Part shown: positions 1 to 64,000 of the stretch, one piece after another
How the letters are laid out: each line of letters starts with the position of its first letter
Position numbering within the stretch: position 1 is the stretch's first letter
IMG/VR virus record: IMGVR_UViG_3300003323_000307
Span: 1 to 64,000 of that record
Source of the DNA: a virus
Reading direction: 5' to 3' (one strand)
DNA length: 64,000 nucleotides
The notes under the pieces: generated by a model
What the model was told of the DNA's origin: nothing
Databases searched by the model: none
Seen by the model: the letters and a program-made list of their open reading frames with translations, nothing else
Translations under genes and position numbers: made by a program

Positions 1-2346
1 GTATGGAGTGCTATTCAAACCGCTGGTACAGCTGTTTGGGGAGCTATCCAGGCAGCAGGCTCAGCCATCTGGGGTGCTATCCAGGCTGCTGTCACGGATA
101 CTTCGGGCGCCATTGACGCTCGGGGTAGAGCTGTTTGGGGAGCTATCCAGGCAGCAGGCTCAGCCATCTGGGGTGCTATCCAGGCTGCTGGTACGGCTAT
201 TTGGGGCGCCATTCAGGCTGCGGGGAGCGCGATTTGGGGAGCTATCCAGGCAGCAGGCTCAGCCATCTGGGGTGCTATCCAGGCTGCTGGTACGGCTATT
301 TGGGGCGCCATTCAGGCAGCAGGCTCAGCTATATGGTCGGGAATTCAAGCTGCCGGTACTGCTATTTGGTCAGGTATCCAGGCAGCGGGGACAGCGATCT
401 GGTCAGCCATTCAAGCTGCGGGAACTGCTATTTGGAGCGGCATCCAGGCTGCTGGTACAGCAATTTGGAGTGGTATTGAATCAGCAGGTACAGCCGTATG
501 GAACAATATTGCTTCTGCTGCTAAATCAGCTTTCGAGGGCGTAAAGAGCACTATTTCAGATATTTTCAAGGGAGATATTTTTGGTGGCGGAGCTGGGAGC
601 ATCTTTGATAAGATCGGAAGTCTTTTCGGGGGTAAGGGCCAGTCTCTAGCAGGTGTCCGTGATCAAGGGGGTGGAGGCGCGGGTGCATTTGCTGGAATTG
701 CCCAAGGTATCCAGCAGGCCATGACTCAAGCCCAGGCAGCCGTTACCACGGGCATGGCTCAGATTCAGTCCACTATCACTACTGCTATGGCAGCAGTAAG
801 TACCGCGTTTACCACAGGTACTACTTCATGGACTACTGCTATCACCACTGCTATGACCTCAGTGGGTACTGCTATCACCACCGGTACTACCACATGGACC
901 ACATCTATCACTACAGCCATGACTGCTGTTAGCACGGCTATCACAACTGGTACCACCACGTGGACTACATCTATAACCACGGCTATGACAGCAGTTGGTA
1001 CTGCTATCACTACAGGCACTACCACATGGTCCACGTCCATTACTACAGCTATGACGGCTATCAATACTGCCATCACTACTGGTACTACTACCTGGTCCAC
1101 CACCATTACAGCCGCTATGACCGCCGTCGGTACTGCTATTACTACTGGTACAACTACTTGGGCTACTTCCTTCAATACTGCCTTTACAGCAATTAATACT
1201 GCCATCACTGTTGGTACTACCACTTGGACTACCACCATCACAGCAGCTATGACTGCTGTAGGTACAGCCATTACCACGGGTACCACCACTTGGGCAACTT
1301 CATTTAATACTGCGTTTACTGCCATTAATGCCGCTATTACGGTTGGAACCACAACGTGGACCACCACTATTACTGCGGCAATGACGGCTGTAAGTACGGC
1401 TATTACCACAGGTACTACAATGTGGGCGACTGCATTTACCACGGCTTTCGTAGCCATTAATGCCGCTATTCTGGTGGGTACTACCACGTGGACCACAACG
1501 ATCACTACTGCTATGACAACCATGGCCACAGCAGTAACCACAGGAATGACCACCATCTCTACAGCTGTAACTACTGGTATGACAGCTATCTCCACTGCAT
1601 TCACTACCGGCTGGACTACGGTCACTACGGCTGCTACGACTGCCATGACTCAGCTGACCACCCAGGTCACACAGTCTATGACTCAGATGACTCAGGCTGT
1701 GACTCAAGGAATTCAGCAAATGGTTCAGGCTATGCAGCAGGGTTGGCAGCAGATGACCCAGGCTGCTCAGCAAGGCGTGCAGCAGATGGTCCAAGCCGTT
1801 CAACAGGGTGGTCAGCAAATGGTTCAGGCTTGTCAGCAGGCTGTCCAGCAGGCCGTAGCCGTACTGCAAGCTGCTGTAGGTCAGTTCCAGGCTGCTGGTG
1901 CTGCAATGGGCCAGGCTCTAGCCGCAGGTCTTCAGAGCCAGGTAGGTGCCGTTGCTGCGGCAGCACAGAGTCTGGCAGCTGCTGCTCGTGCTGCAATGCC
2001 GGGTTCCCCGGCCAAGGAGGGTCCGCTCTCCGGTCGCGGGTACTCACTGTACTCCGGTATGGCCATGGGTGAGGACTTCGCTCGTGGTATTCGTAGGCAA
2101 GAGGCTCTTATCAGTTCCGCCTCAAAGGGTATCGCTGGACGTGCGGCAGGTGGACTGAACATCAATGGAACTGTAGCCCCCCGGACCACTGCACCAGTGA
2201 CCATCTCGAACACTGCTAATGCAGCACCATCCGGCAGTGTCTACAATTTCGATTTCTCAAACGCTGTGATCACAGGCGGTCAGAAGCAGATCGAGGACAT
2301 GGTCCTACAGGCCATGAAGAACGCAGAGCGTAAGGGCAGGCGGTAA
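1..2346 (+). CDS. Tape measure protein, 3' part (5' end outside window)
   Basis: Open from the first base in frame 1 to TAA at 2344, so the protein is truncated by the window edge and continues upstream. It sets tail length and is part of the DNA-ejection machinery inside the tail tube. Residues 1-165 are 11-residue repeats of the AIWGAIQAAGS type with a regularly spaced Trp, the classic tape measure pattern. After a Gly-rich linker comes a second array (about residues 255-530) of roughly 22-residue Thr-rich units such as TTWTTxITTAMTAVGTAIT. A Gln/Met-rich coiled stretch (QQMVQAxQQG) and an Ala-rich C-terminus follow. Internal ATG codons (for example 721) are unlikely starts because the frame is open and repetitive on both sides. 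The ATG of the next gene overlaps the TAA by one base. Confidence 0.93.
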   Translation, partial: VWSAIQTAGTAVWGAIQAAGSAIWGAIQAAVTDTSGAIDARGRAVWGAIQAAGSAIWGAIQAAGTAIWGAIQAAGSAIWGAIQAAGSAIWGAIQAAGTAIWGAIQAAGSAIWSGIQAAGTAIWSGIQAAGTAIWSAIQAAGTAIWSGIQAAGTAIWSGIESAGTAVWNNIASAAKSAFEGVKSTISDIFKGDIFGGGAGSIFDKIGSLFGGKGQSLAGVRDQGGGGAGAFAGIAQGIQQAMTQAQAAVTTGMAQIQSTITTAMAAVSTAFTTGTTSWTTAITTAMTSVGTAITTGTTTWTTSITTAMTAVSTAITTGTTTWTTSITTAMTAVGTAITTGTTTWSTSITTAMTAINTAITTGTTTWSTTITAAMTAVGTAITTGTTTWATSFNTAFTAINTAITVGTTTWTTTITAAMTAVGTAITTGTTTWATSFNTAFTAINAAITVGTTTWTTTITAAMTAVSTAITTGTTMWATAFTTAFVAINAAILVGTTTWTTTITTAMTTMATAVTTGMTTISTAVTTGMTAISTAFTTGWTTVTTAATTAMTQLTTQVTQSMTQMTQAVTQGIQQMVQAMQQGWQQMTQAAQQGVQQMVQAVQQGGQQMVQACQQAVQQAVAVLQAAVGQFQAAGAAMGQALAAGLQSQVGAVAAAAQSLAAAARAAMPGSPAKEGPLSGRGYSLYSGMAMGEDFARGIRRQEALISSASKGIAGRAAGGLNINGTVAPRTTAPVTISNTANAAPSGSVYNFDFSNAVITGGQKQIEDMVLQAMKNAERKGRR

Positions 2347-3542
2347 TGGCTACAAATACGGCTGAGTATCAGGTAATAGTCAACTGGACTGATCCTCAGG
2401 AACGGAACATAGGGAGCTTTGACCACAATACAGACGTCTGGATCGCGGATACGGGTGCTAGAGTCGACCTTAGTACGGACTACGTCCGGTCAAGCCCGTA
2501 TTCCCTGAAGATCTCAGCGGATGTGGCAGGAACCGAGATTGTGTTTGATGATCTGGGTTCCCTGTTCGACACGTTTGTATTCGGCAGTGACACATCTCCC
2601 GCAGTAGGCTTGGCAGCCCACAAGATAGTGACCGGACTGACTATAGGGCAAGCCTATACAGTTTTCGGCTGGGCTTATGTGCCTTCAGGTGGAAGGCATG
2701 TCCAGTTGACTGTACCCGGGGCGTTGTTCAGTACGACTACAACTGTCAAAGATGACTGGTTGTATCTGGAAACGTCCTTCGTAGCTTCCACTGTGAGTAC
2801 TACCGTACAACTTATGATGGTGTCCACCACCGGTACTATATCCGCCCCTGTCTACATAGACGATATGCGGATCAAGTTCATGGGGGAGGATATCACTTGC
2901 CTGGTGTACAGCCAGGGTGACACTATCGAAGTAAACGAAGGTCGTGACACCCCGAGGGCTTTGTCAGCAGTAGCTACCTCGGAAACAAGTTTTGATTTTG
3001 ACAACCTTAACCGACTGTACTCCCCGAACAACCCTTTGTCAGTTGTGGGGGATAATGCCGCCAATGCGGCTACGAACTCCCCGTTGCAGATCCGGGCTAT
3101 ATTCGAAGGCCGGTTCTACATCCTGTACAACGGGTTCATTGATGACTATGTGATCAAACGCCTAGTACCAGGCAAGTCGTTCATATCTCTCACCGGCATT
3201 GATGTACTGGGCAAACTGGCAGCCACCCATATTTCAACAGGACTTTTCCAGAACATCCGTACGGGAGAAGCTATCGGAAAAGTATTGGACGAAATCAATT
3301 GGCCTGAAGAGAAGCGCAAGCTGGATTTCGGCGCCACTGTGATTGACTGGTGGTGGGAGGACGACACTAATGCTCTGGATGCTATCCAGAAGCTCCTGTC
3401 GGCTGAGGGACTTCCGTCTATCATCTACACGGATGATGTTGGTGACTTTGTATTCAAGGATCGCCACCACCGGTACGTCTCAACGTTCTCAACTCAAGTG
3501 GTTGCTCACTTTGCTGAATGTGATAGTGACCCAGCCCTCTAA
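2346..3542 (+). CDS. Minor tail protein, N-terminal half of a split baseplate protein
   Basis: 398 aa, start overlapping the tape measure stop (TAATG). Residues about 20-185 look like a carbohydrate-binding-type beta domain (SPYSLKISAD, then a VYIDDMRI end). Residues about 190-398 resemble the N-terminal part of the large siphophage tail protein that follows the tape measure gene. The protein stops soon after an FKDRHHR motif. In related actinophage proteins as I remember them, that motif is followed by a YDxGW.DI continuation; here that continuation is in the gene ending at 6524. I read this as half of an originally single protein. Still probably structural: good codon use, same operon position. 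Confidence 0.75.
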   Translation: MATNTAEYQVIVNWTDPQERNIGSFDHNTDVWIADTGARVDLSTDYVRSSPYSLKISADVAGTEIVFDDLGSLFDTFVFGSDTSPAVGLAAHKIVTGLTIGQAYTVFGWAYVPSGGRHVQLTVPGALFSTTTTVKDDWLYLETSFVASTVSTTVQLMMVSTTGTISAPVYIDDMRIKFMGEDITCLVYSQGDTIEVNEGRDTPRALSAVATSETSFDFDNLNRLYSPNNPLSVVGDNAANAATNSPLQIRAIFEGRFYILYNGFIDDYVIKRLVPGKSFISLTGIDVLGKLAATHISTGLFQNIRTGEAIGKVLDEINWPEEKRKLDFGATVIDWWWEDDTNALDAIQKLLSAEGLPSIIYTDDVGDFVFKDRHHRYVSTFSTQVVAHFAECDSDPAL

Positions 3543-3544
3543 TT

Positions 3545-3552
3545 GGTATAAT
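3545..3552 (+). promoter_or_regulatory. Candidate -10 element inside the tail operon
   Basis: GGTATAAT lies just after the stop of the split tail gene and about 35 bp before the next ATG. No clear -35 box was found. A promoter here would suit a module inserted into the tail operon. Confidence 0.4.
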
Positions 3553-3585
3553 ACTAGAAGGTCAATTTCTGTAGATTGGTAGATA

Positions 3586-4110
3586 ATGCACAAGGACAGA
3601 AGTGGACTCCGAGGGCTTGTGATTGTTTCACTTTACGGGCCTTATGGGGACCTCAAACATCGGCAGGAAATAGAAAACCTTATTACTACAGCCGGTGATG
3701 AATACTATGCTAAGCGTTCAGGTGCCAACATTGCACCAGCTAACCCCATATATAATACAAAAGTGACCGGCATGAAACTGGGGACCGGGGCAGTACTACC
3801 CTCTAAGTCCGGATCAAACTCTGCCTTAGGTAGCTACGTGACAGGATCTAATATCTCGTTTCTCACTGGTTACCCTGTATTCCAGCAGAGGCCCTCGGAT
3901 GCCGGTTGGGACCTTTTGTACTATGGACAATGGGGGCCAGGTGTGGCTACAAACTCGGCCCTTACAGAAGCTGTTATAGTCACAGATTCTGCCTCTAACG
4001 CCACGTCTACTTCAGCCAACACTATATCCCGAGTCACGTTCTCTGCTGTGAACAAGACCGCTGCTGACACCCTGGAAATTTCCTGGGCACACACTTTCCT
4101 AGGAGCCTGA
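3586..4110 (+). CDS. Putative tail/appendage protein
   Basis: 174 aa, family not recognised. A mixed N-terminus (SLYGPYGDLKHRQEIENLI) is followed by a Thr/Ser/Asn-rich beta stretch typical of phage surface appendages, ending in a compact SWAHTFLGA tail. The start codon has no strong Shine-Dalgarno. It sits between the two halves of the split tail protein and one base before the next gene, so it is probably virion-associated. It could be an adhesin or a decoration domain carried by recombination. Confidence 0.7.
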   Translation: MHKDRSGLRGLVIVSLYGPYGDLKHRQEIENLITTAGDEYYAKRSGANIAPANPIYNTKVTGMKLGTGAVLPSKSGSNSALGSYVTGSNISFLTGYPVFQQRPSDAGWDLLYYGQWGPGVATNSALTEAVIVTDSASNATSTSANTISRVTFSAVNKTAADTLEISWAHTFLGA

Positions 4111-4111
4111 T

Positions 4112-4654
4112 ATGTCTGATCTTATTGAATCTGGCCGGATGTTCACAGAGGTGCGGATTCTTAAATACCGTGCTGAGGATATTCCCGAAGGTCAGCCTAT
4201 TAAGTCTGTAGAGCCCTACGAGATTACGGATGCAGGTCAGCCAGGGAACCTTCTGGTAAACGGCGGAATTAACCGCATCTGGGGCCAGCTCAACTCTAAC
4301 ACCCAGGTATGGGATCAGACTCATACAGGTATTGGGGTAGGGAACAGCAGCACTGCTGCTGCGGCATCTGATAACAACCTGCTTGGAGCCTCTAAGAGGT
4401 TTAACCAGTGTGATTCTGGATTCCCTAGCCTCCCAGGGGTTCAGAATATTCAGTTTGCTGCTACGTTTGGTACGGCAGATGCTAACTTTGCGTGGAACGA
4501 GTATGGAATTGTAGTACCTAACACCTCTACCACATTCACAGCGGGGGGCACCTTGCCCACTAACTATGTACTGTTGAACCGGAAAGTAGTTAGCCTGGGG
4601 ACTAAGACGTCTTCGGATATCTGGATCTTTACCGCTACCATGACTCTAGCCTAA
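4112..4654 (+). CDS. Putative tail/appendage protein
   Basis: 180 aa, family not recognised. It begins 2 bases after the preceding stop. N-terminus contains FTEVRILKYRAEDIPEGQP; the rest is beta-rich with VLLNRKVVSLGTKTSSDIW near the end. Closely coupled to the upstream gene, so the two probably act together. Likely a tail surface or fibre-attachment protein; function is inferred from position only. Confidence 0.72.
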   Translation: MSDLIESGRMFTEVRILKYRAEDIPEGQPIKSVEPYEITDAGQPGNLLVNGGINRIWGQLNSNTQVWDQTHTGIGVGNSSTAAAASDNNLLGASKRFNQCDSGFPSLPGVQNIQFAATFGTADANFAWNEYGIVVPNTSTTFTAGGTLPTNYVLLNRKVVSLGTKTSSDIWIFTATMTLA

Positions 4655-4685
4655 TACGCAGTACCTCTACTGAAAGGGGACACAC

Positions 4686-6524
4686 ATGGCTGCCCCTACT
4701 TGGGTTGCTGCGGGTACGTTTGTAAACAACCTGTCATCTGGCTCGCTTACCCCGGGTCTACCTGCGGGATATACAACTGATGATATTTTCATCCTTTTCG
4801 CTGTCACTAACGACGGAGAGGTAGCCCCTACCCCCTCTGGGTGGAATCTTCTGACATTTGAAGACTCCACCTCAGCAGGCTTCCGGGCTACCATGTTCTG
4901 GCGGCGAGCTACCGCCTCCGAAACCGCACCTACCTTCACTTCTCCTGCCAACGGGGAAAGTGCGATTATCCATGCATTCCGTGGATGTCAGAGCGTAGGC
5001 AACCCTTTTAACGTTACTGCCGGAAGCTCCGAAAGCACCAGTAACACTTCAGTAACCTTCCCCTCAATCACCACCACAGTAGATGAATGTATGGTGGTCT
5101 TGTTCGGGGCTGTGTTCAACGCGACCATCAGTGGGCAGACAAACGCCAACCTTACTTCCCTTACAGAGCGTTCTGACAACTCCACGTTCCTGGCGCTAAA
5201 CGTAACCACGGGCGTTAAAGCCACTCTAGGGGCCACAGGCACTACATCGGCTACGGCCTCTGCAAATGGTACAGAAGTCTGTATGACGACTTCTTTGAAG
5301 CCTAACGCGGGCCTGGTCACTGAGCTTAATGACTCAGATACCGGAACTGGTTCTGAGACAGAGAGTATTCAGCCTAAACTCCTGGTTTCAGATTCCGACA
5401 CCGGTACAGGAACTGAAACGGAGTCTATAAAGGCTGCTGTAAACAAGTCCAGTTCAGATAGTGGTACAGGTACAGAAACTCAAGGTGTAGTACCTGTTTC
5501 ATCTGGTCTTGAGTATGTAGCCCTATCTGACCCGTTCGCCCTCAAGCTGATCCTAGGTATTACAGATACTGAGGGCTTGAGTGACCTAGGCTTCAACACA
5601 TTCGACCTTGCTCCCACTATCGGGATGTCTCAGCCGTTCACTTATGACATCGGCTGGAAGGACATTATCAACAAGATCGAGGTCACATCAGAGAAGCGCT
5701 ACCCGACCTTCTCTGAGGAGGTTGTCTGGGAGGACAAGGACACGAAGACTATCTTCCCCGGTGAGCCTTACGTCTACAAGGCCAAGGCTGACGACCCCTT
5801 CTATGATGCTGTGGTCCCGGTCGCCGGTCTCAAGTCTTACAGCGGCTCCAATCAGGTAGTCACCCCTGATAAGTATGACTTCCTGGTAGAGCAGGGGACT
5901 GTTCAGGTTAACCTGTCCAGGACTTCTGGCCAGTCAGTAGATATCACAGTTACAGCTACGGGGAACGACACTGCTGTCATTTCTGGAATGTCCCTTCGAG
6001 CTATACCTGTAAAGGTTTTCCACACATTCAACGTGAAAACAGAAGACGTAGCCTCACAGGTGGTCTCTGGCGTCAAGACCCCCATCGACAGTGAGCAGCC
6101 TTCTGAATGGATGAACATCAATGACGCTCGTGCCGTTACTGAGGTAATCCTTAATCAGCGTTCTGAAAAGCTTCCTTTTGTTACCTTCTCGCTCTTGAAT
6201 GCCAATGATATCCGTCTCCGAACCATGCTGGATCTGCGCCTGTCAGACCGTGTGGATATCAACGAAACGGAGACCTTTACGAACAATGATTTCTATGTGG
6301 AACAGATCACTAATAAGATCAGTTCCTCTGGAAAAACCCACGAAACCGTGCTAGGCTGTGAACAGCTCCCTACTCCTGTTGAGGGGGCTATGATATTTGA
6401 TGATGAAGCGACTGGATTCGATATAGGGGTGTTCGGTAACAGGGCCAACCTATATGATTTCGATGAGAAGTTGTTCATCGTAGGGCAGTCAACTTTGAAT
6501 GGGAACAGGATTCTAGGACTATGA
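4686..6524 (+). CDS. Fusion: adhesin-like N-terminus plus C-terminal half of the split tail protein
   Basis: 612 aa with a good ribosome site (AAAGGGG). Residues 1-205 form a beta-rich adhesin-like domain. Residues about 215-265 hold three SDTGTGTETESI-type repeats, apparently a linker. From about residue 316 (QPFTYDIGWKDIINKIEV) the sequence resembles the C-terminal half of large siphophage tail proteins and ends with an RxxMLDLRLSDRV..YVEQI region typical of that family. This half is missing from the gene at 2346-3542. Either the two chains assemble together or a recombination event replaced one long protein with two. The stop overlaps the next start by 4 bases (ATGA). Confidence 0.78.
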   Translation: MAAPTWVAAGTFVNNLSSGSLTPGLPAGYTTDDIFILFAVTNDGEVAPTPSGWNLLTFEDSTSAGFRATMFWRRATASETAPTFTSPANGESAIIHAFRGCQSVGNPFNVTAGSSESTSNTSVTFPSITTTVDECMVVLFGAVFNATISGQTNANLTSLTERSDNSTFLALNVTTGVKATLGATGTTSATASANGTEVCMTTSLKPNAGLVTELNDSDTGTGSETESIQPKLLVSDSDTGTGTETESIKAAVNKSSSDSGTGTETQGVVPVSSGLEYVALSDPFALKLILGITDTEGLSDLGFNTFDLAPTIGMSQPFTYDIGWKDIINKIEVTSEKRYPTFSEEVVWEDKDTKTIFPGEPYVYKAKADDPFYDAVVPVAGLKSYSGSNQVVTPDKYDFLVEQGTVQVNLSRTSGQSVDITVTATGNDTAVISGMSLRAIPVKVFHTFNVKTEDVASQVVSGVKTPIDSEQPSEWMNINDARAVTEVILNQRSEKLPFVTFSLLNANDIRLRTMLDLRLSDRVDINETETFTNNDFYVEQITNKISSSGKTHETVLGCEQLPTPVEGAMIFDDEATGFDIGVFGNRANLYDFDEKLFIVGQSTLNGNRILGL

Positions 6525-6838
6525 CAGTTGCACGAGCTTATGTAAATCACGGTACCTGGGTAGCAGATTGCCCCCGGAAGGACTGCAATAATGCTATTGC
6601 TCTCATGCCTAGGCAGGAAACTTTCTACTGTGTGGGCTTCGGGGGTTGTAACATGATTACTCCTGTGGACTGGCCCCGAAATGCGGATGATATCTGGGAA
6701 GTTCTAGAGCGACGACCTGTGGGAGCTACCCGCAACTGGTTCCCCGCAGGTCATGAACTCGCCCTCCGGGCCAATTGCCCTAATGGGCAGACTGTATCGG
6801 ATCTCATCAAAGAGAACAAGGAAAACGGAGTACTGTAA
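6521..6838 (+). CDS. Small zinc-ribbon-like protein in tail operon
   Basis: 105 aa, ATGA overlap with the upstream gene. Cys pairs at CPRKDC and CVGFGGC suggest one metal-binding knuckle near the N-terminus; a PVDWP motif follows. No known family recognised. Its place inside the tail operon suggests an assembly or structural accessory role. Confidence 0.75.
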   Translation: MTVARAYVNHGTWVADCPRKDCNNAIALMPRQETFYCVGFGGCNMITPVDWPRNADDIWEVLERRPVGATRNWFPAGHELALRANCPNGQTVSDLIKENKENGVL

Positions 6839-7377
6839 TGGCTTGGACTGCACCTATGACGGCTGTGGCAGGAAACGCGTTCACTGCTGCACAGTTCAAC
6901 ACATATATTCGAGACAACCTCCTGGAAACCGCCCCAGCTAAGGCGACTACTCAGGGCGGGTACTTCGTATCCACCGGGGCTAATGCCATCACGGAACGAA
7001 TTGCTCAGTCAGCACATATAGCGACTACTGAGACTACCACCTCTACAAGCTACGCAGACCTCGCTACTGTAGGCCCCTCAGTTACCGTTAACGCAGGCAC
7101 AGCCTGTCTGGTGAGTATATACGCATCTCTTCAGAACAGCACATCGGGCGCTGTAGCGAAGATGTCCTATGCAGTGTCCGGAGCAAGCACTATCGCAGCC
7201 TCAGATGTGACTGCTATTTCCCTTACCACGGCTGCTGCTAACCAAGCTATCCGTACTGGGATGACGTTCCTCCAGACCCCTCTTACGTCCGGGTCTAAAA
7301 CCTTTACAGCCAAGTATGCGGTTTCAGCGGGTACGGGCTCTTTTGTGAATCGTCGAATCACAGTACTCCCCCTGTGA
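6838..7377 (+). CDS. Tail protein, tandem paralogue 1
   Basis: 179 aa, start overlapping the previous stop (TAATG). First of four neighbouring paralogues sharing an N-terminus of the form MAWTxPMTxVxGxxxTAAQxN.YLRDNLLETxPAK, a beta-rich middle with a SYADLATVGPSVTV-type strand, and an NRRITVLPL end. Such proteins are common among siphophage tail-tip or fibre genes. Probably a trimeric surface fibre or knob; exact role unknown. Confidence 0.8.
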   Translation: MAWTAPMTAVAGNAFTAAQFNTYIRDNLLETAPAKATTQGGYFVSTGANAITERIAQSAHIATTETTTSTSYADLATVGPSVTVNAGTACLVSIYASLQNSTSGAVAKMSYAVSGASTIAASDVTAISLTTAAANQAIRTGMTFLQTPLTSGSKTFTAKYAVSAGTGSFVNRRITVLPL

Positions 7378-7385
7378 GGTGAACC

Positions 7386-8027
7386 ATGGTATGGACCACC
7401 CCTAAGCAGTTCAACCCTGGGGATATTCTTACTGCGGCAGACTTGAACATCTACCTTCGTGACAACCTTTTGGAAAGCGAAGTGATGAAGTGCACTACCG
7501 CAGGATCTCACCTTACAACTGACACAGGGGCGAACCTTGTGGAGCGTAAGGTTTTGGGGGAGGTTGTAGACGGTTCTGAAACTATTACTTGCCCTCCGCT
7601 AGTATATTTGGGAAGTAACACCTGGGACAACGGGTCCTATACCCCCAGGGATCTGGGTACTCGGGGTCCCACTGTAACTATCCAGACAGGTACCCGGGCT
7701 CTGGTATTTATGTCAGCCAAGGCCAACTGCGATAACCCGGAAGTTCAATCCTTGATTTTTATAGGGGTGGATGTACAGGATTCAAGTCATCGGCTGACTA
7801 CATATAGCTCTACCGATGTGATAGGGGCAAACCAAGGGTTCTCTCTCTGGCCGATGGCCGGGTCTACCACCCAAAGAGGCAAGATGACTCTTATTACAGG
7901 CCTTACCCCGGGTATGAATACATTTACTATGAAGTACAATACACCTCGGACCACTGGCACGCCCCCGCAGGTTGAGCTTCACAGTAATACGTACTCCAAC
8001 CGACGTTTGATTGTACTGCCACTTTAG
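7386..8027 (+). CDS. Tail protein, tandem paralogue 2
   Basis: 213 aa. It keeps the family N-terminus (FNPGDILTAADLNIYLRDNL) and the NRRLIVLPL end but has a longer, strongly diverged centre (QSLIFIGVDVQDSSHRL). Preceded by GAGGTGAACC. Divergence in the centre with fixed ends suggests a conserved attachment and trimerisation frame carrying a variable surface. Confidence 0.8.
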   Translation: MVWTTPKQFNPGDILTAADLNIYLRDNLLESEVMKCTTAGSHLTTDTGANLVERKVLGEVVDGSETITCPPLVYLGSNTWDNGSYTPRDLGTRGPTVTIQTGTRALVFMSAKANCDNPEVQSLIFIGVDVQDSSHRLTTYSSTDVIGANQGFSLWPMAGSTTQRGKMTLITGLTPGMNTFTMKYNTPRTTGTPPQVELHSNTYSNRRLIVLPL

Positions 8028-8035
8028 GAGGACAC

Positions 8036-8584
8036 ATGGCTTGGACTGTGCCTATGACCTTTGTTGATGGGGCAGTACTTACGGCAGCACAACTGAACAC
8101 CCAGCTAAGAGATAATTTTCTAGAGACCATCCCAGCCAAGTCCACTAATAATGGCGGGGTGGGGGGAGGCTATTTCGCTGTTACAGGCCCTTACAGCCTT
8201 GCTGAGAGAGGAGTGACATATGCTGAAGTTAACACTGCACAGTCCCTCACCTCTACTGCCTATATTGATCTAGCCACTGTAGGTCCGTCTGTAGGTGCTA
8301 CTACTAGCAGCGTCGCTCTTATCCTATTTTCTGTAGAAGTTAACAGTAGCGTCCGTAAAGGCGAATGTGCTATTGCTGTAGAAGTAGCAGGGGCAACCAG
8401 CAAAGAAGCTGGAGATGATGCAGCCATTATCCTTTCTACAGATACAAACTCACAGAATGCATTTGGGGGCTTTGTATTCTTCAATGATCTGACGCCTGGG
8501 TATAACATCTTTAGTCTTAAATACCGGACAGGTGATAAGACCGCTACTTTCCGAAACCGTCGCATTCTAGCGCTACCGATGTAG
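8036..8584 (+). CDS. Tail protein, tandem paralogue 3
   Basis: 182 aa with a strong ribosome site (TAGGAGG). Closest of the set to paralogue 1: MAWTVPMTFVDGAVLTAAQL start, AYIDLATVGPSVG middle, NRRILALPM end. A Gly-rich insertion (GGVGGGYF) lies near residue 40. Confidence 0.8.
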   Translation: MAWTVPMTFVDGAVLTAAQLNTQLRDNFLETIPAKSTNNGGVGGGYFAVTGPYSLAERGVTYAEVNTAQSLTSTAYIDLATVGPSVGATTSSVALILFSVEVNSSVRKGECAIAVEVAGATSKEAGDDAAIILSTDTNSQNAFGGFVFFNDLTPGYNIFSLKYRTGDKTATFRNRRILALPM

Positions 8585-8590
8585 GTTGAT

Positions 8591-9223
8591 ATGACTTGGT
8601 GGGCACCGTTCACCTTTGTGGCTGGAACAAGTCTGGCCGCAGAGGATGTGAACAAGTACCTGTATGACAACATGAATGAGACTTTGATAGGCAAGCTGAA
8701 AAGTGGTGGAGTAGCCTCTTCGGAGGGCGTTTGGTTCTCCTCTGACGGCCCTAATTCTGTTGTAGGCCGAGAGATCAAGAGTGATAATGCAACAGGATTC
8801 GGAGTCAAGACTACTTCAACATCTACGTATGGGGTACCTAATAGTACTTCCGGAGGCTACTCCAACCCTAGTCTTACTGTAACTACGGGGACAAATGCTT
8901 TGGTGGTTTGGAACGGGATGCTTTCCATGCCAGTATCCCCTCCGCCTGCGGCAACAGTTTCAGCTTTTTGCAGTATAGCTGTGTCAGGTGCCACTAGCAT
9001 TTCAGCAAATGACACCTATGCTATTCGTAGCTCTGGCAATGTGTATGCCCCTAATGATGAGAACACAGTGACGGGTGGCTTGTTCAGTGAATATATGACC
9101 TTCCGGTGGTATACTTCACTGACCCCAGGGAACAATACTTTTACAATGCATATACGTTGCTCTTCCAACGGTACACCAGTTAGAATGGATGTACCTGCCC
9201 TTACAGTTATCCCATTCGGTTAG
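8591..9223 (+). CDS. Tail protein, tandem paralogue 4
   Basis: 210 aa. The N-terminal frame is recognisable (WWAPFTFVAGTSLAAEDVNKYLYDN) but the C-terminal NRR motif is lost and replaced by VRMDVPALTVIPF, so this is the most diverged copy. It ends 9 bases before the lysin gene. Confidence 0.77.
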   Translation: MTWWAPFTFVAGTSLAAEDVNKYLYDNMNETLIGKLKSGGVASSEGVWFSSDGPNSVVGREIKSDNATGFGVKTTSTSTYGVPNSTSGGYSNPSLTVTTGTNALVVWNGMLSMPVSPPPAATVSAFCSIAVSGATSISANDTYAIRSSGNVYAPNDENTVTGGLFSEYMTFRWYTSLTPGNNTFTMHIRCSSNGTPVRMDVPALTVIPFG

Positions 9224-9232
9224 GAGTCTCCG

Positions 9233-10705
9233 ATGGCAACAATGGAAGACTTGGAGCGAGCCCTTGACTGGGCCAATGCCCAAGTCGGTAAACCTTACTC
9301 CCTTGGCACGTTCGGAGATTCCTTCGACTGCTCTACTTTCATGTCCGGTATCGCTACCATGATCCGAGACGGGAAGCCCTCTCGCTGGTTCACCACCCAC
9401 CCCTTCCATGGTGGCGCACAGAACCCTCTCCCAGGCTGGGAGAAGAACCTAGAGGCCCCGTTCATGATTGGTATCACAGACGAAGGTATCGGTCACACAG
9501 GGGGGACTCTGGCAGGTCTAGAGTTCGAAGCTACCCCGCCCCGAGTCCGTAGCGGTGAAGCAGCACGTGGAGCCAGGGACCCGATGTTCAAGTGGGTGTA
9601 CGGTTTCCGCCCTTCCATAGTAGAAGGTACCTCTGTGGAGTACACAAAGATCACCCTGGCTGCAACTGATACTCTTGCGTCCCTGGCATCCAAGTACAAG
9701 ACCACTGTAGACAACCTGGTGAGCATCAACAACTTGATCCCCGTCGGAATGTCTCTCGTTGTGGTAGATCCCACTGTGCCTCCGGTGGACCCGCCAACCA
9801 AGGTCCCGGTACTCCACACGGCTACTTATACAGATTCCTTCACCTCCATTGCCGCTCAGTACAAGATCACTGTGGATCAGCTGCTGGAATGGAATGGCAT
9901 CAAGGTTGCGTCCGGCTCCAAGTACATCGTCGGGTACAAGGCTGATGAGCCGGTGCCGGATGACCCGTACATCAACGGTCTCCCCAAGATGAACTCCACC
10001 GACCCGTCGGCTAAGCCCCTACAAGCTGAGTTGAAGCGCGTGGGCTACATGTCCAAGGATGTTGAGCCTGCCGACAACTACGGTCCTAAGACCCAGGATG
10101 CTGTTGCCGCGTTCCACAATGACAAGGTGCAGTTCCGTCGGCCTAATCTTACCTATGACGCCCAGATCAACCAGGCCGGGTGGGTGTTCCTCCGGGGCAT
10201 GGCAGACGGCTCCGGGAAGATTGTCCAAACCCCCTCCACCAACACGGTCGGCCAGATCTCACCCAATCAGGTTCTGTTCACCAAGTCTGGTCTTCCGGCA
10301 GGCAAGGCTACCTGTGAAGCTGCCATCAAGGAAGCTCTCACTATTATCGGCCTTCCTGTTACTCAGGACTGGATCAATGGTTATCTGACCATCGCTCTGC
10401 GGGAGTCCAGCTACAACCCGAATGCTGTCAATACCTATGACAGTAACGCCATCAACCCCCCGGGCTACAGTACTGCGTCCGACGGTAATCCGTTCCAGTG
10501 TTCTCGTGGAGCCTGGCAGTGCATCCCCCAGACATTCGCCCGTTACCACCAGGCTGGTACGTCCCTGTCTATCTATGACCCGGTAGCCAGTGCAGCGGCC
10601 TCCATCAACTATGTACGGTCCCGCTACGGTGTCCTGAATGATGGTTCGAACCTAGCCTCTAAAGTCCAGCAAGCCGACCCGTCTCGCCCGCCAAGGGGGT
10701 ACTGA
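9233..10705 (+). CDS. Multidomain lysin: NlpC/P60-like, two LysM, PG-binding and SLT transglycosylase
   Basis: 490 aa. Order of domains: an NlpC/P60-like cysteine domain (residues 1-125; Cys in FDCSTFMSGI and His in IGIGHTGGTL-type context), LysM repeats at about 136-180 and 196-240, a peptidoglycan-binding fold at about 256-325, and a soluble lytic transglycosylase domain at about 356-475 (catalytic Glu in ALRESSYNPNAV, then GAWQCIPQTF and YDPVASAAASINYV). No signal peptide. It would cut both peptide and glycan links of the host wall. Position between tail genes and holin allows either an endolysin or a tail-associated lysin; endolysin is my preference. Confidence 0.9.
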   Translation: MATMEDLERALDWANAQVGKPYSLGTFGDSFDCSTFMSGIATMIRDGKPSRWFTTHPFHGGAQNPLPGWEKNLEAPFMIGITDEGIGHTGGTLAGLEFEATPPRVRSGEAARGARDPMFKWVYGFRPSIVEGTSVEYTKITLAATDTLASLASKYKTTVDNLVSINNLIPVGMSLVVVDPTVPPVDPPTKVPVLHTATYTDSFTSIAAQYKITVDQLLEWNGIKVASGSKYIVGYKADEPVPDDPYINGLPKMNSTDPSAKPLQAELKRVGYMSKDVEPADNYGPKTQDAVAAFHNDKVQFRRPNLTYDAQINQAGWVFLRGMADGSGKIVQTPSTNTVGQISPNQVLFTKSGLPAGKATCEAAIKEALTIIGLPVTQDWINGYLTIALRESSYNPNAVNTYDSNAINPPGYSTASDGNPFQCSRGAWQCIPQTFARYHQAGTSLSIYDPVASAAASINYVRSRYGVLNDGSNLASKVQQADPSRPPRGY

Positions 10706-10706
10706 A

Positions 10707-11597
10707 ATGCCATACACGGTGAAGGCTGGAGATACCCTCACGGGTATCGCCGCAGCAAACAAAGTGACAGTAGATCAGCTAGTTAAGTGGAACAACCTGC
10801 TGAAGCCGGGATCGTCCTTCCTTGTTCCCAAGGAAGTTGTCGTTCCTCCGGTTGATCCCCCGACCGAGCCCAGCGGTTCTGTGAAGCTCTCTGAGCTAGG
10901 CCCCTATGGGAAGGCCGAAGCCAACAAGATTGTTCAAGCTGCACTCAACAAGGAGTTCGGCGGGGTGGTGGTGGATGGTGACTGGGGTCCCCAGACTTCA
11001 GCAGCCTACACCCGTTGGCAAGAATCTGTAGGGGAATCTGCACAGCCTTGGGACGGCTTACCGGGCCGTGTATCTCTTCCCCCACTGGGTGCCAAGTACA
11101 ACTTCAAGGTTGTACTGGATGATGATGCACCGGGGCCAGCCCCCACATCAGAACCTGCCGCCAACTATACACGCACCACCTTCGGTGGTCGCACTGTGAA
11201 TCAGCGAACCAAGGATATGCTGATGCAGGCTCAGACCGTTTACGGCAAGTCATTCCCCATCACACAGGGGAGCTACAACGCCGGAGGTGTCTCAGCCAGC
11301 GCTGGTACCCATGATGGTGGCGGGGTAGTAGACATCGGAGACACTAGCACTGCACTACTCAAGGCCCTGCGCCAGGTCGGCTTTGCCGCTTGGATCAGGA
11401 CTCCAGCGGAGGGCTTCGCTTACCACATACACGCCGTAGCCATCGGCGATCGGGAGCTGTCCCCAAGTGCCAAGAACCAGATTACTTCGTATTTTAACGG
11501 CCGTGACGGACTGGCTAAAAATGGTCCTGATACTGCCCCGTCTTCTGTGGGCCGTCCTTATCCCGCTTGGGCTGGACGCTACGGCGCTCCGGTATAG
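10707..11597 (+). CDS. Second lysin: LysM, PG-binding domain and M15-type peptidase
   Basis: 296 aa, starting one base after the previous stop. LysM at residues 3-47, a peptidoglycan-binding domain at about 65-120, and an M15 (DD-carboxypeptidase/VanY-like) peptidase at about 150-265 with the zinc-site pattern SAGTHDGGGVVDI and, later, YHIHAVAIG. The pair of lysins shares LysM and binding modules with different catalytic parts, so they probably cooperate during lysis. Confidence 0.9.
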   Translation: MPYTVKAGDTLTGIAAANKVTVDQLVKWNNLLKPGSSFLVPKEVVVPPVDPPTEPSGSVKLSELGPYGKAEANKIVQAALNKEFGGVVVDGDWGPQTSAAYTRWQESVGESAQPWDGLPGRVSLPPLGAKYNFKVVLDDDAPGPAPTSEPAANYTRTTFGGRTVNQRTKDMLMQAQTVYGKSFPITQGSYNAGGVSASAGTHDGGGVVDIGDTSTALLKALRQVGFAAWIRTPAEGFAYHIHAVAIGDRELSPSAKNQITSYFNGRDGLAKNGPDTAPSSVGRPYPAWAGRYGAPV

Positions 11598-11634
11598 AAA
11601 ATACCAATATCTGATACTGAAGAACAGGAAGACA

Positions 11635-12045
11635 ATGACTTACAGACGTATCATCGATCTGGCAGAACGTGTAGTTCTGACATTCGTCGGTGCTTTCGTA
11701 GCTGTGTATATCGCAGCCTTTGCCAAGGGTCAGGCAGACCTGGCATTCCTCCGGGACCCAGATCTGTTCGACAAGGCACAGGTGGCAGGTATGGCTGCCA
11801 TTGTCCCCTTGATCTCCGGTCTCCTGGGCTTCCGTGTTGGGGACAAGGGTACTGCCTCTGTGATCCCCAGCAATAAGCCTGAAGAGGGTGCGGCACCCCC
11901 GGACCCGACCCCCGAACTGACAGTGGCAACTCCGACTCCGGTTGCCACTGTCTCACCCAGCGCCTATGAGGTTCCAGGTGAACTGATAGACCCAGTTCAG
12001 TCTGACCCTCAGTGGCGTTACTACTACAATGATGCAGGAATGTGA
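11635..12045 (+). CDS. Holin-like membrane protein
   Basis: 136 aa; the start at 11635 is chosen over upstream in-frame codons because AGGAAG precedes it and the N-terminus then reads as a short charged head. Transmembrane segment at about residues 13-30 (VVLTFVGAFVAVYIAAFA) and a weaker one at 50-65 (MAAIVPLISGLLGF), followed by a Pro/Thr-rich soluble tail. Location right after two lysins supports a holin role. Stop overlaps the next ATG (TGATG). Confidence 0.75.
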   Translation: MTYRRIIDLAERVVLTFVGAFVAVYIAAFAKGQADLAFLRDPDLFDKAQVAGMAAIVPLISGLLGFRVGDKGTASVIPSNKPEEGAAPPDPTPELTVATPTPVATVSPSAYEVPGELIDPVQSDPQWRYYYNDAGM

Positions 12046-12179
12046 TGAAGAACAAAACTGTATGGATTATTGCTGGTGCTATAGCCGCCGTTACGGCCAT
12101 CATCGCGCTCCTGTACATGGCTTCTGATGGGGGCTATGGAGACGGAGATGGCCGGGGAATCTATGGGATGTCAATATGA
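12045..12179 (+). CDS. Small single-pass membrane protein (possible antiholin or second holin)
   Basis: 44 aa. One strong membrane helix at residues 6-25 (WIIAGAIAAVTAIIALLYM), then a Gly/Asp-rich tail. Overlaps its neighbours by 1 base upstream and 4 bases downstream, which indicates translational coupling within the lysis cassette. Confidence 0.68.
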   Translation: MKNKTVWIIAGAIAAVTAIIALLYMASDGGYGDGDGRGIYGMSI

Positions 12180-13003
12180 GTGCTAAAAGTAAAAAGGTAG
12201 CTACTTGGGCAGCAGCAGGTACTGTAGCCCTGGGTGGTGTTCTGGTAGGGCTGGGACAATTTACGGACAAACCGGACGCCAATGATTTCCCCCCGTTCAA
12301 TGCCAACCCGGGCTTGACTATCAATGACCTGGACGGTAAGAAAGACCCGGAAGCTCAGAAGGTTGACAACAACCAGGATGAGCAGAAATCCTCAGACGAA
12401 CGCCCTGGGGAAATCAAGCTCAAAGGGGATGCTGTCAAGAACCAGTTCGAGAAATCCAACCCGTTGATCTCAGACTTCTGCCGATCCAGTATTCTGGAGC
12501 CAGGTGAGGGGAAGAACAACAAGGGCGGTACATGTGTTTCGTATCCGATTGGTGAAGTTGCGAAGAACTCTGTACGAGTCACGGTTGACAACCCTCCGTC
12601 GGTCGTCAACAAGGGCAAGGACTTCAAGATCAAAATCCGGGTCGAAGACAACAAGGGTCCGCTCGACCTGAATGCCTTCACCTTCGATGAGACTGGCGGG
12701 GCGGGTACCACGTTTCTTGAGAACCCCGGGAAGCTGGACAAGGACGGGCGTCCGTTCGCTCATTGCCACCTAGGAATTACCAGCCTCAAGGGCGGTATCA
12801 ATGGACTCCCGGGCAACGATTACGACGCGGCGTTCAAGGGAGTCCAGGGCTTCAAGGGTAACGTGGAAGCCACTGTCAGTGGTCTGGAGCCCGGGTTCTA
12901 CCGAGGTGATGTCTACTGTTCACAGCCGGGGCATCTGATCCTCCCCACTGCTAAGGCTACCCAGGTTCAGGCGTTCGACACCTTCAGGTTCGAGGTCAAC
13001 TAA
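12176..13003 (+). CDS. Membrane-anchored, possibly copper-binding beta protein
   Basis: 275 aa. An N-terminal signal/anchor helix (about residues 9-27) is followed by an acidic and charged linker and a C-terminal beta domain. The domain has candidate metal ligands: an FAHCHLGI segment, resembling the HCH motif of multicopper oxidases, and YCSQPGHLI, resembling a cupredoxin Cys-x4-His loop but without the usual Met. I cannot assign a family. It overlaps the next membrane gene by one base. A cupredoxin-type role is a hypothesis; an uncharacterised Ig-like surface protein is the alternative. Confidence 0.6.
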   Translation: MSAKSKKVATWAAAGTVALGGVLVGLGQFTDKPDANDFPPFNANPGLTINDLDGKKDPEAQKVDNNQDEQKSSDERPGEIKLKGDAVKNQFEKSNPLISDFCRSSILEPGEGKNNKGGTCVSYPIGEVAKNSVRVTVDNPPSVVNKGKDFKIKIRVEDNKGPLDLNAFTFDETGGAGTTFLENPGKLDKDGRPFAHCHLGITSLKGGINGLPGNDYDAAFKGVQGFKGNVEATVSGLEPGFYRGDVYCSQPGHLILPTAKATQVQAFDTFRFEVN

Positions 13004-13809
13004 TGCTCGGAGTGCTTACTTTCACCATGGTCATGGGCGTCACTTCGGTGATGTCTTGGCTGTGGATGAATGGCAAGCTGGGCGAGATCATAGAGAACAA
13101 CAAGAGAACAATGTATTCCGGTGGGAGAACAGTAGAGTTCTCCCTCTGGAAATGGCACTTCTCCATCAACATCAACAAGGCATTCTGGGTAAGGCTGGCT
13201 TTTGTAGTCCTGGGGCCAGCCGCTATCCTTGGGCTCACAGTGGCCTATGCGGAGATCCTACCCCTTCGTGTGATGTTCGCTCTCTATGTACTGCCGAGTT
13301 ACCTTGCCATGATAGTGCTGGGTATCCTATACCCTGAACAAGGCAAGAGGGCCGCGTTCGGTTTCACCATGGGGGTTCTGGCTACAGTCCTGTACGACGT
13401 TGTCCGTATGGTTGCTGTTGTAGCTCTAGGTCTCCCGGACCCCATTCCGCATATCGGAGCCCTGTGGGTGGGGCAAGCGGCTTTTGATCCTAGTCAGTGG
13501 TGGATCGGGTATCTGTGGAGGATGTTCGGCAACGGTGCGGGCATGGGTGTCACCTACGCCATGCTTCCTAGGTTCATGTATGACCTCAAGGGTGGGTGGA
13601 TTTATGGAGAAGTCGTGGGCATGGGAATGTTTGCAGCAATGTTCTTCTTCCCAGCAGTCCAGCTTCACCTGTTCCCCCTGAACTATGTGGTCACTGTGAA
13701 TGGTATTCTAGGACACTGGGCCTATGGCCTGGCCTTGGGCTGGATATTCGAGAGATCCAAGGTCGTCAGAGATTTTGCCGTAAATGGATTGGTCAAGCGC
13801 AAAGAGTGA
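13003..13809 (+). CDS. Polytopic membrane protein
   Basis: 268 aa with about seven hydrophobic helices (for example TFTMVMGVTSVMSWLWM, ALYVLPSYLAMIVLGILYP, GMGMFAAMFFFPAVQLHLF). Met, His and Trp are frequent inside helices. Family not recognised. Coupled (TAATG) to the secreted beta protein upstream, so the two probably form one membrane system. Large for a holin; an envelope-modifying or metal-transport role is possible but unproven. Ends just before a terminator. Confidence 0.68.
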   Translation: MLGVLTFTMVMGVTSVMSWLWMNGKLGEIIENNKRTMYSGGRTVEFSLWKWHFSININKAFWVRLAFVVLGPAAILGLTVAYAEILPLRVMFALYVLPSYLAMIVLGILYPEQGKRAAFGFTMGVLATVLYDVVRMVAVVALGLPDPIPHIGALWVGQAAFDPSQWWIGYLWRMFGNGAGMGVTYAMLPRFMYDLKGGWIYGEVVGMGMFAAMFFFPAVQLHLFPLNYVVTVNGILGHWAYGLALGWIFERSKVVRDFAVNGLVKRKE

Positions 13810-13837
13810 CTGAAACAGGTATATCTACGATATAATT

Positions 13838-13871
13838 AAAAGAGGGCAGCCTCCCTGGTTGCTCTCTTTTT
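13838..13871 (+). terminator. Hairpin with T tract after the lysis/membrane block
   Basis: An AAAGAGGGCA arm pairs with a TTGCTCTCTTT arm and runs into TTTTTG. A TATAAT box directly precedes the hairpin (13831-13837 region), so it may also form the 5' leader of the fibre genes. Confidence 0.75.
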
Positions 13872-13958
13872 GTATACTGCGGATATGGTTGGGTTCCTTG
13901 ACGCGGTTTTCTGTCGTTGATCGACCTATAGCCTGGGCTTAGTGGAAAGAGGTTTGAT

Positions 13959-14599
13959 ATGCCCCTACCCCCGGGGCTGGACACGGTAACCCTCACGGGT
14001 AAGTACGAGACGGTTGATGGCTCGCCTCTTTCCGGTACGGTCACTTTCGAGGGACCTAGCTGGGTAGTTGACACTGTCAACAACATCGTCTTTACCGCAC
14101 GTGAGACTGTGACCTTGGACAGCAATGGGGCTTTTTCAGTGGATCTTGTAGCTACAGATGCCACTGGAGTGGTCCCCAACCCGTTCACGTATTCGGTTCT
14201 GGAAGTGCTTGAGGGCATGCGCCCTCACCGTTATACGATCGCTCTGCCTGCTTCAGCCCCTACGGCTGACATCTCAGATCTGATCAATATAGCGGATTTT
14301 CTCTAAGCCCGGAGATAGTCTACGTCCCTGGTCCAGAAGGCCCGCAAGGCCCCCAGGGTGTTCCTGGACCTCAAGGGCCGCAGGGTATTCCGGGCGCCTC
14401 CGGAAGTGTCTATGTCCATGAACAAACTACTCCGTCCAGTAACTGGATAGTTAATCACGGCCTAGCTCACTATGTATCAGCTACGATCCTCCCTCAGGGG
14501 GAGACACAAAACGTAGTCGCTGATATATTCCAGAACTCCCTTAACTCAGCAACGATTGTATTTCCTTCACCTATAGCGGGAACGGCGGTATTTTACTAA
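13959..14599 (+). CDS. Tail fibre with collagen-like stalk, in two frames (needs a -1 shift near 14297)
   Basis: The first frame (13959-14306, 115 aa, ribosome site GGAAAGAGG) is a siphophage tail-fibre N-terminal domain (MPLPPGLDTVTLTGKYE start) ending DLINIADFL. The next part lies in the -1 frame: SPEIVYVPGPEG, then Gly-x-Pro collagen repeats and a beta C-terminus, stopping at 14597-14599. The second frame is open only from 14270 and has no ATG, GTG or TTG start before the stalk, so it should be reached from the first. P-site TTT at 14298 could slip back onto TTT at 14297. A missing T in the T4 run is the simple alternative. The stop overlaps the next ATG. Confidence 0.72.
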
Positions 14600-15597
14600 T
14601 GGCTTTCAAGTCACTAACTGGTTTTGACTCCAGTTCGCAGCGTGTGATAAACGTTGCAGACCCTAGCTCAGCTAGCGATGCAGCAACAAAATCCTATGTC
14701 GATAACGCCTTGGTAGGTCTCCAGTGGAAGCAGCCTGTCCAAGTAGCTACTACCACTAACGGTACCCTCGCTACCGCATACGCCAACGGCCAGAGTGTGG
14801 ACGGGGTTACACTCGCAACTGGCATGCGAATTCTAATTAAGGACCAGACCACTCAAACCGAAAACGGTATTTATACTGTTAATGCTTCTGGTGCCCCTAC
14901 ACGAGCCTCAGATGCGGATTCATCTTCTGAACTTCTCAATGCCACGGTGTTTGTTGTTAGGGGGACTGCTAACGCCGACAAGGCATACACACAGACTACC
15001 AACACCTCAGGTGGTCTTGGCCCTGTTATTGGTACAGATAACATTGTTTTTGCTCAGTTTGGTGGAGGCACCAGCTACTCAGCCGGTAATGGTCTTACAC
15101 TAACCGGAACCACCTTCGATGTTACCAACACCGATGGTTCCATCACCGTGGGGGCTGACACTATATCCCTGGCTTCACAGGTGGCGGGTAACGGCCTTAC
15201 GCTGACCTCTGGTGTCCTCAACGTTGTGGGGGATGCCTCTCTTAACGTTGCGGCCGACCAGATTGGTCTAGCATCAGGTGTCGCTGGTGCAGGTCTTACC
15301 CTAACTGCGGGGGTGCTTGATGTAGGGCAGGGTACAGGTATTACTGTAGCTGCCAACACTGTGAGCATTGACTCCACGGTCTGCCGTCGATTCTCGCAGC
15401 AGATAGGGAATGGGTCTTCTACTTCTATTGCAGTCACCCATGGTCTGGGAACTAAGGACATCACCTGGAGTATCCGAGACACTGCCACTGATGCTTTTGT
15501 GGTTGCGGATGTAGTTGCTACCAGCACCACTGTGGCTACTTTTACGTTTGCTTCAGCTCCTGCAACCAACGCATACAGTGTAACCATTACAGGCTAA
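14599..15597 (+). CDS. Tail fibre protein
   Basis: 332 aa. Begins with a fibre-type motif (residues about 10-35, INVADPSSASDAATKSYVDN), then a conserved receptor-fibre domain (KQPVQVATTTNG ... LIKDQTTQTENGIYTV), triplicated NGLTLTSGVLNV-type strands, and a C-terminal knob (TSIAVTHGLGTKDITWSI ... ATNAYSVTITG) shared with the protein at 17343-17666. Starts on the stop of the collagen-like fibre, so the two chains are probably made together. Confidence 0.85.
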   Translation: MAFKSLTGFDSSSQRVINVADPSSASDAATKSYVDNALVGLQWKQPVQVATTTNGTLATAYANGQSVDGVTLATGMRILIKDQTTQTENGIYTVNASGAPTRASDADSSSELLNATVFVVRGTANADKAYTQTTNTSGGLGPVIGTDNIVFAQFGGGTSYSAGNGLTLTGTTFDVTNTDGSITVGADTISLASQVAGNGLTLTSGVLNVVGDASLNVAADQIGLASGVAGAGLTLTAGVLDVGQGTGITVAANTVSIDSTVCRRFSQQIGNGSSTSIAVTHGLGTKDITWSIRDTATDAFVVADVVATSTTVATFTFASAPATNAYSVTITG

Positions 15598-15615
15598 TAG
15601 CTAAGGAGGGCAGCT

Positions 15616-16797
15616 ATGCCTAAGAATGTAGCACCGGATAAAACTCTGGAAGCTCTATCTGTAGGTACGTTTGCAGCAACGTTTGCGCCAGATATTACCG
15701 ATAGCTCTATAGTGAAAGTTACCATGACTGGTAACATCACGTCACTTAACGCCCCCACCGGGCGGACTTTCGGTATCTTCACTCTTGTATTCGTCCAGGA
15801 TGCCACGGGTGGTAGAACGGTCACCTGGAACACTACGGACTACCCGGACTTCAGCACGGTGGGGTGGAGCCCCAACCTGGCAGCAAGCAGCGTCTCCAGC
15901 ATAAGTTTCCTCTACGACTCCAACTCCAGTAAATGGCGCCCCTTCACGTCTTGGAATGGAGACGTGTGGACGGCGGTTAACTCCACGTCAGCCACCAACG
16001 TAGTCCGTGTAGGGGACCAGACCCTCTCCCGAACAGCTTCGGGCACTATCTCAGCCAGCAGCACCCTGAGAGCCGGTACGCTACAGGCTGCAACTACGGT
16101 TGAAGGCCCCACTATCCGAGGGGGTTCCGCTTCGGGAGGAAACCTTGTTCTTCAATCCACCAGCAGTGGTACCAAGGGGAAAATCTTCCTGGGAACGGGT
16201 GGTGTCCTCTCCGCTTTCGATGAGGTCAATAACAGGCTCGGGGTGGGGAACGTCTCTCCCACTGTGCCGCTGGACGTAACAGGGGCAGGGGTTTTCTCCA
16301 GCACTGTGACTGCTGCTGATCCTACAGCTTCAACTCACCTAGCTACCAAGAACTATGTGGATCTGCGGCAATTTGGTTCTATAGCTACGGGTACAGTGGC
16401 AGTTGGTACAAGTTTGACTGCTATTACGGGATTAAGTATTGCTTCTGTACCCGCTGGGACTTGGTCTATTTATGCGTGGATACCTACTGTAGTTGCTACC
16501 TTAGCTTTGACATCTTTGAATCTACAAGTATCCCCGACTAGTGGCCCTACCACTAGCACATTGTATTTGAATTCTGTTGCCACTCGGTCCGGGAGCGCGC
16601 CCACGTCCGGACAAGCAACAGCATTTGCAACAAATATGTCTACAGGAGCAACAGCGGTAGCTACACATATAATTGAAGTCCAGGGCTCTATGGTATCTAC
16701 TGGAAGTGGCACGATAAGTATAAGTATGATTCGTGCCGGTGGGGGTACAGCTACAACACAAGCTGGAGCGTATCTGAGACTGGAAAGGCTCGCGTAA
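15616..16797 (+). CDS. Tail fibre protein
   Basis: 393 aa with an AAGGAGGG ribosome site. Opens with a short adhesin-like part (APDKTLEALSVGTFAATF), then beta-rich repeats, a second TASTHLATKNYVDL fibre motif at about residue 240, and a C-terminal knob that uses more AT-rich codons than the rest. That base change near 16370 suggests a swapped receptor-binding end. Overlaps the next gene by one base. Confidence 0.83.
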   Translation: MPKNVAPDKTLEALSVGTFAATFAPDITDSSIVKVTMTGNITSLNAPTGRTFGIFTLVFVQDATGGRTVTWNTTDYPDFSTVGWSPNLAASSVSSISFLYDSNSSKWRPFTSWNGDVWTAVNSTSATNVVRVGDQTLSRTASGTISASSTLRAGTLQAATTVEGPTIRGGSASGGNLVLQSTSSGTKGKIFLGTGGVLSAFDEVNNRLGVGNVSPTVPLDVTGAGVFSSTVTAADPTASTHLATKNYVDLRQFGSIATGTVAVGTSLTAITGLSIASVPAGTWSIYAWIPTVVATLALTSLNLQVSPTSGPTTSTLYLNSVATRSGSAPTSGQATAFATNMSTGATAVATHIIEVQGSMVSTGSGTISISMIRAGGGTATTQAGAYLRLERLA

Positions 16798-17027
16798 TGG
16801 TATTAGGTTTAACCTCAGAAGCGTACGTTGTGTATAAATGTATAGTCCCAAATGGTGCACCTGAGATAATATCTATAAACGGTGGGTTGCTGTTTTTCAG
16901 GTCCTTTAATGAGGCTAAACAAGCAGCATTAGACTATATTGCACTATTTGATTCAGAACCAGCGGCTCTCCCTAATTATATATGGATAGAGCCTATATCA
17001 AAACTATGGATTAATGGAGTAGACTAA
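16797..17027 (+). CDS. Small fibre-associated protein
   Basis: 76 aa, not recognised. TAATG overlap with the fibre upstream and with the gene downstream. Contains YVVYKCIVPNGAPE and an aromatic C-terminus. Low-GC codon use like the end of the upstream fibre. Possibly a fibre chaperone or cap. Confidence 0.62.
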   Translation: MVLGLTSEAYVVYKCIVPNGAPEIISINGGLLFFRSFNEAKQAALDYIALFDSEPAALPNYIWIEPISKLWINGVD

Positions 17028-17275
17028 TGGCAGATTATTTAATGGGACCCAATTTTACTGGGTGGGTTTATCAGGTGTACTTCTTTAACCCCATTACAGA
17101 AGAGCAGGCCGTGTACTCTGGAGGCCCTAATATTGATCCCCAGTTTGGCAATGCACAACAGGAGTGTTTGAGCACCGTTGGAACACTTACATCTACCGGG
17201 GGAGAGTATGAGGGCTGGACGGCTGCCTATGTGAACTTCATACCAATCACCTTGATAGCCTTAACCGAGGTCTAG
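17027..17275 (+). CDS. Small fibre-associated protein
   Basis: 82 aa, not recognised. Its WVYQVYFFNPITEEQAVYSGG opening is loosely similar to the preceding small protein, so the two may be diverged duplicates. Ends 20 bases before a strong hairpin. Confidence 0.62.
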   Translation: MADYLMGPNFTGWVYQVYFFNPITEEQAVYSGGPNIDPQFGNAQQECLSTVGTLTSTGGEYEGWTAAYVNFIPITLIALTEV

Positions 17276-17295
17276 AAGTCTCCATACCGTATAAT

Positions 17296-17333
17296 AAAAG
17301 GTGAGGTAAACCGCTACCTCACCTTTTCTTTTT
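17296..17333 (+). terminator. Strong intrinsic terminator or leader hairpin
   Basis: A 13-bp perfect stem (AAAAGGTGAGGTA / TACCTCACCTTTT) with a 6-nt loop and a CTTTTT tail. TATAAT sits 1-3 bases upstream, and the ribosome site GGAG of the next gene follows the T tract directly, so the hairpin can act both as terminator and as the start of a new leader. Confidence 0.85.
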
Positions 17334-17342
17334 GGAGATAAA

Positions 17343-17666
17343 ATGGCCATTTATCTTATCGTAGCGGGTAGCACTCCATCCAGCTCTGGGTTGACCGAAA
17401 CGGGTTCAGGGTTGGCTGTCGATTTCAATGTGGTAGCCAGACAAGGCTTCGTACAGAGTATCGGCAATGGGTCGTCTACCAGCATCGTGGTAACACATAA
17501 CTTAGGTACTCAGGATGTAATCATCCAGGTGTATCGTAGCACCAGCCCCTTTGATCGTGTAGACGTTGATATAGCAGCTACTACTACCAACACGGCAACC
17601 CTGACGTTCGCAGCAGCACCGGCTACCAACGCTTACCGTGTTGTGATCATGCCAAGGAAGGTGTAA
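17343..17666 (+). CDS. Small knob-domain tail protein
   Basis: 107 aa, GGAG 5 bases before the ATG. Residues 38-107 repeat the C-terminal knob of the 14599 fibre (QSIGNGSSTSIVVTHNLGTQ ... PATNAYRVVIMP). It is therefore a free-standing copy of a fibre end domain. Confidence 0.78.
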   Translation: MAIYLIVAGSTPSSSGLTETGSGLAVDFNVVARQGFVQSIGNGSSTSIVVTHNLGTQDVIIQVYRSTSPFDRVDVDIAATTTNTATLTFAAAPATNAYRVVIMPRKV

Positions 17667-17674
17667 ATAAAAAG

Positions 17675-19510
17675 ATGACTGAGCTACTTGCACCTCAATC
17701 CTCTGGGAACCGAGAGTTCAACGTTCTCTCTTATGGGGCTAAAGGGGACGGCACTACCAATGATTCAGCTGCCTTCAATGCCTGCTTTAGTGCAGCGGCC
17801 ACATTCGCAGCCACCAACAAGGGCGCCAGAGTTGTCGTCCCCCCAAGGTCTTACAAGGTAAATGAGCGTATTACTATACGTGGCAATATTACCTACGACT
17901 TCACAGGGGCATACCTGTTCAACGGGGGCCTGTACACCACCCCCGACTGGACTATGTTCAACTACATAGCTGGTGCCTCATATGGTGGCGAGAGTAATGT
18001 AACTGTTCTAGGTGGCATCTTTGATGCCAAGGGCCAGAATGCTCCAGTGAATACAGGTGGCTCGGGCACCAACCAGAAAACTGTGTTCTGGATTGGAGAC
18101 GGGCGCAATTACCGGTTCGAGGGCTGCACCATCAGGAACGTAGCGGGTTGGCACGGGTTTGATGTCAACGGCATCGATGGCCTTGTGATCAACAACTGCC
18201 GGTTTGAGGGGTTTACTGACAACAACTCACCCCCTAGCCGTAATATGTCTGAGGCTATTCAGATTCAGACAAGCCCAACATCCAACCTGACAAAAAACGT
18301 TAAGGTTACTAACTGCTACATGGGTCCCTCCACAGACGGCTCTGGTCTGGGCAGTTTTGGAAAACTTGTCGGGTCTCATACGGACAGCAATGGGGTGTTT
18401 TACTCTCACATAGTTGTGAGTAATAATACTATAGAATCCCCCCTTGAAAATGGTATAGGGTTCTACTCCCTGACTGATAGTGTTATTTCCAATAACGTCA
18501 TTACTTCAGCAGGCCAGGACGCAATTCGGTTGACTTCTGGGAACAACTCCACCACTAACCAGAACTCTAACGTTGTTATATCCAACAACGTTATTGATGG
18601 TGCTACCCTGTCGGGCATTAGTCTAGAAGCTGTGAAACGTAGTGTTGTTCAAGGTAATAATATTTACAATACTGGCCAGGCTGGGATTAAACTTGCAGTT
18701 CCACCAGTGACTAACACTCAGCCCAGCCCAGATAATACTATTACCGGTAATACTATTATTGGAGCTAGTCAGACCACCAACGCAGCGTATGGTTGTATTG
18801 ATTTGAGTGGTGCAGCAAATACCAAAAATGTAATATCTAATAATACTTTTCGAAAGTTTGGGGGCTCCAACGAGGCTAACGCCCCCATCTTTATCCGAGG
18901 GACTGGCGCCCACAGCAGTCGTATTAATTCTAATAACTTTGGTACTGACTGGAGTTCAGATTACCGTAGCAACATCGTAAACACCGGTGGAGCTATCTAC
19001 ACGGATAACGGTAAGTTTAGGTATACTGTCTTGGGGTCAGATGTCCAATTCAGTGGTACCACTACATTAGGGAATATCACAGGGCTATCGGTGGTCCTGG
19101 ATAACAACGCGGTATACGAAATAGAGGTTCTTATAGCTGTGACCTGTACTCCCCTAGATACAACTAACGCAAATACCCAGGTGCCTGGTTGTAAAATTGA
19201 CTGGACTGTGCCCTCAGGGGCTACAGGGCAAAAGTTCTGTATTGGGGCAACTAACGTATCGGCGGACTACACAAGTAGGGCTAGTACGCGAGCGAACATA
19301 CCCTCTGGGGCACCCACTTTGCAGACTAACTATACAGTTCGCGGGTTTGCCAGCGAAGACCCCCAGCTGATTTTGGAGAGAGCTATGGTGACTACAGGTG
19401 GTACAGGGGGAACTGTACAGATTAGAGGGGCTCAGCTCAACTCTACAACTGTCTCCCCAACGATTATCAAGGCTGGTAGCTATATTAGATGGGCTAGGCT
19501 AGACGTATAA
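17675..19510 (+). CDS. Tail spike, right-handed beta-helix (pectate-lyase-like fold)
   Basis: 611 aa. Residues about 10-75 carry the GAKGDGTTNDSAAFNACF opening typical of phage spikes, followed by an Asn-rich parallel beta-helix with many VISNNVI-type turns (about residues 165-430), then a beta-sandwich C-terminal domain. Such spikes bind and often cut cell-surface polysaccharide. The active site cannot be pinned down from sequence. Ends just before a bidirectional terminator. Confidence 0.88.
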   Translation: MTELLAPQSSGNREFNVLSYGAKGDGTTNDSAAFNACFSAAATFAATNKGARVVVPPRSYKVNERITIRGNITYDFTGAYLFNGGLYTTPDWTMFNYIAGASYGGESNVTVLGGIFDAKGQNAPVNTGGSGTNQKTVFWIGDGRNYRFEGCTIRNVAGWHGFDVNGIDGLVINNCRFEGFTDNNSPPSRNMSEAIQIQTSPTSNLTKNVKVTNCYMGPSTDGSGLGSFGKLVGSHTDSNGVFYSHIVVSNNTIESPLENGIGFYSLTDSVISNNVITSAGQDAIRLTSGNNSTTNQNSNVVISNNVIDGATLSGISLEAVKRSVVQGNNIYNTGQAGIKLAVPPVTNTQPSPDNTITGNTIIGASQTTNAAYGCIDLSGAANTKNVISNNTFRKFGGSNEANAPIFIRGTGAHSSRINSNNFGTDWSSDYRSNIVNTGGAIYTDNGKFRYTVLGSDVQFSGTTTLGNITGLSVVLDNNAVYEIEVLIAVTCTPLDTTNANTQVPGCKIDWTVPSGATGQKFCIGATNVSADYTSRASTRANIPSGAPTLQTNYTVRGFASEDPQLILERAMVTTGGTGGTVQIRGAQLNSTTVSPTIIKAGSYIRWARLDV

Positions 19511-19517
19511 AACAAAA

Positions 19518-19548
19518 AGAAGCCCCCTCCAATTGGAGGGGGCTTTTA
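19518..19548. terminator. Bidirectional terminator between convergent blocks
   Basis: A 26-bp palindrome centred on AATT (AAGCCCCCTCC / GGAGGGGGCTT) flanked by an A run on the left and TTTT on the right. It ends the rightward late genes and the leftward gene that stops at 19549. Confidence 0.9.
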
Positions 19549-20064
19549 CTACTCTACTACTGGGACGTACACCCGTGGGGTGTCGGAGTCAGTTGTCAAG
19601 GGTCCCTCAGGGACCCAGAAAAAGGCCCAAGCCTTTATGTCAATGATAGCATCCCCTGTTTGAGTATAGTTGACATCAACTTTCCATTTCTTAGGGATGG
19701 GGTTAGTTACTCCGCCGTAGGGGTCCCACTCAAAACTTGGATAATTCTTAACATAATTAACTTCTACAGTGTCATAGTAAGGCTCAAAGGGTGGGAAAAT
19801 ATATCCACCGGATATGACAATGGCATTAGGGTTGGGATGAACAACCTCTAGATTTTGGGTGAGAGTAACTGGTTCTGGGTCAGCCCCAAGAAAAGCCTCA
19901 TCATAATAACGAGCAACCCCGTACCCCAGCTTAGCGCCATCATTACCATCGATCCCCGGAGGCCCAACAGGACCTACTGGACCTACCGGGCCAGGCTCAC
20001 CCGGATTACCCGGGGCTCCCTGAGGTCCCTTGAAGTATTCGACTACGTAGTCAATGAAACCCAT
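19549..20064 (-). CDS. Collagen-like fibre protein
   Basis: 171 aa. The start at 20064 is chosen because it lies 2 bases after the upstream stop with GGTGG in front, and gives MGFIDYVVEYFKGPQG. Residues 12-41 are Gly-x-Pro repeats (GPVGPVGPVGPPG), followed by a beta-rich domain. The product looks like a tail or capsid appendage but is encoded on the opposite strand from other fibres and coupled to a secreted muralytic protein, which is unusual. Confidence 0.82.
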   Translation of the reverse strand: MGFIDYVVEYFKGPQGAPGNPGEPGPVGPVGPVGPPGIDGNDGAKLGYGVARYYDEAFLGADPEPVTLTQNLEVVHPNPNAIVISGGYIFPPFEPYYDTVEVNYVKNYPSFEWDPYGGVTNPIPKKWKVDVNYTQTGDAIIDIKAWAFFWVPEGPLTTDSDTPRVYVPVVE

Positions 20065-20066
20065 TA

Positions 20067-20396
20067 CTACCACCAACCATTCGTTCGCCAAAACGCCAAG
20101 GCGTTTTCCCAGGTACCATACCTGGAAGTCATGTAATTGCTCCCCCACCTATGCTGTCCAGCCACATCCCCCAATGAGGGGCAGGCATGAACTGTCGGCA
20201 GACACTGGTACAAACCTACCGCGCCACTCGACTTATTTACAGCATAGGGGTTTCCGCTAGATTCCAAGCGGATGATTGTGTTTCTTGCAGCATTGTCCGT
20301 CCATACGGATTGCGGAGCTGCTTCCGCCGCCATGCTTGGGATCATTATTGTCGCTACTGCCATAAGGCCGACGCTTAGCATCTTGATCTTGCGCAT
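20067..20396 (-). CDS. Secreted lysozyme/transglycosylase-like protein
   Basis: 109 aa. Signal peptide of about 27 residues ending AEA-APQ. The mature part has a short SLT/resuscitation-factor-like core: catalytic Glu candidate in IIRLESSGNPYAV, SSGAVGLYQCLP, and W/Y-rich end (YGTWENALAFWRTNGWW). It would be exported by the host Sec system and act on peptidoglycan outside the membrane. Possible roles are late lysis help or wall remodelling. Confidence 0.83.
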   Translation of the reverse strand: MRKIKMLSVGLMAVATIMIPSMAAEAAPQSVWTDNAARNTIIRLESSGNPYAVNKSSGAVGLYQCLPTVHACPSLGDVAGQHRWGSNYMTSRYGTWENALAFWRTNGWW

Positions 20397-20439
20397 TTAG
20401 TTAGAAATCCTTACCGTGGCTGATATCGGATCAGCTTCT

Positions 20440-20490
20440 GTTGGGGAGAAAAAGTAAACCCAGCCAGAGGGAAAGGGACTGGCTGGGGTT
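20440..20490 (-). terminator. Leftward terminator before the lysozyme gene
   Basis: On the minus strand an AACCCCAGCCAG arm pairs with CTGGCTGGGTT across a pyrimidine loop and leads into CTTTTTC. It separates the genes above 20594 from the lysozyme/collagen pair. The rest of 20491-20593 shows no gene. Confidence 0.65.
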
Positions 20491-20593
20491 ACTGTAGTAG
20501 GTGGCCGCTATGCGTTACCATTAAGCCAACATTTGAATCTGGCTCCTACCCTTGAACTCGCCTGTGAGATGACGAGTCAAGCTTTATTAAGTT

Positions 20594-20887
20594 CTAAGCA
20601 ACATTAGAGGGGTATGTAGCCCCACGGAATTGCTTAGCAATGGAAACATTAGAAACTCCGGAGACAGCTTCCAATGTCGTAGCCAAATCGGCTAGACCAG
20701 TTTCCATAGCTGAAACAAAGTTATCTGTTAAAGTCCAGTCTATAATACCTGAGTCATCCACAGGCGTAAGATAGAAGGATAGAGAGCCACCATTAAGGGA
20801 GAATTGGCCCTTACCACCAGAAAAGGTAATAAACATATTATACTCTAGCTTCTTGTCGTTCGTAAAACCGTCATCAGTCCAAGCCAT
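20594..20887 (-). CDS. Small protein of unknown function
   Basis: 97 aa, not recognised; beta-rich with SFYLTPVDDSGIIDW and a C-terminal half that may be helical. Its start overlaps the 3' end of the glycosyltransferase gene by 14 bases. Confidence 0.65.
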   Translation of the reverse strand: MAWTDDGFTNDKKLEYNMFITFSGGKGQFSLNGGSLSFYLTPVDDSGIIDWTLTDNFVSAMETGLADLATTLEAVSGVSNVSIAKQFRGATYPSNVA

Positions 20888-21551
20888 AATGTTCTCCTAA
20901 CCAAATCTCTTTATGATGCGTCGTGTGGATAGCTGTATCCACAAATATCGGGATACCTACTTGACTTGCCCTATAACAGAACGAGAGGTCTTCCCCAAGT
21001 CTGTCAGAGTCCGCTGTCATCATGTAAGTAAACCAACACCCATACTTCTCATATACTGTTATCAAAGCACTTCTGTGAATAATCAGACAACCAGCCCCTA
21101 CCCCTGAAACCTCAGCTAGCCTATCGGTACCCAAATCTTCCAGGGTGCCACGCTTGAAGGCTCCGAACTCATCGTTCACAAAGAAGCACAGGACCTGCTT
21201 TATTACACTACCCCCGCAACCATCACTTCCAGCATCTTGAAGTGAATAATTCACAGCGCTGACTATAGGGTGGGTGTCAGGGTCGGCGACCTCTAGCAGC
21301 TTGGAGAGAGTGTCCGGTTTGAAACCTACATCTGAGTCCACCAACCAGAGCCAGTCATAGTCAGTTTCATTCAGAAAAGCTTCCGCCTGTACATTTCTCG
21401 CCCCATCCAAGTTGATGATACTTGGGTGAACTGGCAGGCGCCCTTTTAGGTTGTTACCGTGCTGAGCCTCATAAGCCATGACGTTCAGCAAAGAGTCCAT
21501 AAAGTTGTGGGAGACTTTATTAGGGTGTAGGTAGCTGACCAATACGCTCAT
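20874..21551 (-). CDS. Glycosyltransferase, GT-A fold
   Basis: 225 aa. Nucleotide-sugar site features: LDGARNVQAEAFL, the DxD-type motif in WLWLVDSDVGFKPDTL, GVGAGCLIIHRSAL, an acceptor acidic motif GEDLSFCYRA, and an HTTHHKE end. Could glycosylate phage DNA, virion proteins or the host surface. It lies beside a PP-loop ATPase and a deaminase, so a nucleotide or DNA modification role is attractive but not shown. Confidence 0.8.
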   Translation of the reverse strand: MSVLVSYLHPNKVSHNFMDSLLNVMAYEAQHGNNLKGRLPVHPSIINLDGARNVQAEAFLNETDYDWLWLVDSDVGFKPDTLSKLLEVADPDTHPIVSAVNYSLQDAGSDGCGGSVIKQVLCFFVNDEFGAFKRGTLEDLGTDRLAEVSGVGAGCLIIHRSALITVYEKYGCWFTYMMTADSDRLGEDLSFCYRASQVGIPIFVDTAIHTTHHKEIWLGEHYGLD

Positions 21552-21905
21552 GACTCAACTCACCCAGCTCGTTTGTGAAGTAGATGTCTCGAATACCAAC
21601 CGAGTGTATCAATTTCATACAACGGCTGCAAGGCCGCGATAGTGCGGGTTCTCCTGCGTTGTTCACACGGGCTACATAGATGCTACAACCCTTCAGTGAA
21701 CTGGTAATAGACGCCTCCGGATTACCATCTCTTCAGCATGGTGGGTAGCTCCGTTGTGATCGATGAACGGGTCACAACGGAACACATTCGTTTCTACTTC
21801 GAGGAGCCTAGAACCTCGGACAAGGCAGCAGCCGTGTTTCCAACGGTGATTGCTGCTTTGTGCAGCCCGGAGAGCAATACTGATAAAACGGTCTTGCCTG
21901 CCCAT
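21520..21905 (-). pseudogene. CMP/dCMP-type deaminase with a frame break
   Basis: The first frame (21905 to about 21720) gives the deaminase N-terminus with the zinc/proton motif HHAEEMVI. It then runs into a stop at 21693. The -1 frame continues the fold as EASITSSLKGCSIYVARV, then the second zinc motif SRPCSRCMKLI, and ends at 21520. One base is missing around 21714-21720 (CGGAGG). Either a real inactivating mutation, a sequencing error, or a frameshift. A separate intact dCMP deaminase exists at 35134. Confidence 0.72.
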
Positions 21906-22693
21906 AGGAAGCCCTTAACAATTCGCTTGATGCCGTCTGTGACTTCTGCTGCTATATCTCGTACCCAGGCTAAGACTTTGTCAAACATATCCGGACCTTC
22001 TGATTCATCGTCAGGTAGTGGTTCTGTGAGCTTGGCGATCACAGCAGGATCGCTGTAGACATCCACGCACGTTGTACAGTTGGTCTTGCAGGGAGATCCG
22101 TCTTCGAGAGGGAACCGGCACCAGAAGGCCAGCTCGAACAGCTCTCTGGGCATGTCTGCCAGGATCTCCGTCTTGGTCATCTCCTGCAACGGACGTTCGA
22201 TGGTGATGTTCCTGCGACGGGCGCAGATGTACATCATCCGGGTCCGAGCCTTGATTACTTTGCCGTTGGGGTACTTGGTGGAAGTGTCACCGACAATGTT
22301 CCAGTATGCAAGGCGAGTGATCCAGGGCCTTGCCCGCAGGATTGTTCCGGCCATAGCCATAACAATCTCGGGGTCACGCATTCTCTGCATATGAGGGGCT
22401 GGGGGTAGAACCGCAGCAGAGTCAATGTACTCGTAGTTCGTCAGTCCTTGCTTGTCGAACCAGGAGAGAACTTTTTCAACTGCCTGCGACTCATAACGCA
22501 TTCTATGACGGCTAGTGAGGTGGCAGTGGTGAATGAGGACTCGTTCACCAGCAAGGAGGAGTTTGTAAGTACCGTAAACGGAATCAATACCACCTGAAAG
22601 ATTAGATAAAACAGTATGAGTCTGGTCAGCGTCATTGAATTCCCGGTTCTTGAGGAGGTATTTTCCTCCAAGCTCCCACTCATTGTGAGACAT
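21794..22693 (-). CDS. PP-loop ATPase, QueC-like, with C-terminal amphipathic extension
   Basis: 299 aa. N-terminal PP-loop SGGIDSVYGTYKLL (adenylation of the substrate by ATP), and a Cys cluster WCRF...SPCKTNCTTCVD that matches the zinc site of 7-cyano-7-deazaguanine synthase (QueC). Residues about 228-299 are an extra amphipathic/hydrophobic tail absent from QueC. No FolE, QueD or QueE is seen in the window, so substrates would come from the host or from outside the window. A nucleobase- or DNA-modification role is the main idea. Confidence 0.75.
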   Translation of the reverse strand: MSHNEWELGGKYLLKNREFNDADQTHTVLSNLSGGIDSVYGTYKLLLAGERVLIHHCHLTSRHRMRYESQAVEKVLSWFDKQGLTNYEYIDSAAVLPPAPHMQRMRDPEIVMAMAGTILRARPWITRLAYWNIVGDTSTKYPNGKVIKARTRMMYICARRRNITIERPLQEMTKTEILADMPRELFELAFWCRFPLEDGSPCKTNCTTCVDVYSDPAVIAKLTEPLPDDESEGPDMFDKVLAWVRDIAAEVTDGIKRIVKGFLWAGKTVLSVLLSGLHKAAITVGNTAAALSEVLGSSK

Positions 22694-22811
22694 AGCAACT
22701 CCCTGGCAGGTTAAAGGTCTGAGACCTCTATTGTACCAGGGAGAGCTTAAGTTACAGCAACCACAGATCGCAGGTTAGTTGCGTCCAGTCCCCATGAACG
22801 GTGGTTGCCAG

Positions 22812-22891
22812 TGGACCTACCCAGATTCGAACTGGGGTCCTGCTGGATTCCGCATGCGGTCTTATCCAGCAGTCGAAACCAATCTAGGCCC
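22812..22891 (-). ncRNA. tmRNA-like tRNA domain without mRNA-like domain
   Basis: 80 nt. Acceptor stem GGGCCTA/TAGGTCC (7 pairs, including G3-U70), discriminator A, a T arm CCCAG-TTCGAAT-CTGGG, and GATTGGTTTCGAC after the acceptor, which closely matches the conserved 5' end of actinobacterial tmRNA (GAxxGGUUUCGAC). No canonical D or anticodon arm is possible; instead a 9-bp helix (CTGCTGGAT/ATCCAGCAG) replaces the tmRNA P2 helix and closes on a short loop. No tag reading frame or pseudoknot region. G3-U70 predicts alanylation by host AlaRS. Confidence 0.7.
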
Positions 22892-23032
22892 ATTTCACGC
22901 TCTCTAAAGGGTTTCTGCACTTCAACCGTATACATTTTCGGTGTGCAGACTTCCTTTAACACTTTACCGTTTCTCTTCAGGTGTAATGCCGATGTATAGC
23001 GGCGAACGGACGCGGCGTGATTGCGTAACCCG

Positions 23033-23106
23033 TGGACCTACGGGGATTCGAACCCCGAACCTACTGCGTGCAAAACAGTCACTCTTCCAGTTGGAGTTAC
23101 AGGCCC
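23033..23106 (-). tRNA. tRNA-Ala (anticodon TGC)
   Basis: 74 nt canonical cloverleaf: acceptor GGGCCTG/TAGGTCC with G3-U70, D arm ACTC/GAGT, anticodon stem ACTGT/GCAGT with loop TTTGCAC, T arm CGGGG-TTCGAAT-CCCCG. No encoded CCA. The acceptor stem is nearly identical to that of the tmRNA-like element 140 bp away. Confidence 0.9.
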
Positions 23107-23439
23107 TGGGACCGGTTTTTGATGAGCAGAACCCGTCTCCCGAAACTGCTTGGTAGGTTTGTATACCCCGCCTACCGTCAGGGCCAGATAACTCACCCTC
23201 TATCTGGCAAGGGGATCTTGTCCATACGTATTATTACCCTCGTCAGGTACCCGCATCTAGGACTGAGATGGTCAAACCCTCGTGCACAGGGCTTGATCGG
23301 CAATGTGTCTGTGCATGGCGAAATTCAAGCACAGCCAGTGATTGTTCCGAGGTTCCGTCTATGGATTTAACAAGGTGCCCCTCGGGGGAACCTGCAACCC
23401 CCGAGGTGTCTACGACCGTAGCACAGGAGGATGAGGGTG
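23107..23439. other. Gene-free stretch with a GC-rich terminator-like hairpin
   Basis: No convincing gene. A 9-bp perfect hairpin (CCTCGGGGG at 23380, CCCCCGAGG at 23398) probably ends transcription of the gene stopping at 23440 or starts the tRNA leader. A second weaker stem (CCAGATA/TATCTGG) lies near 23183-23207. Confidence 0.55.
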
Positions 23440-23970
23440 TCAAGAGGTTTCGGGGTATGACTTCCCAAAGTTGAGCATGATGATCCTGGACAAGTCCCCT
23501 GGGGTGAAGTACTGAGGGTTAGTGCCAGGTTCAAGATCAATACCCGCACGCTTGTAGGCTTCCCCCACAAGCTGTGAGCAGATCATCTTCCCTGAGTTGA
23601 CCACACGCTTGTTGACCCTGCGTGACATCCAGCCGCCTTCATAGAAGTGGTTCAGGCCGATGGCCAAGAAGTCCAGCCAACTGTAGGGAGTGTCTTCAAG
23701 ACGTATGGCTTCTTCACAGATGGAGTCCCGCTGATCATCTGTGAGGTTGAAGCGAGAGTACATGACTTCGGTACCCTCATATTTGTCTAACTTACCTATG
23801 GTGGCCCCGTTGGGAAGGGACTCAATTATATAATCATCGTGAAGAACGATGAACGAGTGACTGTAGATGGCCCAATCGCCAATGAGCCCCTGCATAACGC
23901 GTACGCAGCGGCCCATTAGTGTATTCGAATATGAGAGCCCGATGTCACCCGGCTTTGGTACATATCCCAT
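23440..23970 (-). CDS. Permuted papain-like (YiiX/NlpC-type) hydrolase
   Basis: 176 aa. Opening KPGDIGLSYSN, then the His of YSHSFIVL, a IIESLPNGATI strand, and the Cys of MICSQLVGEAYKRAG; this His-before-Cys order is that of permuted papain-fold amidases. No signal peptide. Substrate unknown: peptide, lipid or wall fragment. Stands alone between RNA genes and the exonuclease region. Confidence 0.75.
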   Translation of the reverse strand: MGYVPKPGDIGLSYSNTLMGRCVRVMQGLIGDWAIYSHSFIVLHDDYIIESLPNGATIGKLDKYEGTEVMYSRFNLTDDQRDSICEEAIRLEDTPYSWLDFLAIGLNHFYEGGWMSRRVNKRVVNSGKMICSQLVGEAYKRAGIDLEPGTNPQYFTPGDLSRIIMLNFGKSYPETS

Positions 23971-24031
23971 TACGGGCTCCTAGGATAGGTTTTACTAACC
24001 TACCTATTTTACCATCTGTGACGGACCGTTA

Positions 24032-24250
24032 TTACTTAGATGCCCCGAACAGAGCTTCCTTCCAACCGTTTAGAACCGCGAGACCAGCGTCCGCAAGAGC
24101 TGCAACGATATCGCTGATAAACTGAAACGCTAGTGTAAGCACGTCCCTGACGAACAAGATCAGTGCTTCCACAGGAAGGGCAACTAGCATCCACGCCATC
24201 ATACAGACCCGGATTAGGGTGGGAAGGAGTCCACGCCCGCAGTGAGACAT
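24032..24250 (-). CDS. Small membrane protein nested in the exonuclease gene
   Basis: 72 aa, a good GGAG 9 bases before the ATG. Two hydrophobic/amphipathic helices (MMAWMLVALPVEALILFV, then a long helix ending FGASK). It lies in another frame over the last 215 bases of the exonuclease gene and stops 4 bases after it, so both frames appear to be used. The tail resembles the C-terminal extension of the PP-loop protein at 21794. Confidence 0.5.
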   Translation of the reverse strand: MSHCGRGLLPTLIRVCMMAWMLVALPVEALILFVRDVLTLAFQFISDIVAALADAGLAVLNGWKEALFGASK

Positions 24251-24770
24251 ATAATTTCTCCGTAATTTTTACATCGTGTATATTGTAGGAGCGCATTTCG
24301 TTCCAGGCTTGGTTGCTTCCATTAAGGCACTTACGCCAAAGATCGAAACCTGTATGCTTAATTTTAGCACCAAGATTGAGCCTCTGGACAACATAGTCCA
24401 GCTTGTTCGAGGGGAAGCGGAACTTACGCTTGACAACCTTCATCAGATCTACAGATACATACGGAGCTGGAGGAGGCATTCCAGCCTCTAGAAATTCCTT
24501 GTTCAACCACGGCAGGTCAAACCTGTCCCCGTTGTAGTGGACTACCACATCGGCTTCATTGAGCATGTCCCACGCAGCCTGGACCATGGCATCTTTACCG
24601 TTGTGATGTACGGAATAGTAGTGGACTTTCTTTTTGTCCATCCACTTCCCCGCAAAACACAGAACCTCACCAGAGTCAACTATTTGATTGAGGCCGATGT
24701 TCTGGTCCCACAGCCCCCAGCAATACACCAGGTTCGGCCCGGTTTCGATATCCAAGGTCAGTACGCGCAT
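24036..24770 (-). CDS. DnaQ/RNase H-like 3'-5' exonuclease with C-terminal zinc ribbon
   Basis: 244 aa from the start at 24770, directly after the upstream stop. Exonuclease motifs: TLDIETGP (ExoI), VVVHYNGDRFDLPWL (ExoII), and YNIHDVKIT (ExoIII Asp). Residues about 205-235 form a zinc ribbon (CPSCG ... YRCSSCG). Likely a DNA-processing or repair exonuclease acting with the nearby polymerase. Confidence 0.85.
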   Translation of the reverse strand: MRVLTLDIETGPNLVYCWGLWDQNIGLNQIVDSGEVLCFAGKWMDKKKVHYYSVHHNGKDAMVQAAWDMLNEADVVVHYNGDRFDLPWLNKEFLEAGMPPPAPYVSVDLMKVVKRKFRFPSNKLDYVVQRLNLGAKIKHTGFDLWRKCLNGSNQAWNEMRSYNIHDVKITEKLYVSLRAWTPSHPNPGLYDGVDASCPSCGSTDLVRQGRAYTSVSVYQRYRCSSCGRWSRGSKRLEGSSVRGI

Positions 24771-24771
24771 T

Positions 24772-24990
24772 TTACAACGCTTTCTTAAGGCACTCTTTAG
24801 AACACCAGTGCGTAGTTTCCGCGAACATGGCATCTCCAAATGTGCTGATGGAAACTCCGAATGGTTCCAGTACATACCACCCGGGGAGGTAAGCCTCCAA
24901 GCCCTTCTGTCTACAGTCTACACCATCACAATAGATAACATCTACCTCAAGAGGGCCTAGCTCGGTGTTAAGCCTTACGGGTTTCTTCAC
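24772..24990 (-). CDS. Small Cys-containing protein
   Basis: 72 aa, not recognised. CDGVDC near residue 21 and HWCSKECLKKAL at the end could bind one zinc. Ends 1 base before the exonuclease start and overlaps the upstream gene by 4 bases. Confidence 0.7.
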   Translation of the reverse strand: MKKPVRLNTELGPLEVDVIYCDGVDCRQKGLEAYLPGWYVLEPFGVSISTFGDAMFAETTHWCSKECLKKAL

Positions 24991-25184
24991 TCAGGCTCCT
25001 TAGTAGAGAACTGGGAATCCCATTCCTTGGCCTTCTTATGGCCACACATACAACCGCAATCCTTAGGGTGCTTTACTCGGCTCTTAGCCCCAAAATTAAA
25101 TAACCACCTGTTATGGTCAGCAGCGTCTTTACATTCCTGGCAGATCACATCCACATCCCATACTTCTTGCTGCCACAGCGGCAT
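24987..25184 (-). CDS. Small zinc-finger-like protein
   Basis: 65 aa. CQECKDAADHNRW and DCGCMCGHKKAK provide Cys/His pairs. Coupled by ATGA to the next gene. Function unknown. Confidence 0.7.
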   Translation of the reverse strand: MPLWQQEVWDVDVICQECKDAADHNRWLFNFGAKSRVKHPKDCGCMCGHKKAKEWDSQFSTKEPE

Positions 25185-25250
25185 TCCCAGAAAGGATTAA
25201 GAAATAGCCCATACATCCCAGCTCGCTTGTGCCAGTGGATGTGAGGAAAC

Positions 25251-25715
25251 TTAATGCTCATGAGTATGCCCATCTTCCTGAGCCACCTTGAAGGTGACCG
25301 TCTGGTCCGCCGACTTCTGGAAGTCGAACGTGATGGTGGTAGTCTGCCCCACCTTAAGGTGGCCCTTGAGGTTGATCAGCATCACATGGGGTGTACCCGT
25401 GAAGACCACTTCAGAGCGCTTGGGGAGTGGTACGGAGTCCAGCTTGACCATCTTCCCGGACTCAATGGTGTGCAGCTCAGCAGAGACCGACGTGGGGCTT
25501 GAGACAGCTAGGAGAGTGTCATTGGCGGCGCCCTTGTTGATCACCTTCAGGGTGGCGTACGTGTCCTTCCCCTTGTGACCCGTAACTACGAATCCAGGCC
25601 GCACTGTGAGGTCAGGCTTAGGGTCACTTCCGGAGTTGAAGAACAGGTACCCCAGAACGGCCAGAGTAATGGCTATCAGGATGATGATGTACTTCTTGTA
25701 CTTGTCAGACTTCAT
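25251..25715 (-). CDS. PCu(A)C-type periplasmic/extracellular copper chaperone
   Basis: 154 aa. N-terminal membrane anchor at residues 7-26, then a beta-rich domain. The four Cu(I) ligands expected for the family are visible: His in SAELHTIESG, Met in SGKMVKL, and an HVM pair 20 residues later (GTPHVMLINL), followed by a typical LKVGQTTTITFDF. The His-Met spacing is shorter than in most members. The C-terminus is His-rich (EDGHTHEH). In bacteria this family delivers Cu(I) to cytochrome oxidase. ATGA overlap with the HNH gene upstream. Confidence 0.82.
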   Translation of the reverse strand: MKSDKYKKYIIILIAITLAVLGYLFFNSGSDPKPDLTVRPGFVVTGHKGKDTYATLKVINKGAANDTLLAVSSPTSVSAELHTIESGKMVKLDSVPLPKRSEVVFTGTPHVMLINLKGHLKVGQTTTITFDFQKSADQTVTFKVAQEDGHTHEH

Positions 25716-26155
25716 AGCCTGGACCTTCTGACCCTCTCATTTTGGTTATGGCATTCTCTGCAAGAACGCCAACCTGTCTTTGCTTTGTAGGTGTTGCTAT
25801 CAGAATACTTATGACCCTTAGGGCACACTAGCTTAATCTTATTGTAATTCCTATTTCTAGTGTCCCTATCGGCTGCGTTATCCTTAGAAGTACCTATTTC
25901 CAAGTGGGCAACAGCAATACAGTTCCGGACATCACATTTATGACGAACTACCATATTGTCTGGGATAGGGCCGTAATGTAATAGATACTGCAACCTGTGA
26001 GTAAGATACCTCTTTTTATTTACTTGTATTTGGCCATAGCCATTTTTAAGTTGAGTGCCCCTCCATAGCCGACAACTTCCTGACTTTATGCTCCTAGAGA
26101 ATAGCTTCTCTTTAGCTATAGTCTGCTGCTGGGTCGTAAGGTTCAAGGTCTCCAT
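25712..26155 (-). CDS. HNH homing endonuclease
   Basis: 147 aa. HNH core: GYGQIQVNKKRYLTHRLQYL, VVRHKCDVRNCIAVAHLEIG, with a C-terminal CPKGHKYSD ... CRECHNQ zinc knuckle. Its start overlaps the polymerase 3' end by 44 bases out of frame, and its stop overlaps the copper-chaperone start (ATGA), so it is closely embedded between the two. Confidence 0.85.
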   Translation of the reverse strand: METLNLTTQQQTIAKEKLFSRSIKSGSCRLWRGTQLKNGYGQIQVNKKRYLTHRLQYLLHYGPIPDNMVVRHKCDVRNCIAVAHLEIGTSKDNAADRDTRNRNYNKIKLVCPKGHKYSDSNTYKAKTGWRSCRECHNQNERVRRSRL

Positions 26156-28058
26156 AAGTCGGTCCCAATTCTACGTCCACTGCAAAAGGTGTATCACTCT
26201 CAAAAGGGGGGGTTGTCATGGTCTCACACATGTATGCAATGGCCTCGTGGATGAACTCCTTGCGAACATTGGCCACCAGTGAGTCATGAACTGACAAGAT
26301 GATACGCCCCCAGCCCCTCTCTTGCAATCCCCAGTGAACTTTGATCAAGGACGAGAGGCACAGATCAGAAGCCATGGACTGTCCAGGGAAGTTGACAGCC
26401 TGGTTGTTTACCTTGTTGTAGTTGTCCTTGGTGATGAGATTCCAGCGTCGTTTACGGCCAAGCTCAGTGGTCAGGAAGAACTGACTATGAGCCTGTTCCC
26501 GCCATTCGTCACAGCACATTTTCCATGTGGAGTACATGTTCCAGAAGGTGTCAAGGAACTCTTGAGCCTTGTCAGGGTCCCCACCTGTGGCTGCTTCCAT
26601 TGCAGGATCAAGGGACAGCTTGAAACCAGAGATACCATAGCCTGCGCCGAAGTTGACTGACTTCACTGACTGACGTTCTGTCGGTGTAACCTCTGACGCA
26701 GGCTTGTTGTAAACCTCTGCTGCAAGAGCAGTATGGACATCCCATTCCCCTGTGAGGTTTTCCAGAAGTACTGGGTCCCCTGTAAGGTGATGGGCAATGA
26801 ACATCTCCAGAGACTTATAGTCAATGTTTACGATGAGATGTTCATCATCGTCTGCCATAAACAGACGCTTTACCGCTTTAGAGTTTTGGCTATACTTAGG
26901 TACAGTTTGCATCGCAGGATCGTGAATCGCAATACGACCTGTTTTCGTACCGAAGAGTAGGAAATTCGGATGTACTTTCCCGTCTTCAGCCACGAACTTC
27001 TGCATTCCCTCCAAGAAGTTTCGACGTAGATACTGTAGTTCTTTGTACTCAGCAACAAGCTTGGCCAGAGGATGATTACCGTTATATTTCCAAAAATCTT
27101 TATTCGTTGTGTTTTTAGGTTCATGTGGCAAACCCTTCATGTTCAGAATATCGTAGCACAAATGCTGCATCTGTTCTGAAGAGTTCACATTAAGAGTTAC
27201 ATCAACCTCAGTTCGGTATCGCTTGTCTGAGCAGCGCTCACAAGTATCGAGAGTCGCACCAGATTCTCTAAGTCGTTTAGCGTACGACAGGACTCGTAGT
27301 CCGTCCAGGAGTCCGTGGTGTTCTTCAGGTACGCACTCACAGATGACCTTGTAACGTCGGCCAATTCCGGAGTCAGGTCGGGGGAATCCCACGGATGCGG
27401 CATAATCCTGAACATTCTTGATTGCCTCCTCGATCTTGGGGAGCCATTCGGCTGAAGTGGTACGGGCATACTCTACATCACAGCGCATACCCTGGTATTC
27501 AATGTCGGCAAAAGCAGCCTGGGCAGGAAGGAGGATCTCCTTGACGGCTTTCCAGGTCCCCTCCTTTGTGACACGCTTGGACAGCACGGGGAGGAGCCCG
27601 TAAGTGTAGAAGACGTCCTTGCAGCCGTATTCAGCCAGAACATCCGGGCGGATATGGCCGAAGTTCCACTTCTTCTTGTCCGTGTCCAGCCACTCTTCAA
27701 GGCCCTCTTCATAGAACGGGGCGTCGAGGTCCTGGCGGGAGCGGTATTTCAGACCTACCTGGCGGGCCTTCTCTGTGGTTCCCAGGGCCAGGCACATGGT
27801 GTCCACACTGCGTTCATCTACAGAAACACCCAGCCAATGCTTCACCATCTTGGCATCATGTTTAACGTTATGCCATACAAACCTAGCATTGGGGTGGTTA
27901 AGGAGCCGCTGTACTAGAGGCTTCACACGGGGGTCATTGATGACACCCCAGTTGAATGCATACGCAATTGCACCGTCGTAGAGCTGCAACATAGTCAGAC
28001 TGTGGAAGGGGTTTAGGTCAAAAGACTCTGTGTCAGCCGCGAAGATTTTTTCTGGCAT
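26112..28058 (-). CDS. DNA polymerase I (family A) with 3'-5' exonuclease domain
   Basis: 648 aa from ATG at 28058 (MPEKIFAADTES). Exonuclease Asp/Glu in AADTES; palm motif A NIDYKSLEMFIAHHL; motif B RQSVKSVNFGAGYGISG; motif C SVHDSLVA (usual HDE replaced by HDS). A Cys4-type insertion (CEC ... CERCSDKRY) lies between the exonuclease and the palm. No 5'-3' exonuclease domain. This is the replicative polymerase. Its first five codons overlap the 3' end of the upstream HNH gene. Confidence 0.93.
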   Translation of the reverse strand: MPEKIFAADTESFDLNPFHSLTMLQLYDGAIAYAFNWGVINDPRVKPLVQRLLNHPNARFVWHNVKHDAKMVKHWLGVSVDERSVDTMCLALGTTEKARQVGLKYRSRQDLDAPFYEEGLEEWLDTDKKKWNFGHIRPDVLAEYGCKDVFYTYGLLPVLSKRVTKEGTWKAVKEILLPAQAAFADIEYQGMRCDVEYARTTSAEWLPKIEEAIKNVQDYAASVGFPRPDSGIGRRYKVICECVPEEHHGLLDGLRVLSYAKRLRESGATLDTCERCSDKRYRTEVDVTLNVNSSEQMQHLCYDILNMKGLPHEPKNTTNKDFWKYNGNHPLAKLVAEYKELQYLRRNFLEGMQKFVAEDGKVHPNFLLFGTKTGRIAIHDPAMQTVPKYSQNSKAVKRLFMADDDEHLIVNIDYKSLEMFIAHHLTGDPVLLENLTGEWDVHTALAAEVYNKPASEVTPTERQSVKSVNFGAGYGISGFKLSLDPAMEAATGGDPDKAQEFLDTFWNMYSTWKMCCDEWREQAHSQFFLTTELGRKRRWNLITKDNYNKVNNQAVNFPGQSMASDLCLSSLIKVHWGLQERGWGRIILSVHDSLVANVRKEFIHEAIAYMCETMTTPPFESDTPFAVDVELGPTYGDLEPYDPAADYS

Positions 28059-28491
28059 ACCAATCCCTTTGAGCTTTCTTCCTACACTCACTACATCTGC
28101 GGTTACGACGAGTCTCAGCTAACTTGTGGATACCCTTTTTGCAGTATTCATATTCTCTACCTGCATTAGAGGGAGCCCGGCCCCGGGCGTACATATCCTG
28201 TAGATTCTCAGCTTGTGTGCCCAGCTCCAAATGACTAGGGTTCACACACGGGGGGTTGTCACAACGGTGACGGACAACTAGCCCTTCGGGTATATTTCCA
28301 AAATGTAGTACCCAAGAAAATCTATGAGCTTGCCATATAAAGCCTCCAGCTCCTCCCTCCGAAATTCGACCATACCCTCTACTATTACGACAAGCTAACC
28401 ATACCCAGCAATCATCCTCACCTTGTATATCTACTTTCTCCCAAAACCTAGCCTCTGTAGGTTTATTCTGGCTTCCTTTAGGTCTCCCCAT
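28033..28491 (-). CDS. HNH homing endonuclease
   Basis: 152 aa. EDDCWVWLACRNSRGYGRI, RFSWVLHFGNIPEGLVVRH, CDNPPCVNPSHLELG and a C-terminal CSECRKKAQRDWYARKN. It overlaps the glycosylase gene upstream (14 bases) and the polymerase downstream (26 bases). Its YARKN codons in another frame are the start codon and first residues (MPEKI) of the polymerase. Confidence 0.87.
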   Translation of the reverse strand: MGRPKGSQNKPTEARFWEKVDIQGEDDCWVWLACRNSRGYGRISEGGAGGFIWQAHRFSWVLHFGNIPEGLVVRHRCDNPPCVNPSHLELGTQAENLQDMYARGRAPSNAGREYEYCKKGIHKLAETRRNRRCSECRKKAQRDWYARKNLRG

Positions 28492-29137
28492 CTAGCTCCC
28501 CCAACCATTGAGAGAAAATCTCTACAGCCCGGTTGACTTCGTCCTCAGTGGCTTCAAAATAGCCCGACCAAACTTGAGGATCATCAAGATAACCAGGCTC
28601 GCCATTATGGCCCACCCATTCCCATGGAACGTAGTGACCCTCTTTCGGAGGAAATTCACGCTTGCCATTGATCAGCTCCCCGACTCGCTGAACGTGGTCG
28701 TACAGCACGTCAAATTGGTCATACCGTTTGTTAAGGGTTTCCTTGGGGCCGATGTACACCACAGAGGGGTGATAGGTCGGCAGAACCCAGGTTTCCAGAT
28801 CCTCTGACCACGTCAGAGAACCATTGTAATCATCCAGAGTTTTCTTGGTGTTGACGAACTTCTTGAGGGCGTTGGAACCCAGGAGAACCACTACCTTGTG
28901 GTTCCCCTGACGAACCAGCTCATGCAGTTCTTCTATCTGAGCTGCCCTCATGTTCCCTGTGAAGGTGAGAGAATACTGAGCTACGTTCAGGAACTTGAGG
29001 TTGGCGTCTGTAAAGCAGCCGTTGAGAAGCTGTAGAGCCCTGCGGTCGAAACCTTCACCAGCATGATTGACGTTGGTCCGAATCTCGACCACAGCAACTT
29101 CAGAGTTCCGTGGGACCTTCTTGCTCAGCTTGTGCAT
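28478..29137 (-). CDS. Uracil-DNA glycosylase, family 4-like
   Basis: 219 aa. NHAGEGFDRRALQLL, VVLLGSNALKKF, and the catalytic-pocket motif LPTYHPSVVY match family 4/related glycosylases; the N-terminal Cys ligands for an iron-sulfur cluster are not evident. Removes uracil or processes modified bases. Start overlaps the upstream gene by 38 bases. Confidence 0.75.
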   Translation of the reverse strand: MHKLSKKVPRNSEVAVVEIRTNVNHAGEGFDRRALQLLNGCFTDANLKFLNVAQYSLTFTGNMRAAQIEELHELVRQGNHKVVVLLGSNALKKFVNTKKTLDDYNGSLTWSEDLETWVLPTYHPSVVYIGPKETLNKRYDQFDVLYDHVQRVGELINGKREFPPKEGHYVPWEWVGHNGEPGYLDDPQVWSGYFEATEDEVNRAVEIFSQWLGELDGET

Positions 29138-29483
29138 TGTCCATCTTCCACTTCACAAGCTCCGCGAGGAGCACATTGAAACAAATAGCCATTGCATGAT
29201 CTTCTGAGGTATCTCCGCCAAAGTACTGCATCATATGGCGGAACATACTCTCCTTAGCACGGTCCAGCTCAGCCGGGGAATTCCCCAACTCGAAGTTTCT
29301 CTTTGAGTATTTGATACTCCCTCGTGTGAGAAGCTGGGCCAAGCGGGTCAGGAACTGATCTTCATAAGGGACGCCTTCATGCCACAAGAGCATGAAGTTA
29401 TCCTTGGTAGCCCCGTCAGCATCTCGGACCATGCCACTCGCGTACTCTTCGCGGGTGCCGGAGTCCTTGGTCTCGAAAGTCAT
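29100..29483 (-). CDS. dATP/dGTP pyrophosphohydrolase-like protein (DUF5664/MazG-type)
   Basis: 127 aa. REEYASGMVRDADGATKDNF, YEDQFLTRLAQLLTRG, and the metal-binding helix pattern ELDRAKESMFRHMMQYF with DTSEDHAMAICFN are those of phage all-alpha dNTP pyrophosphohydrolases. Adjusts dNTP pools, fitting with ThyX and dCMP deaminase nearby. Confidence 0.8.
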   Translation of the reverse strand: MTFETKDSGTREEYASGMVRDADGATKDNFMLLWHEGVPYEDQFLTRLAQLLTRGSIKYSKRNFELGNSPAELDRAKESMFRHMMQYFGGDTSEDHAMAICFNVLLAELVKWKMDNAQAEQEGPTEL

Positions 29484-29920
29484 CTTAAATAGTCCAATGC
29501 CCTCTTCAAATACTCCGGAGAATCTTGAAATAGCCCTAAAGCTCTATTACAACTTCCACATAGGAGCCCTCTAACACAGCTACCACATGAAGATATTCCA
29601 GAGCAACAACTGTGATCATGATCTATAGTTAGCTCCGTTGAAGCTTGGCATATAGCACAAAGTCCTTGCTGAGCGGCCACCATCTCTTGATATTTAGCTA
29701 AACTTAGTCCGTAGCGTCCAGTTATCAGGTTTCTCTTAAATGCCTCTTTACCCTTAGGACTCTCCCTATATCGTTTCGAGCGCTCTCTATCTGCCTCAGC
29801 TTTACAGGGACCACAGTACCGTTTTCTGTAAGGTCTTTCCTTACCGCATCTAGGGCAATTAGGGTCTCTAGGGGGCAACTCTACCGAACTCCGTAAAATA
29901 GGCCATGGCTTGTGGTGCAA
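29480..29920 (-). CDS. Recombination endonuclease VII-type HNH protein
   Basis: 146 aa. N-terminal zinc ribbon (CPRCGKERPYRKRYCGPC), then the EndoVII core GLCAICQ ... LTIDHDHSCC ... VRGLLCGSCNRALGLFQ. Resolves branched DNA in T4; free-standing homing copies are common. The start overlaps the ThyX 3' end by 53 bases, typical of the mobile genes here. Confidence 0.85.
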   Translation of the reverse strand: MHHKPWPILRSSVELPPRDPNCPRCGKERPYRKRYCGPCKAEADRERSKRYRESPKGKEAFKRNLITGRYGLSLAKYQEMVAAQQGLCAICQASTELTIDHDHSCCSGISSCGSCVRGLLCGSCNRALGLFQDSPEYLKRALDYLR

Positions 29921-30569
29921 CTTCCGATGCCAGGGTATCTATTTGTTTGGCAACTTGCTCTATCTCCCATAGAGGAAATGTTGGGGTTTTAGAATTTTCA
30001 TGAGCCCATCTGAGCGACAAAAAATTCATAAGAGACCTGAGATTAAAGTTTACATAGAATGAGGTGTAGATGCTAAATGGCAGATGATCCCGGGCGACCT
30101 CACGGGCAATGCCATCTTGCAGAGCTTCCTGGTACATAGACCAGCCAAAGAGTGCTGTTCGTTTATGGCGTTCTTGCTCCCTCTGTATTTGTGAAGGAGT
30201 TCCTAGTTCAAACGTGTACGCGCCGGGTTTGCCAATTTGCCGTAGTGGACGCTGGGACCCTGGTACATAGAACACCGGCTCAAGTTCGCGGTACCTTCCT
30301 GAGGTTTCGTTATATGAGGCGATCCTGTGCCTGAAGAACTCTCGGGCAACGAATATAGGGCAAGAAACTTTAAACTGCAACACTGGTGATTCAAATGGAG
30401 AGCCATGACGATCTCGCATAAGCATACGTAAGAGGCCATTATTACTAGCTTCTGTACCCGTAGACCCAGAACTCACACGGGCAAAACGAACTATAGACTC
30501 ATCTCCACCCATACTGTCAACAAGCTCAACATCCATGTCGGACTTGAACGTCACTTCAGACATGGTCAC
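29868..30569 (-). CDS. thyX: Flavin-dependent thymidylate synthase
   Basis: 233 aa. The ThyX signature RHRIASYNETSGRYRE is intact at about residues 80-95; the N-terminus has VRFARVSSG and the C-terminus LRWAHENSKTPTFPLWEIEQVA. Makes dTMP from dUMP with folate and FAD. ATG at 30569 overlaps the upstream stop; an alternative start is two codons in. Confidence 0.93.
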   Translation of the reverse strand: MTMSEVTFKSDMDVELVDSMGGDESIVRFARVSSGSTGTEASNNGLLRMLMRDRHGSPFESPVLQFKVSCPIFVAREFFRHRIASYNETSGRYRELEPVFYVPGSQRPLRQIGKPGAYTFELGTPSQIQREQERHKRTALFGWSMYQEALQDGIAREVARDHLPFSIYTSFYVNFNLRSLMNFLSLRWAHENSKTPTFPLWEIEQVAKQIDTLASEVAPQAMAYFTEFGRVAP

Positions 30570-30793
30570 CGCTCCCGAAGCTGGCGACCAGTCATTTGCC
30601 CTTCGATGAAGAACCTCGACAGAGCTAGCTGATCTTTCACGTACCGATCCATGTTCTTCATGAAGAACTTGAAGTGTCCTGACTTCATCTCCATAAGGAT
30701 CTGGTACTCAGGGTCAAGCACCTGGTTCTTCTGAGCCAGCTTGACAGAGTACTCAGCAAGGCTGGGATTATACGTAATTACTACACGTGGCAT
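30566..30793 (-). CDS. Small helical protein of unknown function
   Basis: 75 aa, basic, not recognised; contains HFKFFMKNMDRYVKDQLALS. Overlaps ThyX by 4 bases and the SprT-like gene by 26. Confidence 0.7.
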   Translation of the reverse strand: MPRVVITYNPSLAEYSVKLAQKNQVLDPEYQILMEMKSGHFKFFMKNMDRYVKDQLALSRFFIEGQMTGRQLRER

Positions 30794-31325
30794 CCAGTAG
30801 ACTCCTCATGTAACGGTCCATCACACGGTCATGCTCTTCTTTGGCTTTATTCGCAGCCTCAATAGGGAGGGACATGAGATCCCCCACAGAGTTGTAACAG
30901 CGCTCCACTGCGTAGCAGGTCTCCGGAAGCTTGATATCCAGGATGTTACCCCACACAGCGTGAGCCAAAACCCGGTAGTACCAGCGCCTCCAATGGGCGT
31001 TGTGCCCCTGTGTGAGACCCGCATAGCCGTGGCACAGCTCGTGCAGCAAAGTCTTGTAGAACTGGGTAGAGGGGGATCGGTACGAAGGTGTCATCCAGAT
31101 GTGAAACTTCCGGTTGACCTCTCCGAAGTCCGACATGGTCATACCCAGGGAATCAGATTCAGCAAGGGAGATCTGGTGGCTCTTGGGGAAGTCGCTCCAG
31201 TCACTGCTTACTGTGGCAAGCTCCGGGGTGTACCGCCTGTGAACGCTTTCGGCAAAGCAAGCCTTCACAAACAGGTGGTACTGCTGGAAGTCTTCTTCAC
31301 TCAGAAGACTGAGGTTGTACTTCAC
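30768..31325 (-). CDS. SprT-like zinc metalloprotease
   Basis: 185 aa. Zinc motif HELCHGYAGLTQGHNAHW (HExxH with a third His) around residue 93. SprT/Spartan proteins cut DNA-protein crosslinks in eukaryotes; bacterial and phage roles are less clear. Confidence 0.78.
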   Translation of the reverse strand: MKYNLSLLSEEDFQQYHLFVKACFAESVHRRYTPELATVSSDWSDFPKSHQISLAESDSLGMTMSDFGEVNRKFHIWMTPSYRSPSTQFYKTLLHELCHGYAGLTQGHNAHWRRWYYRVLAHAVWGNILDIKLPETCYAVERCYNSVGDLMSLPIEAANKAKEEHDRVMDRYMRSLLDATCSNYV

Positions 31326-31479
31326 GTTCCCAGCCTGTCTCTTGTTTTACCCATTTGGCGATACCATAGAAGCCATGAAACATGACAACAGCCCCGAGCC
31401 CAGCACTCTTGTGCTTCTTCTTCAGGGTGTCCAACTGTTCCTGGAATACCCACTCCAAGTATTCCTCGCGGGTCATCAT
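31297..31479 (-). CDS. Small protein of unknown function
   Basis: 60 aa from the ATGATG at 31479, chosen because GGGGAA precedes it and it follows the RuvC stop. Helical, with FHGFYGIAKWVKQETGW. Not recognised. Confidence 0.62.
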   Translation of the reverse strand: MMTREEYLEWVFQEQLDTLKKKHKSAGLGAVVMFHGFYGIAKWVKQETGWEREVQPQSSE

Positions 31480-31483
31480 CTTT

Positions 31484-31879
31484 CTATTCCCCAGCCCCAT
31501 GGACATAAGCGAGGCAGTGTGCAAGGGCAGAGATGGCATCGCGCCCCTTACGGTGCATGTCTTTACGTTCTTCCTTCAGAAGTTCTTCAGCCTGGCTCAC
31601 AAAGGCTAGCCTGGCCTGTGGAGCTACTACACTACACCCTGCACCATACTTGAACAAGCCCAGAACTTCAATAGTCTTCTTACCCTCTCGGGACAGGTTC
31701 CCCGCACTGTGATAGTTCTCTACTATGAGTTCATCCGGGCGGTATAGCTTAAGCCATACTGTAAAAATCCCAAAGGCCGCCTCAGGAAAATCCACCTGAT
31801 GAACTCTGAAGAACTCTGTATCACTATCGTAATAAGCTACCCCAATAGTTTCCCCGGGGTCTACCGCTATGACCCTCAT
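31484..31879 (-). CDS. RuvC-like Holliday junction resolvase
   Basis: 131 aa. Catalytic acidic residues in AVDPGETIGVAYY, LIVENYHSAG and the C-terminal GRDAISALAHCL. The fold of RuvC/RNase H nucleases. Would trim branches before packaging. Confidence 0.85.
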   Translation of the reverse strand: MRVIAVDPGETIGVAYYDSDTEFFRVHQVDFPEAAFGIFTVWLKLYRPDELIVENYHSAGNLSREGKKTIEVLGLFKYGAGCSVVAPQARLAFVSQAEELLKEERKDMHRKGRDAISALAHCLAYVHGAGE

Positions 31880-32061
31880 AGATCCTTGAACCTCTCCCGG
31901 ACCATGTCTGTAAATACTGTGTCTGCCATGTGCTGATCTATACGTTCGAAGAAGTCTACAATAACTTCTTTATCAAAACCCGCACCTTTGACTATCTCGT
32001 AGGATAGAGTTTCCAGATTTGTCCAAGATGCGACGATATTTGCCTTAAGATTTTCATTCAT
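31876..32061 (-). CDS. Small protein of unknown function
   Basis: 61 aa, acidic and helical, ATGA overlap with the resolvase gene. First gene of its transcript; a TATA-rich stretch lies 20-40 bases upstream. Confidence 0.65.
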   Translation of the reverse strand: MNENLKANIVASWTNLETLSYEIVKGAGFDKEVIVDFFERIDQHMADTVFTDMVRERFKDL

Positions 32062-32533
32062 AAAAGCCCTAAAATCTATGCTATACTTATATATTGCCGG
32101 AGGAGAACGTGATCTGAAAGCGGCGCCAATTCTGTACTAGTCAGAGGCGGCAATGCGAGTAGGTGATCTGAAGCCGAAGGAAGCCGTCTGGCGGGAAATT
32201 CTTCGTTCGGGGAGGATATTCTTAAGGGCGCTGGTGAACGAAGTAGGTTGCTCCCGAGGCAATCGAAAAGGAATCCAGGGAATGGGCTAACACTCTAAGT
32301 GGAGCCTGAGTAGGACCAAACGGAATGTGAAGCGGGACCCGAAAGGGAAGCTGAACAGAAAACTGAAAGCTAACCTGAAGGGGAAGCTGAAAGCCGAAAG
32401 GTGAGTAAGTGGAACTGGATGGGGAGCAAGTAAGTGGACTAAGTAGGTGGAACAAGTAGGAGAACGTGGATCTGAACAGATGGACTGAAAGGGTGAAACG
32501 GCAGGTGTTAGCCCTGAACCATTTCTGGACCAA
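32062..32533. repeat. Purine-biased, repeat-containing non-coding region
   Basis: About 470 bases with no credible gene. The plus strand is rich in A and G with many GAAGCTGAA / CTGAAAGG units. AGGAGAACGTGATCTGAA near 32099 recurs as AGGAGAACGTGGATCTGAA near 32458, so a near-identical repeat brackets the region. The AT-rich end (TATACTTATATATT at 32089) may hold the leftward promoter for 31876. Possible leader RNA, attachment or replication element. Confidence 0.5.
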
Positions 32534-32556
32534 AGGCCCCCGCATTGCGGGGGCCT
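32534..32556 (-). terminator. Strong hairpin ending the ATPase operon
   Basis: AGGCCCCCGC-ATT-GCGGGGGCCT, 10 bp perfect, followed by TTTGG on the minus strand, 9 bases after the stop of the gene at 32565. Confidence 0.8.
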
Positions 32557-32564
32557 CAGTCATG

Positions 32565-33017
32565 TCAGAACTTGTACTCGGTGACTACAGCCTTGACGCC
32601 AGTCCAGTTGTCTTCGTCATCCGGGTCATCTTCCTTGCGGGCATAACGCTCCACCTCGGTGACAGCTAGGCCCTCCAGACCTTCGAAGAGTTCCGTAAGG
32701 TCAGCAGCGTATTCGGCTAGGGAGTCATACTCCGTGTCCTTTTCCGGAAGTTCGACCCCAGCGGAGTCAGCGAACTTCTTCAGACGCCATGCTGCCTTCT
32801 CGGAGAGCCAGAAGGAATCACCGTAGAGGTTACGCTTATACGGCTCCCCATCGATGTCCACGGCATCCTCGTCCGTGACCTTCCAGACAGGTTGGACATA
32901 GGGGGTCTTCTTGACGGTAGACTCACCTGAGGCAAACTTGACGAATCGGACTTCCCACTGACCCGCTGCTAGCGGCTGCTGAGTGGAACCTGACAGGTCT
33001 GGGACAACAAACCCCAT
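32565..33017 (-). CDS. Putative ssDNA-binding/DUF669-like recombination partner
   Basis: 150 aa, acidic. Beta-rich N-terminus (QWEVRFVKFASGES, YVQPVWKVTDEDA) then an acidic C-terminal part. It follows a Sak4-like ATPase by 2 bases, the position often held by phage single-strand binding proteins. Family assignment is tentative. Confidence 0.65.
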   Translation of the reverse strand: MGFVVPDLSGSTQQPLAAGQWEVRFVKFASGESTVKKTPYVQPVWKVTDEDAVDIDGEPYKRNLYGDSFWLSEKAAWRLKKFADSAGVELPEKDTEYDSLAEYAADLTELFEGLEGLAVTEVERYARKEDDPDDEDNWTGVKAVVTEYKF

Positions 33018-33019
33018 TG

Positions 33020-33826
33020 TTAACTACCCTTCTTCATCATTCGAATGATGCCCTCTAGATCCGGATTGTCCAGGTGCAGAGGCACCTGCTTACCAGTCTT
33101 GGGCTGCCGAAGCTTCGGACCCTCCACCCTTCGCGGCGGGGTGAAGTAAATCTCCCGATCTTCGGAGTTCTTTTTGCGGTTCATATAACCGACGTGATTC
33201 ACAGTCAGAAGGATCTGATTCCGAATACCCTGCGGCAATGCCAGCCGGACATTCGTGATTTCCTCGTCCTTCTCCTCAAGAGTGTGACCTGTGAAGATGG
33301 TATGGATACCATACTCACAGAGGCTCTTGGCATCCCGGACGAACTTCGTCATCTCCTTCTGTGCTTCGAAGTAGAGCTGACGTGCGTCCTTTGCTGAGGC
33401 CATCTTCCGCTCGATCATGGGGAACAAGAGTTCATAGTAGATCGAGGAGAGGGAGTCGAAACCGTACACCTTGTACGGGCTGTTGTCCTTGAGAGCCAGA
33501 GCTGTATCCAGATAACCCCGGAGTTCCTGCCAGGTGAGCTGACGGGAGATACCCTCTGTAGGCTGGCCGTTGGCAACAGCTTCGAGGTACTTGGGGGGCT
33601 CAGCGAAGTGAACATCCATATCAAGGATGGACTCACGGCCGATGTCCGTATCGAACAGCAGAACCTGGTTAGGGTACAGCTTGGCTGCTGAGGCAAGGAA
33701 GGTCGTCTTGCCGATGCCCGGGGGAGCGAAGACGACCATGTTGATACCGGTAGCGGCAGCGTCGTCCTTGACGCTGCGGAACTGGGGGAAGCTAGCTCCC
33801 AGAGGAGCCTTCCGCTCGATTGGCAC
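33020..33826 (-). CDS. RecA-fold ATPase (Sak4-like)
   Basis: 268 aa. Walker A APPGIGKTTFL at about residue 34, VLLFDTDIG, Walker B-like VYGFDSLSS, then IFTGHTLEEKDEE and a C-terminal tail. Single-strand annealing/recombination ATPase of the Sak4 group. Start overlaps the exonuclease 3' end by 35 bases. Confidence 0.85.
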   Translation of the reverse strand: MPIERKAPLGASFPQFRSVKDDAAATGINMVVFAPPGIGKTTFLASAAKLYPNQVLLFDTDIGRESILDMDVHFAEPPKYLEAVANGQPTEGISRQLTWQELRGYLDTALALKDNSPYKVYGFDSLSSIYYELLFPMIERKMASAKDARQLYFEAQKEMTKFVRDAKSLCEYGIHTIFTGHTLEEKDEEITNVRLALPQGIRNQILLTVNHVGYMNRKKNSEDREIYFTPPRRVEGPKLRQPKTGKQVPLHLDNPDLEGIIRMMKKGS

Positions 33827-34925
33827 GATATTCCTCCAGTGTCCTCTGGAGATCCTCCAGGGAAGCTATGTTGGTGGGGGTGATGCCCCTGACGGCTTGC
33901 TGTGTCCCGTATGTACCCACTTGGTACCGCTGTGAAACCAGGAGTTCTACATCGTCGTCACGATCCATGGCGGTGCAGAGGTCAGAGACGAGGCAGCGGT
34001 CACAGGCAGAGCGGTTAGGGATGATGCCTGGTTCACTACCACTAAAGGCTTCAGCGACCACCTGATCCAGAACATCGCGCTCCCAGTTGACAAGTTCAAC
34101 CAAGGTGGGACGGAAGATCTCGCGCACGAAGAAACGAGAGTCTCCAGACTGTTCACGGTCATGCAGCATGGTGATGTAGTCGGTGTACTGTACTGGGTCA
34201 TGATTGCCGTAGTTCAGTGCTTTCATGAAGGACTTGTAAGTGACAGAAGCGTTCTTGTCCACTGAGAGCTTACCGCTCTTCAAGACCCTGGGCTCTGTGA
34301 TCAGCCTCTTCATGATGATGTTATAAACCGTACCTGCTGGTTTCTGCCCTGTCAATACCGTGAACGCCCAGTTGTAGCCTATGTGCTGATTACTGCGTTC
34401 GTACTGGTTGAAGTCAGGTGTACGGCCAGAGGTCTTGTTCTCGATGAGGTAGAACTGAGACTCTGTTTCCAGGTCTACGGCGATGTGGTCAAAGGTGCCT
34501 ACGAAGTTGACGTCGTCTGAAATCCTGATATTGAAGGGAACCTCAGAAGCTACTATTCGAAGACCTAAATCTTTATAGGGGTTTTCGGTTCCATAATGAT
34601 CAAAATACTGGTGTACAAGGCTTCGTGCCAGGTTAACACCAGATTCAAACTCTTCCATTTCAGAGTCCCACGGGAGGACTCCCACAGCTTCCTCATAAGC
34701 CATCCGTCGATCTGCCCGCTCAACGTTGACAAATTCTTCGAAAGCTTCATACGGGTCGTCCCCATTACTCTGCGCTTCGATTGCAGCATGTACAGCCGAG
34801 CCAATCGTGAGGTAAATCTTGGGGGAGACTTTGTGCCTCAGAGACTGTCGGTTCGCTGAACTGATATCCCACGCCCGGCGACATGTCAAGTAGCTGTTGA
34901 TTTCGCTGACACTCAAATTGATCAT
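33792..34925 (-). CDS. PD-(D/E)XK nuclease, RecB/Cas4-type with iron-sulfur Cys
   Basis: 377 aa. Motif order: YLTCRRAWDI (first Cys), GSAVHAAIEA, core GTFDHIAVD ... YLIENKTSG (D-x-ExK), QHIGYNWA (QxxxY), and a distal Cys triad CDRCLVSDLC. This is the Fe-S exonuclease layout of AddB/Cas4 proteins. Probably the end-resection nuclease paired with the Sak4-like ATPase. Confidence 0.87.
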   Translation of the reverse strand: MINLSVSEINSYLTCRRAWDISSANRQSLRHKVSPKIYLTIGSAVHAAIEAQSNGDDPYEAFEEFVNVERADRRMAYEEAVGVLPWDSEMEEFESGVNLARSLVHQYFDHYGTENPYKDLGLRIVASEVPFNIRISDDVNFVGTFDHIAVDLETESQFYLIENKTSGRTPDFNQYERSNQHIGYNWAFTVLTGQKPAGTVYNIIMKRLITEPRVLKSGKLSVDKNASVTYKSFMKALNYGNHDPVQYTDYITMLHDREQSGDSRFFVREIFRPTLVELVNWERDVLDQVVAEAFSGSEPGIIPNRSACDRCLVSDLCTAMDRDDDVELLVSQRYQVGTYGTQQAVRGITPTNIASLEDLQRTLEEYRANRAEGSSGS

Positions 34926-35004
34926 ACAGCTCCCCTATAGCTGTCATAAATTGGACAAATTCTGCAATCTTTAACTGCTTTTGAATCCAGTCCCAGTAAT
35001 CCAT
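34765..35004 (-). CDS. Possible small overlapping gene
   Basis: 79 aa, ATG overlapping the upstream stop (TGATG), helical N-terminus (YWDWIQKQLKIAEFVQFM). Its last 160 bases lie inside the nuclease gene in another frame. Coupling argues for translation, the long overlap against; may serve only to bridge to the nuclease start. Confidence 0.35.
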   Translation of the reverse strand: MDYWDWIQKQLKIAEFVQFMTAIGELYDQFECQRNQQLLDMSPGVGYQFSEPTVSEAQSLPQDLPHDWLGCTCCNRSAE

Positions 35005-35147
35005 CAGGGGTTCAGAGCTGCTTCCAGTTTGGTCTTGAGAGCATCCATGCGGGTTATCTCCAGCCTGGTCATATCTACCCAGGTGTAGGCAGCTACAGCT
35101 TCCTCAAGAAGCTCCAGCTCCTCATCTGTGAAATCAAGGGCACACAA
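35004..35147 (-). CDS. Small acidic helical protein, TTG start
   Basis: 47 aa. TTG overlaps the end of the dCMP deaminase gene; helix TDEELELLEEAVAAYTWVD. Start assignment is weak, but the frame is tightly packed between neighbours. Confidence 0.45.
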   Translation of the reverse strand: MCALDFTDEELELLEEAVAAYTWVDMTRLEITRMDALKTKLEAALNP

Positions 35148-35520
35148 CTCGGGTTATCCCGCTTTCTTCAATGAACCGGCTGCAATCCGAGCACGGGGCG
35201 AATGTCACATAAATGGTGCAGTCTTCTACTCTCATCCCCCTCCGATGTGCGTCGATGATTGCGTTCACTTCTGCATGGAAACCCTTGCAGTTGCTGTACG
35301 AACCATAAGCAGGAAGTTCATCATATGTCAAGGCCCCCCGAGGACAACCACCATCCGAACAGTTCACCTCACCCGCTTGAGTGCCGTTATACCCAAGCGA
35401 AATGACATGGTGGGTCTCATCCATGATGCACGCGCCTACTTGACGCCTTCGGCAAGCAGCACGGAGCTTGGCTGTCTCAGCCATAGCCAAGCCATACTGG
35501 TCCCATGAGAGACGGCTCAC
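35134..35520 (-). CDS. dCMP deaminase
   Basis: 128 aa. Zinc motifs HAEVNAI and PCSDC in order, with RRQVGACIMDE and a GGCPRG insertion typical of dCMP deaminases. Produces dUMP for ThyX. ATGA overlap with the Pup-like gene upstream. Confidence 0.93.
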   Translation of the reverse strand: MSRLSWDQYGLAMAETAKLRAACRRRQVGACIMDETHHVISLGYNGTQAGEVNCSDGGCPRGALTYDELPAYGSYSNCKGFHAEVNAIIDAHRRGMRVEDCTIYVTFAPCSDCSRFIEESGITRVVCP

Positions 35521-35702
35521 TCACCACCCCGCTGCACGAACCCTGCCACAAACTCTTGGGCATTCTCTTCAAGCACGTCATCTATCTCATCAAGAATATC
35601 CATAGTAGATTCTTCCAGCTCCTCATTACTGAGGTCCTTAGCTTCTACCTCTTCAGCCTCTTCGGTTGTCCCGGTACTCTTGGTTTTCTGGTCCTGGCCC
35701 AT
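35517..35702 (-). CDS. pup: Prokaryotic ubiquitin-like protein (Pup) homologue ending in GGE
   Basis: 61 aa from ATG at 35702 (upstream in-frame codons would add a 38-residue basic part unlike Pup). Residues 1-30 are disordered, rich in Thr, Glu and Lys. The C-terminal half carries the conserved Pup region LDEIDDVLEENAQEFV ending FVQRGGE. In bacteria Pup is attached by PafA to substrate lysines through its C-terminal Glu, often after Dop converts GGQ to GGE; here Glu is already encoded. The coiled-coil part would contact Mpa/ARC and PafA. Located between an HNH gene and dCMP deaminase. Confidence 0.9.
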   Translation of the reverse strand: MGQDQKTKSTGTTEEAEEVEAKDLSNEELEESTMDILDEIDDVLEENAQEFVAGFVQRGGE

Positions 35703-35976
35703 TTGGACCCCAATCTCTTTGATAGCAATAATCACAACCGGAGCACGAGTCAGCTTTTTTCTGGTTGCATACCTTATGTACCAATTGTAGATTACCCGGG
35801 GAAGAGATTCCGCCATGCGACCGTGGGCGGATGTGATCTATGTTCACGGCGTCGGTAAACAACTGTCTCTGGCGGATCTGGCGCCCACATATCCCGCACC
35901 GGTAGCGTTGGCTTATCCACAACCGCTTTTTCGGGTGTACCCAATTCTTAGGCTTCCATTTCTTCTTGCGGCTCAT
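35653..35976 (-). CDS. HNH nuclease
   Basis: 107 aa. CGICGRQI, VNIDHIRPRSHGG, GNLQLVHKVCNQKK: a compact HNH with Cys4 support. It ends 50 bases inside the Pup coding region in another frame and starts 3 bases after the helicase gene's stop. Confidence 0.85.
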   Translation of the reverse strand: MSRKKKWKPKNWVHPKKRLWISQRYRCGICGRQIRQRQLFTDAVNIDHIRPRSHGGISSPGNLQLVHKVCNQKKADSCSGCDYCYQRDWGPNGPGPENQEYRDNRRG

Positions 35977-35979
35977 AGA

Positions 35980-37355
35980 TCATTCGTCCCTCGCCCACTT
36001 GGCCATAGCTTCCGCAATACCGGAGAAACGGCCATCCAGGACTTGCTTGATGGCCATGTCTACTGACCCTTTGGCTCGGACGTGGTGCACCTGCACGACG
36101 CGTCCTTGCCCCCTCCTGCACACCCGTTTAATGGTTTGCTCGATATCGGCAGGTAGTTCGGAGTGTTCGAGGAAGACGACGTCTGTAGCTTCTGTGAGGC
36201 TGATGCCTTCTTTGAGGCTTGGGATGGTCGCGACAAGAACTTGCGGACCATCACTAGCTCGCCATTCTGCAATGACAGATTCACGCCTTCCTGGGAGAAC
36301 GGAACCTGTGACAAGTACCGCTTGGCTGCCCAGAGCATCAGCGATCGCGCCAGCCGAATCTTTATACCATACGTAAACCACCACTTTAGATCGGCGATCT
36401 GTGAGGAAATCTTTGAGCCAATCGATTTTCGGGTTAGCTTTCGTAGGCGGTACAGTCGCAATCTGACGCTGTTTGACATAGAGAGCACCAGAGCCTTTGA
36501 GAAATTCAGTATGTGCCAGATCTTCATGCTCCAGTACATAATCCTTCTTCGCTTTCTTGATCATCTTGACTACCGAGGCAGGCAGCTCCACCTGGTATTC
36601 ATGCTCCTGATATTCCAGGCTGGCTAGCTGCGGGATCTCAGCCACCGTACGACGCATGCTGAACTGGGCAAGCTCTTGCTTGAACTGCTCTACGTAGTCT
36701 TTGCGTATGTTGCCGACTGTGGTTGACCAGGGATTTGTATAGACCACACACCGGTCGTTGACAAATTTCCAGTACGAGGAGTATTTCTTTTTATCGTAAA
36801 GATGAAAATACGGGAAGAAGTCTCCGCCATCACGCACAAACGGGGTACCCGTAAGAACCCAGATGGGTGTTTCCCGGTTACTACTAGCAGATAGTCTCGT
36901 TTTAAAGGTATGCTTCGTCCACGCAGAATTACGGCCACGGAGTCTGTGCCCCTCATCGAAGATGTACGCTGACCACTTACGGCCTACAAGTAGTCCCCCG
37001 TACGTATAGTCTCGACCTTTTTTCGCCGCCCAGTTGTGGTAAGACGTGAGTATGAAATCCGCGTTGCTCGAAAGTGCTTCGCTACGAAGTTCAGTACCGG
37101 ATCCGTCAGCCGATACCACAGTGGCATCCGGGCAGAAGGCATTGATCTCCTTTACGGTATTAGGTATAAGGTACGCTGGGCATGTCCATAGAACTGGGTT
37201 TCCAGTCCTCTGGATAAGTTCCCAACCTGCCATAATACTAGGTCCAGTTTTCCCAACTAAACTCCGGGCTCATCAAAAAGCCCGGCAAACCTCCCTGAGT
37301 TAAGTAGGAAGTCTCTAGACTCTACCTGGTAGTCATCCAGAATTTTTTCTGGCAT
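35980..37355 (-). CDS. SNF2-type helicase, Walker A region interrupted (stop plus +5 shift)
   Basis: The gene starts at ATG 37355 (GGAG 8 bases upstream): MPEKILDDYQVESRDFLL ... LFDEPGV then UAG. Skipping 5 nt from GTT (37262-37260) to the next GTT (37257-37255) restores DEPGVGKT and joins the frame that continues MAGWELIQ to the end; total 456 aa. Further motifs: YIFDEGHRLRG, WVLTGTPF, and helicase C-domain ATIPSLKEGISL with IKRVCRRGQ. The ATG at MAGW has no ribosome site. Either a bypass, a real mutation or a 5-bp duplication error. Confidence 0.75.
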
Positions 37356-37779
37356 AGTAGTTTCTCCAAGCCTCATTTTTGCAGATACGACATTGAGTAT
37401 ACCCATCAGCTCTTGGAGTACTATTTGCTTTGGTGAGAAGGTGGCCCTTTAGACACCGGAATCTTCGGGGTCTACGTTGGCAATTTTCCTTTGGGGTTAC
37501 CAAGTCTAAGTGTCTCGGGTTTACACAGTCCCTATATCTACATTTGTGATCCAATTGCATATTATTAGGCTTGGGTCCATTAAATTGTTCCCAAGAAAAT
37601 ACGTGAGCCTTAACCGATTTCCTGTGATGTACTGCAAAAACTCCATAACCTTGTTGCACTGACCCTAACCAGTGCCAACAGCCTTCAGTCTTCTGGACTT
37701 TACTCCAGAATCTATCTACAGGGTCGGTTAATATAAATCTACCTGAACCATCCCTTGTTGTCACTGACCCTTCTTCCAT
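37333..37779 (-). CDS. HNH homing endonuclease
   Basis: 148 aa. GCWHWLGSVQQGYGVF, VFSWEQFNGPKPNNMQLDHK, CRYRDCVNPRHLDLV, C-terminal CRICKNEAWRNYYARKN. Overlaps the upstream gene (19 bases) and the helicase (23 bases). As with the HNH gene at 28033, its YARKN codons supply the MPEKI start of the next gene. Confidence 0.87.
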   Translation of the reverse strand: MEEGSVTTRDGSGRFILTDPVDRFWSKVQKTEGCWHWLGSVQQGYGVFAVHHRKSVKAHVFSWEQFNGPKPNNMQLDHKCRYRDCVNPRHLDLVTPKENCQRRPRRFRCLKGHLLTKANSTPRADGYTQCRICKNEAWRNYYARKNSG

Positions 37780-38057
37780 CGGACTATCTTCACCAGGTAG
37801 GAGGGAGAGCCACAGGTTTTACATACCGCAGAATCTTTGTCGAAAATACCCTCTCCATAAGCTTCTCGAAGAGCGTTTCCATCCGCCTCGCAGAAGTACC
37901 AGTCCGCAGGCCAGCATTCGCACGACCAGTTATAGGTGGCTTTCCAAGTAGCTTCCTTGTCACACCCACCAATAGCCATGCACGGTTCGGCCTCATCCTC
38001 CGAGAACTCCACCCAGGTTAGGTCCAGAGGATTTGTTGTGTGAGTAGGGGTAGTCAC
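37761..38057 (-). CDS. Cys-rich protein of unknown function
   Basis: 98 aa. Eight Cys including CMAIGGC, CECWPADWYFC and CKTCGSP, likely zinc binding. ATGA overlap with the sigma-like gene. Confidence 0.7.
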   Translation of the reverse strand: MTTPTHTTNPLDLTWVEFSEDEAEPCMAIGGCDKEATWKATYNWSCECWPADWYFCEADGNALREAYGEGIFDKDSAVCKTCGSPSYLVKIVRWKKGQ

Positions 38058-39127
38058 TTGTTCTTCTGCCTCTCTACATAGCGCCGCTGGTTTTCACGTC
38101 GGCAGACCTTGCACCGGAGAGCCCCGTCAAGGCCCACCTTCTCCTTCAGATGACCCTTAGGGCAATGTGTGGTGGGCTTACGTCCACCCTTACGGGCATG
38201 GCCTGTCTTCTTACGTTCGTTGACTCCCTGTGCGGCAGCAGACTTGCAAGTGCTGCATGACCGGTACCAGTACCCACCTTCACGACGAGCTACTACCGTA
38301 TTTTCCGGGGTCCGCTCATGGTTCTTGGTGCAAGTACCATGGTAAGGATCCACCACAATGTGAGCCTGGTTCACAGCGCGCTGGATCATCATATTGCCAT
38401 GGGCAGATGGATGGTCCGTGTTCCCGTAGTGGCGCCCGATATCCGTGGGGGAGTAACCCTCTGCAAAATACATATACAGCACTGTACGGTGCTGTTCTGT
38501 GAGCTGGGAGAGGACTTCCTTGAAGTGCTGGTCTTCTACAAAGAGGTCTTCAAAGGACTCCCGGAGTTCCAGTTTGGGGTTGTCCGACCAATGGCGGTTA
38601 CTGGACTCCACCCCCGCCTCTGAGTAAGTCATCAGCTCCAGTGACATGGTCGAATAGTGGTTCCAGTCCATACGCCCGTCCGGGCGGTAGACCATGTGAT
38701 CCACCCGGCCTTCCCGGATGTCCTTGAGGATCTTCTGAGCACTGGAGTGATTGATACCCAGAGCATCCGAGACTGTCTTAGGAGTCGGCCAGACACCTTC
38801 ACGGAGACCCTTGGTCTCTTCCAGATAAGCCTTGACCTTCTCCACGGTTGCCTGGTTTGTCCGAAGCCCGTCCCGGGACTTCTTGGGCTTACCGAAGGAG
38901 TATTCACCGTTCCTGTGAAGATACTTTTCGGCTGACATCTTGGCCCGACGGAGAACCTTGAGCTTGGGGGTTACCCCTGCCTGCACATCCCGCCAAGCCT
39001 GAATAAGGCCCTCCTGGAATGCGTCGTTGTACATCTCCGGTAGATGCTTGCGCCACTTAGCCAAGGATACCGTGAGGTAGGATACTACCTCATTGTGAAT
39101 TTCGTCGTACGTTGTGTAATCACTCAT
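38054..39127 (-). CDS. Sigma-70-like regulator with C-terminal zinc domain
   Basis: 357 aa from ATG 39127 (GGAGGG in front). Region 2-like stretch NDAFQEGLIQAWRDV, a middle HTH (TPKTVSDALGINHSSAQKIL), region 4-like LTEQHRTVLYMYFAEGYSPTDI, and a C-terminal CPKGHLKE ... CKVCRREN knuckle like that of the HNH genes. May redirect host RNA polymerase, or be a DNA-binding protein evolved from a homing gene. Confidence 0.7.
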   Translation of the reverse strand: MSDYTTYDEIHNEVVSYLTVSLAKWRKHLPEMYNDAFQEGLIQAWRDVQAGVTPKLKVLRRAKMSAEKYLHRNGEYSFGKPKKSRDGLRTNQATVEKVKAYLEETKGLREGVWPTPKTVSDALGINHSSAQKILKDIREGRVDHMVYRPDGRMDWNHYSTMSLELMTYSEAGVESSNRHWSDNPKLELRESFEDLFVEDQHFKEVLSQLTEQHRTVLYMYFAEGYSPTDIGRHYGNTDHPSAHGNMMIQRAVNQAHIVVDPYHGTCTKNHERTPENTVVARREGGYWYRSCSTCKSAAAQGVNERKKTGHARKGGRKPTTHCPKGHLKEKVGLDGALRCKVCRRENQRRYVERQKNK

Positions 39128-39178
39128 ATTGCCCTCCAACACGAGTGTGCCCAGGCTAACACCTGGGCAAACATAAGA

Positions 39179-39220
39179 CAATCCCCCTGTCAGGACTTGA
39201 GTCAACCGACAGGGGGATTG
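39179..39220 (-). terminator. Long perfect hairpin ending the upstream operon
   Basis: CAATCCCCCTGTC / GACAGGGGGATTG, 13 bp, 1 base after the gene stop at 39222. A second smaller hairpin (GCCCAGG/CCTGGGC) follows at 39149-39168, close to the sigma-like gene's leader. Confidence 0.8.
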
Positions 39221-39221
39221 G

Positions 39222-39485
39222 TCAGGGGTGACGGGTCAGGTTCTCCAATTTGACCTTGGACATCTGCATATAGACACCTGAGCCATTCAGACGTCCGGGG
39301 TCATCGTAGTCCAAGGCGCTGTAGATGATCCCCATCTTTTCATTGCAGACCCAGCACAGTTCGTCCCCGGTGCCGTTCCCATAGACATCGCAGCAACGGA
39401 AGAATCTGTACGTCGGGTTACCTGACATATTGTGATATTTCGCCCAGTGCTCAAATAGAGTTGGCTGAGATGGAGGGCCTGGCAT
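39222..39485 (-). CDS. Small Cys-rich protein
   Basis: 87 aa from ATG 39485 (GAGGGAAC in front). FRCCDVYGNGTGDELCWVCNEK resembles the motif in the gene at 58267 (CSVCDVYG ... CWICEK), so they are related small zinc proteins. Confidence 0.7.
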   Translation of the reverse strand: MPGPPSQPTLFEHWAKYHNMSGNPTYRFFRCCDVYGNGTGDELCWVCNEKMGIIYSALDYDDPGRLNGSGVYMQMSKVKLENLTRHP

Positions 39486-39660
39486 TGATAAGTTCCCTCT
39501 CATCATTTGCGATGATCCACCCCTGAGCATGAAGCATGACGCTATGCTTGGAGTAGTGGTGTGCACAGAGATCCAGTTGTCCATGAGTTACATGGTTGAC
39601 AGATACCCAGGCTTCAGAGTAGCAGTTGTCGCATCGAACAGTCTTGTCACGCATTGTCAT
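39451..39660 (-). CDS. Small zinc-finger-like protein
   Basis: 69 aa. CDNCYSEAWVSVNHVTHGQL then LCAHHYSKH: a C2H/C-type knuckle. Overlaps both neighbours by short lengths. Confidence 0.72.
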   Translation of the reverse strand: MTMRDKTVRCDNCYSEAWVSVNHVTHGQLDLCAHHYSKHSVMLHAQGWIIANDERELINARPSISANSI

Positions 39661-39805
39661 CAGTCCTTATCAAGCCGTTGGTGTAGATGAGCTGACTCTT
39701 TTCACGCACGTATCTGTGTGAATACTCAGGTATCACTATTAACCAGAAAGCTATCTGCTCTTCCCTGGTCATATTGAATCGTTCGTGGTTGGGTTTGGGA
39801 GTCAT
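39647..39805 (-). CDS. Small protein of unknown function
   Basis: 52 aa, MTPKPNHERFNMTREEQIAF opening, helix-forming, TGA overlapped by the next gene's start region. Found by reading; size below usual cut-offs. Confidence 0.6.
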   Translation of the reverse strand: MTPKPNHERFNMTREEQIAFWLIVIPEYSHRYVREKSQLIYTNGLIRTDDNA

Positions 39806-39822
39806 CTCATGTTTCCTGCTTT

Positions 39823-40011
39823 CTAAAAACCTCCGGTCTTGCTGGGCTTAACGAGTGTGATCCAATCGTGATTACCGTCCTGGGACTCTGTGCAATAACG
39901 GTGAGAGTTTATAAGAAACTCATCGCAGTAAAAGCATTTGTCCACAGGCTTCAGATTCCATTCCGTTTCTTCGAGAATCTCGCCATCGAAAGTGAGGAAT
40001 TTACGGATCAT
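39823..40011 (-). CDS. Small Cys-containing protein
   Basis: 62 aa from ATG 40011 with AAAGGAGAA upstream. CFYCDEFLINSHRYC suggests a single zinc knuckle. Downstream partner of the primase-helicase gene. Confidence 0.72.
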   Translation of the reverse strand: MIRKFLTFDGEILEETEWNLKPVDKCFYCDEFLINSHRYCTESQDGNHDWITLVKPSKTGGF

Positions 40012-40057
40012 CGGTATTCTCCTTTGGTCACTAGGTTTTCCCAGTGCCTTTATTTTA

Positions 40058-42343
40058 TCAGGAGATGTCTTGCGTGTTTTCTGGTACAATCCTCAAGCTC
40101 TTACCATCTTCCTCAACCCAGCCATCTCGGAATGCCTGGCTGAGAGCCGCCTCAAAGTTGCTACGGTCTTTCTGTGGAAGACGGCGACGTACATTCCCCT
40201 TTGTAGTAGGACCCTCCAGAAGGTACTTCACAATGAGCTTGGCTACTCTTGTGTTGTCCTTTTCCGCGTTGGTCTTCTTGTCATGCATCTGAAGCTCTCG
40301 GGAGATCTTCTCCTGAGCCTGAGCCTCTTGCTTCTTCCACTGCTCTGTGCGGTAGAACTGCCATGCCTTGTCATGGACTGTGAGGGAGGTCTCATACATC
40401 AGCTTAGCAAGGTCCCAGTCATCTGTATCGACATGGGTCCTGCCCTCGAAGAGGGCAAGCACACCAGCCAGCTTGCAGAGCTGTAGTGGCTCGTGTGAGC
40501 GGATCAGTTCTGCCTCCACCTGCCCTGTCACCTGCAACCAGACCCGACGCCTCAGTTCATTGCGAATGGTTTGGGAGAAGGTGATATTACCTTGGGGATT
40601 ATAGAGGAGACGGGGGAGTACATGGTCCGGGGGTTCTACGGCCTCCTCTGGGACACTGGAGTCATTGGCAGAGACCCATAGAATACGTTGTGGTAGACCC
40701 AGGCCAACCAATTCAAGGATAGGGGTCACGGTATGGAGCTGAAAACCCATGACAACGCCCAGGTTATACGATCCGTCCTCTACCTGACGAGAGGTTTCCT
40801 TGGAGGCGTTGGCCATACCCATGGTCTCACCCTTCCAGGCGGAACACAGGGAGGTGGCCAGAGTGGCCCCCTTCCTCTCCATGATGGTTGCTACCTGCTG
40901 CCCTTCTTCAGCAGAAAAGAACGCATTATGGCGAGCCTGCTTGCGAATCTGTACAGATTTTCCGTCCGGACCATCTTCCTTGACGTTGTCCATAAAGGCT
41001 TCGATGATGCCCTCACCCGTACCGATACCAAGCCCATCCTTGAAAGGCTCTACCTCAAATGTGGAACGGAGCCTTCGCGGGACTGTGAGAATGTCCCGGG
41101 ACACTGCTGCTGAGTGGCCCTTACCCCCACCGGAGGCAGCGAGAGAGACGACAATCATGTTGAGTGGAGCAAGCCCAATGCCATTGTCAAGCTTGACGTT
41201 GTGGTCCAGCATCGCCACGAATCGGGCCATGACCTGTCCAAGTACAGCATCCGCACTAGCACAGCGGGAGTGGGCGTGCTGTCGCAGAGTGCGGAGAGAT
41301 TCCCGGGATTCCCAGAACTCATCTGGAAGGCACGGAACGGTGTTGGCTTTCTTTGATACCGTGATCGTGTCATCTGTGCCCTGGCTCTTGAACTTGGGCA
41401 GAGGAGGGGGTGTGCCGTCCTTGGATTTCGACAACACCCGGCTGACCTCATTCGTTATACGAGACTCATTGTGGTTGTACTTCTGTGCAAATGGTGATTT
41501 GTACAGGTACCCAGCAATGTTATCAGGTGAGACACCATGAGAGTCAAGTGCACGAATTACGGAGTAAATAGCCTCTGAACGCTGTTTGCGAGGGGCTCCG
41601 GACATCAGCCACTGCTTGTGGATGGGGGCCAGGTCAGCAGGGAGATCATCCCAGGACACATCCGTTTGCGGCATACACACGTCTACCGTATTGGATGTGT
41701 ACCGCCACATGTCGTGTGACGGTTCGGGCAAGGTACCTTCGATCTCGTCCAGATTGTATACAGCTGTGGCATCCGTATATACAATACCAGGCTTCCAGTT
41801 ATTACGGCCCGGTTTTGCATTCACACCGAAGGGGAGCCGCAGAAGCTGGCCAGCATCCCAGCCGGAATGATCAGCGTCCTGAATCCACTCAGAAATACTG
41901 GTGTTGTACTTCTGAATCAGTTCCTTGTTACGGAGGAAATCTGACAGAACCCAGTAGACATGAAATCTTCCGGGTGAAGATTCCACCACGATAGAAGGTT
42001 TCATGGGAACCTGCGTCAGCAGGTTCTCCAAGGTCATAGGGATATCTGTGTCAATATCCGCCCAGAGTACCCAAGTACCTGAGATGGAAGTCCGCTTTCT
42101 GTCCAAGTCATTCCAGAACAAAGCGGGGCAAAACCAGACGTTGGAGTCTGCTACAGATTCCAGTGACTGAAGGTCAGAGTCCTCGGTGCCGAGATCACAG
42201 AAGACGTTGCGGTATACATCTCTAGGGGTGATGCACCCATAATAGTTCTTGGTGGCCTCATTACTTGTGGCCCAGATAATGTCAAGAAAATACTCGGTGG
42301 CCTCCGTACCGTTCCACGGAGGATTGTAGGTACGGGCGGTCAT
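40058..42343 (-). CDS. Primase-helicase (DUF3987-type)
   Basis: 761 aa. N-terminal primase-polymerase-like part: WVLWADIDTDIP (acidic pair), SSPGRFHVYWVL, and GQLLRLPFGVNAKPG. From residue about 375 a RecA-fold helicase half with Walker A-like SLAASGGGKGHSAA, Walker B-like FFSAEEGQQ and an RRR C-terminal winged-helix region (TTKGNVRRRLPQKDRSNFE). Opens and primes DNA at the fork. Large gene in the middle of the replication block. Confidence 0.83.
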   Translation of the reverse strand: MTARTYNPPWNGTEATEYFLDIIWATSNEATKNYYGCITPRDVYRNVFCDLGTEDSDLQSLESVADSNVWFCPALFWNDLDRKRTSISGTWVLWADIDTDIPMTLENLLTQVPMKPSIVVESSPGRFHVYWVLSDFLRNKELIQKYNTSISEWIQDADHSGWDAGQLLRLPFGVNAKPGRNNWKPGIVYTDATAVYNLDEIEGTLPEPSHDMWRYTSNTVDVCMPQTDVSWDDLPADLAPIHKQWLMSGAPRKQRSEAIYSVIRALDSHGVSPDNIAGYLYKSPFAQKYNHNESRITNEVSRVLSKSKDGTPPPLPKFKSQGTDDTITVSKKANTVPCLPDEFWESRESLRTLRQHAHSRCASADAVLGQVMARFVAMLDHNVKLDNGIGLAPLNMIVVSLAASGGGKGHSAAVSRDILTVPRRLRSTFEVEPFKDGLGIGTGEGIIEAFMDNVKEDGPDGKSVQIRKQARHNAFFSAEEGQQVATIMERKGATLATSLCSAWKGETMGMANASKETSRQVEDGSYNLGVVMGFQLHTVTPILELVGLGLPQRILWVSANDSSVPEEAVEPPDHVLPRLLYNPQGNITFSQTIRNELRRRVWLQVTGQVEAELIRSHEPLQLCKLAGVLALFEGRTHVDTDDWDLAKLMYETSLTVHDKAWQFYRTEQWKKQEAQAQEKISRELQMHDKKTNAEKDNTRVAKLIVKYLLEGPTTKGNVRRRLPQKDRSNFEAALSQAFRDGWVEEDGKSLRIVPENTQDIS

Positions 42344-42642
42344 CAGTCACCTTCGGAGTCGAATTCATCTATCATGGCGTGCAGTGCATCATCCTGCACA
42401 AAGCCCACATTTTCCACCTTGACCCCGAGAATAAGAGTCTTGATGATATCCTCTTGCTCTTCTGCTGTGGTAGTGGTTTCAGCCATTCGGAGAGCTGTGT
42501 ATTTGGCTACCGTGTGAACCCATTGGCGGAGATCCACTTTATCCCAGTCAACTGGGACATCTACAGAAATGTTGAAGGAGATGTTATGCCATTCGTCAGC
42601 CGGTACCACACCAGAGGGTTTATTACCATAAGGGCTGGTCAC
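42343..42642 (-). CDS. Protein of unknown function
   Basis: 99 aa, acidic C-terminus; WHNISFNISVDVPVDWDKVD suggests a beta N-terminus. TGATG-type coupling with the primase-helicase and ATGA coupling with the gene before. Possible primase accessory. Confidence 0.7.
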   Translation of the reverse strand: MTSPYGNKPSGVVPADEWHNISFNISVDVPVDWDKVDLRQWVHTVAKYTALRMAETTTTAEEQEDIIKTLILGVKVENVGFVQDDALHAMIDEFDSEGD

Positions 42643-42968
42643 TGGTCGTCCTCATCGTCATCGTCGTCATTGTCAACAGCCAGCCAATCAAGAATATCCT
42701 GGCTCTGCTGCTGCTGTTTGACAGCTTCCAGCATCCCTAGAACTTCCCAGGAAGATGACGGTTTGGTCGTCTCGTAATGGAGAACCCTGTTCCCCGTAGG
42801 GGTGATGGCCTCGACAATGAGAAGACCCTTTGTCATGACACTCCCTTTGTGGAAGTGCTTCCAGTAGTGCTCGACGATTTCGATAGGGTGTTCGAAGTCA
42901 TCAGCTTCGTTGGAGGCATCGCCCATGTTATTGACAATATCCTCGAAGTTGTCTTTGTCTTCACTCAT
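42639..42968 (-). CDS. Protein with acidic tail
   Basis: 109 aa. Ends in a run of Asp/Glu (DNDDDDDEDDQ), a feature of phage SSB-like and DNA-mimic proteins. Centre has HYWKHFHKGSVMTKGLLIVE. Function unknown. Confidence 0.7.
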   Translation of the reverse strand: MSEDKDNFEDIVNNMGDASNEADDFEHPIEIVEHYWKHFHKGSVMTKGLLIVEAITPTGNRVLHYETTKPSSSWEVLGMLEAVKQQQQSQDILDWLAVDNDDDDDEDDQ

Positions 42969-43296
42969 TGTCGTTACCTAACTCTAGGGGGATTGCCTTC
43001 AATTTGATGAAACGATGGCTGGAACCCCTTCGGGTTCTCTGTGAAACAGTAAGTCCGCCCCATATTCCATACTCGAAGCGTGCATCGCAGGCTTCTTTCA
43101 GACATTGGAGGCGGACTGGACATTGTGAGCAGATGGATACTGCTAGGATTTCATCCCCGGGCTCCTCGGAAAACCATAAGTCTACAAGACTAGGTTCTAT
43201 CTGAACGAGTCTCCCGCATTCGGCACTGGACTGCCAAGAAAAGTAATCGTGGGCAGAGTCATCCGATGACGCGTGATTGTCTCGGGCTTCTGCCAT
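42961..43296 (-). CDS. WhiB-family iron-sulfur transcriptional regulator
   Basis: 111 aa. Four Cys in the family pattern (AECG, then SICSQCPVRLQC), a further Cys in LKEACDARFEYG and the GIWGG turn (YGIWGGLT), then a basic C-terminus (RTRRGSSHR). Wbl proteins bind a 4Fe-4S cluster and host sigma factors. Phage WhiB proteins can redirect host gene expression and block superinfection. Confidence 0.92.
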   Translation of the reverse strand: MAEARDNHASSDDSAHDYFSWQSSAECGRLVQIEPSLVDLWFSEEPGDEILAVSICSQCPVRLQCLKEACDARFEYGIWGGLTVSQRTRRGSSHRFIKLKAIPLELGNDNE

Positions 43297-43327
43297 TAAC
43301 CCATGATACTTGAAAGGGCCTGGTCAA

Positions 43328-43546
43328 TCAAGATTCCATAGGTTTCAGGTTATCTTCCAGAACCTTTTCCAGCCTCTTCTTCTCACCTGATTCAGGGTCG
43401 GTGTAATCAATAGCATAAGTCTGATGCTTACAGTTGCAGACGTTTGCATAAGCTACGTATACACATGCACCATAAAGCTTCCCACTCCGGGCGTAACCCC
43501 AGTACCTTAGTTGATCCCCTGCTGAATACCGGGGTGTGCCGTCCAT
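43328..43546 (-). CDS. Small protein of unknown function
   Basis: 72 aa, basic, with VYVAYANVCNCKHQTYAIDY. Begins at MDGTPRYSAG; the DNA of this start (GGACGGCACACCCC) recurs upstream at 43762 and in the primase gene. Confidence 0.65.
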   Translation of the reverse strand: MDGTPRYSAGDQLRYWGYARSGKLYGACVYVAYANVCNCKHQTYAIDYTDPESGEKKRLEKVLEDNLKPMES

Positions 43547-43729
43547 TTATACCTTCTCATATATAGACATAAACTTATAGGTTTCCATTGTATACAAAGG
43601 ACGTACTTCATCATTTACATGGAAGCGAACCCAGCCATCTGAAGTAAGGCTATGGATTTTATACATAGTATGGCTGAGGGGGTGCCACCACAACTCGCCC
43701 TCTTCAGGGCACTTACGTCGCTGCGTCAT
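43547..43729 (-). CDS. Small protein of unknown function
   Basis: 60 aa from the ATG at 43729; the frame is open up to 43876, so the start is uncertain. Contains GELWWHPLSHTMYKIHSL. The extra upstream part would overlap the HTH gene and includes a DGTPP stretch similar to the next gene's start. Confidence 0.55.
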   Translation of the reverse strand: MTQRRKCPEEGELWWHPLSHTMYKIHSLTSDGWVRFHVNDEVRPLYTMETYKFMSIYEKV

Positions 43730-43790
43730 GCCTGGGATTCTTTCTGTAGAAAAAGTAGGGGGTGTGCCGTCCTTTAATACCCGTATACGT

Positions 43791-44138
43791 TTATCGGTAA
43801 TTACCGCGCCTGCGCCGGTCACTTTTGCGTTTATTTTCGTAATGACACGCTCTACACCTACGGTGCATTTTGTCATCCCGCTTCACAAGGAGTGTGTTGG
43901 ACTCGGTGAACTCATGACCCTTTTTACAATGTGTAGAAGGGGTGTGGGGAGGCTTTGTGACCTTGGTTCCACCCCCTATAACCCATTTCCATGTGACACC
44001 CCGGACTATGTACCCGATGGTGGCAGGGTCAACATTGTACTCCTCAGCCAGGGACATGTAGGTGTTACCACCCATGGCGTACCTGGCACGTACATCTTGG
44101 ACTGTTTGCTCGGTAAGTTTGGCGTTGTGGGTCGACAT
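43791..44138 (-). CDS. HTH protein with zinc knuckle, homing-gene relative
   Basis: 115 aa from ATG 44138. MSTHNAKLTEQTVQDVRARY, a helix-turn-helix (LAEEYNVDPATIGYIVRGVTW), and CKKGHEFTESN ... CRACHYENK like the tails of the HNH genes, but no HNH core. Probably a degenerate or DNA-binding derivative of a homing gene. Starts 1 base after the previous stop. Confidence 0.72.
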   Translation of the reverse strand: MSTHNAKLTEQTVQDVRARYAMGGNTYMSLAEEYNVDPATIGYIVRGVTWKWVIGGGTKVTKPPHTPSTHCKKGHEFTESNTLLVKRDDKMHRRCRACHYENKRKSDRRRRGNYR

Positions 44139-44139
44139 G

Positions 44140-44328
44140 CTAGGAGGGCATCCCGTAGTTGTCCTCGTTTGGGCCTTGCGACTCCCAACCGGGTGCCCAC
44201 TTATCACCATGCAGTTTCTCTTGCTCAATAGCTTCTCGCTGAACAGCTTCCTGATAACGCATTTCATCCATGTCCCATTGCCTGAACATTATGTCGAGGA
44301 ACTTTTCTTCGATCTCTAGCGGGTCCAT
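44140..44328 (-). CDS. Small charged helical protein
   Basis: 62 aa, rich in Glu, Gln and Met (LDIMFRQWDMDEMRYQEAV). Unknown function; overlaps the gene before by 13 bases. Confidence 0.65.
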   Translation of the reverse strand: MDPLEIEEKFLDIMFRQWDMDEMRYQEAVQREAIEQEKLHGDKWAPGWESQGPNEDNYGMPS

Positions 44329-44480
44329 ACATCATGTCCTGACTCTTTGAAACAAGCCCAACCCGGGGCATTGCAATTGAGGCAACGACCACAAGAACAG
44401 ACGGAATTACGAGTAAGCCCACCGTAGGTGTGAAGCTTCCCGCAGGGACAGCGGAAAAAGCCCCGGAGAATGGTGTTCAT
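44316..44480 (-). CDS. Small zinc-ribbon-like protein
   Basis: 54 aa from ATG 44480 (GGAG in front). CPCGKLHTYG and CSCGRCLNCNAPGWAC hold seven Cys. Start overlaps the previous stop (TGATGA). Confidence 0.7.
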   Translation of the reverse strand: MNTILRGFFRCPCGKLHTYGGLTRNSVCSCGRCLNCNAPGWACFKESGHDVWTR

Positions 44481-44608
44481 CAGTACTCCGTCCAGTCCCA
44501 CGTGAATTCCCAAGGTCCGAAGTTGATAGAAAACCAGCCATGGTATCCCGCTACCCCGAACATCCATATATTCTTAGTACGGTACTTACTGAACTCAGGT
44601 CGCCTCAT
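44480..44608 (-). CDS. Small aromatic-rich protein
   Basis: 42 aa, MRRPEFSKYRTKNIWMF start and INFGPWEFTWDWTEY end, remarkable for five Trp. Overlaps both neighbours by a few bases; found by reading. Confidence 0.55.
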   Translation of the reverse strand: MRRPEFSKYRTKNIWMFGVAGYHGWFSINFGPWEFTWDWTEY

Positions 44609-44855
44609 CCCTGCCCACCTTCCGAGGGTTCCAGTGACAATTTCCTCTATGACCTGTTTCCCCGTTACAGCGGACCATGATCTCCATTTCCACTTCTACG
44701 GGCAGCCTGTTACGCATCTTCTTCACCGTTATGGTCTTGGGCACTTTGTTGGGGCAGCGATCACACCCTTCTCCCATGTACGTGCCACCACACCAACGTG
44801 AGTCGCAGCCCCGGCACCAGTCATCCGTACACCCGTCGCAGTCTGGGCACGTCAT
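44595..44855 (-). CDS. Cys-rich protein
   Basis: 86 aa with CPDCDGCTDDWCRGCDSRWC at the N-terminus and further Cys pairs; two or three zinc sites are possible. Unknown function. Confidence 0.72.
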   Translation of the reverse strand: MTCPDCDGCTDDWCRGCDSRWCGGTYMGEGCDRCPNKVPKTITVKKMRNRLPVEVEMEIMVRCNGETGHRGNCHWNPRKVGRDEAT

Positions 44856-44858
44856 GGC

Positions 44859-45281
44859 TCACCACATCACGATCGTTTGAGAGCCACCGTTGACCTTGAT
44901 GGCCGCTTTGGAGCCTGCGGGACCCGGGGTGAAGCAGATGTTCGTACCGGCCCCTGAAGGCGTAGGGCAGGGCGGCAGGAGGTTCGAGACTCCTACGGGG
45001 ATCTCAACCACCTTGGTGATGGTCTTGGTCGGGCCGGGGACAGGTACCTTGATGACCTTCTCCTTGATCACGGTCTTGACAACCGTCTTGATGACCACCT
45101 TAGGGGCCGGGGTGGCTGAGGGGGTCTGTACGGGCGTCTGAGGCGCTACGGCTACCGGAGAGGGGTCAGAGTCCACCTTGCTGGTGATCAAGCTTCCTAC
45201 GCCCGCTGCACCAAGGAACACGACAGTCAGCAATGACACCCCGGCGATGAGCCGGGGTGTGCTCAGTTTGGCTTCAGTCAT
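44859..45281 (-). CDS. Membrane-anchored extracellular protein
   Basis: 140 aa. N-terminal helix (residues 11-31), a Pro/Thr/Val-rich stalk (VVIKTVVKTVIKEKVIKVPV), and a small C-terminal domain with two Cys (PPCPTPSGAGTNICFTP). Could be displayed on the host surface, for example to alter adsorption. Confidence 0.68.
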   Translation of the reverse strand: MTEAKLSTPRLIAGVSLLTVVFLGAAGVGSLITSKVDSDPSPVAVAPQTPVQTPSATPAPKVVIKTVVKTVIKEKVIKVPVPGPTKTITKVVEIPVGVSNLLPPCPTPSGAGTNICFTPGPAGSKAAIKVNGGSQTIVMW

Positions 45282-45639
45282 CAGAGTCCTGTTCCTTTAC
45301 AGGAGTGAAATCCACCCCTATACGATCCAGCCAAGCCGAATAGGTCGGGATAAGATCCCTTTCCAGATGTTCGGTATAGAGATACCGGAAAAGGAAATCC
45401 TTCACCGCTATAACCTTAACCTGCTTAACACTGCCAAGCAATTTGTGGTTCAGCAAATCCCCCACCTTTACGGGGGGCTCGGGCTTGAAGTCTTTCACCC
45501 TCTTTTCATGGACTGTGAAGGGATTCTCTTCAGCGGCAGAATCTACCCGGACAATCCAAAGCCACGCCCCGAGTTGGGCTAGGACTTTGTGCTTTCCAGG
45601 GAAACTCTTAGACACAAGATAAACATACCTGTCAGTCAT
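45274..45639 (-). CDS. Protein of unknown function
   Basis: 121 aa from ATG 45639 (GGAGGGG in front). Beta-rich with KVLAQLGAWLWIVRV and PPVKVGDLLNHKLLG. Not recognised. Confidence 0.68.
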   Translation of the reverse strand: MTDRYVYLVSKSFPGKHKVLAQLGAWLWIVRVDSAAEENPFTVHEKRVKDFKPEPPVKVGDLLNHKLLGSVKQVKVIAVKDFLFRYLYTEHLERDLIPTYSAWLDRIGVDFTPVKEQDSDD

Positions 45640-45641
45640 GT

Positions 45642-45791
45642 TCACCACCCCTCCTGAGTCCGGTAGTAGATGTGCTGAGCCCACTGCTCATCTTGCGATA
45701 GCTGATCTTGCATGAGTGCCCACCCGTCGGCAAACCCGTCTGCCTTGAGGTCAGCTTCCGTCTCGTATCCGTCGTACGGCCATTCATTCAT
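45642..45791 (-). CDS. Small acidic protein
   Basis: 49 aa, MNEWPYDGYETEADLKADGF, helical C-terminus. Two bases before the next start. Found by reading. Confidence 0.58.
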   Translation of the reverse strand: MNEWPYDGYETEADLKADGFADGWALMQDQLSQDEQWAQHIYYRTQEGW

Positions 45792-45793
45792 CA

Positions 45794-46054
45794 TCAGAGA
45801 GCCTTTCTCACCAAATCGAGGTGGAGATCAAGGTCGAAGTTTGCATCTACCAGAGTCCATAGTCGGACGGAGTAGTCGGAGCGCATGAATACCTTTGCTG
45901 CCCCACCGTTCTCCGCCACATCCTCTAGGCTGTCGAGGAATGAATACGCGAGGTGGGTTCCGTCATCTGCTACGTCATGGACGTATGCCAGGTATGCCCC
46001 GCCGGTTGTCGTGTAAAGCGCTCCGGCCTTCAGTTCAGGGCCTTCACTGCTCAT
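45794..46054 (-). CDS. Protein of unknown function
   Basis: 86 aa from ATG 46054. GALYTTTGGAYLAYVHDVADDG suggests a small beta domain (SH3-like). Overlaps the Imm-like gene by 11 bases. Confidence 0.65.
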   Translation of the reverse strand: MSSEGPELKAGALYTTTGGAYLAYVHDVADDGTHLAYSFLDSLEDVAENGGAAKVFMRSDYSVRLWTLVDANFDLDLHLDLVRKAL

Positions 46055-46271
46055 CTCTGCCCCAATCGGTAAGGCTGTGCTTGATAGGCTTAGGCCGGTC
46101 GGGGAGAGGCTTGACGGCAAACACCAGCGAGACCACCCAGAACACCAGGGTGAAGCCGAAGAAGTTCATTACGGCCACCTGGGCGACGTTGTCGGTCTTC
46201 CGGGCCAGAGCTACCCCTGTAGGAAGCCAGTACAGCGCGAACAGCATGATCAGGAGAATGACGCTACCCAT
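46044..46271 (-). CDS. Superinfection immunity protein, T4 Imm-like
   Basis: 75 aa from ATG 46271 (GGAG upstream, overlapping the previous stop). Two membrane helices with the family pattern LFALYWLPTGVALAR and NFFGFTLVFWVVSLVFAV. T4 Imm blocks DNA injection by superinfecting phage. Confidence 0.75.
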   Translation of the reverse strand: MGSVILLIMLFALYWLPTGVALARKTDNVAQVAVMNFFGFTLVFWVVSLVFAVKPLPDRPKPIKHSLTDWGRDEQ

Positions 46272-46458
46272 ACCAGTACTCCGCATCGGGTTCGACGACG
46301 TTGTTAGGAACGAGGGAGGCGTCATACGCCCCCATGAGCCACGTTTCGTACTCAGAGTGCTCATACCACCTTGGAGATGGCACGGTCTCTCTGAAGCCCG
46401 CATAGGGGCTGTTGTTGAGCCAGACTTCCATCTCCTCCCACGTCCGGAACTCACGCAT
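46264..46458 (-). CDS. Small protein of unknown function
   Basis: 64 aa from ATG 46458, aromatic-rich (RTWEEMEVWLNNSPYAGF). Coupled to the Imm-like gene downstream. Confidence 0.62.
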   Translation of the reverse strand: MREFRTWEEMEVWLNNSPYAGFRETVPSPRWYEHSEYETWLMGAYDASLVPNNVVEPDAEYWYG

Positions 46459-46663
46459 AGGGGTTGTTCCCTTCCGGGAAGTCCTCACCGAGCATTGCTT
46501 GCATGCGCCCGTTGTGGTTGGCGTGCCGGAAGAGCCGCAAGAGAGCCTCTTGCCGGGCAAGATCTCCGGGCTTTTCCATGTCCCACCCTTCCGAGACGAT
46601 CAGGTAGTCCTTGGTGAACTGCACGAACTCTTCCGGACTCGGGCGGTACTTGTGATCATTCAT
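46451..46663 (-). CDS. Small helical protein
   Basis: 70 aa, SPEEFVQFTKDYLIVSEGW then an Arg-rich helix (RLFRHANHNGRMQAML). Overlaps neighbours on both sides. Confidence 0.65.
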   Translation of the reverse strand: MNDHKYRPSPEEFVQFTKDYLIVSEGWDMEKPGDLARQEALLRLFRHANHNGRMQAMLGEDFPEGNNPYA

Positions 46664-46886
46664 CGGAAGACTCCAAGATCACTGTGAAGGACTCAGGCCG
46701 GACATTATGCAGGAAATCCAAGTCCCCTGAGCCGTAGCTGAGTATGTACCGGATTGAAGAGTATTTGCCCTGGGTGTCTGCCCACTCTGCGTGAGTCCCT
46801 TCCACGATCATCGGTCCGTGGTAGTCCGTGAGGGAACCGTGGTACATGACCCGGGTTCCCACCGGAACCGTGTTGTTAGCACGCAT
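46656..46886 (-). CDS. Small beta-rich protein
   Basis: 76 aa, VPVGTRVMYHGSLTDYHGP resembles KOW/SH3-like barrels; could bind nucleic acid. Not recognised. Confidence 0.65.
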   Translation of the reverse strand: MRANNTVPVGTRVMYHGSLTDYHGPMIVEGTHAEWADTQGKYSSIRYILSYGSGDLDFLHNVRPESFTVILESSDE

Positions 46887-46895
46887 GCTGTCCTC

Positions 46896-47111
46896 CTAGC
46901 TGAGGTGGCTGTAGGGGTTGGTGTAGCGGTCGCGCTCGATGCGGGCCGCTTGGCGGATTTTCACTACTCGGACGATCACCCAGAGGGGGACCCAGACCAG
47001 CAACCACCAAAAGCTCATCATCGTAGTGATGAAAGCTATGACGAACCAGAGCGCTCCCGGGGCTCGGAAGCACCTACGGGTGCTTCTCCATGCGATCCAG
47101 GACCAGTTCAT
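46896..47111 (-). CDS. Small membrane protein
   Basis: 71 aa with one long or two short hydrophobic helices (WFVIAFITTMMSFWWLLVW) and a basic cytoplasmic tail. CAGGAG precedes the start; an ATG 3 codons upstream is possible. Nothing convincing lies in 47112-47197. Confidence 0.62.
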   Translation of the reverse strand: MNWSWIAWRSTRRCFRAPGALWFVIAFITTMMSFWWLLVWVPLWVIVRVVKIRQAARIERDRYTNPYSHLS

Positions 47112-47197
47112 TTGGATCATCTCCTGTGGTGGTCTCTTGCTGTGTCTTCAGCATGCACCACCTCGACGGCGAGCACAAGCCCTAGTACCAAGATCTT

Positions 47198-47407
47198 TTA
47201 GGGTTGCTCATCACCCCTCAGCCAATTCTGATAGAGGTCCACCCACTTTTTCTTCTCCCAATTCTCAGGTTTGTAGTCCTCCAGTTCTTCCGGACTGCTT
47301 ATTACCGACAGCAGATACAGCATGAACCGGATCTCTACGTACTCCCACTCCTCAAGAGTGATCTTGTACTTTGGTATCGGTGTAGGAACCACCTTCTTGA
47401 TCTTCAT
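47198..47407 (-). CDS. Small helical protein
   Basis: 69 aa, lysine- and aromatic-rich (WEKKKWVDLYQNWLRG). Overlaps the gene upstream by 4 bases. Confidence 0.65.
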   Translation of the reverse strand: MKIKKVVPTPIPKYKITLEEWEYVEIRFMLYLLSVISSPEELEDYKPENWEKKKWVDLYQNWLRGDEQP

Positions 47408-47604
47408 TCGTCCTCAATCTCGATCAAAATCATGTCCACCCAGGCGTGACCGTATTCATGGTCATCTCTGAACCGTTCCGCCCTAGCTTCAGCGCGCGCC
47501 CTGTCCGCATAAGGGTCACCCAACATCCGTGGTGCGCCATATGCTGTGTCGCTACTCGCCGTCTGGGCGAAAACGATGTAGCACCTGATGCAGCTATCAC
47601 TCAT
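47404..47604 (-). CDS. Small protein of unknown function
   Basis: 66 aa from ATG 47604, which overlaps the preceding stop; SDSCIRCYIVFAQTASSD opening and an Ala/Arg helix. Chosen over a longer frame whose upstream part is a shadow of other genes. Confidence 0.65.
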   Translation of the reverse strand: MSDSCIRCYIVFAQTASSDTAYGAPRMLGDPYADRARAEARAERFRDDHEYGHAWVDMILIEIEDE

Positions 47605-47843
47605 GACTTGCCCCCTGCCGGTTCCATGTGGCTGATGCGACCGGCTTTGGTGAACTCGACCTTGACCCTGTCGCCTTCCCGCATGCCCTTGTTGCCGATG
47701 GCGTACGCGAATGCGTGATCGGACGACGTGAAGGCACTGAAGCGCTCGTGGTCGACGGCACCTTCCAGTTCGACCTTGTAACGCGGGTTCCCGTTGCGGG
47801 AGTTGACCATACGGGTGATGCTCTCGATCGTGTAGACGTTCAT
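47601..47843 (-). CDS. Small beta-rich protein
   Basis: 80 aa, MNVYTIESITRMVNSRNGN, GMREGDRVKVEFTKAG: may be a small OB- or SH3-like domain. ATGA overlaps on both sides. Confidence 0.66.
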   Translation of the reverse strand: MNVYTIESITRMVNSRNGNPRYKVELEGAVDHERFSAFTSSDHAFAYAIGNKGMREGDRVKVEFTKAGRISHMEPAGGKS

Positions 47844-48199
47844 GACTTGCTCTCTTCCTTGATCCAGCCGGTGACTGCGTGGCGCTTCCCGTGGTAGACG
47901 CTACCGCATCCGTCGCATGACCGCATCGAGTGCGTGATGGTCTCACAGTCGCACTCGTGATCTCCGTAGGGGGACATCCAATCTTCCTGATCTGCCCTGA
48001 AATTCTTACACTCGCTGTCATGCTCGCTGTAGAGCATGCCATGGGTGATGTGCATGTCCCCGAACTTCCACAGAGGGTCATTTTCACAGTGACAGCCGAC
48101 TTCTATGTGACACTGCATCACTTCTGTGCAGTCGCCGTTCACGAGGTGGATGAAGCAGTGGACGCAGATCCACTGTGGGGCTGTCGGCTGTTCAGTCAT
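47840..48199 (-). CDS. Cys/His-rich protein
   Basis: 119 aa with ten or more Cys and many His (CVHCFIHLVNGDC, CHIEVGCHC, CDGCGSVYHGKRH), probably two zinc sites. Unknown role. Confidence 0.7.
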   Translation of the reverse strand: MTEQPTAPQWICVHCFIHLVNGDCTEVMQCHIEVGCHCENDPLWKFGDMHITHGMLYSEHDSECKNFRADQEDWMSPYGDHECDCETITHSMRSCDGCGSVYHGKRHAVTGWIKEESKS

Positions 48200-48369
48200 G
48201 ACCCAATCTCCTTAAGAAGATTCACAACCTGAGTGATCTTCTTTTTCAGAAGAAAATTCTCCTGATTCAGACCCACCCAAGCATTGAACAGCTCTACACG
48301 CTCTTCAGAAGTCAATTCATAACCCTTGGAGAGTTTGTGAACAATCTGGAATGCGTGATCATCAGTCAT
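48196..48369 (-). CDS. Small coiled-coil protein
   Basis: 57 aa, helical throughout (SEERVELFNAWVGLNQENFL then KKKITQVVNLLKEIG). Stop overlaps the next ATG (TCATGA). Found by reading. Confidence 0.62.
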   Translation of the reverse strand: MTDDHAFQIVHKLSKGYELTSEERVELFNAWVGLNQENFLLKKKITQVVNLLKEIGS

Positions 48370-48378
48370 GACTGCCCC

Positions 48379-48852
48379 TCAGAAAGTGATGTTCTCGGAG
48401 AGCTTCCGACGTTCTCGGAGGGTATTACACACCCGGCACTTCCGGTGCCCGTTCGGCCTGATGTACGTGTTGACTTCGTTGTACTCATGCCCATGCGGGC
48501 AATGCGTCTTGTTCTTTTCAGGGTGCCTGCCCCGGCTCGAACAGTCAAGCATGTTCTGTGAGGTGTTACCCAGCTCCAAGTGCTCCGGGCGAACACACCC
48601 AGGGTTATCACACTTGTGTCGGACCACAACCTTGCGGTTGTCATCGTCCACCACTGGAATCGGGCCGAAATGGAGTTCATACGAAAACCGATGAGCCCCT
48701 ATCTCTCGGGGCTTACCGGCTTCCGACACATGCATCCGACCATAGCCGTTGCTGGTCCGATTACCCTCCCACTCCCAGCACTCATGGAATGGGATAAAGG
48801 CTATCGAATTCCAGTACTTCAGAAGGAGACGTTCTCCGAGAGTTTGCGACAT
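48379..48852 (-). CDS. HNH homing endonuclease flanked by a target repeat
   Basis: 157 aa. CWEWEGNRTSNGYGRM, VVRHKCDNPGCVRPEHLELG, CPHGHEYNEVNTYI, CRVCNTLRERR. Starts out of frame within the last 34 bases of the FtsK-like gene and ends in RRKLSENITF, a copy of that gene's own end (CRKLSENVSF). Confidence 0.86.
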   Translation of the reverse strand: MSQTLGERLLLKYWNSIAFIPFHECWEWEGNRTSNGYGRMHVSEAGKPREIGAHRFSYELHFGPIPVVDDDNRKVVVRHKCDNPGCVRPEHLELGNTSQNMLDCSSRGRHPEKNKTHCPHGHEYNEVNTYIRPNGHRKCRVCNTLRERRKLSENITF

Positions 48853-49682
48853 TCATGCTCCGTCAAGAAGAGGAATTGAGTTTCGCGAGCCTTACCCCCA
48901 TAGATGACCATCCCGCGTCCCGTCTGTGAAGGAGCAGGCATAGGAAGGCCACTATCCCAGGCAATCTTGATCCAAGCATTCTTCGTGTACCGGGACATAC
49001 ACCGGACAGTGAAGCACTCGATCATGGCCTGATCCAGGATGCGGAAGTCAGGGAACTGCATGACCCCGATCACGTGCACCTTGGCAGCACGGCCCATGAG
49101 GAGAATGTCCCACAGAGCGTCCATGGCCGAGTAGGCACCCTTGGGGATGCGCTTGGACAGGGCCATGAGGCTTTTCATCGTGGCGTTCAGTTCTTCGGCC
49201 AGGACGACGATCCTCGGACCTACAGGAGCGTCTTCAACCGGTCCGTGGTACTTCTCAGCCACCTCGTTGCGGCGGTGAACCTCGCGCCCGATATGAACCA
49301 GGGCGTTGCCGATGCTCGGCAGGTCCTTGGCATAGTGCACGTGCGGGTGGTCGTACGCCCACTTGTGGCTGATCCGCTTGACGTCGAGGATGACGCCCTC
49401 TGCTCCGTGTGAGAGTGCCTGAGCGAACACCGAGCGCGCGGTGACCGACTTACCGGCGCCTGGTCCCCCTTGAATGAGGACATTGGGGGAGTCGGTGTCG
49501 AGGTCGAACGTGATGGACTCGCCGGTACCGTCAACCCCCAACAGAGGCTGTGACTCAGAGAGTTGGTCGATGAGATGTTCGGCGTTCGGGTAGTCGAGAA
49601 CTTCCGGGAACCCCAGCGCTGTGGTAGGGGTCCCCATGTTCGAGTAGACGCCGCCTTGGCTGAGATTGTGAAGGAAGTCCAT
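48819..49682 (-). CDS. FtsK/SpoIIIE-type ATPase
   Basis: 287 aa from ATG 49682. Walker A LIQGGPGAGKSVTAR, then GVILDVKRIS, Walker B-like RIVVLAEELN, and a sensor-like VIGVMQFPDF. Compact single-domain P-loop ATPase without membrane helices or gamma domain, like the FtsK-related proteins of actinobacterial phages and conjugative elements. May pump or remodel DNA. Confidence 0.82.
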   Translation of the reverse strand: MDFLHNLSQGGVYSNMGTPTTALGFPEVLDYPNAEHLIDQLSESQPLLGVDGTGESITFDLDTDSPNVLIQGGPGAGKSVTARSVFAQALSHGAEGVILDVKRISHKWAYDHPHVHYAKDLPSIGNALVHIGREVHRRNEVAEKYHGPVEDAPVGPRIVVLAEELNATMKSLMALSKRIPKGAYSAMDALWDILLMGRAAKVHVIGVMQFPDFRILDQAMIECFTVRCMSRYTKNAWIKIAWDSGLPMPAPSQTGRGMVIYGGKARETQFLFLTEHECRKLSENVSF

Positions 49683-49686
49683 GGCT

Positions 49687-50046
49687 TTACTTTCTGTTGT
49701 AGATGTACCCCGTTGTGATGAACCGGTGTTCATCCTCTTGTGTCCATTCCCGGGACACTGTCTGAGGGTTTTCCAGCCAACAACCGCAGTACCCGTCTGA
49801 ATTGCACGACGTGTCTGCCAGGGTTTCGAACATGTCCCGCCGGACAGCATAGTGCATATTCGTCGGGTTTTCGCAGACTCCGGGAATGAGCTTCTTGACC
49901 AGGCCCGGAACATCCCGGTACACCCATTCCCCGTTCGAGTTGATGACCCCGACGTCCCAGTCATCTACGACCCTGCGGTACGCCCAGTCCTCGTAGTGGC
50001 TTTCTATCCACTCTACGGCTTTCTGAGCCTCGACGCTGAGGGGCAT
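49687..50046 (-). CDS. Protein of unknown function
   Basis: 119 aa; ATG 50046 overlaps the upstream stop (TGATG). Contains CNSDGYCGCWLENPQT; otherwise unfamiliar. Confidence 0.68.
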   Translation of the reverse strand: MPLSVEAQKAVEWIESHYEDWAYRRVVDDWDVGVINSNGEWVYRDVPGLVKKLIPGVCENPTNMHYAVRRDMFETLADTSCNSDGYCGCWLENPQTVSREWTQEDEHRFITTGYIYNRK

Positions 50047-50186
50047 CAAGCCTTCACCACCCGGGTCACCGCGTTGGGCCGTACGGTGGCGTACGCGGCC
50101 TTGAGAGCGCGAGCCTGAGAGCGGGGCACGAGTCCCTGGTGAGCCGGGACCATGGTCTTGCCGATGACGATCATGAGACGAAACAC
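50046..50186 (-). CDS. Small basic protein, GTG start
   Basis: 46 aa. GTG at 50186 has AGGAG 5 bases upstream, better than any ATG in frame. VPRSQARALKAAYATVRPN is a basic helix. May bind nucleic acid. Confidence 0.6.
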   Translation of the reverse strand: MFRLMIVIGKTMVPAHQGLVPRSQARALKAAYATVRPNAVTRVVKA

Positions 50187-50214
50187 GGCTACTCCTAGGT
50201 TGGGTGAGTTGGGG

Positions 50215-50595
50215 TCAGAGCCAAATGGTCTTGCCATCGGCTACACGGAACATGGTGCGTTCGTGCTGCTGAAGTGCGAGCGCTTCCGCATACTCCGGGT
50301 TGAGCAGGTTCTGCGCCAGATCGATACGCCAGCGATCGAACTCCGTGTCATACCCCCAGTCAACATAGACGACAGCATTCCACAAGTGCTGTACGTGAGC
50401 CTCTATGTAATCCCGGACCGTGTACGTATCAAGCAGATCGTCATGGACCAGCATGGACCACGACTTGCCCCTGACCATATAGCCCTCGGTAGGGCTGAAC
50501 AGGTGCCGGTTGACATAGCCAGTGGTGTGATTACCGCCCGAAATGGCATCCATGATATGGACAACCATTGCGTCGACTTCCTGTCGCTTGATCAC
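50215..50595 (-). CDS. Protein of unknown function
   Basis: 126 aa, acidic and aromatic (VVYVDWGYDTEFDRWRIDLA). Not recognised; ends 28 bases before the next start. Confidence 0.7.
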   Translation of the reverse strand: MIKRQEVDAMVVHIMDAISGGNHTTGYVNRHLFSPTEGYMVRGKSWSMLVHDDLLDTYTVRDYIEAHVQHLWNAVVYVDWGYDTEFDRWRIDLAQNLLNPEYAEALALQQHERTMFRVADGKTIWL

Positions 50596-50596
50596 G

Positions 50597-50893
50597 TCAG
50601 TACTCCTTACCGGCCACCTTCAGCCAATTCACGTAGCGGTTCAACACCCGCCACACCCGTATGAGTTCGTCTTCTGTGAAGGGGCCACGGTTTGTGAGTT
50701 CAATGAACTCCCATACATCGGTGTCCGGTTCGTACCATGCGGACGGACGGAACTCGGGGACAAGGTCGGGCCTGTGACACCCGAAGTAGATGTACTCCGC
50801 GAGAGCGAACCGCCAACCCTGTACCCACCCCCACTGATCGTAATCGGGGCAGTCTCCGTGGATCAACTCCATGAGGGTCAGATCACCAGGCAT
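50597..50893 (-). CDS. Protein of unknown function
   Basis: 98 aa, Trp-rich (DYDQWGWVQGWRFALAEYIY). Overlaps the gene before by 11 bases. Confidence 0.68.
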   Translation of the reverse strand: MPGDLTLMELIHGDCPDYDQWGWVQGWRFALAEYIYFGCHRPDLVPEFRPSAWYEPDTDVWEFIELTNRGPFTEDELIRVWRVLNRYVNWLKVAGKEY

Positions 50894-51230
50894 TGTCCGC
50901 AGCCTCTCGCATTTTAGCGACGACCATTTCCTTAGTGGTGTTCACATCGTCGTTGAACCGCGTCACGGTTTCAAATGCGGATATGTAATTCAGTGCGATT
51001 GGATCACTGGCCACAACTTGGGCAAGTTCCAAGGCCACTGAATCGATAATCGCTCTCTCTACAGGGAGCAGTAGGGAGTAGTCTGCATTGCCCGTTACCG
51101 CATATGTGATGGCTCCGTAACTGCACATGGCGTCAGGGTCATCATACCGGCCGGAACAATAGATCCCCTTGACCAGTTCTCGCTGTTCCAATAGTTCAGC
51201 GGACTTGATCAGAAGTTCCCTGACGTTCAT
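50883..51230 (-). CDS. Protein of unknown function
   Basis: 115 aa from ATG 51230 (GGAG upstream, ATGA overlap). Mostly helical: NVRELLIKSAELLEQRELVK and a CSGRYDDPDAMCSYGAI loop. Confidence 0.68.
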   Translation of the reverse strand: MNVRELLIKSAELLEQRELVKGIYCSGRYDDPDAMCSYGAITYAVTGNADYSLLLPVERAIIDSVALELAQVVASDPIALNYISAFETVTRFNDDVNTTKEMVVAKMREAADNAW

Positions 51231-51397
51231 CCCATGCTCCTCTTGAGGTTGCTGGCCACGATCCGGCCCCCGGGCTCTCGTACCGCCACGATGGTACCAG
51301 AGACACGCTGCATGGCCCTGAGAGCGTCTCGCCGCGTGGGGTGGGCACTGAGTACCCGGACGATGGTCCCATGCGCTGCTTCGACCGTGTAGCTCAC
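51227..51397 (-). CDS. Small basic protein, GTG start
   Basis: 56 aa, GGAG before GTG 51397. SAHPTRRDALRAMQRVSG pattern of a small DNA- or RNA-binding helix. Overlaps both neighbours (GTGA, ATGA). Found by reading. Confidence 0.6.
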   Translation of the reverse strand: MSYTVEAAHGTIVRVLSAHPTRRDALRAMQRVSGTIVAVREPGGRIVASNLKRSMG

Positions 51398-51555
51398 AGG
51401 TGGTCTCCAATGGCGTCCGAGTAACCCCGGTCGTAAATATCGATCAATAGAGTCGCAAGATCCATGTCCCGTTTGTCCATCTGCTCTTTGCCGTAGCAGA
51501 GCCGCTGGACGATCTCCTCAGCCCTGTCCAGGTCTTCCCTGGTGATCTTCGGCAC
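51394..51555 (-). CDS. Small acidic helical protein, GTG start
   Basis: 53 aa, AGGAG before GTG 51555. VPKITREDLDRAEEIVQRL. First gene after a terminator, so likely the head of its transcript. Found by reading. Confidence 0.6.
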   Translation of the reverse strand: MPKITREDLDRAEEIVQRLCYGKEQMDKRDMDLATLLIDIYDRGYSDAIGDHL

Positions 51556-51577
51556 ATCATCTCCTGAGGACAAGGGA

Positions 51578-51617
51578 GAACCCCCGGGTGGCTGGATGGT
51601 GGATTTCCCGGGGGTTC
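51578..51617 (-). terminator. Hairpin between early genes
   Basis: GAACCCCCGGG / CCCGGGGGTTC, 11 bp perfect, with an 18-nt loop and a pyrimidine-rich downstream side on the minus strand. Confidence 0.68.
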
Positions 51618-51637
51618 GTATATGGGGGTGGGATGTG

Positions 51638-52072
51638 TCAGACGACCGTGATGTTCACGGCCCGGGCAGAGGCGTCAAGCGCATTCTTGGCCTCTTCAAT
51701 GGAGGTCTTGACCACATCCGGGTCGGGCATCATGTTGATGCGCCGCATGGTGTCGGCTGCTTCGATAAGGGCGTTGGTCGAACCGGCTTCCGCGTTGCGG
51801 AGAATATCGATCATCTGAGCCGCTGGTGTTCCCTGCCGGAACAGTACCACTGTGGCACTGGCGTCGGCGGGAATCTCTTTGCGGATGATGTCCACACCCA
51901 TGCTGTGAAGCTTGCGCAACAGGTTGGTGCGGACCGTGGATCCGAGACGGCCGTACCCGTCAAGGTCTCTCAGGACCTCGACTGTGGTGGTCATGACTCC
52001 GTGGTTGGAGTTGAGGGCCGTGATTATGTCGTTCCACGTGGTGAGTTCGACTTCAGTGATGACGATAGACAT
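51638..52072 (-). CDS. Protein of unknown function
   Basis: 144 aa, predicted alpha/beta with long C-terminal helices (TSIEEAKNALDASARAVNI). Not recognised. Stands alone between a tRNA-like element and a terminator. Confidence 0.7.
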   Translation of the reverse strand: MSIVITEVELTTWNDIITALNSNHGVMTTTVEVLRDLDGYGRLGSTVRTNLLRKLHSMGVDIIRKEIPADASATVVLFRQGTPAAQMIDILRNAEAGSTNALIEAADTMRRINMMPDPDVVKTSIEEAKNALDASARAVNITVV

Positions 52073-52123
52073 GGTTGTGTTCCCCGGTTGGGTGGCACAG
52101 TCCGGCTGACCGTACCTGACTAC

Positions 52124-52177
52124 GTGACCCCGGCGGGAATCGAACCCGCGCTGTCCTTGAAAGGTGTGCTACAGGGT
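52124..52177 (-). ncRNA. Minimal tRNA-like RNA (acceptor plus T arm)
   Basis: 54 nt. Acceptor GACCCTG/CGGGGTC (7 pairs, one U-G), T arm GCGGG-TTCGATT-CCCGC, discriminator A. Only 17-18 nt separate the acceptor strand from the T arm, too short for D and anticodon arms. Either a shrunken tRNA remnant or a true mini tRNA-like RNA. Confidence 0.55.
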
Positions 52178-52202
52178 CATGTGGTGCAGGGTACCGCTCC
52201 AC

Positions 52203-52382
52203 TCAGTGAGCGGCAACACCGTATTCGGCGTGGTGTGTGTGTGATTCGTACAGGGCCTCAGGGTCCGTGCGGTTGGCTGTGTCCTCGGTGTCCGGGACGG
52301 GAAGCGTCCGCACAGACTTGAGGTAGTCGATCATTTCCTGTTGTTCGAGATCGAACAGCTTCTGAAGCTCAGCCATGGTCAT
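52203..52382 (-). CDS. Small acidic protein
   Basis: 59 aa from ATG 52382 (52376 is possible). MAELQKLFDLEQQEMIDYLK helix, then an acidic part ending in HTHHAEYGVAAH. A CCGCTC/GAGCGG hairpin spans its stop codon. Confidence 0.6.
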   Translation of the reverse strand: MTMAELQKLFDLEQQEMIDYLKSVRTLPVPDTEDTANRTDPEALYESHTHHAEYGVAAH

Positions 52383-52388
52383 GGCCGC

Positions 52389-52502
52389 TCACCCTTCCGG
52401 GGGTCCCCGAGCATGATTGATGATTCTGGTGTTCATGATGATCATCATTTTCATGATGATCATTATGGTGATGATCCTGATCTGAAAGACCATCATGATC
52501 AT
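52389..52502 (-). repeat. ATGATCATC repeats, possible Met/Ile-rich micropeptide
   Basis: Tandem near-palindromic units (ATGATCATCATGAA twice, with variants nearby) fill 52430-52505. Read on the minus strand they form an open frame of 37 codons, MIMMVFQIRIITIMIIM and so on, with 10 Met and 11 Ile, one hydrophobic helix. No good ribosome site. Could be binding iterons or a membrane micropeptide. Confidence 0.4.
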
Positions 52503-52508
52503 TCTACC

Positions 52509-52679
52509 CTAGAAACCTGCGTTGGTTACCCGGCGCAGGAGCATCTGTGCCCGCTTGACCGCGTACCGGGCGTCCCTCAGGATCTCCTCTGTGATGTGAT
52601 CCTGGGCCTCTTCCTCGAAGCGCCGACGGCTGTCGGCCAGAGACGGCCGGTGCTGCTTGTAGATGCGCTGCTGAGACAT
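52509..52679 (-). CDS. Small basic helical protein
   Basis: 56 aa, GGAGGA 12 bases before ATG 52679. MSQQRIYKQHRPSLADSRRR then helices ending VKRAQMLLRRVTNAGF. Found by reading. Confidence 0.62.
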   Translation of the reverse strand: MSQQRIYKQHRPSLADSRRRFEEEAQDHITEEILRDARYAVKRAQMLLRRVTNAGF

Positions 52680-52684
52680 GATGA

Positions 52685-52873
52685 TCATTCCTCCGGGTCG
52701 TCGGGAATGCGGATGCTTCCCATGTATCTGCTGTCGTCTGTCCGGAAGTCCCAGAACTGGACATAACCACTGGCCCAGATCTCTATCACCCGGCCGTCAT
52801 GCAGGCGGACAGTGAATGATTCGTCGTCCTCGGCGATCGTGACTTCGCTGATCTTGCCGGTTGCCATGGTCAT
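52685..52873 (-). CDS. Small beta-rich protein
   Basis: 62 aa; ATG 52873 overlaps the preceding stop (ATGA). SFTVRLHDGRVIEIWASGYV fits a small Sm/SH3-like barrel. Not recognised. Confidence 0.65.
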   Translation of the reverse strand: MTMATGKISEVTIAEDDESFTVRLHDGRVIEIWASGYVQFWDFRTDDSRYMGSIRIPDDPEE

Positions 52874-52965
52874 TCTTCCCCTCGTGCGGAGTTCCAGCCT
52901 TCGTGCCACGCGTGCCATCGGATGGTTCGCATGTCTCGGCTGGCTTGGGCGTTGTTCAGGTTCAC
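52870..52965 (-). CDS. Very small protein, GTG start
   Basis: 31 aa, rich in Trp and Arg (TIRWHAWHEGWNSARGEE). GTGA overlap with the gene before and ATGA with the gene after suggest real translation. Found by reading. Confidence 0.48.
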   Translation of the reverse strand: MNLNNAQASRDMRTIRWHAWHEGWNSARGEE

Positions 52966-53231
52966 TTCGTGAACACCCCCTCCATGTAGTCGCCGGTCGC
53001 GGGCACGTACACGTCCGTGTGGTTCAGCACGATGTAGAAGCCGTTCGGCTTGTCCCAGTCCCAGCACACACTGTCTTTCTTGCCCTTGGTGCTGTCGCAC
53101 CATGAGATGCTCGGGTGGCGCTCAGGACGCTGTCCCGAGGCGCTGGCAGTGTGTCCCAGGACGAAACCCAGGACCAGGAAGCCCAGGATGCCCCAGAGGA
53201 CCGTACGGACGATCGTCCTAACAGTGTTCAT
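52962..53231 (-). CDS. Secreted or membrane-anchored small protein
   Basis: 89 aa from ATG 53231 (GAGGGA upstream). N-terminal helix (VLWGILGFLVLGFVLGHTAS) followed by an extracellular part with two Cys (WCDSTKGKKDSVCWDWD). Unknown role. Confidence 0.66.
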   Translation of the reverse strand: MNTVRTIVRTVLWGILGFLVLGFVLGHTASASGQRPERHPSISWCDSTKGKKDSVCWDWDKPNGFYIVLNHTDVYVPATGDYMEGVFTK

Positions 53232-53332
53232 GGTGATCATTCCCTCGGGCTGTTCTGTATGCTGTCTTTGAAGTCGACGGGGCTGACCTTGCACTCACAC
53301 GCTGGATGTTGCGCGGCATGTCGTGCCCCTAG

Positions 53333-53406
53333 TGGCAACGGGGAGATTCGAACTCCCTCAGCGCCTCGCGGTTCCGGGTACCTCCCGGGTCTATCGCTTC
53401 GCTGCC
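53333..53406 (-). ncRNA. tRNA-like RNA with non-canonical core
   Basis: 74 nt. Acceptor GGCAGCG/CGTTGCC (one G-U), T arm GGGAG-TTCGAAT-CTCCC, discriminator A. The core has a CCGGG/CCCGG hairpin where D and anticodon arms should be and no acceptable anticodon loop. Confidence 0.6.
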
Positions 53407-53538
53407 GTGGACCACCACCCGGGCCTGTTGTTTACTTGCGGCAGGCTTACCGCTTGCGCATATCGCGGGTGATGATCTTGGGTGCGGCCCCTGCGTTTAC
53501 TTGCTCCGGGGTTGAGCTGTCGCTTATCGCGCACCCAG

Positions 53539-53625
53539 TGCCCCCGGCCCGACTCGAACGGGCTGATCGTCCGACGTGCCTCATGGAAGTGAGGACCACG
53601 TAGCCTTTCGGCATTCGTCGGGGGC
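53539..53625 (-). ncRNA. tRNA-like RNA with extended central helix
   Basis: 87 nt. Perfect acceptor GCCCCCG/CGGGGGC, T arm GCCCG-TTCGAGT-CGGGC, discriminator A. The core folds as GCC-GAAA-GGC, then a long interrupted helix ACGTG..CCTCA/TGAGG..CACGT with a 6-nt loop, unlike a normal D/anticodon pair. Confidence 0.6.
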
Positions 53626-53639
53626 TGATGTTTCTGTGC

Positions 53640-54210
53640 TAGTTGGCGTCGCCGTATCTACCGGCTGCTTGGCTGACAGGTTAAGCGTTCCCACGCTGTC
53701 AGTACCACTGCTGTCTTGCGGGTCTTGCATGTGCCCCATGGGACCTACCATGAGGACTCAATCACTGCCCGCGCCCTGTGACGTTTGCGGAGCCGGTGTG
53801 TCTCGCCAGGTGCCTTGTCTAAGGGTCTTTAGCGGACCACCTTCCGGGACCTTGCTCCCGGTGGCTGTTGAGGTATCCGGCACGTTCGGCGAGTCAGGAG
53901 TGGAACCTGTAAGGGAGGTCGGCTCTGCCGCACCCAGGTACTTGTGTTTCTTCCCTGCCCGGTTTCCCGGGATTCCCTCTCTCGCCCTGTGCTGTTTTCC
54001 TGCTGTGGTTACAGCTTGCCCCGGTTCGGGGGTGGATGCAACCCCAAATCCCAAGATTCTTTTCCGGATGATCTTTGCACCTCTTGTGACCTGCGGGTTT
54101 GTCCGTAAAGAATCTTGGAAGAGCAGGGATCATGGCTTGTATGGTTCGTTAGGCATACTAAGGGATCGGCCGGCTGTTCCTGTTGATCTTGGTCGGGGCT
54201 CATCTCATGG
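53640..54210. other. Gene-free stretch with long inverted repeat
   Basis: About 570 bases without a convincing gene. A 12-bp perfect inverted repeat CCAAGATTCTTT (54051) / AAAGAATCTTGG (54107) encloses 44 bases, and a smaller nested stem (CTGACAG..CTGTCAG) lies near 53672-53701. May be a structured RNA or a protein-binding site. Confidence 0.5.
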
Positions 54211-54240
54211 CAAAGGCCCTCAGTGGCGTTCTGAGGGCCT
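54211..54240 (-). terminator. Perfect hairpin ending the gene at 54252
   Basis: AGGCCCTCAG / CTGAGGGCCT, 10 bp, 7-nt loop, with TTTG following on the minus strand. Confidence 0.78.
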
Positions 54241-54251
54241 CGCGCGTGTGT

Positions 54252-54689
54252 TTACCCAGGTGGCTCGGACACCCAGCGATGTGCTGTGAACCCCTGTCTG
54301 TCCCTGAAGCTCTGTACGGCTTCCTGAGGGGGCGGGGGAGATATGCGTGCGGCTTCCGGTACCGGAAGGTCGTCCGGGCTCTTGTAGAGGGCTTCAGCGA
54401 GTTCCTCTATGTACTTGTGGTGTGTGCCCCACCCGTACGCAACCCCGGACCTGAAGATCCTGTCGACAGCACTGTCTATGACTGCTTTCAGGGAAGCTTT
54501 CAGTGCTGGACCTAGCGGGGATCCGTTGGCTTCCCCCAGGTGTTCCCAGACTGTCTCCCACCAAAGATCCTCTGGGGGGTGGAAGTAGGCATTCGCAGGG
54601 TTGTGGCGTCTGGGTGGGGCAGGAGCGCCACGGTAGTCGTAGCGGCTGCTGTCGCCGTACATTGGAATCTTCTTCAGTGGTCTTCCCAT
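54252..54689 (-). CDS. Protein of unknown function, first gene after the origin-like region
   Basis: 145 aa from ATG 54689 (AGGAGG upstream). Basic, Pro-rich N-terminus (GRPLKKIPMYGDSSRYDYRG) then helices (AVIDSAVDRIFRSGVAYGW). Its leading position by the non-coding region suggests a very early protein. Confidence 0.72.
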   Translation of the reverse strand: MGRPLKKIPMYGDSSRYDYRGAPAPPRRHNPANAYFHPPEDLWWETVWEHLGEANGSPLGPALKASLKAVIDSAVDRIFRSGVAYGWGTHHKYIEELAEALYKSPDDLPVPEAARISPPPPQEAVQSFRDRQGFTAHRWVSEPPG

Positions 54690-54699
54690 GAGGCCCTCC

Positions 54700-56074
54700 T
54701 GTGAGCTGTGGGAGAGAGCTGTGAGAGGGGGTTTTCCCTGGTCTGGAAGTATTGAAACATCTTGATACAAGTAGTTGCCCCGGGAAACCATGTGTACTTT
54801 GAGGATGAGGAAACTGAGGACGTTTGAGGACTGGCTGAAACCGCCTCTCCCCTCGCGCTATACGCGGGAAGATCCTTTTACTACTATTTAATATAGTATT
54901 GGTGTCTGACCTGCGGTTTTGTCCTGAGGAGGGGTTGGAGAGGGTTATATGGAATCGTACTCGTACACAGGTACTCAGGTTGCCCCAGACAACCGTTTTA
55001 GGGGTTTTTTGGTGCAAAGTCCGTGTTTACTCGGGCTAAAGTGTACCTGTCCGTACTCAGGTTTTGAGGGGGATAAATGGATTTGAACGGGTTCAAAAAG
55101 ATCTCTGAGGCTTGGCACCTTGCACGTGTTAGGTCAAGGGTTCTGACTAAGCGCTTGCTTAGTCTGTTCGGCATTGTCGAACGCTCTGGTGTTGTGTCAG
55201 ATTACCCGGAAGTAACATGATGGAGTGTGAACTACTAATTTGCTACTAATTTGTCCCGGGTTAGTAGTTCGCGGGTTCAAGGCGGGCTGTGATGATCTTT
55301 TTTCATGCTGTTGGCCCACGTTTCTTTGAGGACGTACCGGTGTCGTGGTAATGGGGGTGGTTCACAGGGAGGGGGAGAGGGGGCGAGATGGTGAACGCTT
55401 TCACAAGGTGAACAGGATCCGGGTTGTTCTGTCTGTCCGGGATTCGGCATGGAAAAGGTGCGGCTGTTGAAAGAGGCCCTGTGAAATACGGCGTACAGAA
55501 ATACCGGGCAGAGGTCTTTTCACACAACCGGGGTAATGGGGTAGGTCCTGATACAGGGGGTGGGGTAGGGGAGGATAGGAGGACTATGGGGGTATGGAGG
55601 CGGGGGTTATCAGCCGGGCATTACATATCCGTGCATAGATGTATGTGCATGGATTGTGTACTTGATTTAGTTCAATGTTTTATTGTTGTGTATAAATGTA
55701 CATGTTTACTTCTTTGTTTAAGTGGGTATGGGTAGAGGCTAGGGGGTGGGTGTGGTAGGGGGTATGGGGTGGGGTAGGTGGGGTGGGTACCGTGGGGTAT
55801 GTATGGGTACATACGAGGTATAGGGTGATGGGATAGGTATTGAATAGATTATTTCATTTAATTTCTTTTTGAAATAAAAATAAATAAAAATAAAAATTTA
55901 AAATAAAAATTAATTTAATTTATTTGCAATGCATTTAGTGTTTATTAGGGTCCCTAAAGAGGTTTGGAGCCCCGGGAATTTTGAGGTGATTTCCATTTTA
56001 GGTACCCGTGTTTTCTGAGCGGTGATCTCCCTCGAAATTTTTGAAATAATTTCCAGATAAAGAAAACATAAAGA
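54700..56074. other. Long non-coding region: inverted repeats, G-rich and AT-rich blocks (origin or terminus candidate)
   Basis: No credible gene in 1.37 kb. Contents in order: ATTTAATATAGT at 54885; hairpin GACTAAGC/GCTTAGTC at 55145-55164; GTTCG/CGAAC at 55166-55182; tandem 11-mer CTACTAATTTG at 55232-55253 inside a 10-bp inverted repeat (GAACTACTAA 55229 / TTAGTAGTTC 55261); a G-rich run on the plus strand (about 55540-55600 and 55730-55830) able to form G-quadruplexes; then a strongly AT-rich stretch at 55845-55935. This layout fits an unwinding element or a packaging/terminal region. Confidence 0.6.
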
Positions 56075-56350
56075 CTAAGCCCTCTCCCAGCGTAGGAATT
56101 TCCCTATTTTGTCTGAGGTGACAGGGCGGCAGAAATGGCACGCAATGGAGTCTCCGTACCACCATTTGGGTTTTTCCTGTTCGAAGTGAACCAGGCACAG
56201 GGGCTGAGGACAGCCACAGGGGGTGGAGATGATACCCAGCATGACCGGTTCACAGGAGCAACCGTTGTACAGGCAGACCCCTCTGTCGGAGGTGGACAGG
56301 GAGAGGTCTACATCCAGGTTGGCGGCAAAGCCTGCTGTTGTATTTGTCAT
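56075..56350 (-). CDS. Cys-rich protein
   Basis: 91 aa, CLYNGCSCEPVM, CGCPQPLCLVHFEQ and HFCRPV; two zinc sites likely. Last gene of the leftward Cys-rich island before the non-coding region. Confidence 0.7.
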   Translation of the reverse strand: MTNTTAGFAANLDVDLSLSTSDRGVCLYNGCSCEPVMLGIISTPCGCPQPLCLVHFEQEKPKWWYGDSIACHFCRPVTSDKIGKFLRWERA

Positions 56351-56553
56351 GGGTTCCTCTGCTGCTTCTCCATACGGGGCCAGGTATACCCGCAGTCACA
56401 GGTCTTGCCGGAATGACACAGACACTCACAGTGTCCCGCACTCTGGCAGTACTCATTGCCACAGTCGGAGTAGTCACAGATGGACGAGGCAGCCCCGTTT
56501 CTACAGGCATAGGGGTATACCAGGGATGTGCAGTTCTCATGATTGTGGGCCAT
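56347..56553 (-). CDS. Cys-rich protein
   Basis: 68 aa from ATG 56553 (GGGGAG upstream). Ten Cys (CDYSDCGNEYC, CECLCHSGKTCDCG). ATGA overlap with the gene after. Confidence 0.68.
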   Translation of the reverse strand: MAHNHENCTSLVYPYACRNGAASSICDYSDCGNEYCQSAGHCECLCHSGKTCDCGYTWPRMEKQQRNP

Positions 56554-56698
56554 CAGTCTCCCCCTCCCACTGGTGGTGTTGGTCTTTAGGCTGCCATTCG
56601 TGAATCCAGCCTCCATGGTCGTGGATGCAGCAGCCGCAGAGGGAGCAGCGGCAATCGGATATGCGGGTGCACAGGTATCCGTTATAAGCGGCAGTCAT
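56537..56698 (-). CDS. Small Cys/His-rich protein
   Basis: 53 aa, CTRISDCRCSLCGCCIHDHG. Overlaps neighbours by 17 bases each side. Found by reading. Confidence 0.6.
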   Translation of the reverse strand: MTAAYNGYLCTRISDCRCSLCGCCIHDHGGWIHEWQPKDQHHQWEGETDGPQS

Positions 56699-56933
56699 CA
56701 CAGTCTCCACAGGCATCCAGGTCGGAAGCGTCTACCGCTCCACAGCCCAAACCCCACTCGTCTTCCACATGGCAGATACACTCACAGGTGATTACGTCCC
56801 CGTGAATATCCGTCCCGATATAGTTCTCCCACTGGCAGCACATGAACTCAAGACAGTTGCACGGAGCATCAGGGTTGTCATGGTCCGGGCAGTGTTCGCA
56901 GATGCCGCACCAGTCACAGGTAGGGTAATTCAC
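56682..56933 (-). CDS. Cys-rich protein, GTG start
   Basis: 83 aa; GTG 56933 overlaps the upstream stop (TAGTG) with GGAAG in front. Fifteen Cys (CDWCGICEHC, CECICH, CGDCDDC). Confidence 0.64.
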   Translation of the reverse strand: MNYPTCDWCGICEHCPDHDNPDAPCNCLEFMCCQWENYIGTDIHGDVITCECICHVEDEWGLGCGAVDASDLDACGDCDDCRL

Positions 56934-57103
56934 TAGTTCTTCCAATGAGCGTCGATGTAACCGTGTTCCAGGAGCCGGTTCCATTCAGACCTCCCGATGA
57001 GGTGTTCCTTGCAGTTGGAGCATCGCCATATGAAGTACCGGGGGTGGGGCTCCAGCTCCGTAAGCACACAGTTGGGGCATTCCCAGTAAGCGTCACCGTA
57101 CAT
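56933..57103 (-). CDS. Zinc-ribbon protein
   Basis: 56 aa, CPNCVLTELEP ... WRCSNCKEHL, a clear CxxC..CxxC ribbon. Found by reading between neighbours. Confidence 0.66.
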   Translation of the reverse strand: MYGDAYWECPNCVLTELEPHPRYFIWRCSNCKEHLIGRSEWNRLLEHGYIDAHWKN

Positions 57104-57106
57104 CAG

Positions 57107-57214
57107 TCATTTCTTTCTGTTCAGAAACTGGCAGGCCAGACAGAACCTACAAGGCACCGGCTTCTTTTTCTTGGGGAGACAGTCCCGGGTACAAACCTCA
57201 CAGACTAGTTTCAT
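57107..57214 (-). CDS. Very small zinc-finger-like protein
   Basis: 35 aa, CEVCTRDCLPKKKKPVPCRF with CLAC. Overlaps the upstream stop by 17 bases. Found by reading. Confidence 0.58.
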   Translation of the reverse strand: MKLVCEVCTRDCLPKKKKPVPCRFCLACQFLNRKK

Positions 57215-57476
57215 CTGAGGATTCCAATCCTTGGGCTTTTCCGAATTCGACCAGCTTCAGGTACATGTCCGACAGTTCGTTCATAGCGGCCCACAGCTTG
57301 TCCTTGGTGGTTTCATAGTTATCCCCCTCGATGCCTGGGTCACACTCCCAGCCGCCGTCCCCGTATTTGGCGGAGAAGGACCAGTCCGGGAAGTCCGGAG
57401 GCCGTCGCCAGGCATAGACCCACCAGTCTCCGTCTTCCGTCTCTCGGATATTAGCTTGTTCAGAAACCGCACTCAT
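57198..57476 (-). CDS. Protein of unknown function
   Basis: 92 aa from ATG 57476 (GGAGAAATGCT upstream). WWVYAWRRPPDFPDWSFSAK then a helix (MNELSDMYLKLVEFGKAQG). No Cys cluster beyond one, unlike neighbours. Confidence 0.68.
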   Translation of the reverse strand: MSAVSEQANIRETEDGDWWVYAWRRPPDFPDWSFSAKYGDGGWECDPGIEGDNYETTKDKLWAAMNELSDMYLKLVEFGKAQGLESSDETSL

Positions 57477-57684
57477 AGCATTTCTCCACATCGAGGTCCG
57501 CACAAATTTCACAGTCTATAGGGCTTCCGTAGGGCCTCTCTATACCAGCCAGCCGTACCCCGCACAGGGCATAAGTTTCAAAAGGTACCACTACTGGATA
57601 ACAGATGGCACAGGAGAGGTGGGTCACCAGTTCGGAACCGGTGAGTTCGACCTCTACGTCAGGCAGGGTCTCAGTGGTGGTCAT
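57460..57684 (-). CDS. Cys-rich protein
   Basis: 74 aa from ATG 57684, GGAG in front, ATGA overlap. CAICYPVVV, CEICADLDVEKCYEC. Confidence 0.68.
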   Translation of the reverse strand: MTTTETLPDVEVELTGSELVTHLSCAICYPVVVPFETYALCGVRLAGIERPYGSPIDCEICADLDVEKCYECGF

Positions 57685-57881
57685 GATACTCCATGCCATA
57701 GCCAGGGACCTTGTATCTCTTCCGGTCCTGCCCAGAATTTGCCGCAGGCAAAGCAGGCCACCAGTTCCCCGTAAACGTCATCGATGTCTAGTTCCGGACC
57801 TGCCTGGGGGAGATATACCACATGAGCCTTACGATCCAGAAGGGCAGGGCTCTCAGAACAAGCCGGAAAATCACCGATCAT
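57681..57881 (-). CDS. Small protein of unknown function
   Basis: 66 aa from ATG 57881, ATGA overlap with the SLOG gene. CFACGKFWAGPEEIQG near the end. Confidence 0.66.
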   Translation of the reverse strand: MIGDFPACSESPALLDRKAHVVYLPQAGPELDIDDVYGELVACFACGKFWAGPEEIQGPWLWHGVS

Positions 57882-58267
57882 GCGAAACCTCCGAAGATCT
57901 GTACAGGATACCCTTGCTGGCGGCAACGGCGGATCATGTCCCAGGTACCTGAACCCTGCCTGTCATCGCACTCGGGCCAGGCCAGGACATGGTGAGGGTG
58001 GAACTCGTCCAGCATACGCTGGTTGCGCATAGGCCCGGCTGACCTTCCGAGGGACCAGTCCGCTTTGAAGGTGACCACCGATATAGCGTGGTTCTCTGCC
58101 CAGGCTAGGGCTATGGCGTCCACGCCAGACGCCCCGCCCTGTGAAATGATCAGGTCATCAGAGAAGTGACGGCCGACTTGGACAACATTGGCCAGCTCTT
58201 CGTAGATCTCGTGTTTACGAGACCAAGGGAAGTCCCGGCTACCTGTGACAAGGACTCTGTATGCCAT
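57878..58267 (-). CDS. SLOG-domain (DUF2493/YspA-like) nucleotide-binding protein
   Basis: 129 aa. MAYRVLVTGSRDFPW, a DDLIISQGGASGVDAIALAW Rossmann-type phosphate loop, and SAGPMRNQRMLDE. SLOG proteins bind nucleotide ligands; in bacteria some belong to defence systems, and in phages the role is unclear. Confidence 0.8.
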   Translation of the reverse strand: MAYRVLVTGSRDFPWSRKHEIYEELANVVQVGRHFSDDLIISQGGASGVDAIALAWAENHAISVVTFKADWSLGRSAGPMRNQRMLDEFHPHHVLAWPECDDRQGSGTWDMIRRCRQQGYPVQIFGGFA

Positions 58268-58524
58268 CATGACCTCCAGCTTCCTACTGCTCCTGGATGG
58301 GGGATCCGGTTGGGTGATACAGCATATCTGGGGCGGTCTAGGGGCTTTTCACAGATCCAGCAGTTGAGCTCTTCCCGTGCACCGTAAACATCACAGACGG
58401 AGCAGACACGGTAGTAGGCCGAATAGGTACTTTCGTCGAACCCCTCATTGCAGGGTTTGAACCAGAGCCAGTCCATTGGTTCCTCCGGCTCTATCCCAGG
58501 CAGGCTATCCCGTTGTTTGGGCAT
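58267..58524 (-). CDS. Small Cys-rich protein
   Basis: 85 aa. MDWLWFKPCNEGFDES then CSVCDVYGAREELNCWICEK. Paralogous to the gene at 59459 (VDWLWFRPD ... CYPCQ ... CFNCGK) and similar to the one at 39222. Confidence 0.7.
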   Translation of the reverse strand: MPKQRDSLPGIEPEEPMDWLWFKPCNEGFDESTYSAYYRVCSVCDVYGAREELNCWICEKPLDRPRYAVSPNRIPHPGAVGSWRS

Positions 58525-58736
58525 CAGTCACCCTTGGATTTCCAGGTCCTGTAGACCTTACCCCACCCCTGCCCCTTGAAATGGGTGGCAGCAGGGCGGA
58601 AAACCTTGTGCAAATAGCCCTGACAACCCAGTTCTTCCAAGTTTGGGCAGGTGTTCCAGTCCATAGTCTCTGCCATAGGATGCTTGAACTCGAAGATAAA
58701 GTTGCACAGGCTGCACTTGTAGTCGAAAGAAGGCAT
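58524..58736 (-). CDS. FmdB-type zinc-ribbon protein
   Basis: 70 aa, MPSFDYKCSLCNFIFEF with NTCPNLEELGC, the FmdB-like ribbon opening. Regulatory family in bacteria; function here unknown. Confidence 0.75.
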   Translation of the reverse strand: MPSFDYKCSLCNFIFEFKHPMAETMDWNTCPNLEELGCQGYLHKVFRPAATHFKGQGWGKVYRTWKSKGD

Positions 58737-58939
58737 TAGTTTTCCTCCGCAACCCTACCGTAAAACACGTTTTCATGCCATTTGATGTGAAGAAGGCCCA
58801 TCCGGAGGGCTGTCTCCCAGTAAAGAGAATTCCCCGCGTTGGTTTTGACGCCGTTGCAGACATGTCGGGTACACTCCCAGCGCCAGACTGGGGTCACTCC
58901 CGTCTCATCCAGCTCGTGAGACCTGAAAATAGTGATCAT
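58736..58939 (-). CDS. Small protein of unknown function
   Basis: 67 aa from ATG 58939 (ATGA overlap). WRWECTRHVCNGVKT; otherwise unfamiliar. Confidence 0.65.
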   Translation of the reverse strand: MITIFRSHELDETGVTPVWRWECTRHVCNGVKTNAGNSLYWETALRMGLLHIKWHENVFYGRVAEEN

Positions 58940-59247
58940 CGTCGGTGTTTCCCGCAGTAGAGGGGCCATCGGCCACGTGCATGGGGGCGGACAAGCAGAG
59001 CATCACAGGTCTTGCAGCGTCGAACGATGCCCTTACTGTCTGTACTACCCAGCTCAGCGACGTCCAAAACCTCCGGGATGTGGTTTCTCGGGGGAATTTC
59101 CGGGTTCCGGCAGTCACAGCCAGGGCACACACAGCCACCAGAGCTTGTAAGGCAGCAAGATTCGTTACACAGACAGCTGAGGTAGCCTCCGGGGCCGAAA
59201 TTGAAGTGTACTTCGGTCGTGTGAGGCTGGTAAGGGTCATAATTCAT
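58936..59247 (-). CDS. Cys-rich protein
   Basis: 103 aa from ATG 59247. CLCNESCCLTSSGGCVCPGC and a later CKTCDALLVRPHARG ribbon ending CGKHRR. Two or three zinc sites. Confidence 0.7.
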   Translation of the reverse strand: MNYDPYQPHTTEVHFNFGPGGYLSCLCNESCCLTSSGGCVCPGCDCRNPEIPPRNHIPEVLDVAELGSTDSKGIVRRCKTCDALLVRPHARGRWPLYCGKHRR

Positions 59248-59462
59248 GATTTTGCCCACTTCATGGCCTGGGTCACTAGCATCCAGTAGAGTGCTATTGG
59301 CCAGATGGAACCCAAAAGAACCAAGAGACCCATCAGCATAACCGGATATTGATCCAGAGCAGCTCCTACCACACTATCAGCAGACCAGGTACTGAGTACC
59401 AGGTACATGTAACCGAGCATACCGATAAGGTACAGCCCAACAGCAATAGGAATAAGAATCAT
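59244..59462 (-). CDS. Small membrane protein
   Basis: 72 aa, two transmembrane helices (LIPIAVGLYLIGMLGYMYLV; LMGLLVLLGSIWPIALYWM). Could be a superinfection-exclusion or envelope protein. ATGA overlaps on both sides. Confidence 0.68.
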   Translation of the reverse strand: MILIPIAVGLYLIGMLGYMYLVLSTWSADSVVGAALDQYPVMLMGLLVLLGSIWPIALYWMLVTQAMKWAKS

Positions 59463-59716
59463 AGTGCCCTCAGTTTAGGTAGTTTCATGAATTTTCCGCA
59501 GTTGAAGCAATTTACGTGTCGGGTGGATCTGTCGCACTCGGCGTAGAACTCCACCTGGCAGGGATAACATTTGAACCTTATCCAGGAAACCGCTTCTGAA
59601 CCTGGAGACAGCTTGTATATATCAGGCCGGAACCACAGCCAGTCCACTGAACCATCTTCTGGAACTTGCCCGGGTTCGGGTTTCCACCAGAGATTATCTG
59701 CAAAAAGCATAGTCAT
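59459..59716 (-). CDS. Small Cys-rich protein
   Basis: 85 aa, VDWLWFRPDIYKL then CYPCQVEFYAECDRS and CFNCGKFM. First gene of the leftward island; shares layout with the gene at 58267. Confidence 0.68.
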   Translation of the reverse strand: MTMLFADNLWWKPEPGQVPEDGSVDWLWFRPDIYKLSPGSEAVSWIRFKCYPCQVEFYAECDRSTRHVNCFNCGKFMKLPKLRAL

Positions 59717-59773
59717 AACCCTCCTGGGCTATATCTGGTAAAATAAACCCCATATGTTTAGAGAGGGTGCACT
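59717..59773. promoter_or_regulatory. Divergent promoter region between early island and late operon
   Basis: 57 bases between divergent genes. Plus strand has TAAAATAAA about 30 bases before the terminase ATG, with AGAGAGGGTG as ribosome site. No clear -35 for either side. Confidence 0.4.
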
Positions 59774-60415
59774 ATGTCTGAACAGGATTGGTATGAGGTC
59801 GAGGATGATACCGAAGATGATGATATCACCGAGGCCAGTACAGAGCTAGCCAAGGTCGGCAAGCAGATGCCGGACACTCTAACCGTCCGGTGGATCCACG
59901 CTCAGCTCCCTAAAGAGACCTGGGACTGGGTCAAGGACACCAAGCCCAAGTGCAAGATCAACGGGTACTTGATCAAGGCTATGTCCGACGATGCCAAGAA
60001 GGGCGCCAGCAAGCGAGCCATCATGGCCAAGGCTGGATACAACGTGGCTACGTGGGGTGTCTGGGAGCGCAAGGCCATGGAAGGGGAGCAACCGTACCTC
60101 CTCTGGTATCAGTGCATGATGCACTCCTTTGCCTCTGTAGAAGATGAGCTGCTGGAAGCAGTGCGCATGAGCGCGTCCACGGACTGGCGTGCGGCCAAGT
60201 GGATGCTGGAGCAGATCAACAAGGACGAGTACAGTCCTACCCCCAAGAACCAGACCGTAAACATCGCAGGGGACGTCAACACCAAGTCCAAGACCTCTGT
60301 GAACTACATGTCCGATGAGACAGCCGTAGAGGTGGCCCAGCTCCTACAGCAGTTCGGAGTAGTCCCTCAGCTAGAGAACGTGGTAGAGGGTGAGGTGATC
60401 GACGATGAGTCATGA
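59774..60415 (+). CDS. Small terminase subunit
   Basis: 213 aa. Acidic N-terminus, then a DNA-binding helical middle (KRAIMAKAGYNVATWGVWE) and a coiled region (WMLEQINKDEYSPTPKNQ) typical of terS proteins, ending in an acidic tail. It precedes terL by about 90 bases. Selects phage DNA for packaging. Confidence 0.8.
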   Translation: MSEQDWYEVEDDTEDDDITEASTELAKVGKQMPDTLTVRWIHAQLPKETWDWVKDTKPKCKINGYLIKAMSDDAKKGASKRAIMAKAGYNVATWGVWERKAMEGEQPYLLWYQCMMHSFASVEDELLEAVRMSASTDWRAAKWMLEQINKDEYSPTPKNQTVNIAGDVNTKSKTSVNYMSDETAVEVAQLLQQFGVVPQLENVVEGEVIDDES

Positions 60416-60515
60416 GCATGAGTGGGATCTTGCAGACGGGTGTGACTTCTGCGGGGATGATCATTGTCTAGTTGTCTGCCCCTGTGGGGCAGAGGACAGA
60501 GCGTGCGATGAGTGA
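60405..60515 (+). CDS. Very small zinc-ribbon protein between terminase genes
   Basis: 36 aa, CDFCGDDHCLVVCPCGAEDR: six Cys plus His. Overlaps the small terminase end (11 bases) and the large terminase start (8 bases). Found by reading. Confidence 0.6.
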   Translation: MSHEHEWDLADGCDFCGDDHCLVVCPCGAEDRACDE

Positions 60516-61884
60516 CCTCAAGGCTCTCAAGTCTGCCCTCAACCTGAACCTGCCCGACCAGTACGTACCCTGGCGCCCTACCGCTCACCAGTCAGCTTTC
60601 CTCCTTGTGCCCAACCGTGAGGCGTTCTATGGAGGAGCGGCCGGTGGTGGCAAGTCCATTGCTCTTCTTATGGGGGCTCTACAGTACGTGGACCAGCCGG
60701 GCTACAACGCCCTTTTGATCCGACGCACTTTCAAGGATCTCTCTCAGCCTGAAGCTCTAATCGACATTAGTAAAGAGTGGTTGAGTAACACGGATGCAAA
60801 GTGGAACCAGTCCGAGCATAAATGGTCCTTCCCCTCAGGTGCTGTCCTCCAGTTCGGCCATATGGAGAATGAGAACGACAAATACCAGTACCAGGGTGCC
60901 GCATACCACTACGTAGGCTTCGACGAGCTTACCCAGTTCTCTGAAGGCATGTACACCTACCTTCTGTCTCGTGTGCGTCGTCGTACCACGGATCAGTCGA
61001 CTTTCCCCCTGCGGGTCCGTGGGGCAGCAAACCCGGGTGGTGTAGGCCACGAGTGGGTGAAGCGACGGTTCATTGAGCTTCCTGAAGACGATGACGTGGA
61101 CGAGGAGGAGGAGGCCAAGTTTGCAGAGCGAGTCTTCATCCCTTCAGGTTTGAATGACAACCCCCACCTTGACCGTGAAAACTATCGGCAGATGCTTAAT
61201 GAGCTTGACCTAGTCACACGCAAACAGCTGATGAACGGTGACTGGGACATCGCCGGTGACGGCAATATGTTCAAGCGAGAGTGGTTCGACAACCGAATTA
61301 TCACAGAGATCCCCAGAGGGGTAACCCTGCGCCGTATCGTGAGGTACTGGGATCTAGCCTCCACGGACGAAGAGAAGGCTATCAAGGAGAAAGGTGATCC
61401 GGATTACACAGCATCTGTACTCCAAGCTCTGGGGGATGACGGCAACGTTTATATCCTCGAAGTTACTAGAGATCGGTTGTCGCCTGCTGCTGTGGAGCGA
61501 CTGGTTCGCTCAAAGGCAGAACGCGACGGCAGAACCGGAGTCGCGATCTGGATGGAGCAGGAACCAGGAAGTTCCGGTGTCGCCACCATCCACACCTATC
61601 GCAAACTCATGCTCGGATTCAATTTCCGTGGGGACAAACCCTCAGGAAGCAAAATTGAGCGAGCAAGAACAGCAAGCGCTGCATGTGAGAACGGCCTGGT
61701 ATATATTGTTCGGGGAGCCAAAACAAAAGCCTTCCTGAACGAACTGGAAGCTTTCCCTGTCGGTGCTCATGACGATATGGTTGATGCCTTTTCGGGTGGG
61801 CTCATCAAGATATCCGAATCAGCCGATATTGGGAAACCTAGAACTAATAACAATAAGCGCCGTAAAAAGAGCATCTGGGACTGA
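60508..61884 (+). CDS. terL: Large terminase subunit
   Basis: 458 aa from ATG 60508 (an in-frame ATG at 60472 would overlap the mini zinc gene more). ATPase: Walker A GGAAGGGKSIALL, Walker B YVGFDELTQF, coupling motif AANPGGVGHEW. Nuclease: YWDLASTDEE first Asp and C-terminal HDDMVDAFSGGL. Motor that pumps and cuts DNA at the portal. Confidence 0.95.
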   Translation: MSDLKALKSALNLNLPDQYVPWRPTAHQSAFLLVPNREAFYGGAAGGGKSIALLMGALQYVDQPGYNALLIRRTFKDLSQPEALIDISKEWLSNTDAKWNQSEHKWSFPSGAVLQFGHMENENDKYQYQGAAYHYVGFDELTQFSEGMYTYLLSRVRRRTTDQSTFPLRVRGAANPGGVGHEWVKRRFIELPEDDDVDEEEEAKFAERVFIPSGLNDNPHLDRENYRQMLNELDLVTRKQLMNGDWDIAGDGNMFKREWFDNRIITEIPRGVTLRRIVRYWDLASTDEEKAIKEKGDPDYTASVLQALGDDGNVYILEVTRDRLSPAAVERLVRSKAERDGRTGVAIWMEQEPGSSGVATIHTYRKLMLGFNFRGDKPSGSKIERARTASAACENGLVYIVRGAKTKAFLNELEAFPVGAHDDMVDAFSGGLIKISESADIGKPRTNNNKRRKKSIWD

Positions 61885-61932
61885 TGATGATACAATTGGG
61901 TTTGACTATTGTCTTGATCCGAAAGGGCTGCC

Positions 61933-63540
61933 ATGGGCTTGTGGGGTAACATGTGGGGCAGCTCTGGATATAACACTATTCCAGAGTTCACTAATAAGGC
62001 TGCCGAACGCCAGAAGCGCCTAGATCAGTACAAGAAGTCCTGGGAAGCCTATCTGGCTGAACTTCCGGACCCTATCGTTATTGACAGTGCTGCCAATGAC
62101 AACGTCAAAGTCAACCCAGCACGCGCCATGGTCAACACAGGGGTTTACTTCCTGTTTGGGAATGAGCTTAAATTCCAGGATTCCGCTGATGCCGCCCGAC
62201 GGTTCGGGGACCAGCAGACTTCTGATTCATCTTCCCCTAATAAAGATCTGAAAGCTTCTGATCCCACATATCTGCAAAAGCTGAATAAAGCGTGGAAGGC
62301 CAACCGTAAGGGGTCCTTCCTTTTCAATTTAGGGCTTTCAGGTGCTATTCACGGTACCCCCTTTGTGAAGATTCTCCCCAATGCTGCTGGTATAAACAAT
62401 GAATACCCTCGTCTCGTGCTTCTGGATCCAGCTAACGTAGATGTTGAATGGGATCCTAACGACTGCACCAAGGTTCTGAAATACATCATTGAGTACATCA
62501 CAGAGGATGCGAACGGCAAGCCCGTAGTTCGCTCTCAGGAGATTACTGCCAATCAGAACGAGGTTGGTATAATCGAGAGCTGGTCCATGCAGGACTACGA
62601 GCAGTCGATGACGTGGGTTCTCAATACTGGGTGGGTTCCGGTTATGGAAGACCGCACCCCAGTCGGCCCTGAAGAGATCTGGCCTTATTCCTGGGCGCCT
62701 GTCGAGCACTGCCAGAACCTGGAACTGCCTCACATGTTCTGGGGGCTCCCGGACCTGGATGAATCCTCTGTAGAGGTCATCGAGTCCTACCAGCGGGCTA
62801 TGTCCTCCCTGAACAAGATCGTGCGAATCCACGCTTCACCCCGTATGTTCGCCAAGAACGTCATGCCTGACCAGATCACAGACATCGACGTCTCAGCCGA
62901 CAACATCATCACCCTCCCCAACATGGAGGCAGATCTCAACGTTCTGCAAACCCTGGGGAACCTCAGCCCGTCTATCCAGTACACGGACAAGATGATGGCT
63001 GACCTGATGAAGATGATGCAGGTACCGCCGATCGCCCTGGGTGACTTCGAATCGGCCTCGACTGCTATCTCCGGTGTGACACTCTCTATCCTTTATGCCC
63101 CCCTCCTTCAGAAGACCGAGCTCAAGCGGATCTCCTACGGGGACATGATTGAGCGCATCAACCAGAAGATGCTGACCCTCATGGGTTTCGTAGAGGACGA
63201 CTGGGAGAACCTTCTCCTTGTCTGGCCAGAGGCCATGCCTGGTTCGGCTTATCTGGAACGCCAGACTCTCCAGCAAGACCAGCAGATGGGTGCTTCACGG
63301 TACACCATTATGTCTCGTCTTGGTTATGACCCGGTTGAAGAGCAGGGCCACGCGATGAAGGAACAGGAACAGCTTCTGGAACTCCAGAAGAAATATGCCC
63401 CTGAGCCTGCATTTGGTAGTGGCAAGCCCCCGGGTGGTAACAACAACCCTGCCGGGAACGGCAACAAAAACGGCAGCATGGGTGGAACCAAGGCTGCGGG
63501 AACCCCGAAATCTCCTTCGGGGAGCAATCCAACTAAATAG
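61933..63540 (+). CDS. Portal protein
   Basis: 535 aa. SPP1 gp6-type layout: an N-terminal wing (PARAMVNTGVYFLFGNELKF), a stem region LLVWPEAMPGSAYLERQTLQ, and a Gly/Asn/Lys-rich flexible C-terminus. Forms the dodecameric DNA gate where terminase docks. 48 bases after terL. Confidence 0.9.
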   Translation: MGLWGNMWGSSGYNTIPEFTNKAAERQKRLDQYKKSWEAYLAELPDPIVIDSAANDNVKVNPARAMVNTGVYFLFGNELKFQDSADAARRFGDQQTSDSSSPNKDLKASDPTYLQKLNKAWKANRKGSFLFNLGLSGAIHGTPFVKILPNAAGINNEYPRLVLLDPANVDVEWDPNDCTKVLKYIIEYITEDANGKPVVRSQEITANQNEVGIIESWSMQDYEQSMTWVLNTGWVPVMEDRTPVGPEEIWPYSWAPVEHCQNLELPHMFWGLPDLDESSVEVIESYQRAMSSLNKIVRIHASPRMFAKNVMPDQITDIDVSADNIITLPNMEADLNVLQTLGNLSPSIQYTDKMMADLMKMMQVPPIALGDFESASTAISGVTLSILYAPLLQKTELKRISYGDMIERINQKMLTLMGFVEDDWENLLLVWPEAMPGSAYLERQTLQQDQQMGASRYTIMSRLGYDPVEEQGHAMKEQEQLLELQKKYAPEPAFGSGKPPGGNNNPAGNGNKNGSMGGTKAAGTPKSPSGSNPTK

Positions 63541-63552
63541 CCGTTATATTAA

Positions 63553-63600
63553 TGTATAATGGCAATCGTAACTAATACGGCTTGATGCTGTGTATTAGAA
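63553..63600 (+). promoter_or_regulatory. Promoter and leader hairpin before the scaffold gene
   Basis: TGTATAAT at 63553-63560, then CTAATAC/GTATTAG able to form a 7-bp stem in the leader, with AGAAGGGC as ribosome site. Same order (TATAAT, hairpin, gene) as at 13831 and 17291. Confidence 0.5.
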
Positions 63601-63613
63601 GGGCAAAGGCTAG

Positions 63614-64000
63614 ATGCCAGAGGAAATTGTTACGGAAAACAGTGCTGACCCGACTATTGTCTCCACCAGTACTGAAAAGAAGGTCGATGAGGTAACTCCT
63701 TCGACCGTTAAAGAAGAATCTAAGACTTTCGACAAGGAGTACGTCGAGAGCCTGCGGAACGAGGCCGCTTCATGGCGGACCAAGCTCCGGGAGATGGAAA
63801 CTCAGTTCTCCAGCGTACAGACCCAGCTAAAGGAATTCCAGGACGCCCAGCTCACAGAGCAGGAGAAGTTCACCCGGGATTTCGAGGAAGCCAAGACCAA
63901 AGCGACTCAGTTTGAGACTCAGGCGCGAGAAAAGGATCTGGCTCTCCAGATTGCCATGGTTGCACGCGAAGAGAAGATTGCAGACATTAAGGCTGCGGTT
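63614..64000 (+). CDS. Scaffold protein, N-terminal part (cut by window edge)
   Basis: At least 129 aa; ATG at 63614. Charged coiled coil typical of capsid scaffolds: KEYVESLRNEAASWRTKLRE, then EMETQFSSVQTQLKEFQDA, and QAREKDLALQIAMVAREEKI. Follows the portal gene, the usual place for scaffold before the major capsid protein. Confidence 0.85.
   Translation, partial: MPEEIVTENSADPTIVSTSTEKKVDEVTPSTVKEESKTFDKEYVESLRNEAASWRTKLREMETQFSSVQTQLKEFQDAQLTEQEKFTRDFEEAKTKATQFETQAREKDLALQIAMVAREEKIADIKAAV

Follow-up and report, generated by a model that had tools for sequence, protein, structure and literature searches.

What a copper chaperone of the bacterial respiratory chain would be doing among the replication genes of a phage is the question raised by one gene in the window (the whole stretch of DNA analysed here, 64,000 nucleotides of a 71,668-base record that is classed as a virus). 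PCu(A)C proteins are a well-known bacterial family whose normal role is the supply of copper to the respiratory oxidase. The gene occupies positions 25251 to 25715 on the minus strand, with its ATG at 25715 and its stop at 25251, and its 154 codons encode a protein of 154 amino acids. The open reading frame and coordinates proposed by a previous sequence-only reading were correct and the strand has been corrected to minus; on the plus strand this interval is interrupted by stops and offers no open frame. A Shine-Dalgarno-like AGAAGG was read from the sequence 8 bases 5′ of the ATG (25724 to 25729, minus strand), and a scan for promoters and terminators around the gene gave no clear signal.

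The first evidence on the origin of the gene comes from its neighbours. An HNH_3 endonuclease gene (25712 to 26155, minus strand; PF13392, E 1.5e-13) lies directly upstream, and its stop overlaps the start of the PCu(A)C gene in an ATGA at 25715-25712. Also upstream is the family A DNA polymerase gene polA (26112 to 28091, minus strand; phrog_17, E 1.5e-89), and downstream, separated by two small open reading frames, is the gene for the exonuclease subunit of the DNA polymerase (24036 to 24767, minus strand; phrog_403, E 1.4e-97). The PCu(A)C gene sits within the phage replication block, between the polA/HNH genes and the exonuclease gene, and this location, together with the ATGA overlap, makes a stray piece of host DNA very unlikely. 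The same contig also carries terminase, lysin and r1t-type holin genes, which upholds the earlier claim of a phage genome context. With phage genes on either side of a cell-type metabolic gene in a virus contig, the locus has the gene arrangement by which a candidate auxiliary metabolic gene is recognised. The codon usage of the gene (GC3 0.75, index 0.81) is near that of the portal gene (index 0.80) and other core genes and unlike that of its HNH neighbour (index 0.66), which speaks against a very recent arrival.

The host of the phage can be approached through a WhiB-family regulator gene located at 42961 to 43296 on the minus strand (PF02467, E 4.3e-14). To our knowledge, WhiB proteins are confined to Actinobacteria and the phages of Actinobacteria, and the presence of this gene suggests that the host is probably actinobacterial. 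The terminase is nearest to those of Methanobacterium phage psiM2 and of Gordonia phages, with less than 50% identity, and the G+C content, about 0.48-0.57, does not single out a host genus. The link to Streptomyces in the earlier reading is not supported by these data; the WhiB gene suggests no more than an actinobacterial host.

The assignment of the protein to the PCu(A)C family was confirmed by several comparisons. The Pfam profile PF04314 (PCuAC) matched it with 66.9 bits (E 1.7e-18) over profile positions 11-109 of 109, against a curated cut-off of 29.4 bits; PCuAC was the sole Pfam family found for the protein, and this protein alone matched the family across the 71,668-base record (E 5.2e-20). 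A phmmer search of the PDB returned PCu(A)C proteins exclusively below E 0.001, among them AccA (9yah, E 3e-7), SCO3965 (3zja, E 1.7e-5) and DR1885 (1x9l, E 1e-4). When a profile built from the phage protein and its homologues (20 sequences) was compared with the PDB, PCu(A)C proteins were found at E 5e-40 to 3e-21, far above any others. The AlphaFold model (pLDDT 90) was compared with known structures by Foldseek and VIA-align, and the top matches were SCO3965 (Z 17.9) and AccA (Z 17.6), with an rmsd of 1.5-1.6 Å; SCO3965 superposed on the model at 1.5 Å over 113 residues. On the profile matches and the model, the phage protein is a true PCu(A)C member with a predicted cupredoxin-like fold. 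The sequence-only reading had called it PCu(A)C-type, and this stands: the profile search pointed to no other fold and the structure comparison ranked a Streptomyces Cu(I) chaperone first.

The Cu(I) site was predicted from the ligand alignment at codons H82 to M112 (25380 to 25472, minus strand), with the arrangement H-x6-M-x20-H-x-M. The textbook PCu(A)C motif is H(M)x10Mx21HxM (PMC9145763), and it has also been given as HxnMx21/22HxM (PMC13006917), whose ligand order H, M, H, M the phage protein shows with n = 6 and a second spacing of x20. Of the earlier description, a His and a Met followed by an HVM pair at the family spacing, the four ligands were all recovered, whereas the spacing agrees only loosely (x6/x20 versus x10/x21 or x21/22). 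The short x6 spacing between H82 and M89 is common to SCO3965 and three cellular homologues (L004, L008 and L009). The x20 spacing between M89 and H110 is one below the usual x21/x22 because the GG loop has lost one residue, and a spacing of x19 occurs in another cellular homologue (L020). All four predicted ligands (H82, M89, H110 and M112) are invariant across 19 of 19 cellular homologues, although the homologues were partly retrieved through the stretch HVMLINLK, so that the agreement at H110-M112 was selected for and the independent test comes from the Pfam score and from the matches to PDB proteins. In AccA of Neisseria, the site formed by these four residues binds Cu(I) with sub-femtomolar affinity and is essential, whereas the protein can do without its tail (PMC13006917). 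The phage protein adds to the family a compact variant (x6, x20) of the predicted Cu(I) site.

The remainder of the protein consists of a transmembrane helix (residues 4-26) preceding the cupredoxin-like domain (about 34-147) and a tail, EDGHTHEH. The codons of the N-terminal anchor cover 25638 to 25706 on the minus strand, where the helix of the AlphaFold model overlaps the hydropathy maximum (top 19-residue mean 2.34, at residues 10-28). The N-terminus is Lys-rich and is followed by the hydrophobic helix, an arrangement that suggests an outward (extracytoplasmic) topology. No lipobox Cys is present, and there are zero Cys in the whole protein, which makes an uncleaved signal anchor more likely than a lipoprotein. 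The His-rich end of the tail, HTHEH (residues 150-154; 25254 to 25268, minus strand), is predicted to be disordered in the model; it is short, contains three His and is comparable to the HMHKHGH, GHKHGY and MEHKH of relatives. Both the membrane anchor and the His-rich tail noticed in the sequence were in this way substantiated, the latter as a type known from relatives.

An ordinary family member has thus been found in an unusual place. INPHARED, the IMG/VR scans, PHROGs and BFVD yielded no further credible phage copy, and the literature searched holds no PCu(A)C gene in any phage. The INPHARED search, a tblastn whose queries were the phage protein and a pair of cellular family members, produced matches limited to MT835550.1 and MT836679.1, two records from faecal samples labelled 'UNVERIFIED: Bacteriophage sp.'. 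In one of them the PCu(A)C gene has Sco and DsbD-type genes as neighbours and in the other EptA and penicillin-binding protein genes, and both were rejected as phage copies, the stretches read looking like pieces of bacterial chromosome. The IMG/VR scans, made with the phage protein, the profile and a second protein, retrieved no PCu(A)C relative, and none of the 24 stretches returned by the motif scan was PCu(A)C; these scans depend on short exact motifs, which divergent copies can escape, and near copies of this genome were possibly left out. The best BFVD match (TM 0.56, 13% identity) was not accepted as PCu(A)C, and PHROGs and NCBIfam gave zero matches for the protein. The terminase has relatives at 57-71% on short contigs; 23 records gave no PF04314 match, which says little because most of them do not include the polymerase region. 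The phage polymerase had no relative in IMG/VR. Cellular relatives are numerous and distant, with at most 39% identity, and a donor search that comprised a genome scan and 201 genomes from the phylum of a Chloroflexi MAG yielded no alignment of useful length with an identity higher than 39%; a donor among Actinobacteria is still conceivable. As a separate observation among cellular sequences, Embleya sp. NBC_00888 (stretch L112, about 4001-4318) encodes a PCu(A)C-like protein whose HxM pair seems to have lost its His ('ANIML'), perhaps an actinobacterial relative lacking the usual copper site.

What such a protein might do during infection can be judged from the known systems. Bacterial PCu(A)C carries Cu(I) outside the membrane and cooperates with Sco in the assembly of the CuA site, with variations (PMC9145763). 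In Streptomyces lividans, copper passes from ECuC to Sco and then to the CuA site of the oxidase and to a second target, probably GlxA (PMC4736821). ECuC/SCO3965 of S. lividans/coelicolor (PDB 3zja, 3zk0) resembles the phage protein in its cupredoxin-like fold and its short H-x6-M Cu(I) site, and its extracytoplasmic location is the one proposed for the phage protein. Identity between the two is 24-25%, and ECuC carries a putative signal sequence that contains Cys and shares an operon with sco, whereas the phage protein has a Cys-free helix anchor, a His tail, the x20 spacing and no adjoining sco. AccA of N. gonorrhoeae (PDB 9yah) shares the fold (Z 17.6), four identical Cu(I) ligands and a tail of His/Met type; it is 32-34% identical to the phage protein, its tail is longer, with eight Met/His, and it activates the nitrite reductase AniA.

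By analogy with these systems, the reading that we prefer, and that we consider about equally likely to prove right or wrong, is that the protein is a membrane-anchored extracytoplasmic Cu(I) chaperone that supplies the Sco/CuA line of the host and keeps aa3-type respiration running during infection. It starts from what was observed, namely the family, the model fold, the intact ligands, the anchor helix and the position in the replication block. The gene would be expressed together with the phage replication genes, the N-terminal helix would insert in the membrane with the cupredoxin-like domain facing outward, and one Cu(I) would be bound via H82, M89, H110 and M112. The copper would then be passed to the host Sco and/or to the CuA site in subunit II of the aa3-type oxidase, and respiration, and hence the supply of ATP, would be spared copper limitation while the phage replicates. 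The proposal assumes that the host has an aa3 oxidase and Sco; neither Sco nor CuA subunit II is encoded in the phage record, and therefore any partner of the protein must be a host protein. The intact frame, the Shine-Dalgarno-like site, the overlap with a phage neighbour and the codon usage typical of well-used phage genes were counted in favour of delivery, and the lack of Sco and subunit II genes in the phage record and the x20 M-to-H spacing, instead of x21/x22, were counted against it. Because loss of ECuC in Streptomyces causes only mild defects that are relieved by 10 µM copper (PMC4736821), and because a contribution of the PCu(A)C-like protein to CuA loading has been questioned in S. 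lividans (PMC3603459), the benefit to the phage may be small or confined to copper-poor conditions.

If delivery to the host oxidase is correct, the phage tops up the final copper-delivery step of aerobic respiration, and phages would then face a bottleneck in the supply of copper to this enzyme. A partial parallel is found in viruses of ammonia-oxidising archaea, which carry MCO1 and amoC, thought to aid host energy metabolism that depends on copper (PMC11849493). Those genes likewise are virus-carried and concern copper-dependent host energy metabolism; they differ in that MCO1 encodes a multicopper oxidase and amoC a subunit of an enzyme, both in archaeal viruses, whereas here a copper chaperone is encoded by a bacterial phage.

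The same ligands and His tail would also serve a copper buffer, that is, a protein that has no delivery partner of its own and, by binding Cu(I) outside the membrane, keeps copper from harming the infected cell or the proteins of its envelope, and the lack of an encoded partner in the phage record fits this explanation. A single-site membrane-bound chaperone would nevertheless be a poor sponge, copper efflux or oxidase genes were not noticed within the 64-kb window and the published PCu(A)C cases tie the family to delivery, so that buffering is an unlikely role. Somewhat more doubtful is the supply of copper to some other cuproenzyme of the host, such as a GlxA-type radical oxidase or a Cu,Zn-SOD, in which case the surface, pellet form or development of the host would be affected and not its respiration. 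This possibility draws on S. lividans, where the effects of ecuc and sco mutations on GlxA maturation and on development do not depend on the oxidase (PMC4736821); against it, a Streptomyces host is not established and the phage genes indicate no such target.

It was also considered that the protein might act on respiration by docking on the host III2-IV2 supercomplex in the manner of LpqE and tuning electron flow directly. A second look at the structure matches revealed III2-IV2 chains of Mycobacterium smegmatis and Corynebacterium glutamicum, the latter with Z 10.2 and 9.8 and 2.7 Å over 107 residues. We infer that the matched M. smegmatis chain is LpqE because it begins at residue 24, the position of the lipidated Cys24 of LpqE, a subunit that was seen solely with the closed, electron-conducting state of cytochrome cc (PMC8523172). 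LpqE, a subunit of the mycobacterial supercomplex, resembles the phage protein in its fold, its membrane anchoring and its place on the outer face of the membrane (predicted for the phage protein), and differs from it in that the PCu(A)C profile does not find it by sequence. In the M. smegmatis alignments the rmsd exceeds 10 Å, all copper ligands are kept in the phage protein and true PCu(A)C chaperones match it far better (Z 17.9). The profile retrieves no supercomplex chain by sequence, which makes the LpqE-like explanation weak, and we regard it as improbable.

A possible second copper protein was noticed elsewhere in the window. The gene at 12176-13003 (plus strand), 3′ of the lysin and holin genes, encodes a secreted-looking protein of 275 amino acids in which 'FAHCHLGI' is followed about 50 residues later by 'YCSQPGHLIL', a resemblance in motif only to the copper loops of azurin and cupredoxins. 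No Pfam, PHROGs, NCBIfam, phage, plasmid or IMG/VR relative and no convincing PDB match was found for it, and its AlphaFold model, made of the protein alone, has a pLDDT of 32. The start of the next gene, 13003-13809 (plus strand), overlaps its end, and this next gene encodes a polytopic membrane protein of 268 amino acids with relatives in none of the libraries searched. That the former protein receives its copper from the PCu(A)C chaperone and would form, with the latter, a phage-made copper redox unit at the membrane of the host is a conjecture to which we attach very little probability.

Least probable of all is a host gene fragment, assembly artefact or functionless passenger, which would agree with a single copy in one metagenomic virus record and with the failure to find a sister phage carrying the gene, and which is contradicted by the phage replication genes on both sides, the ATGA overlap, the intact frame and ligands, the phage-like codons and the low identity (≤39%) of the closest cellular relatives.

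Other features of the genome were observed in passing. A repetitive protein with tandem 'TTWTTAITTAM'-like units is encoded at 721-2346 (plus strand), perhaps as part of a tape measure gene, and a protein containing a brief collagen-like run of GPxGPx at 19549-20148 (minus strand; PF01391 just below the cut-off). The gene at 21794-22693 (minus strand) encodes a QueC-like PP-loop protein (phrog_1550, E 5.7e-20) with an additional C-terminal part and is a possible base modification gene. Seven HNH-type genes were recognised by eye on the minus strand (25712-26155, 28033-28491, 29480-29920, 35653-35976, 37333-37779, 43791-44267 and 48379-48852), Pfam having been applied to the first of them, and the genome would be rich in putative homing endonucleases. 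At 46044-46331 (minus strand), a small membrane protein matches PF14373, the family of superinfection immunity proteins (E 6.3e-9).

Follow-up and report, generated by a model that had tools for sequence, protein, structure and literature searches.

We analysed a 64,000-nucleotide window, part of a 71,668-base (71.7 kb) virus record from IMG/VR, in which a short minus-strand gene encodes the 61-residue protein MGQDQKTKSTGTTEEAEEVEAKDLSNEELEESTMDILDEIDDVLEENAQEFVAGFVQRGGE (Table 1). The gene, pup, sits within a cluster of the early-gene type that also holds genes for a helicase, a dCMP deaminase, an exonuclease, a Sak4-like recombinase, a thymidylate synthase and a DNA polymerase. Its stop codon and the GTG start of the deaminase gene directly downstream share the letters GTGA, an overlap that suggests translational coupling, and its start shares 50 bases with an upstream HNH endonuclease ORF. 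The GC content of pup resembles that of the neighbouring genes. The terminase large subunit identifies the record as a tailed phage, and endolysin-like proteins are also encoded in the window. The phage-encoded nature of the gene, which had been part of the original prediction, is supported by its place in the early-type gene cluster of a tailed-phage record. The terminase of this phage is most similar to those of methanogen phages (48%), followed by those of Gordonia phages (43%). Elsewhere, the window encodes a QueC-like queuosine biosynthesis protein and a single tRNA. At least four related ORFs match one HNH-endonuclease-like protein of another IMG/VR phage (L002, described below); one of the four is confirmed as HNH (phrog_826), and together they form a multicopy mobile family within the window phage.

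Table 1. Features of the window and of T4-like viral records encoding Mpa/ARC (positions without a prefix are those of the window).
Feature	Position	Strand	Evidence or remark
Tail tape-measure protein	721..2346	+	phrog_305, E 1.4e-24
QueC-like queuosine biosynthesis protein	21794-22693	-	phrog_1550, E 5.7e-20
tRNA-Ala (tgc)	23032-23106	-	only tRNA in window
Related HNH-like ORF	25712-26155	-	matches L002 protein
Related HNH-like ORF	28033-28491	-	matches L002 protein
Thymidylate synthase (PHROG annotation)	29868..30569	-	phrog_85, E 8.8e-61; phage nucleotide metabolism
Sak4-like recombinase	33020..33826	-	phrog_124, E 1.7e-26; replication/recombination module
Exonuclease	33792..34925	-	phrog_1218, E 6e-35; replication/recombination module
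dCMP deaminase	35134..35520	-	phrog_174, E 1.5e-39
pup, prokaryotic ubiquitin-like protein, 61 aa	35517..35702	-	ATG at 35702, TGA at 35517; PF05639, TIGR03687, solved Pup chains, AF2 model
HNH endonuclease ORF	35653..35976	-	phrog_338, E 1.2e-12
DNA helicase	35980..37233	-	phrog_62, E 2.8e-66; early-gene cluster of pup
Related HNH-like ORF	37333-37779	-	matches L002 protein
Related HNH-like ORF	48379-48852	-	matches L002 protein
Terminase large subunit	60472..61884	+	phrog_979, E 1.8e-115
Portal protein	61933..63540	+	phrog_64, E 2.7e-25
Mpa/ARC ATPase	L157:1141-2742	+	T4-like record, GQYL end
Methyltransferase-like protein	L157:14-1129		adjoins Mpa/ARC
Mpa/ARC ATPase	L158:267-1862	-	T4-like record, GQYL end
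Methyltransferase-like protein	L158:1903-2922		adjoins Mpa/ARC
Mpa/ARC ATPase	L160:2870-4471	+	T4-like record, GQYL end

Profile searches bear out the original prediction that the protein is a Pup. It aligns over nearly its whole length with the Pfam Pup profile PF05639 (60.1 bits, E 3.9e-16; cut-off 27 bits) and scores 59.2 bits against NCBIfam TIGR03687, above the curated cut-off of 41.5 bits. Solved Pup chains match as well (for example 3m91_B at E 1.7e-10), and such family matches, for a predicted protein, far exceed chance; in PHROGs, no Pup family was matched. The C-terminus reads VQRGGE and is followed directly by TGA, so that the GGE ending, also predicted originally, is indeed the GG(E/Q) end of a Pup, and the key C-terminal positions of the family are kept. 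In an AlphaFold2 model built from an input that included ten phage sequences (mean pLDDT 74), residues 26-57 form one helix, residues 1-20 have pLDDT values of 53-57 and the tail is free, a predicted disordered N-terminus and helical C-terminal half as expected for Pup. A 99-residue frame starting at 35816 adds no Pup-like sequence and scores lower. Actinobacterial Pup (PF05639/TIGR03687; 3m91_B, 3m9d_G) and the window protein are alike in length, disordered N-terminus and helix, and have in common the DDVLEEN core and the FV..FVQ.GG(E/Q) end; unlike actinobacterial Pup, the window protein comes from a phage gene that has none of dop, prcBA, mpa and pafA near it. Judged by its sequence, the window gene encodes a genuine, phage-borne Pup.

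In bacteria, pup keeps characteristic company. Among 80 bacterial loci, chosen as those most similar to the window Pup, 78 adjoin dop/pafA and the remaining two adjoin prcA. Searches of the 71.7-kb window record for PafA/Dop (PF03136), for 20S-type subunits (PF00227) and for the Mpa/ARC domain (PF16450) gave no match, and the record lacks a complete Pup-proteasome locus (pup with dop, prcBA, mpa and pafA). Within the actinobacteria, Pup occurs in 160 of 396 genomes, nearly always as a single copy; the window Pup scores 58.5 bits, compared with at least 69 bits for the above-cut-off bacterial copies listed from these genomes.

Pup recurs in other phages. Scans of IMG/VR found it in 40 records besides the window's, in one as a partial ORF only, which together with the phage Dagobah makes 41 further viral records. 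When the 41 complete ORFs, including the window's, were clustered at 70% identity with the partial sequence left out, they fell into 19 sequence clusters, so that by this measure at least 19 predicted types of phage Pup exist. Their lengths range from 57 to 82 residues with the N-terminal part kept, and the disordered N-terminus, the helix and the GG(E/Q) end are retained. Six C-terminal positions (L, A, F, Q, G and G) are invariant across the clusters, and I, D, V, E, N and a second V are altered in at most two of the 19. The Pup-bearing records that were checked carry phage hallmark genes: pup is surrounded by T4-like head, sheath and recombination genes in L003, and other records have terminase, portal and capsid genes; around pup in the 174-kb record L004, the only matches are weak ones of tail type. 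PF03136 (PafA/Dop) has no match in any Pup-bearing viral record, including this largest one, and PF00227 has none in the 26 further viral records tested, with the proviso that most IMG/VR records are fragments, so that little can be concluded from a gene missing in a short one. The lack of PafA/Dop suggests that the phages depend on host enzymes. The window Pup has an identity of 0.53-0.56 to its nearest phage relatives and 0.52 to the nearest bacterial ones, values so close that they name neither a donor nor a host. L002, a 98.6-kb IMG/VR phage (3300003322_000423), has much of its replication module in common with the window phage, and its Pup shares the AKDLSNEEL segment with the window Pup. 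Unlike the window Pup, the L002 protein has a GGQ end and extra residues inserted ahead of the core, and its gene lies elsewhere in the module.

Wherever selection on phage Pup could be measured it is purifying, as for a maintained protein. Over the full length of T4-like Pup relatives, non-synonymous change amounts to about 0.1 and synonymous change to 0.6-0.7 per site, and in several pairs the last 28 residues hold 0-3 non-synonymous versus 10-12 synonymous changes. The pair of L006 and Dagobah is an exception, with more change in the C-terminal than in the N-terminal half. These selection figures come from relatives, since synonymous sites between the window and L002 are saturated and give no ratio for the window pup itself.

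Three T4-like viral records also encode the proteasomal ATPase Mpa/ARC, and all three proteins end in GQYL, the motif by which Mpa docks to the 20S proteasome (PMC8223512). Two T4-like records match PF16450, both with Pup on the same contig. The ORFs of 531-533 residues score 586 and 617 bits against the equivalog TIGR03689 (cut-off 505 bits), placing them in the Mpa/ARC family. The T4-like protein aligns almost end to end with Mycobacterium Mpa (7px9), with Walker motifs and GQYL present, and is at most 50% identical to any ARC listed from the 396 genomes. A 98% identical copy lies in a 73.8-kb record that holds no PafA/Dop and no 20S subunits. With pN/pS values of 0.008/0.131 and 0.206/0.793, the phage Mpa/ARC is under purifying selection. 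In the fetched parts of the other Pup-bearing records, a local profile found no ARC. A conserved methyltransferase-like protein adjoins Mpa/ARC in two of the T4-like records.

Pup-Glu is the form used for ligation, and a GGE Pup should need no prior deamidation (PMC8223512). As a bypass of Dop, however, the GGE ending does not distinguish the phage protein: 33 of the 80 bacterial Pups, sampled by similarity to the window Pup, end in GGE and 47 in GGQ. Of the 19 phage clusters, ten have GGE ends, eight have GGQ ends and one mixes the two (L018/L019 versus L022); for an early count of lineages (7:7), an exact test returned p = 0.57. We thus rejected GGE as a phage speciality. In the mixed cluster, the pup genes of L018/L019 and L022 are near-identical, their proteins differ solely at the last residue and the stop codon has changed too; this switch between GGE and GGQ is recent.

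The cultured Streptomyces phage Dagobah (MT711977), a complete phage whose host is Streptomyces coelicolor, encodes HUN42_00036 (QMP84414.1), noted in GenBank as 'ubiquitin-like protein Pup'. Like the window Pup, it ends in GGE and lies in a region of replication genes in a phage with no PafA/Dop; it differs in its 78 residues, with a longer N-terminal part, and in that its host is known. Its terminal VQVGGE would leave a remnant on conjugates unlike that of the host Pup. Streptomyces coelicolor is among the species in a review's comparison of Pup-proteasome loci. A tblastn search with the window Pup against named phages returned zero matches, for which the low-complexity filter and the short query are a likely cause; the Dagobah protein was found with a relative's sequence and a 26-residue core query. 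None of the words 'Pup', 'ubiquitin' and 'proteasome' appears in the Dagobah paper, and a full-text search of open-licence PubMed Central returned unrelated papers and no study of a phage Pup. The earlier impression that no phage Pup had been described therefore holds for studies in that literature but not for the database, where MT711977 is annotated. Another public entry, MT835496 (L025, a human faecal 'Bacteriophage sp.'), was rejected as a phage example; with two PF03136 PafA/Dop genes beside pup, it most likely represents a piece of an actinobacterial chromosome deposited under a phage name.

In the known pathway, PafA couples Pup-Glu to lysine residues, the helix of Pup is the part bound by Mpa, and degradation of the tagged protein begins at the Pup N-terminus (PMC8223512, PMC8599861). 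We consider it probable, though by no means assured, that host PafA ligates phage Pup, which thereby sends selected proteins to the host proteasome for degradation. The phage would probably make Pup early in infection, and host PafA would join its C-terminal glutamate to protein lysines. Mpa/ARC, from the host or probably from the phage itself in some T4-like phages, would then bind the helix, engage the disordered N-terminus and thread the tagged substrate into the 20S proteasome of the host. By raising or redirecting pupylation, the phage could have host proteins removed or recycled, presumably to its own benefit; the targets may be defence or DNA-repair proteins, which is a guess. This degradation reading is favoured by the full-length Pup match, the conserved C-terminal positions, the kept N-terminus and the purifying selection, and also by the lack of PafA/Dop in the phages, the GQYL-ending Mpa/ARC of T4-like records and the S. 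coelicolor host of Dagobah. Against it, the window phage itself is without Mpa/ARC, its terminase resembles those of methanogen phages more than those of Gordonia phages, and a free Pup that did no more than block host enzymes would conserve much the same C-terminal residues. The redirection of host degradation proposed in the original prediction gains indirect support from the selection, the 19 clusters and the three Mpa/ARC records, while ligation itself is a step that we infer.

An excess of phage Pup might instead act as a decoy, occupying PafA, Dop or Mpa and stalling host pupylation or the proteasome with no tagging at all. The missing PafA and Dop agree with this, as does the conservation of phage Pup, which is strongest in the C-terminal half that binds the enzymes and Mpa, and a simple binder could well come with either a GGE or a GGQ end, as is seen here. 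A decoy, however, needs neither a ligatable GG(E/Q) end nor a long disordered N-terminus, and both are kept in 41 of 41 complete phage Pups; the addition by T4-like phages of an Mpa/ARC with an intact GQYL points to productive degradation. On account of these two retained features and of the phage Mpa, we regard a decoy as the poorer fit and unlikely. More improbable still is a regulatory tag, whereby conjugated phage Pup would alter the activity or storage of proteins, for example in hosts with pupylation but no 20S proteasome; some actinobacteria do retain pupylation without proteasome subunits (PMC8223512), but the T4-like phage Mpa ends in the 20S docking motif. That pup is a stray bacterial gene, carried as passive cargo or contamination in a phage contig, is very hard to credit: Pup is common in actinobacteria and MT835496 is evidently bacterial, but every one of the sampled bacterial pup genes adjoins dop/pafA or prcA whereas phage records never hold PafA/Dop, the window pup overlaps the phage genes on either side and resembles them in GC, its relatives are under purifying selection, and a complete cultured phage has the gene.

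Work on pupylation has so far treated it as a pathway of bacterial stress and virulence, and its viral side is not described in the open-licence PubMed Central papers searched. Returning to degradation by the host proteasome, many phage lineages may have adopted a ubiquitin-like route in which their Pup, joined in T4-like phages by the proteasome-docking unfoldase Mpa/ARC, works with the host ligase and 20S proteasome to select the proteins that are broken down in the infected cell, host defences possibly among them; at this breadth we hold the proposal only tentatively, at a little less than even confidence. A recurrent phage Pup, sometimes accompanied by a phage ATPase, would parallel the use of the ubiquitin-proteasome system by eukaryotic viruses. 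Since the cultured phage Dagobah, which grows on S. coelicolor, carries the gene, the role of phage Pup is directly testable, and it could help to explain the purpose of the proteasome in free-living actinobacteria.
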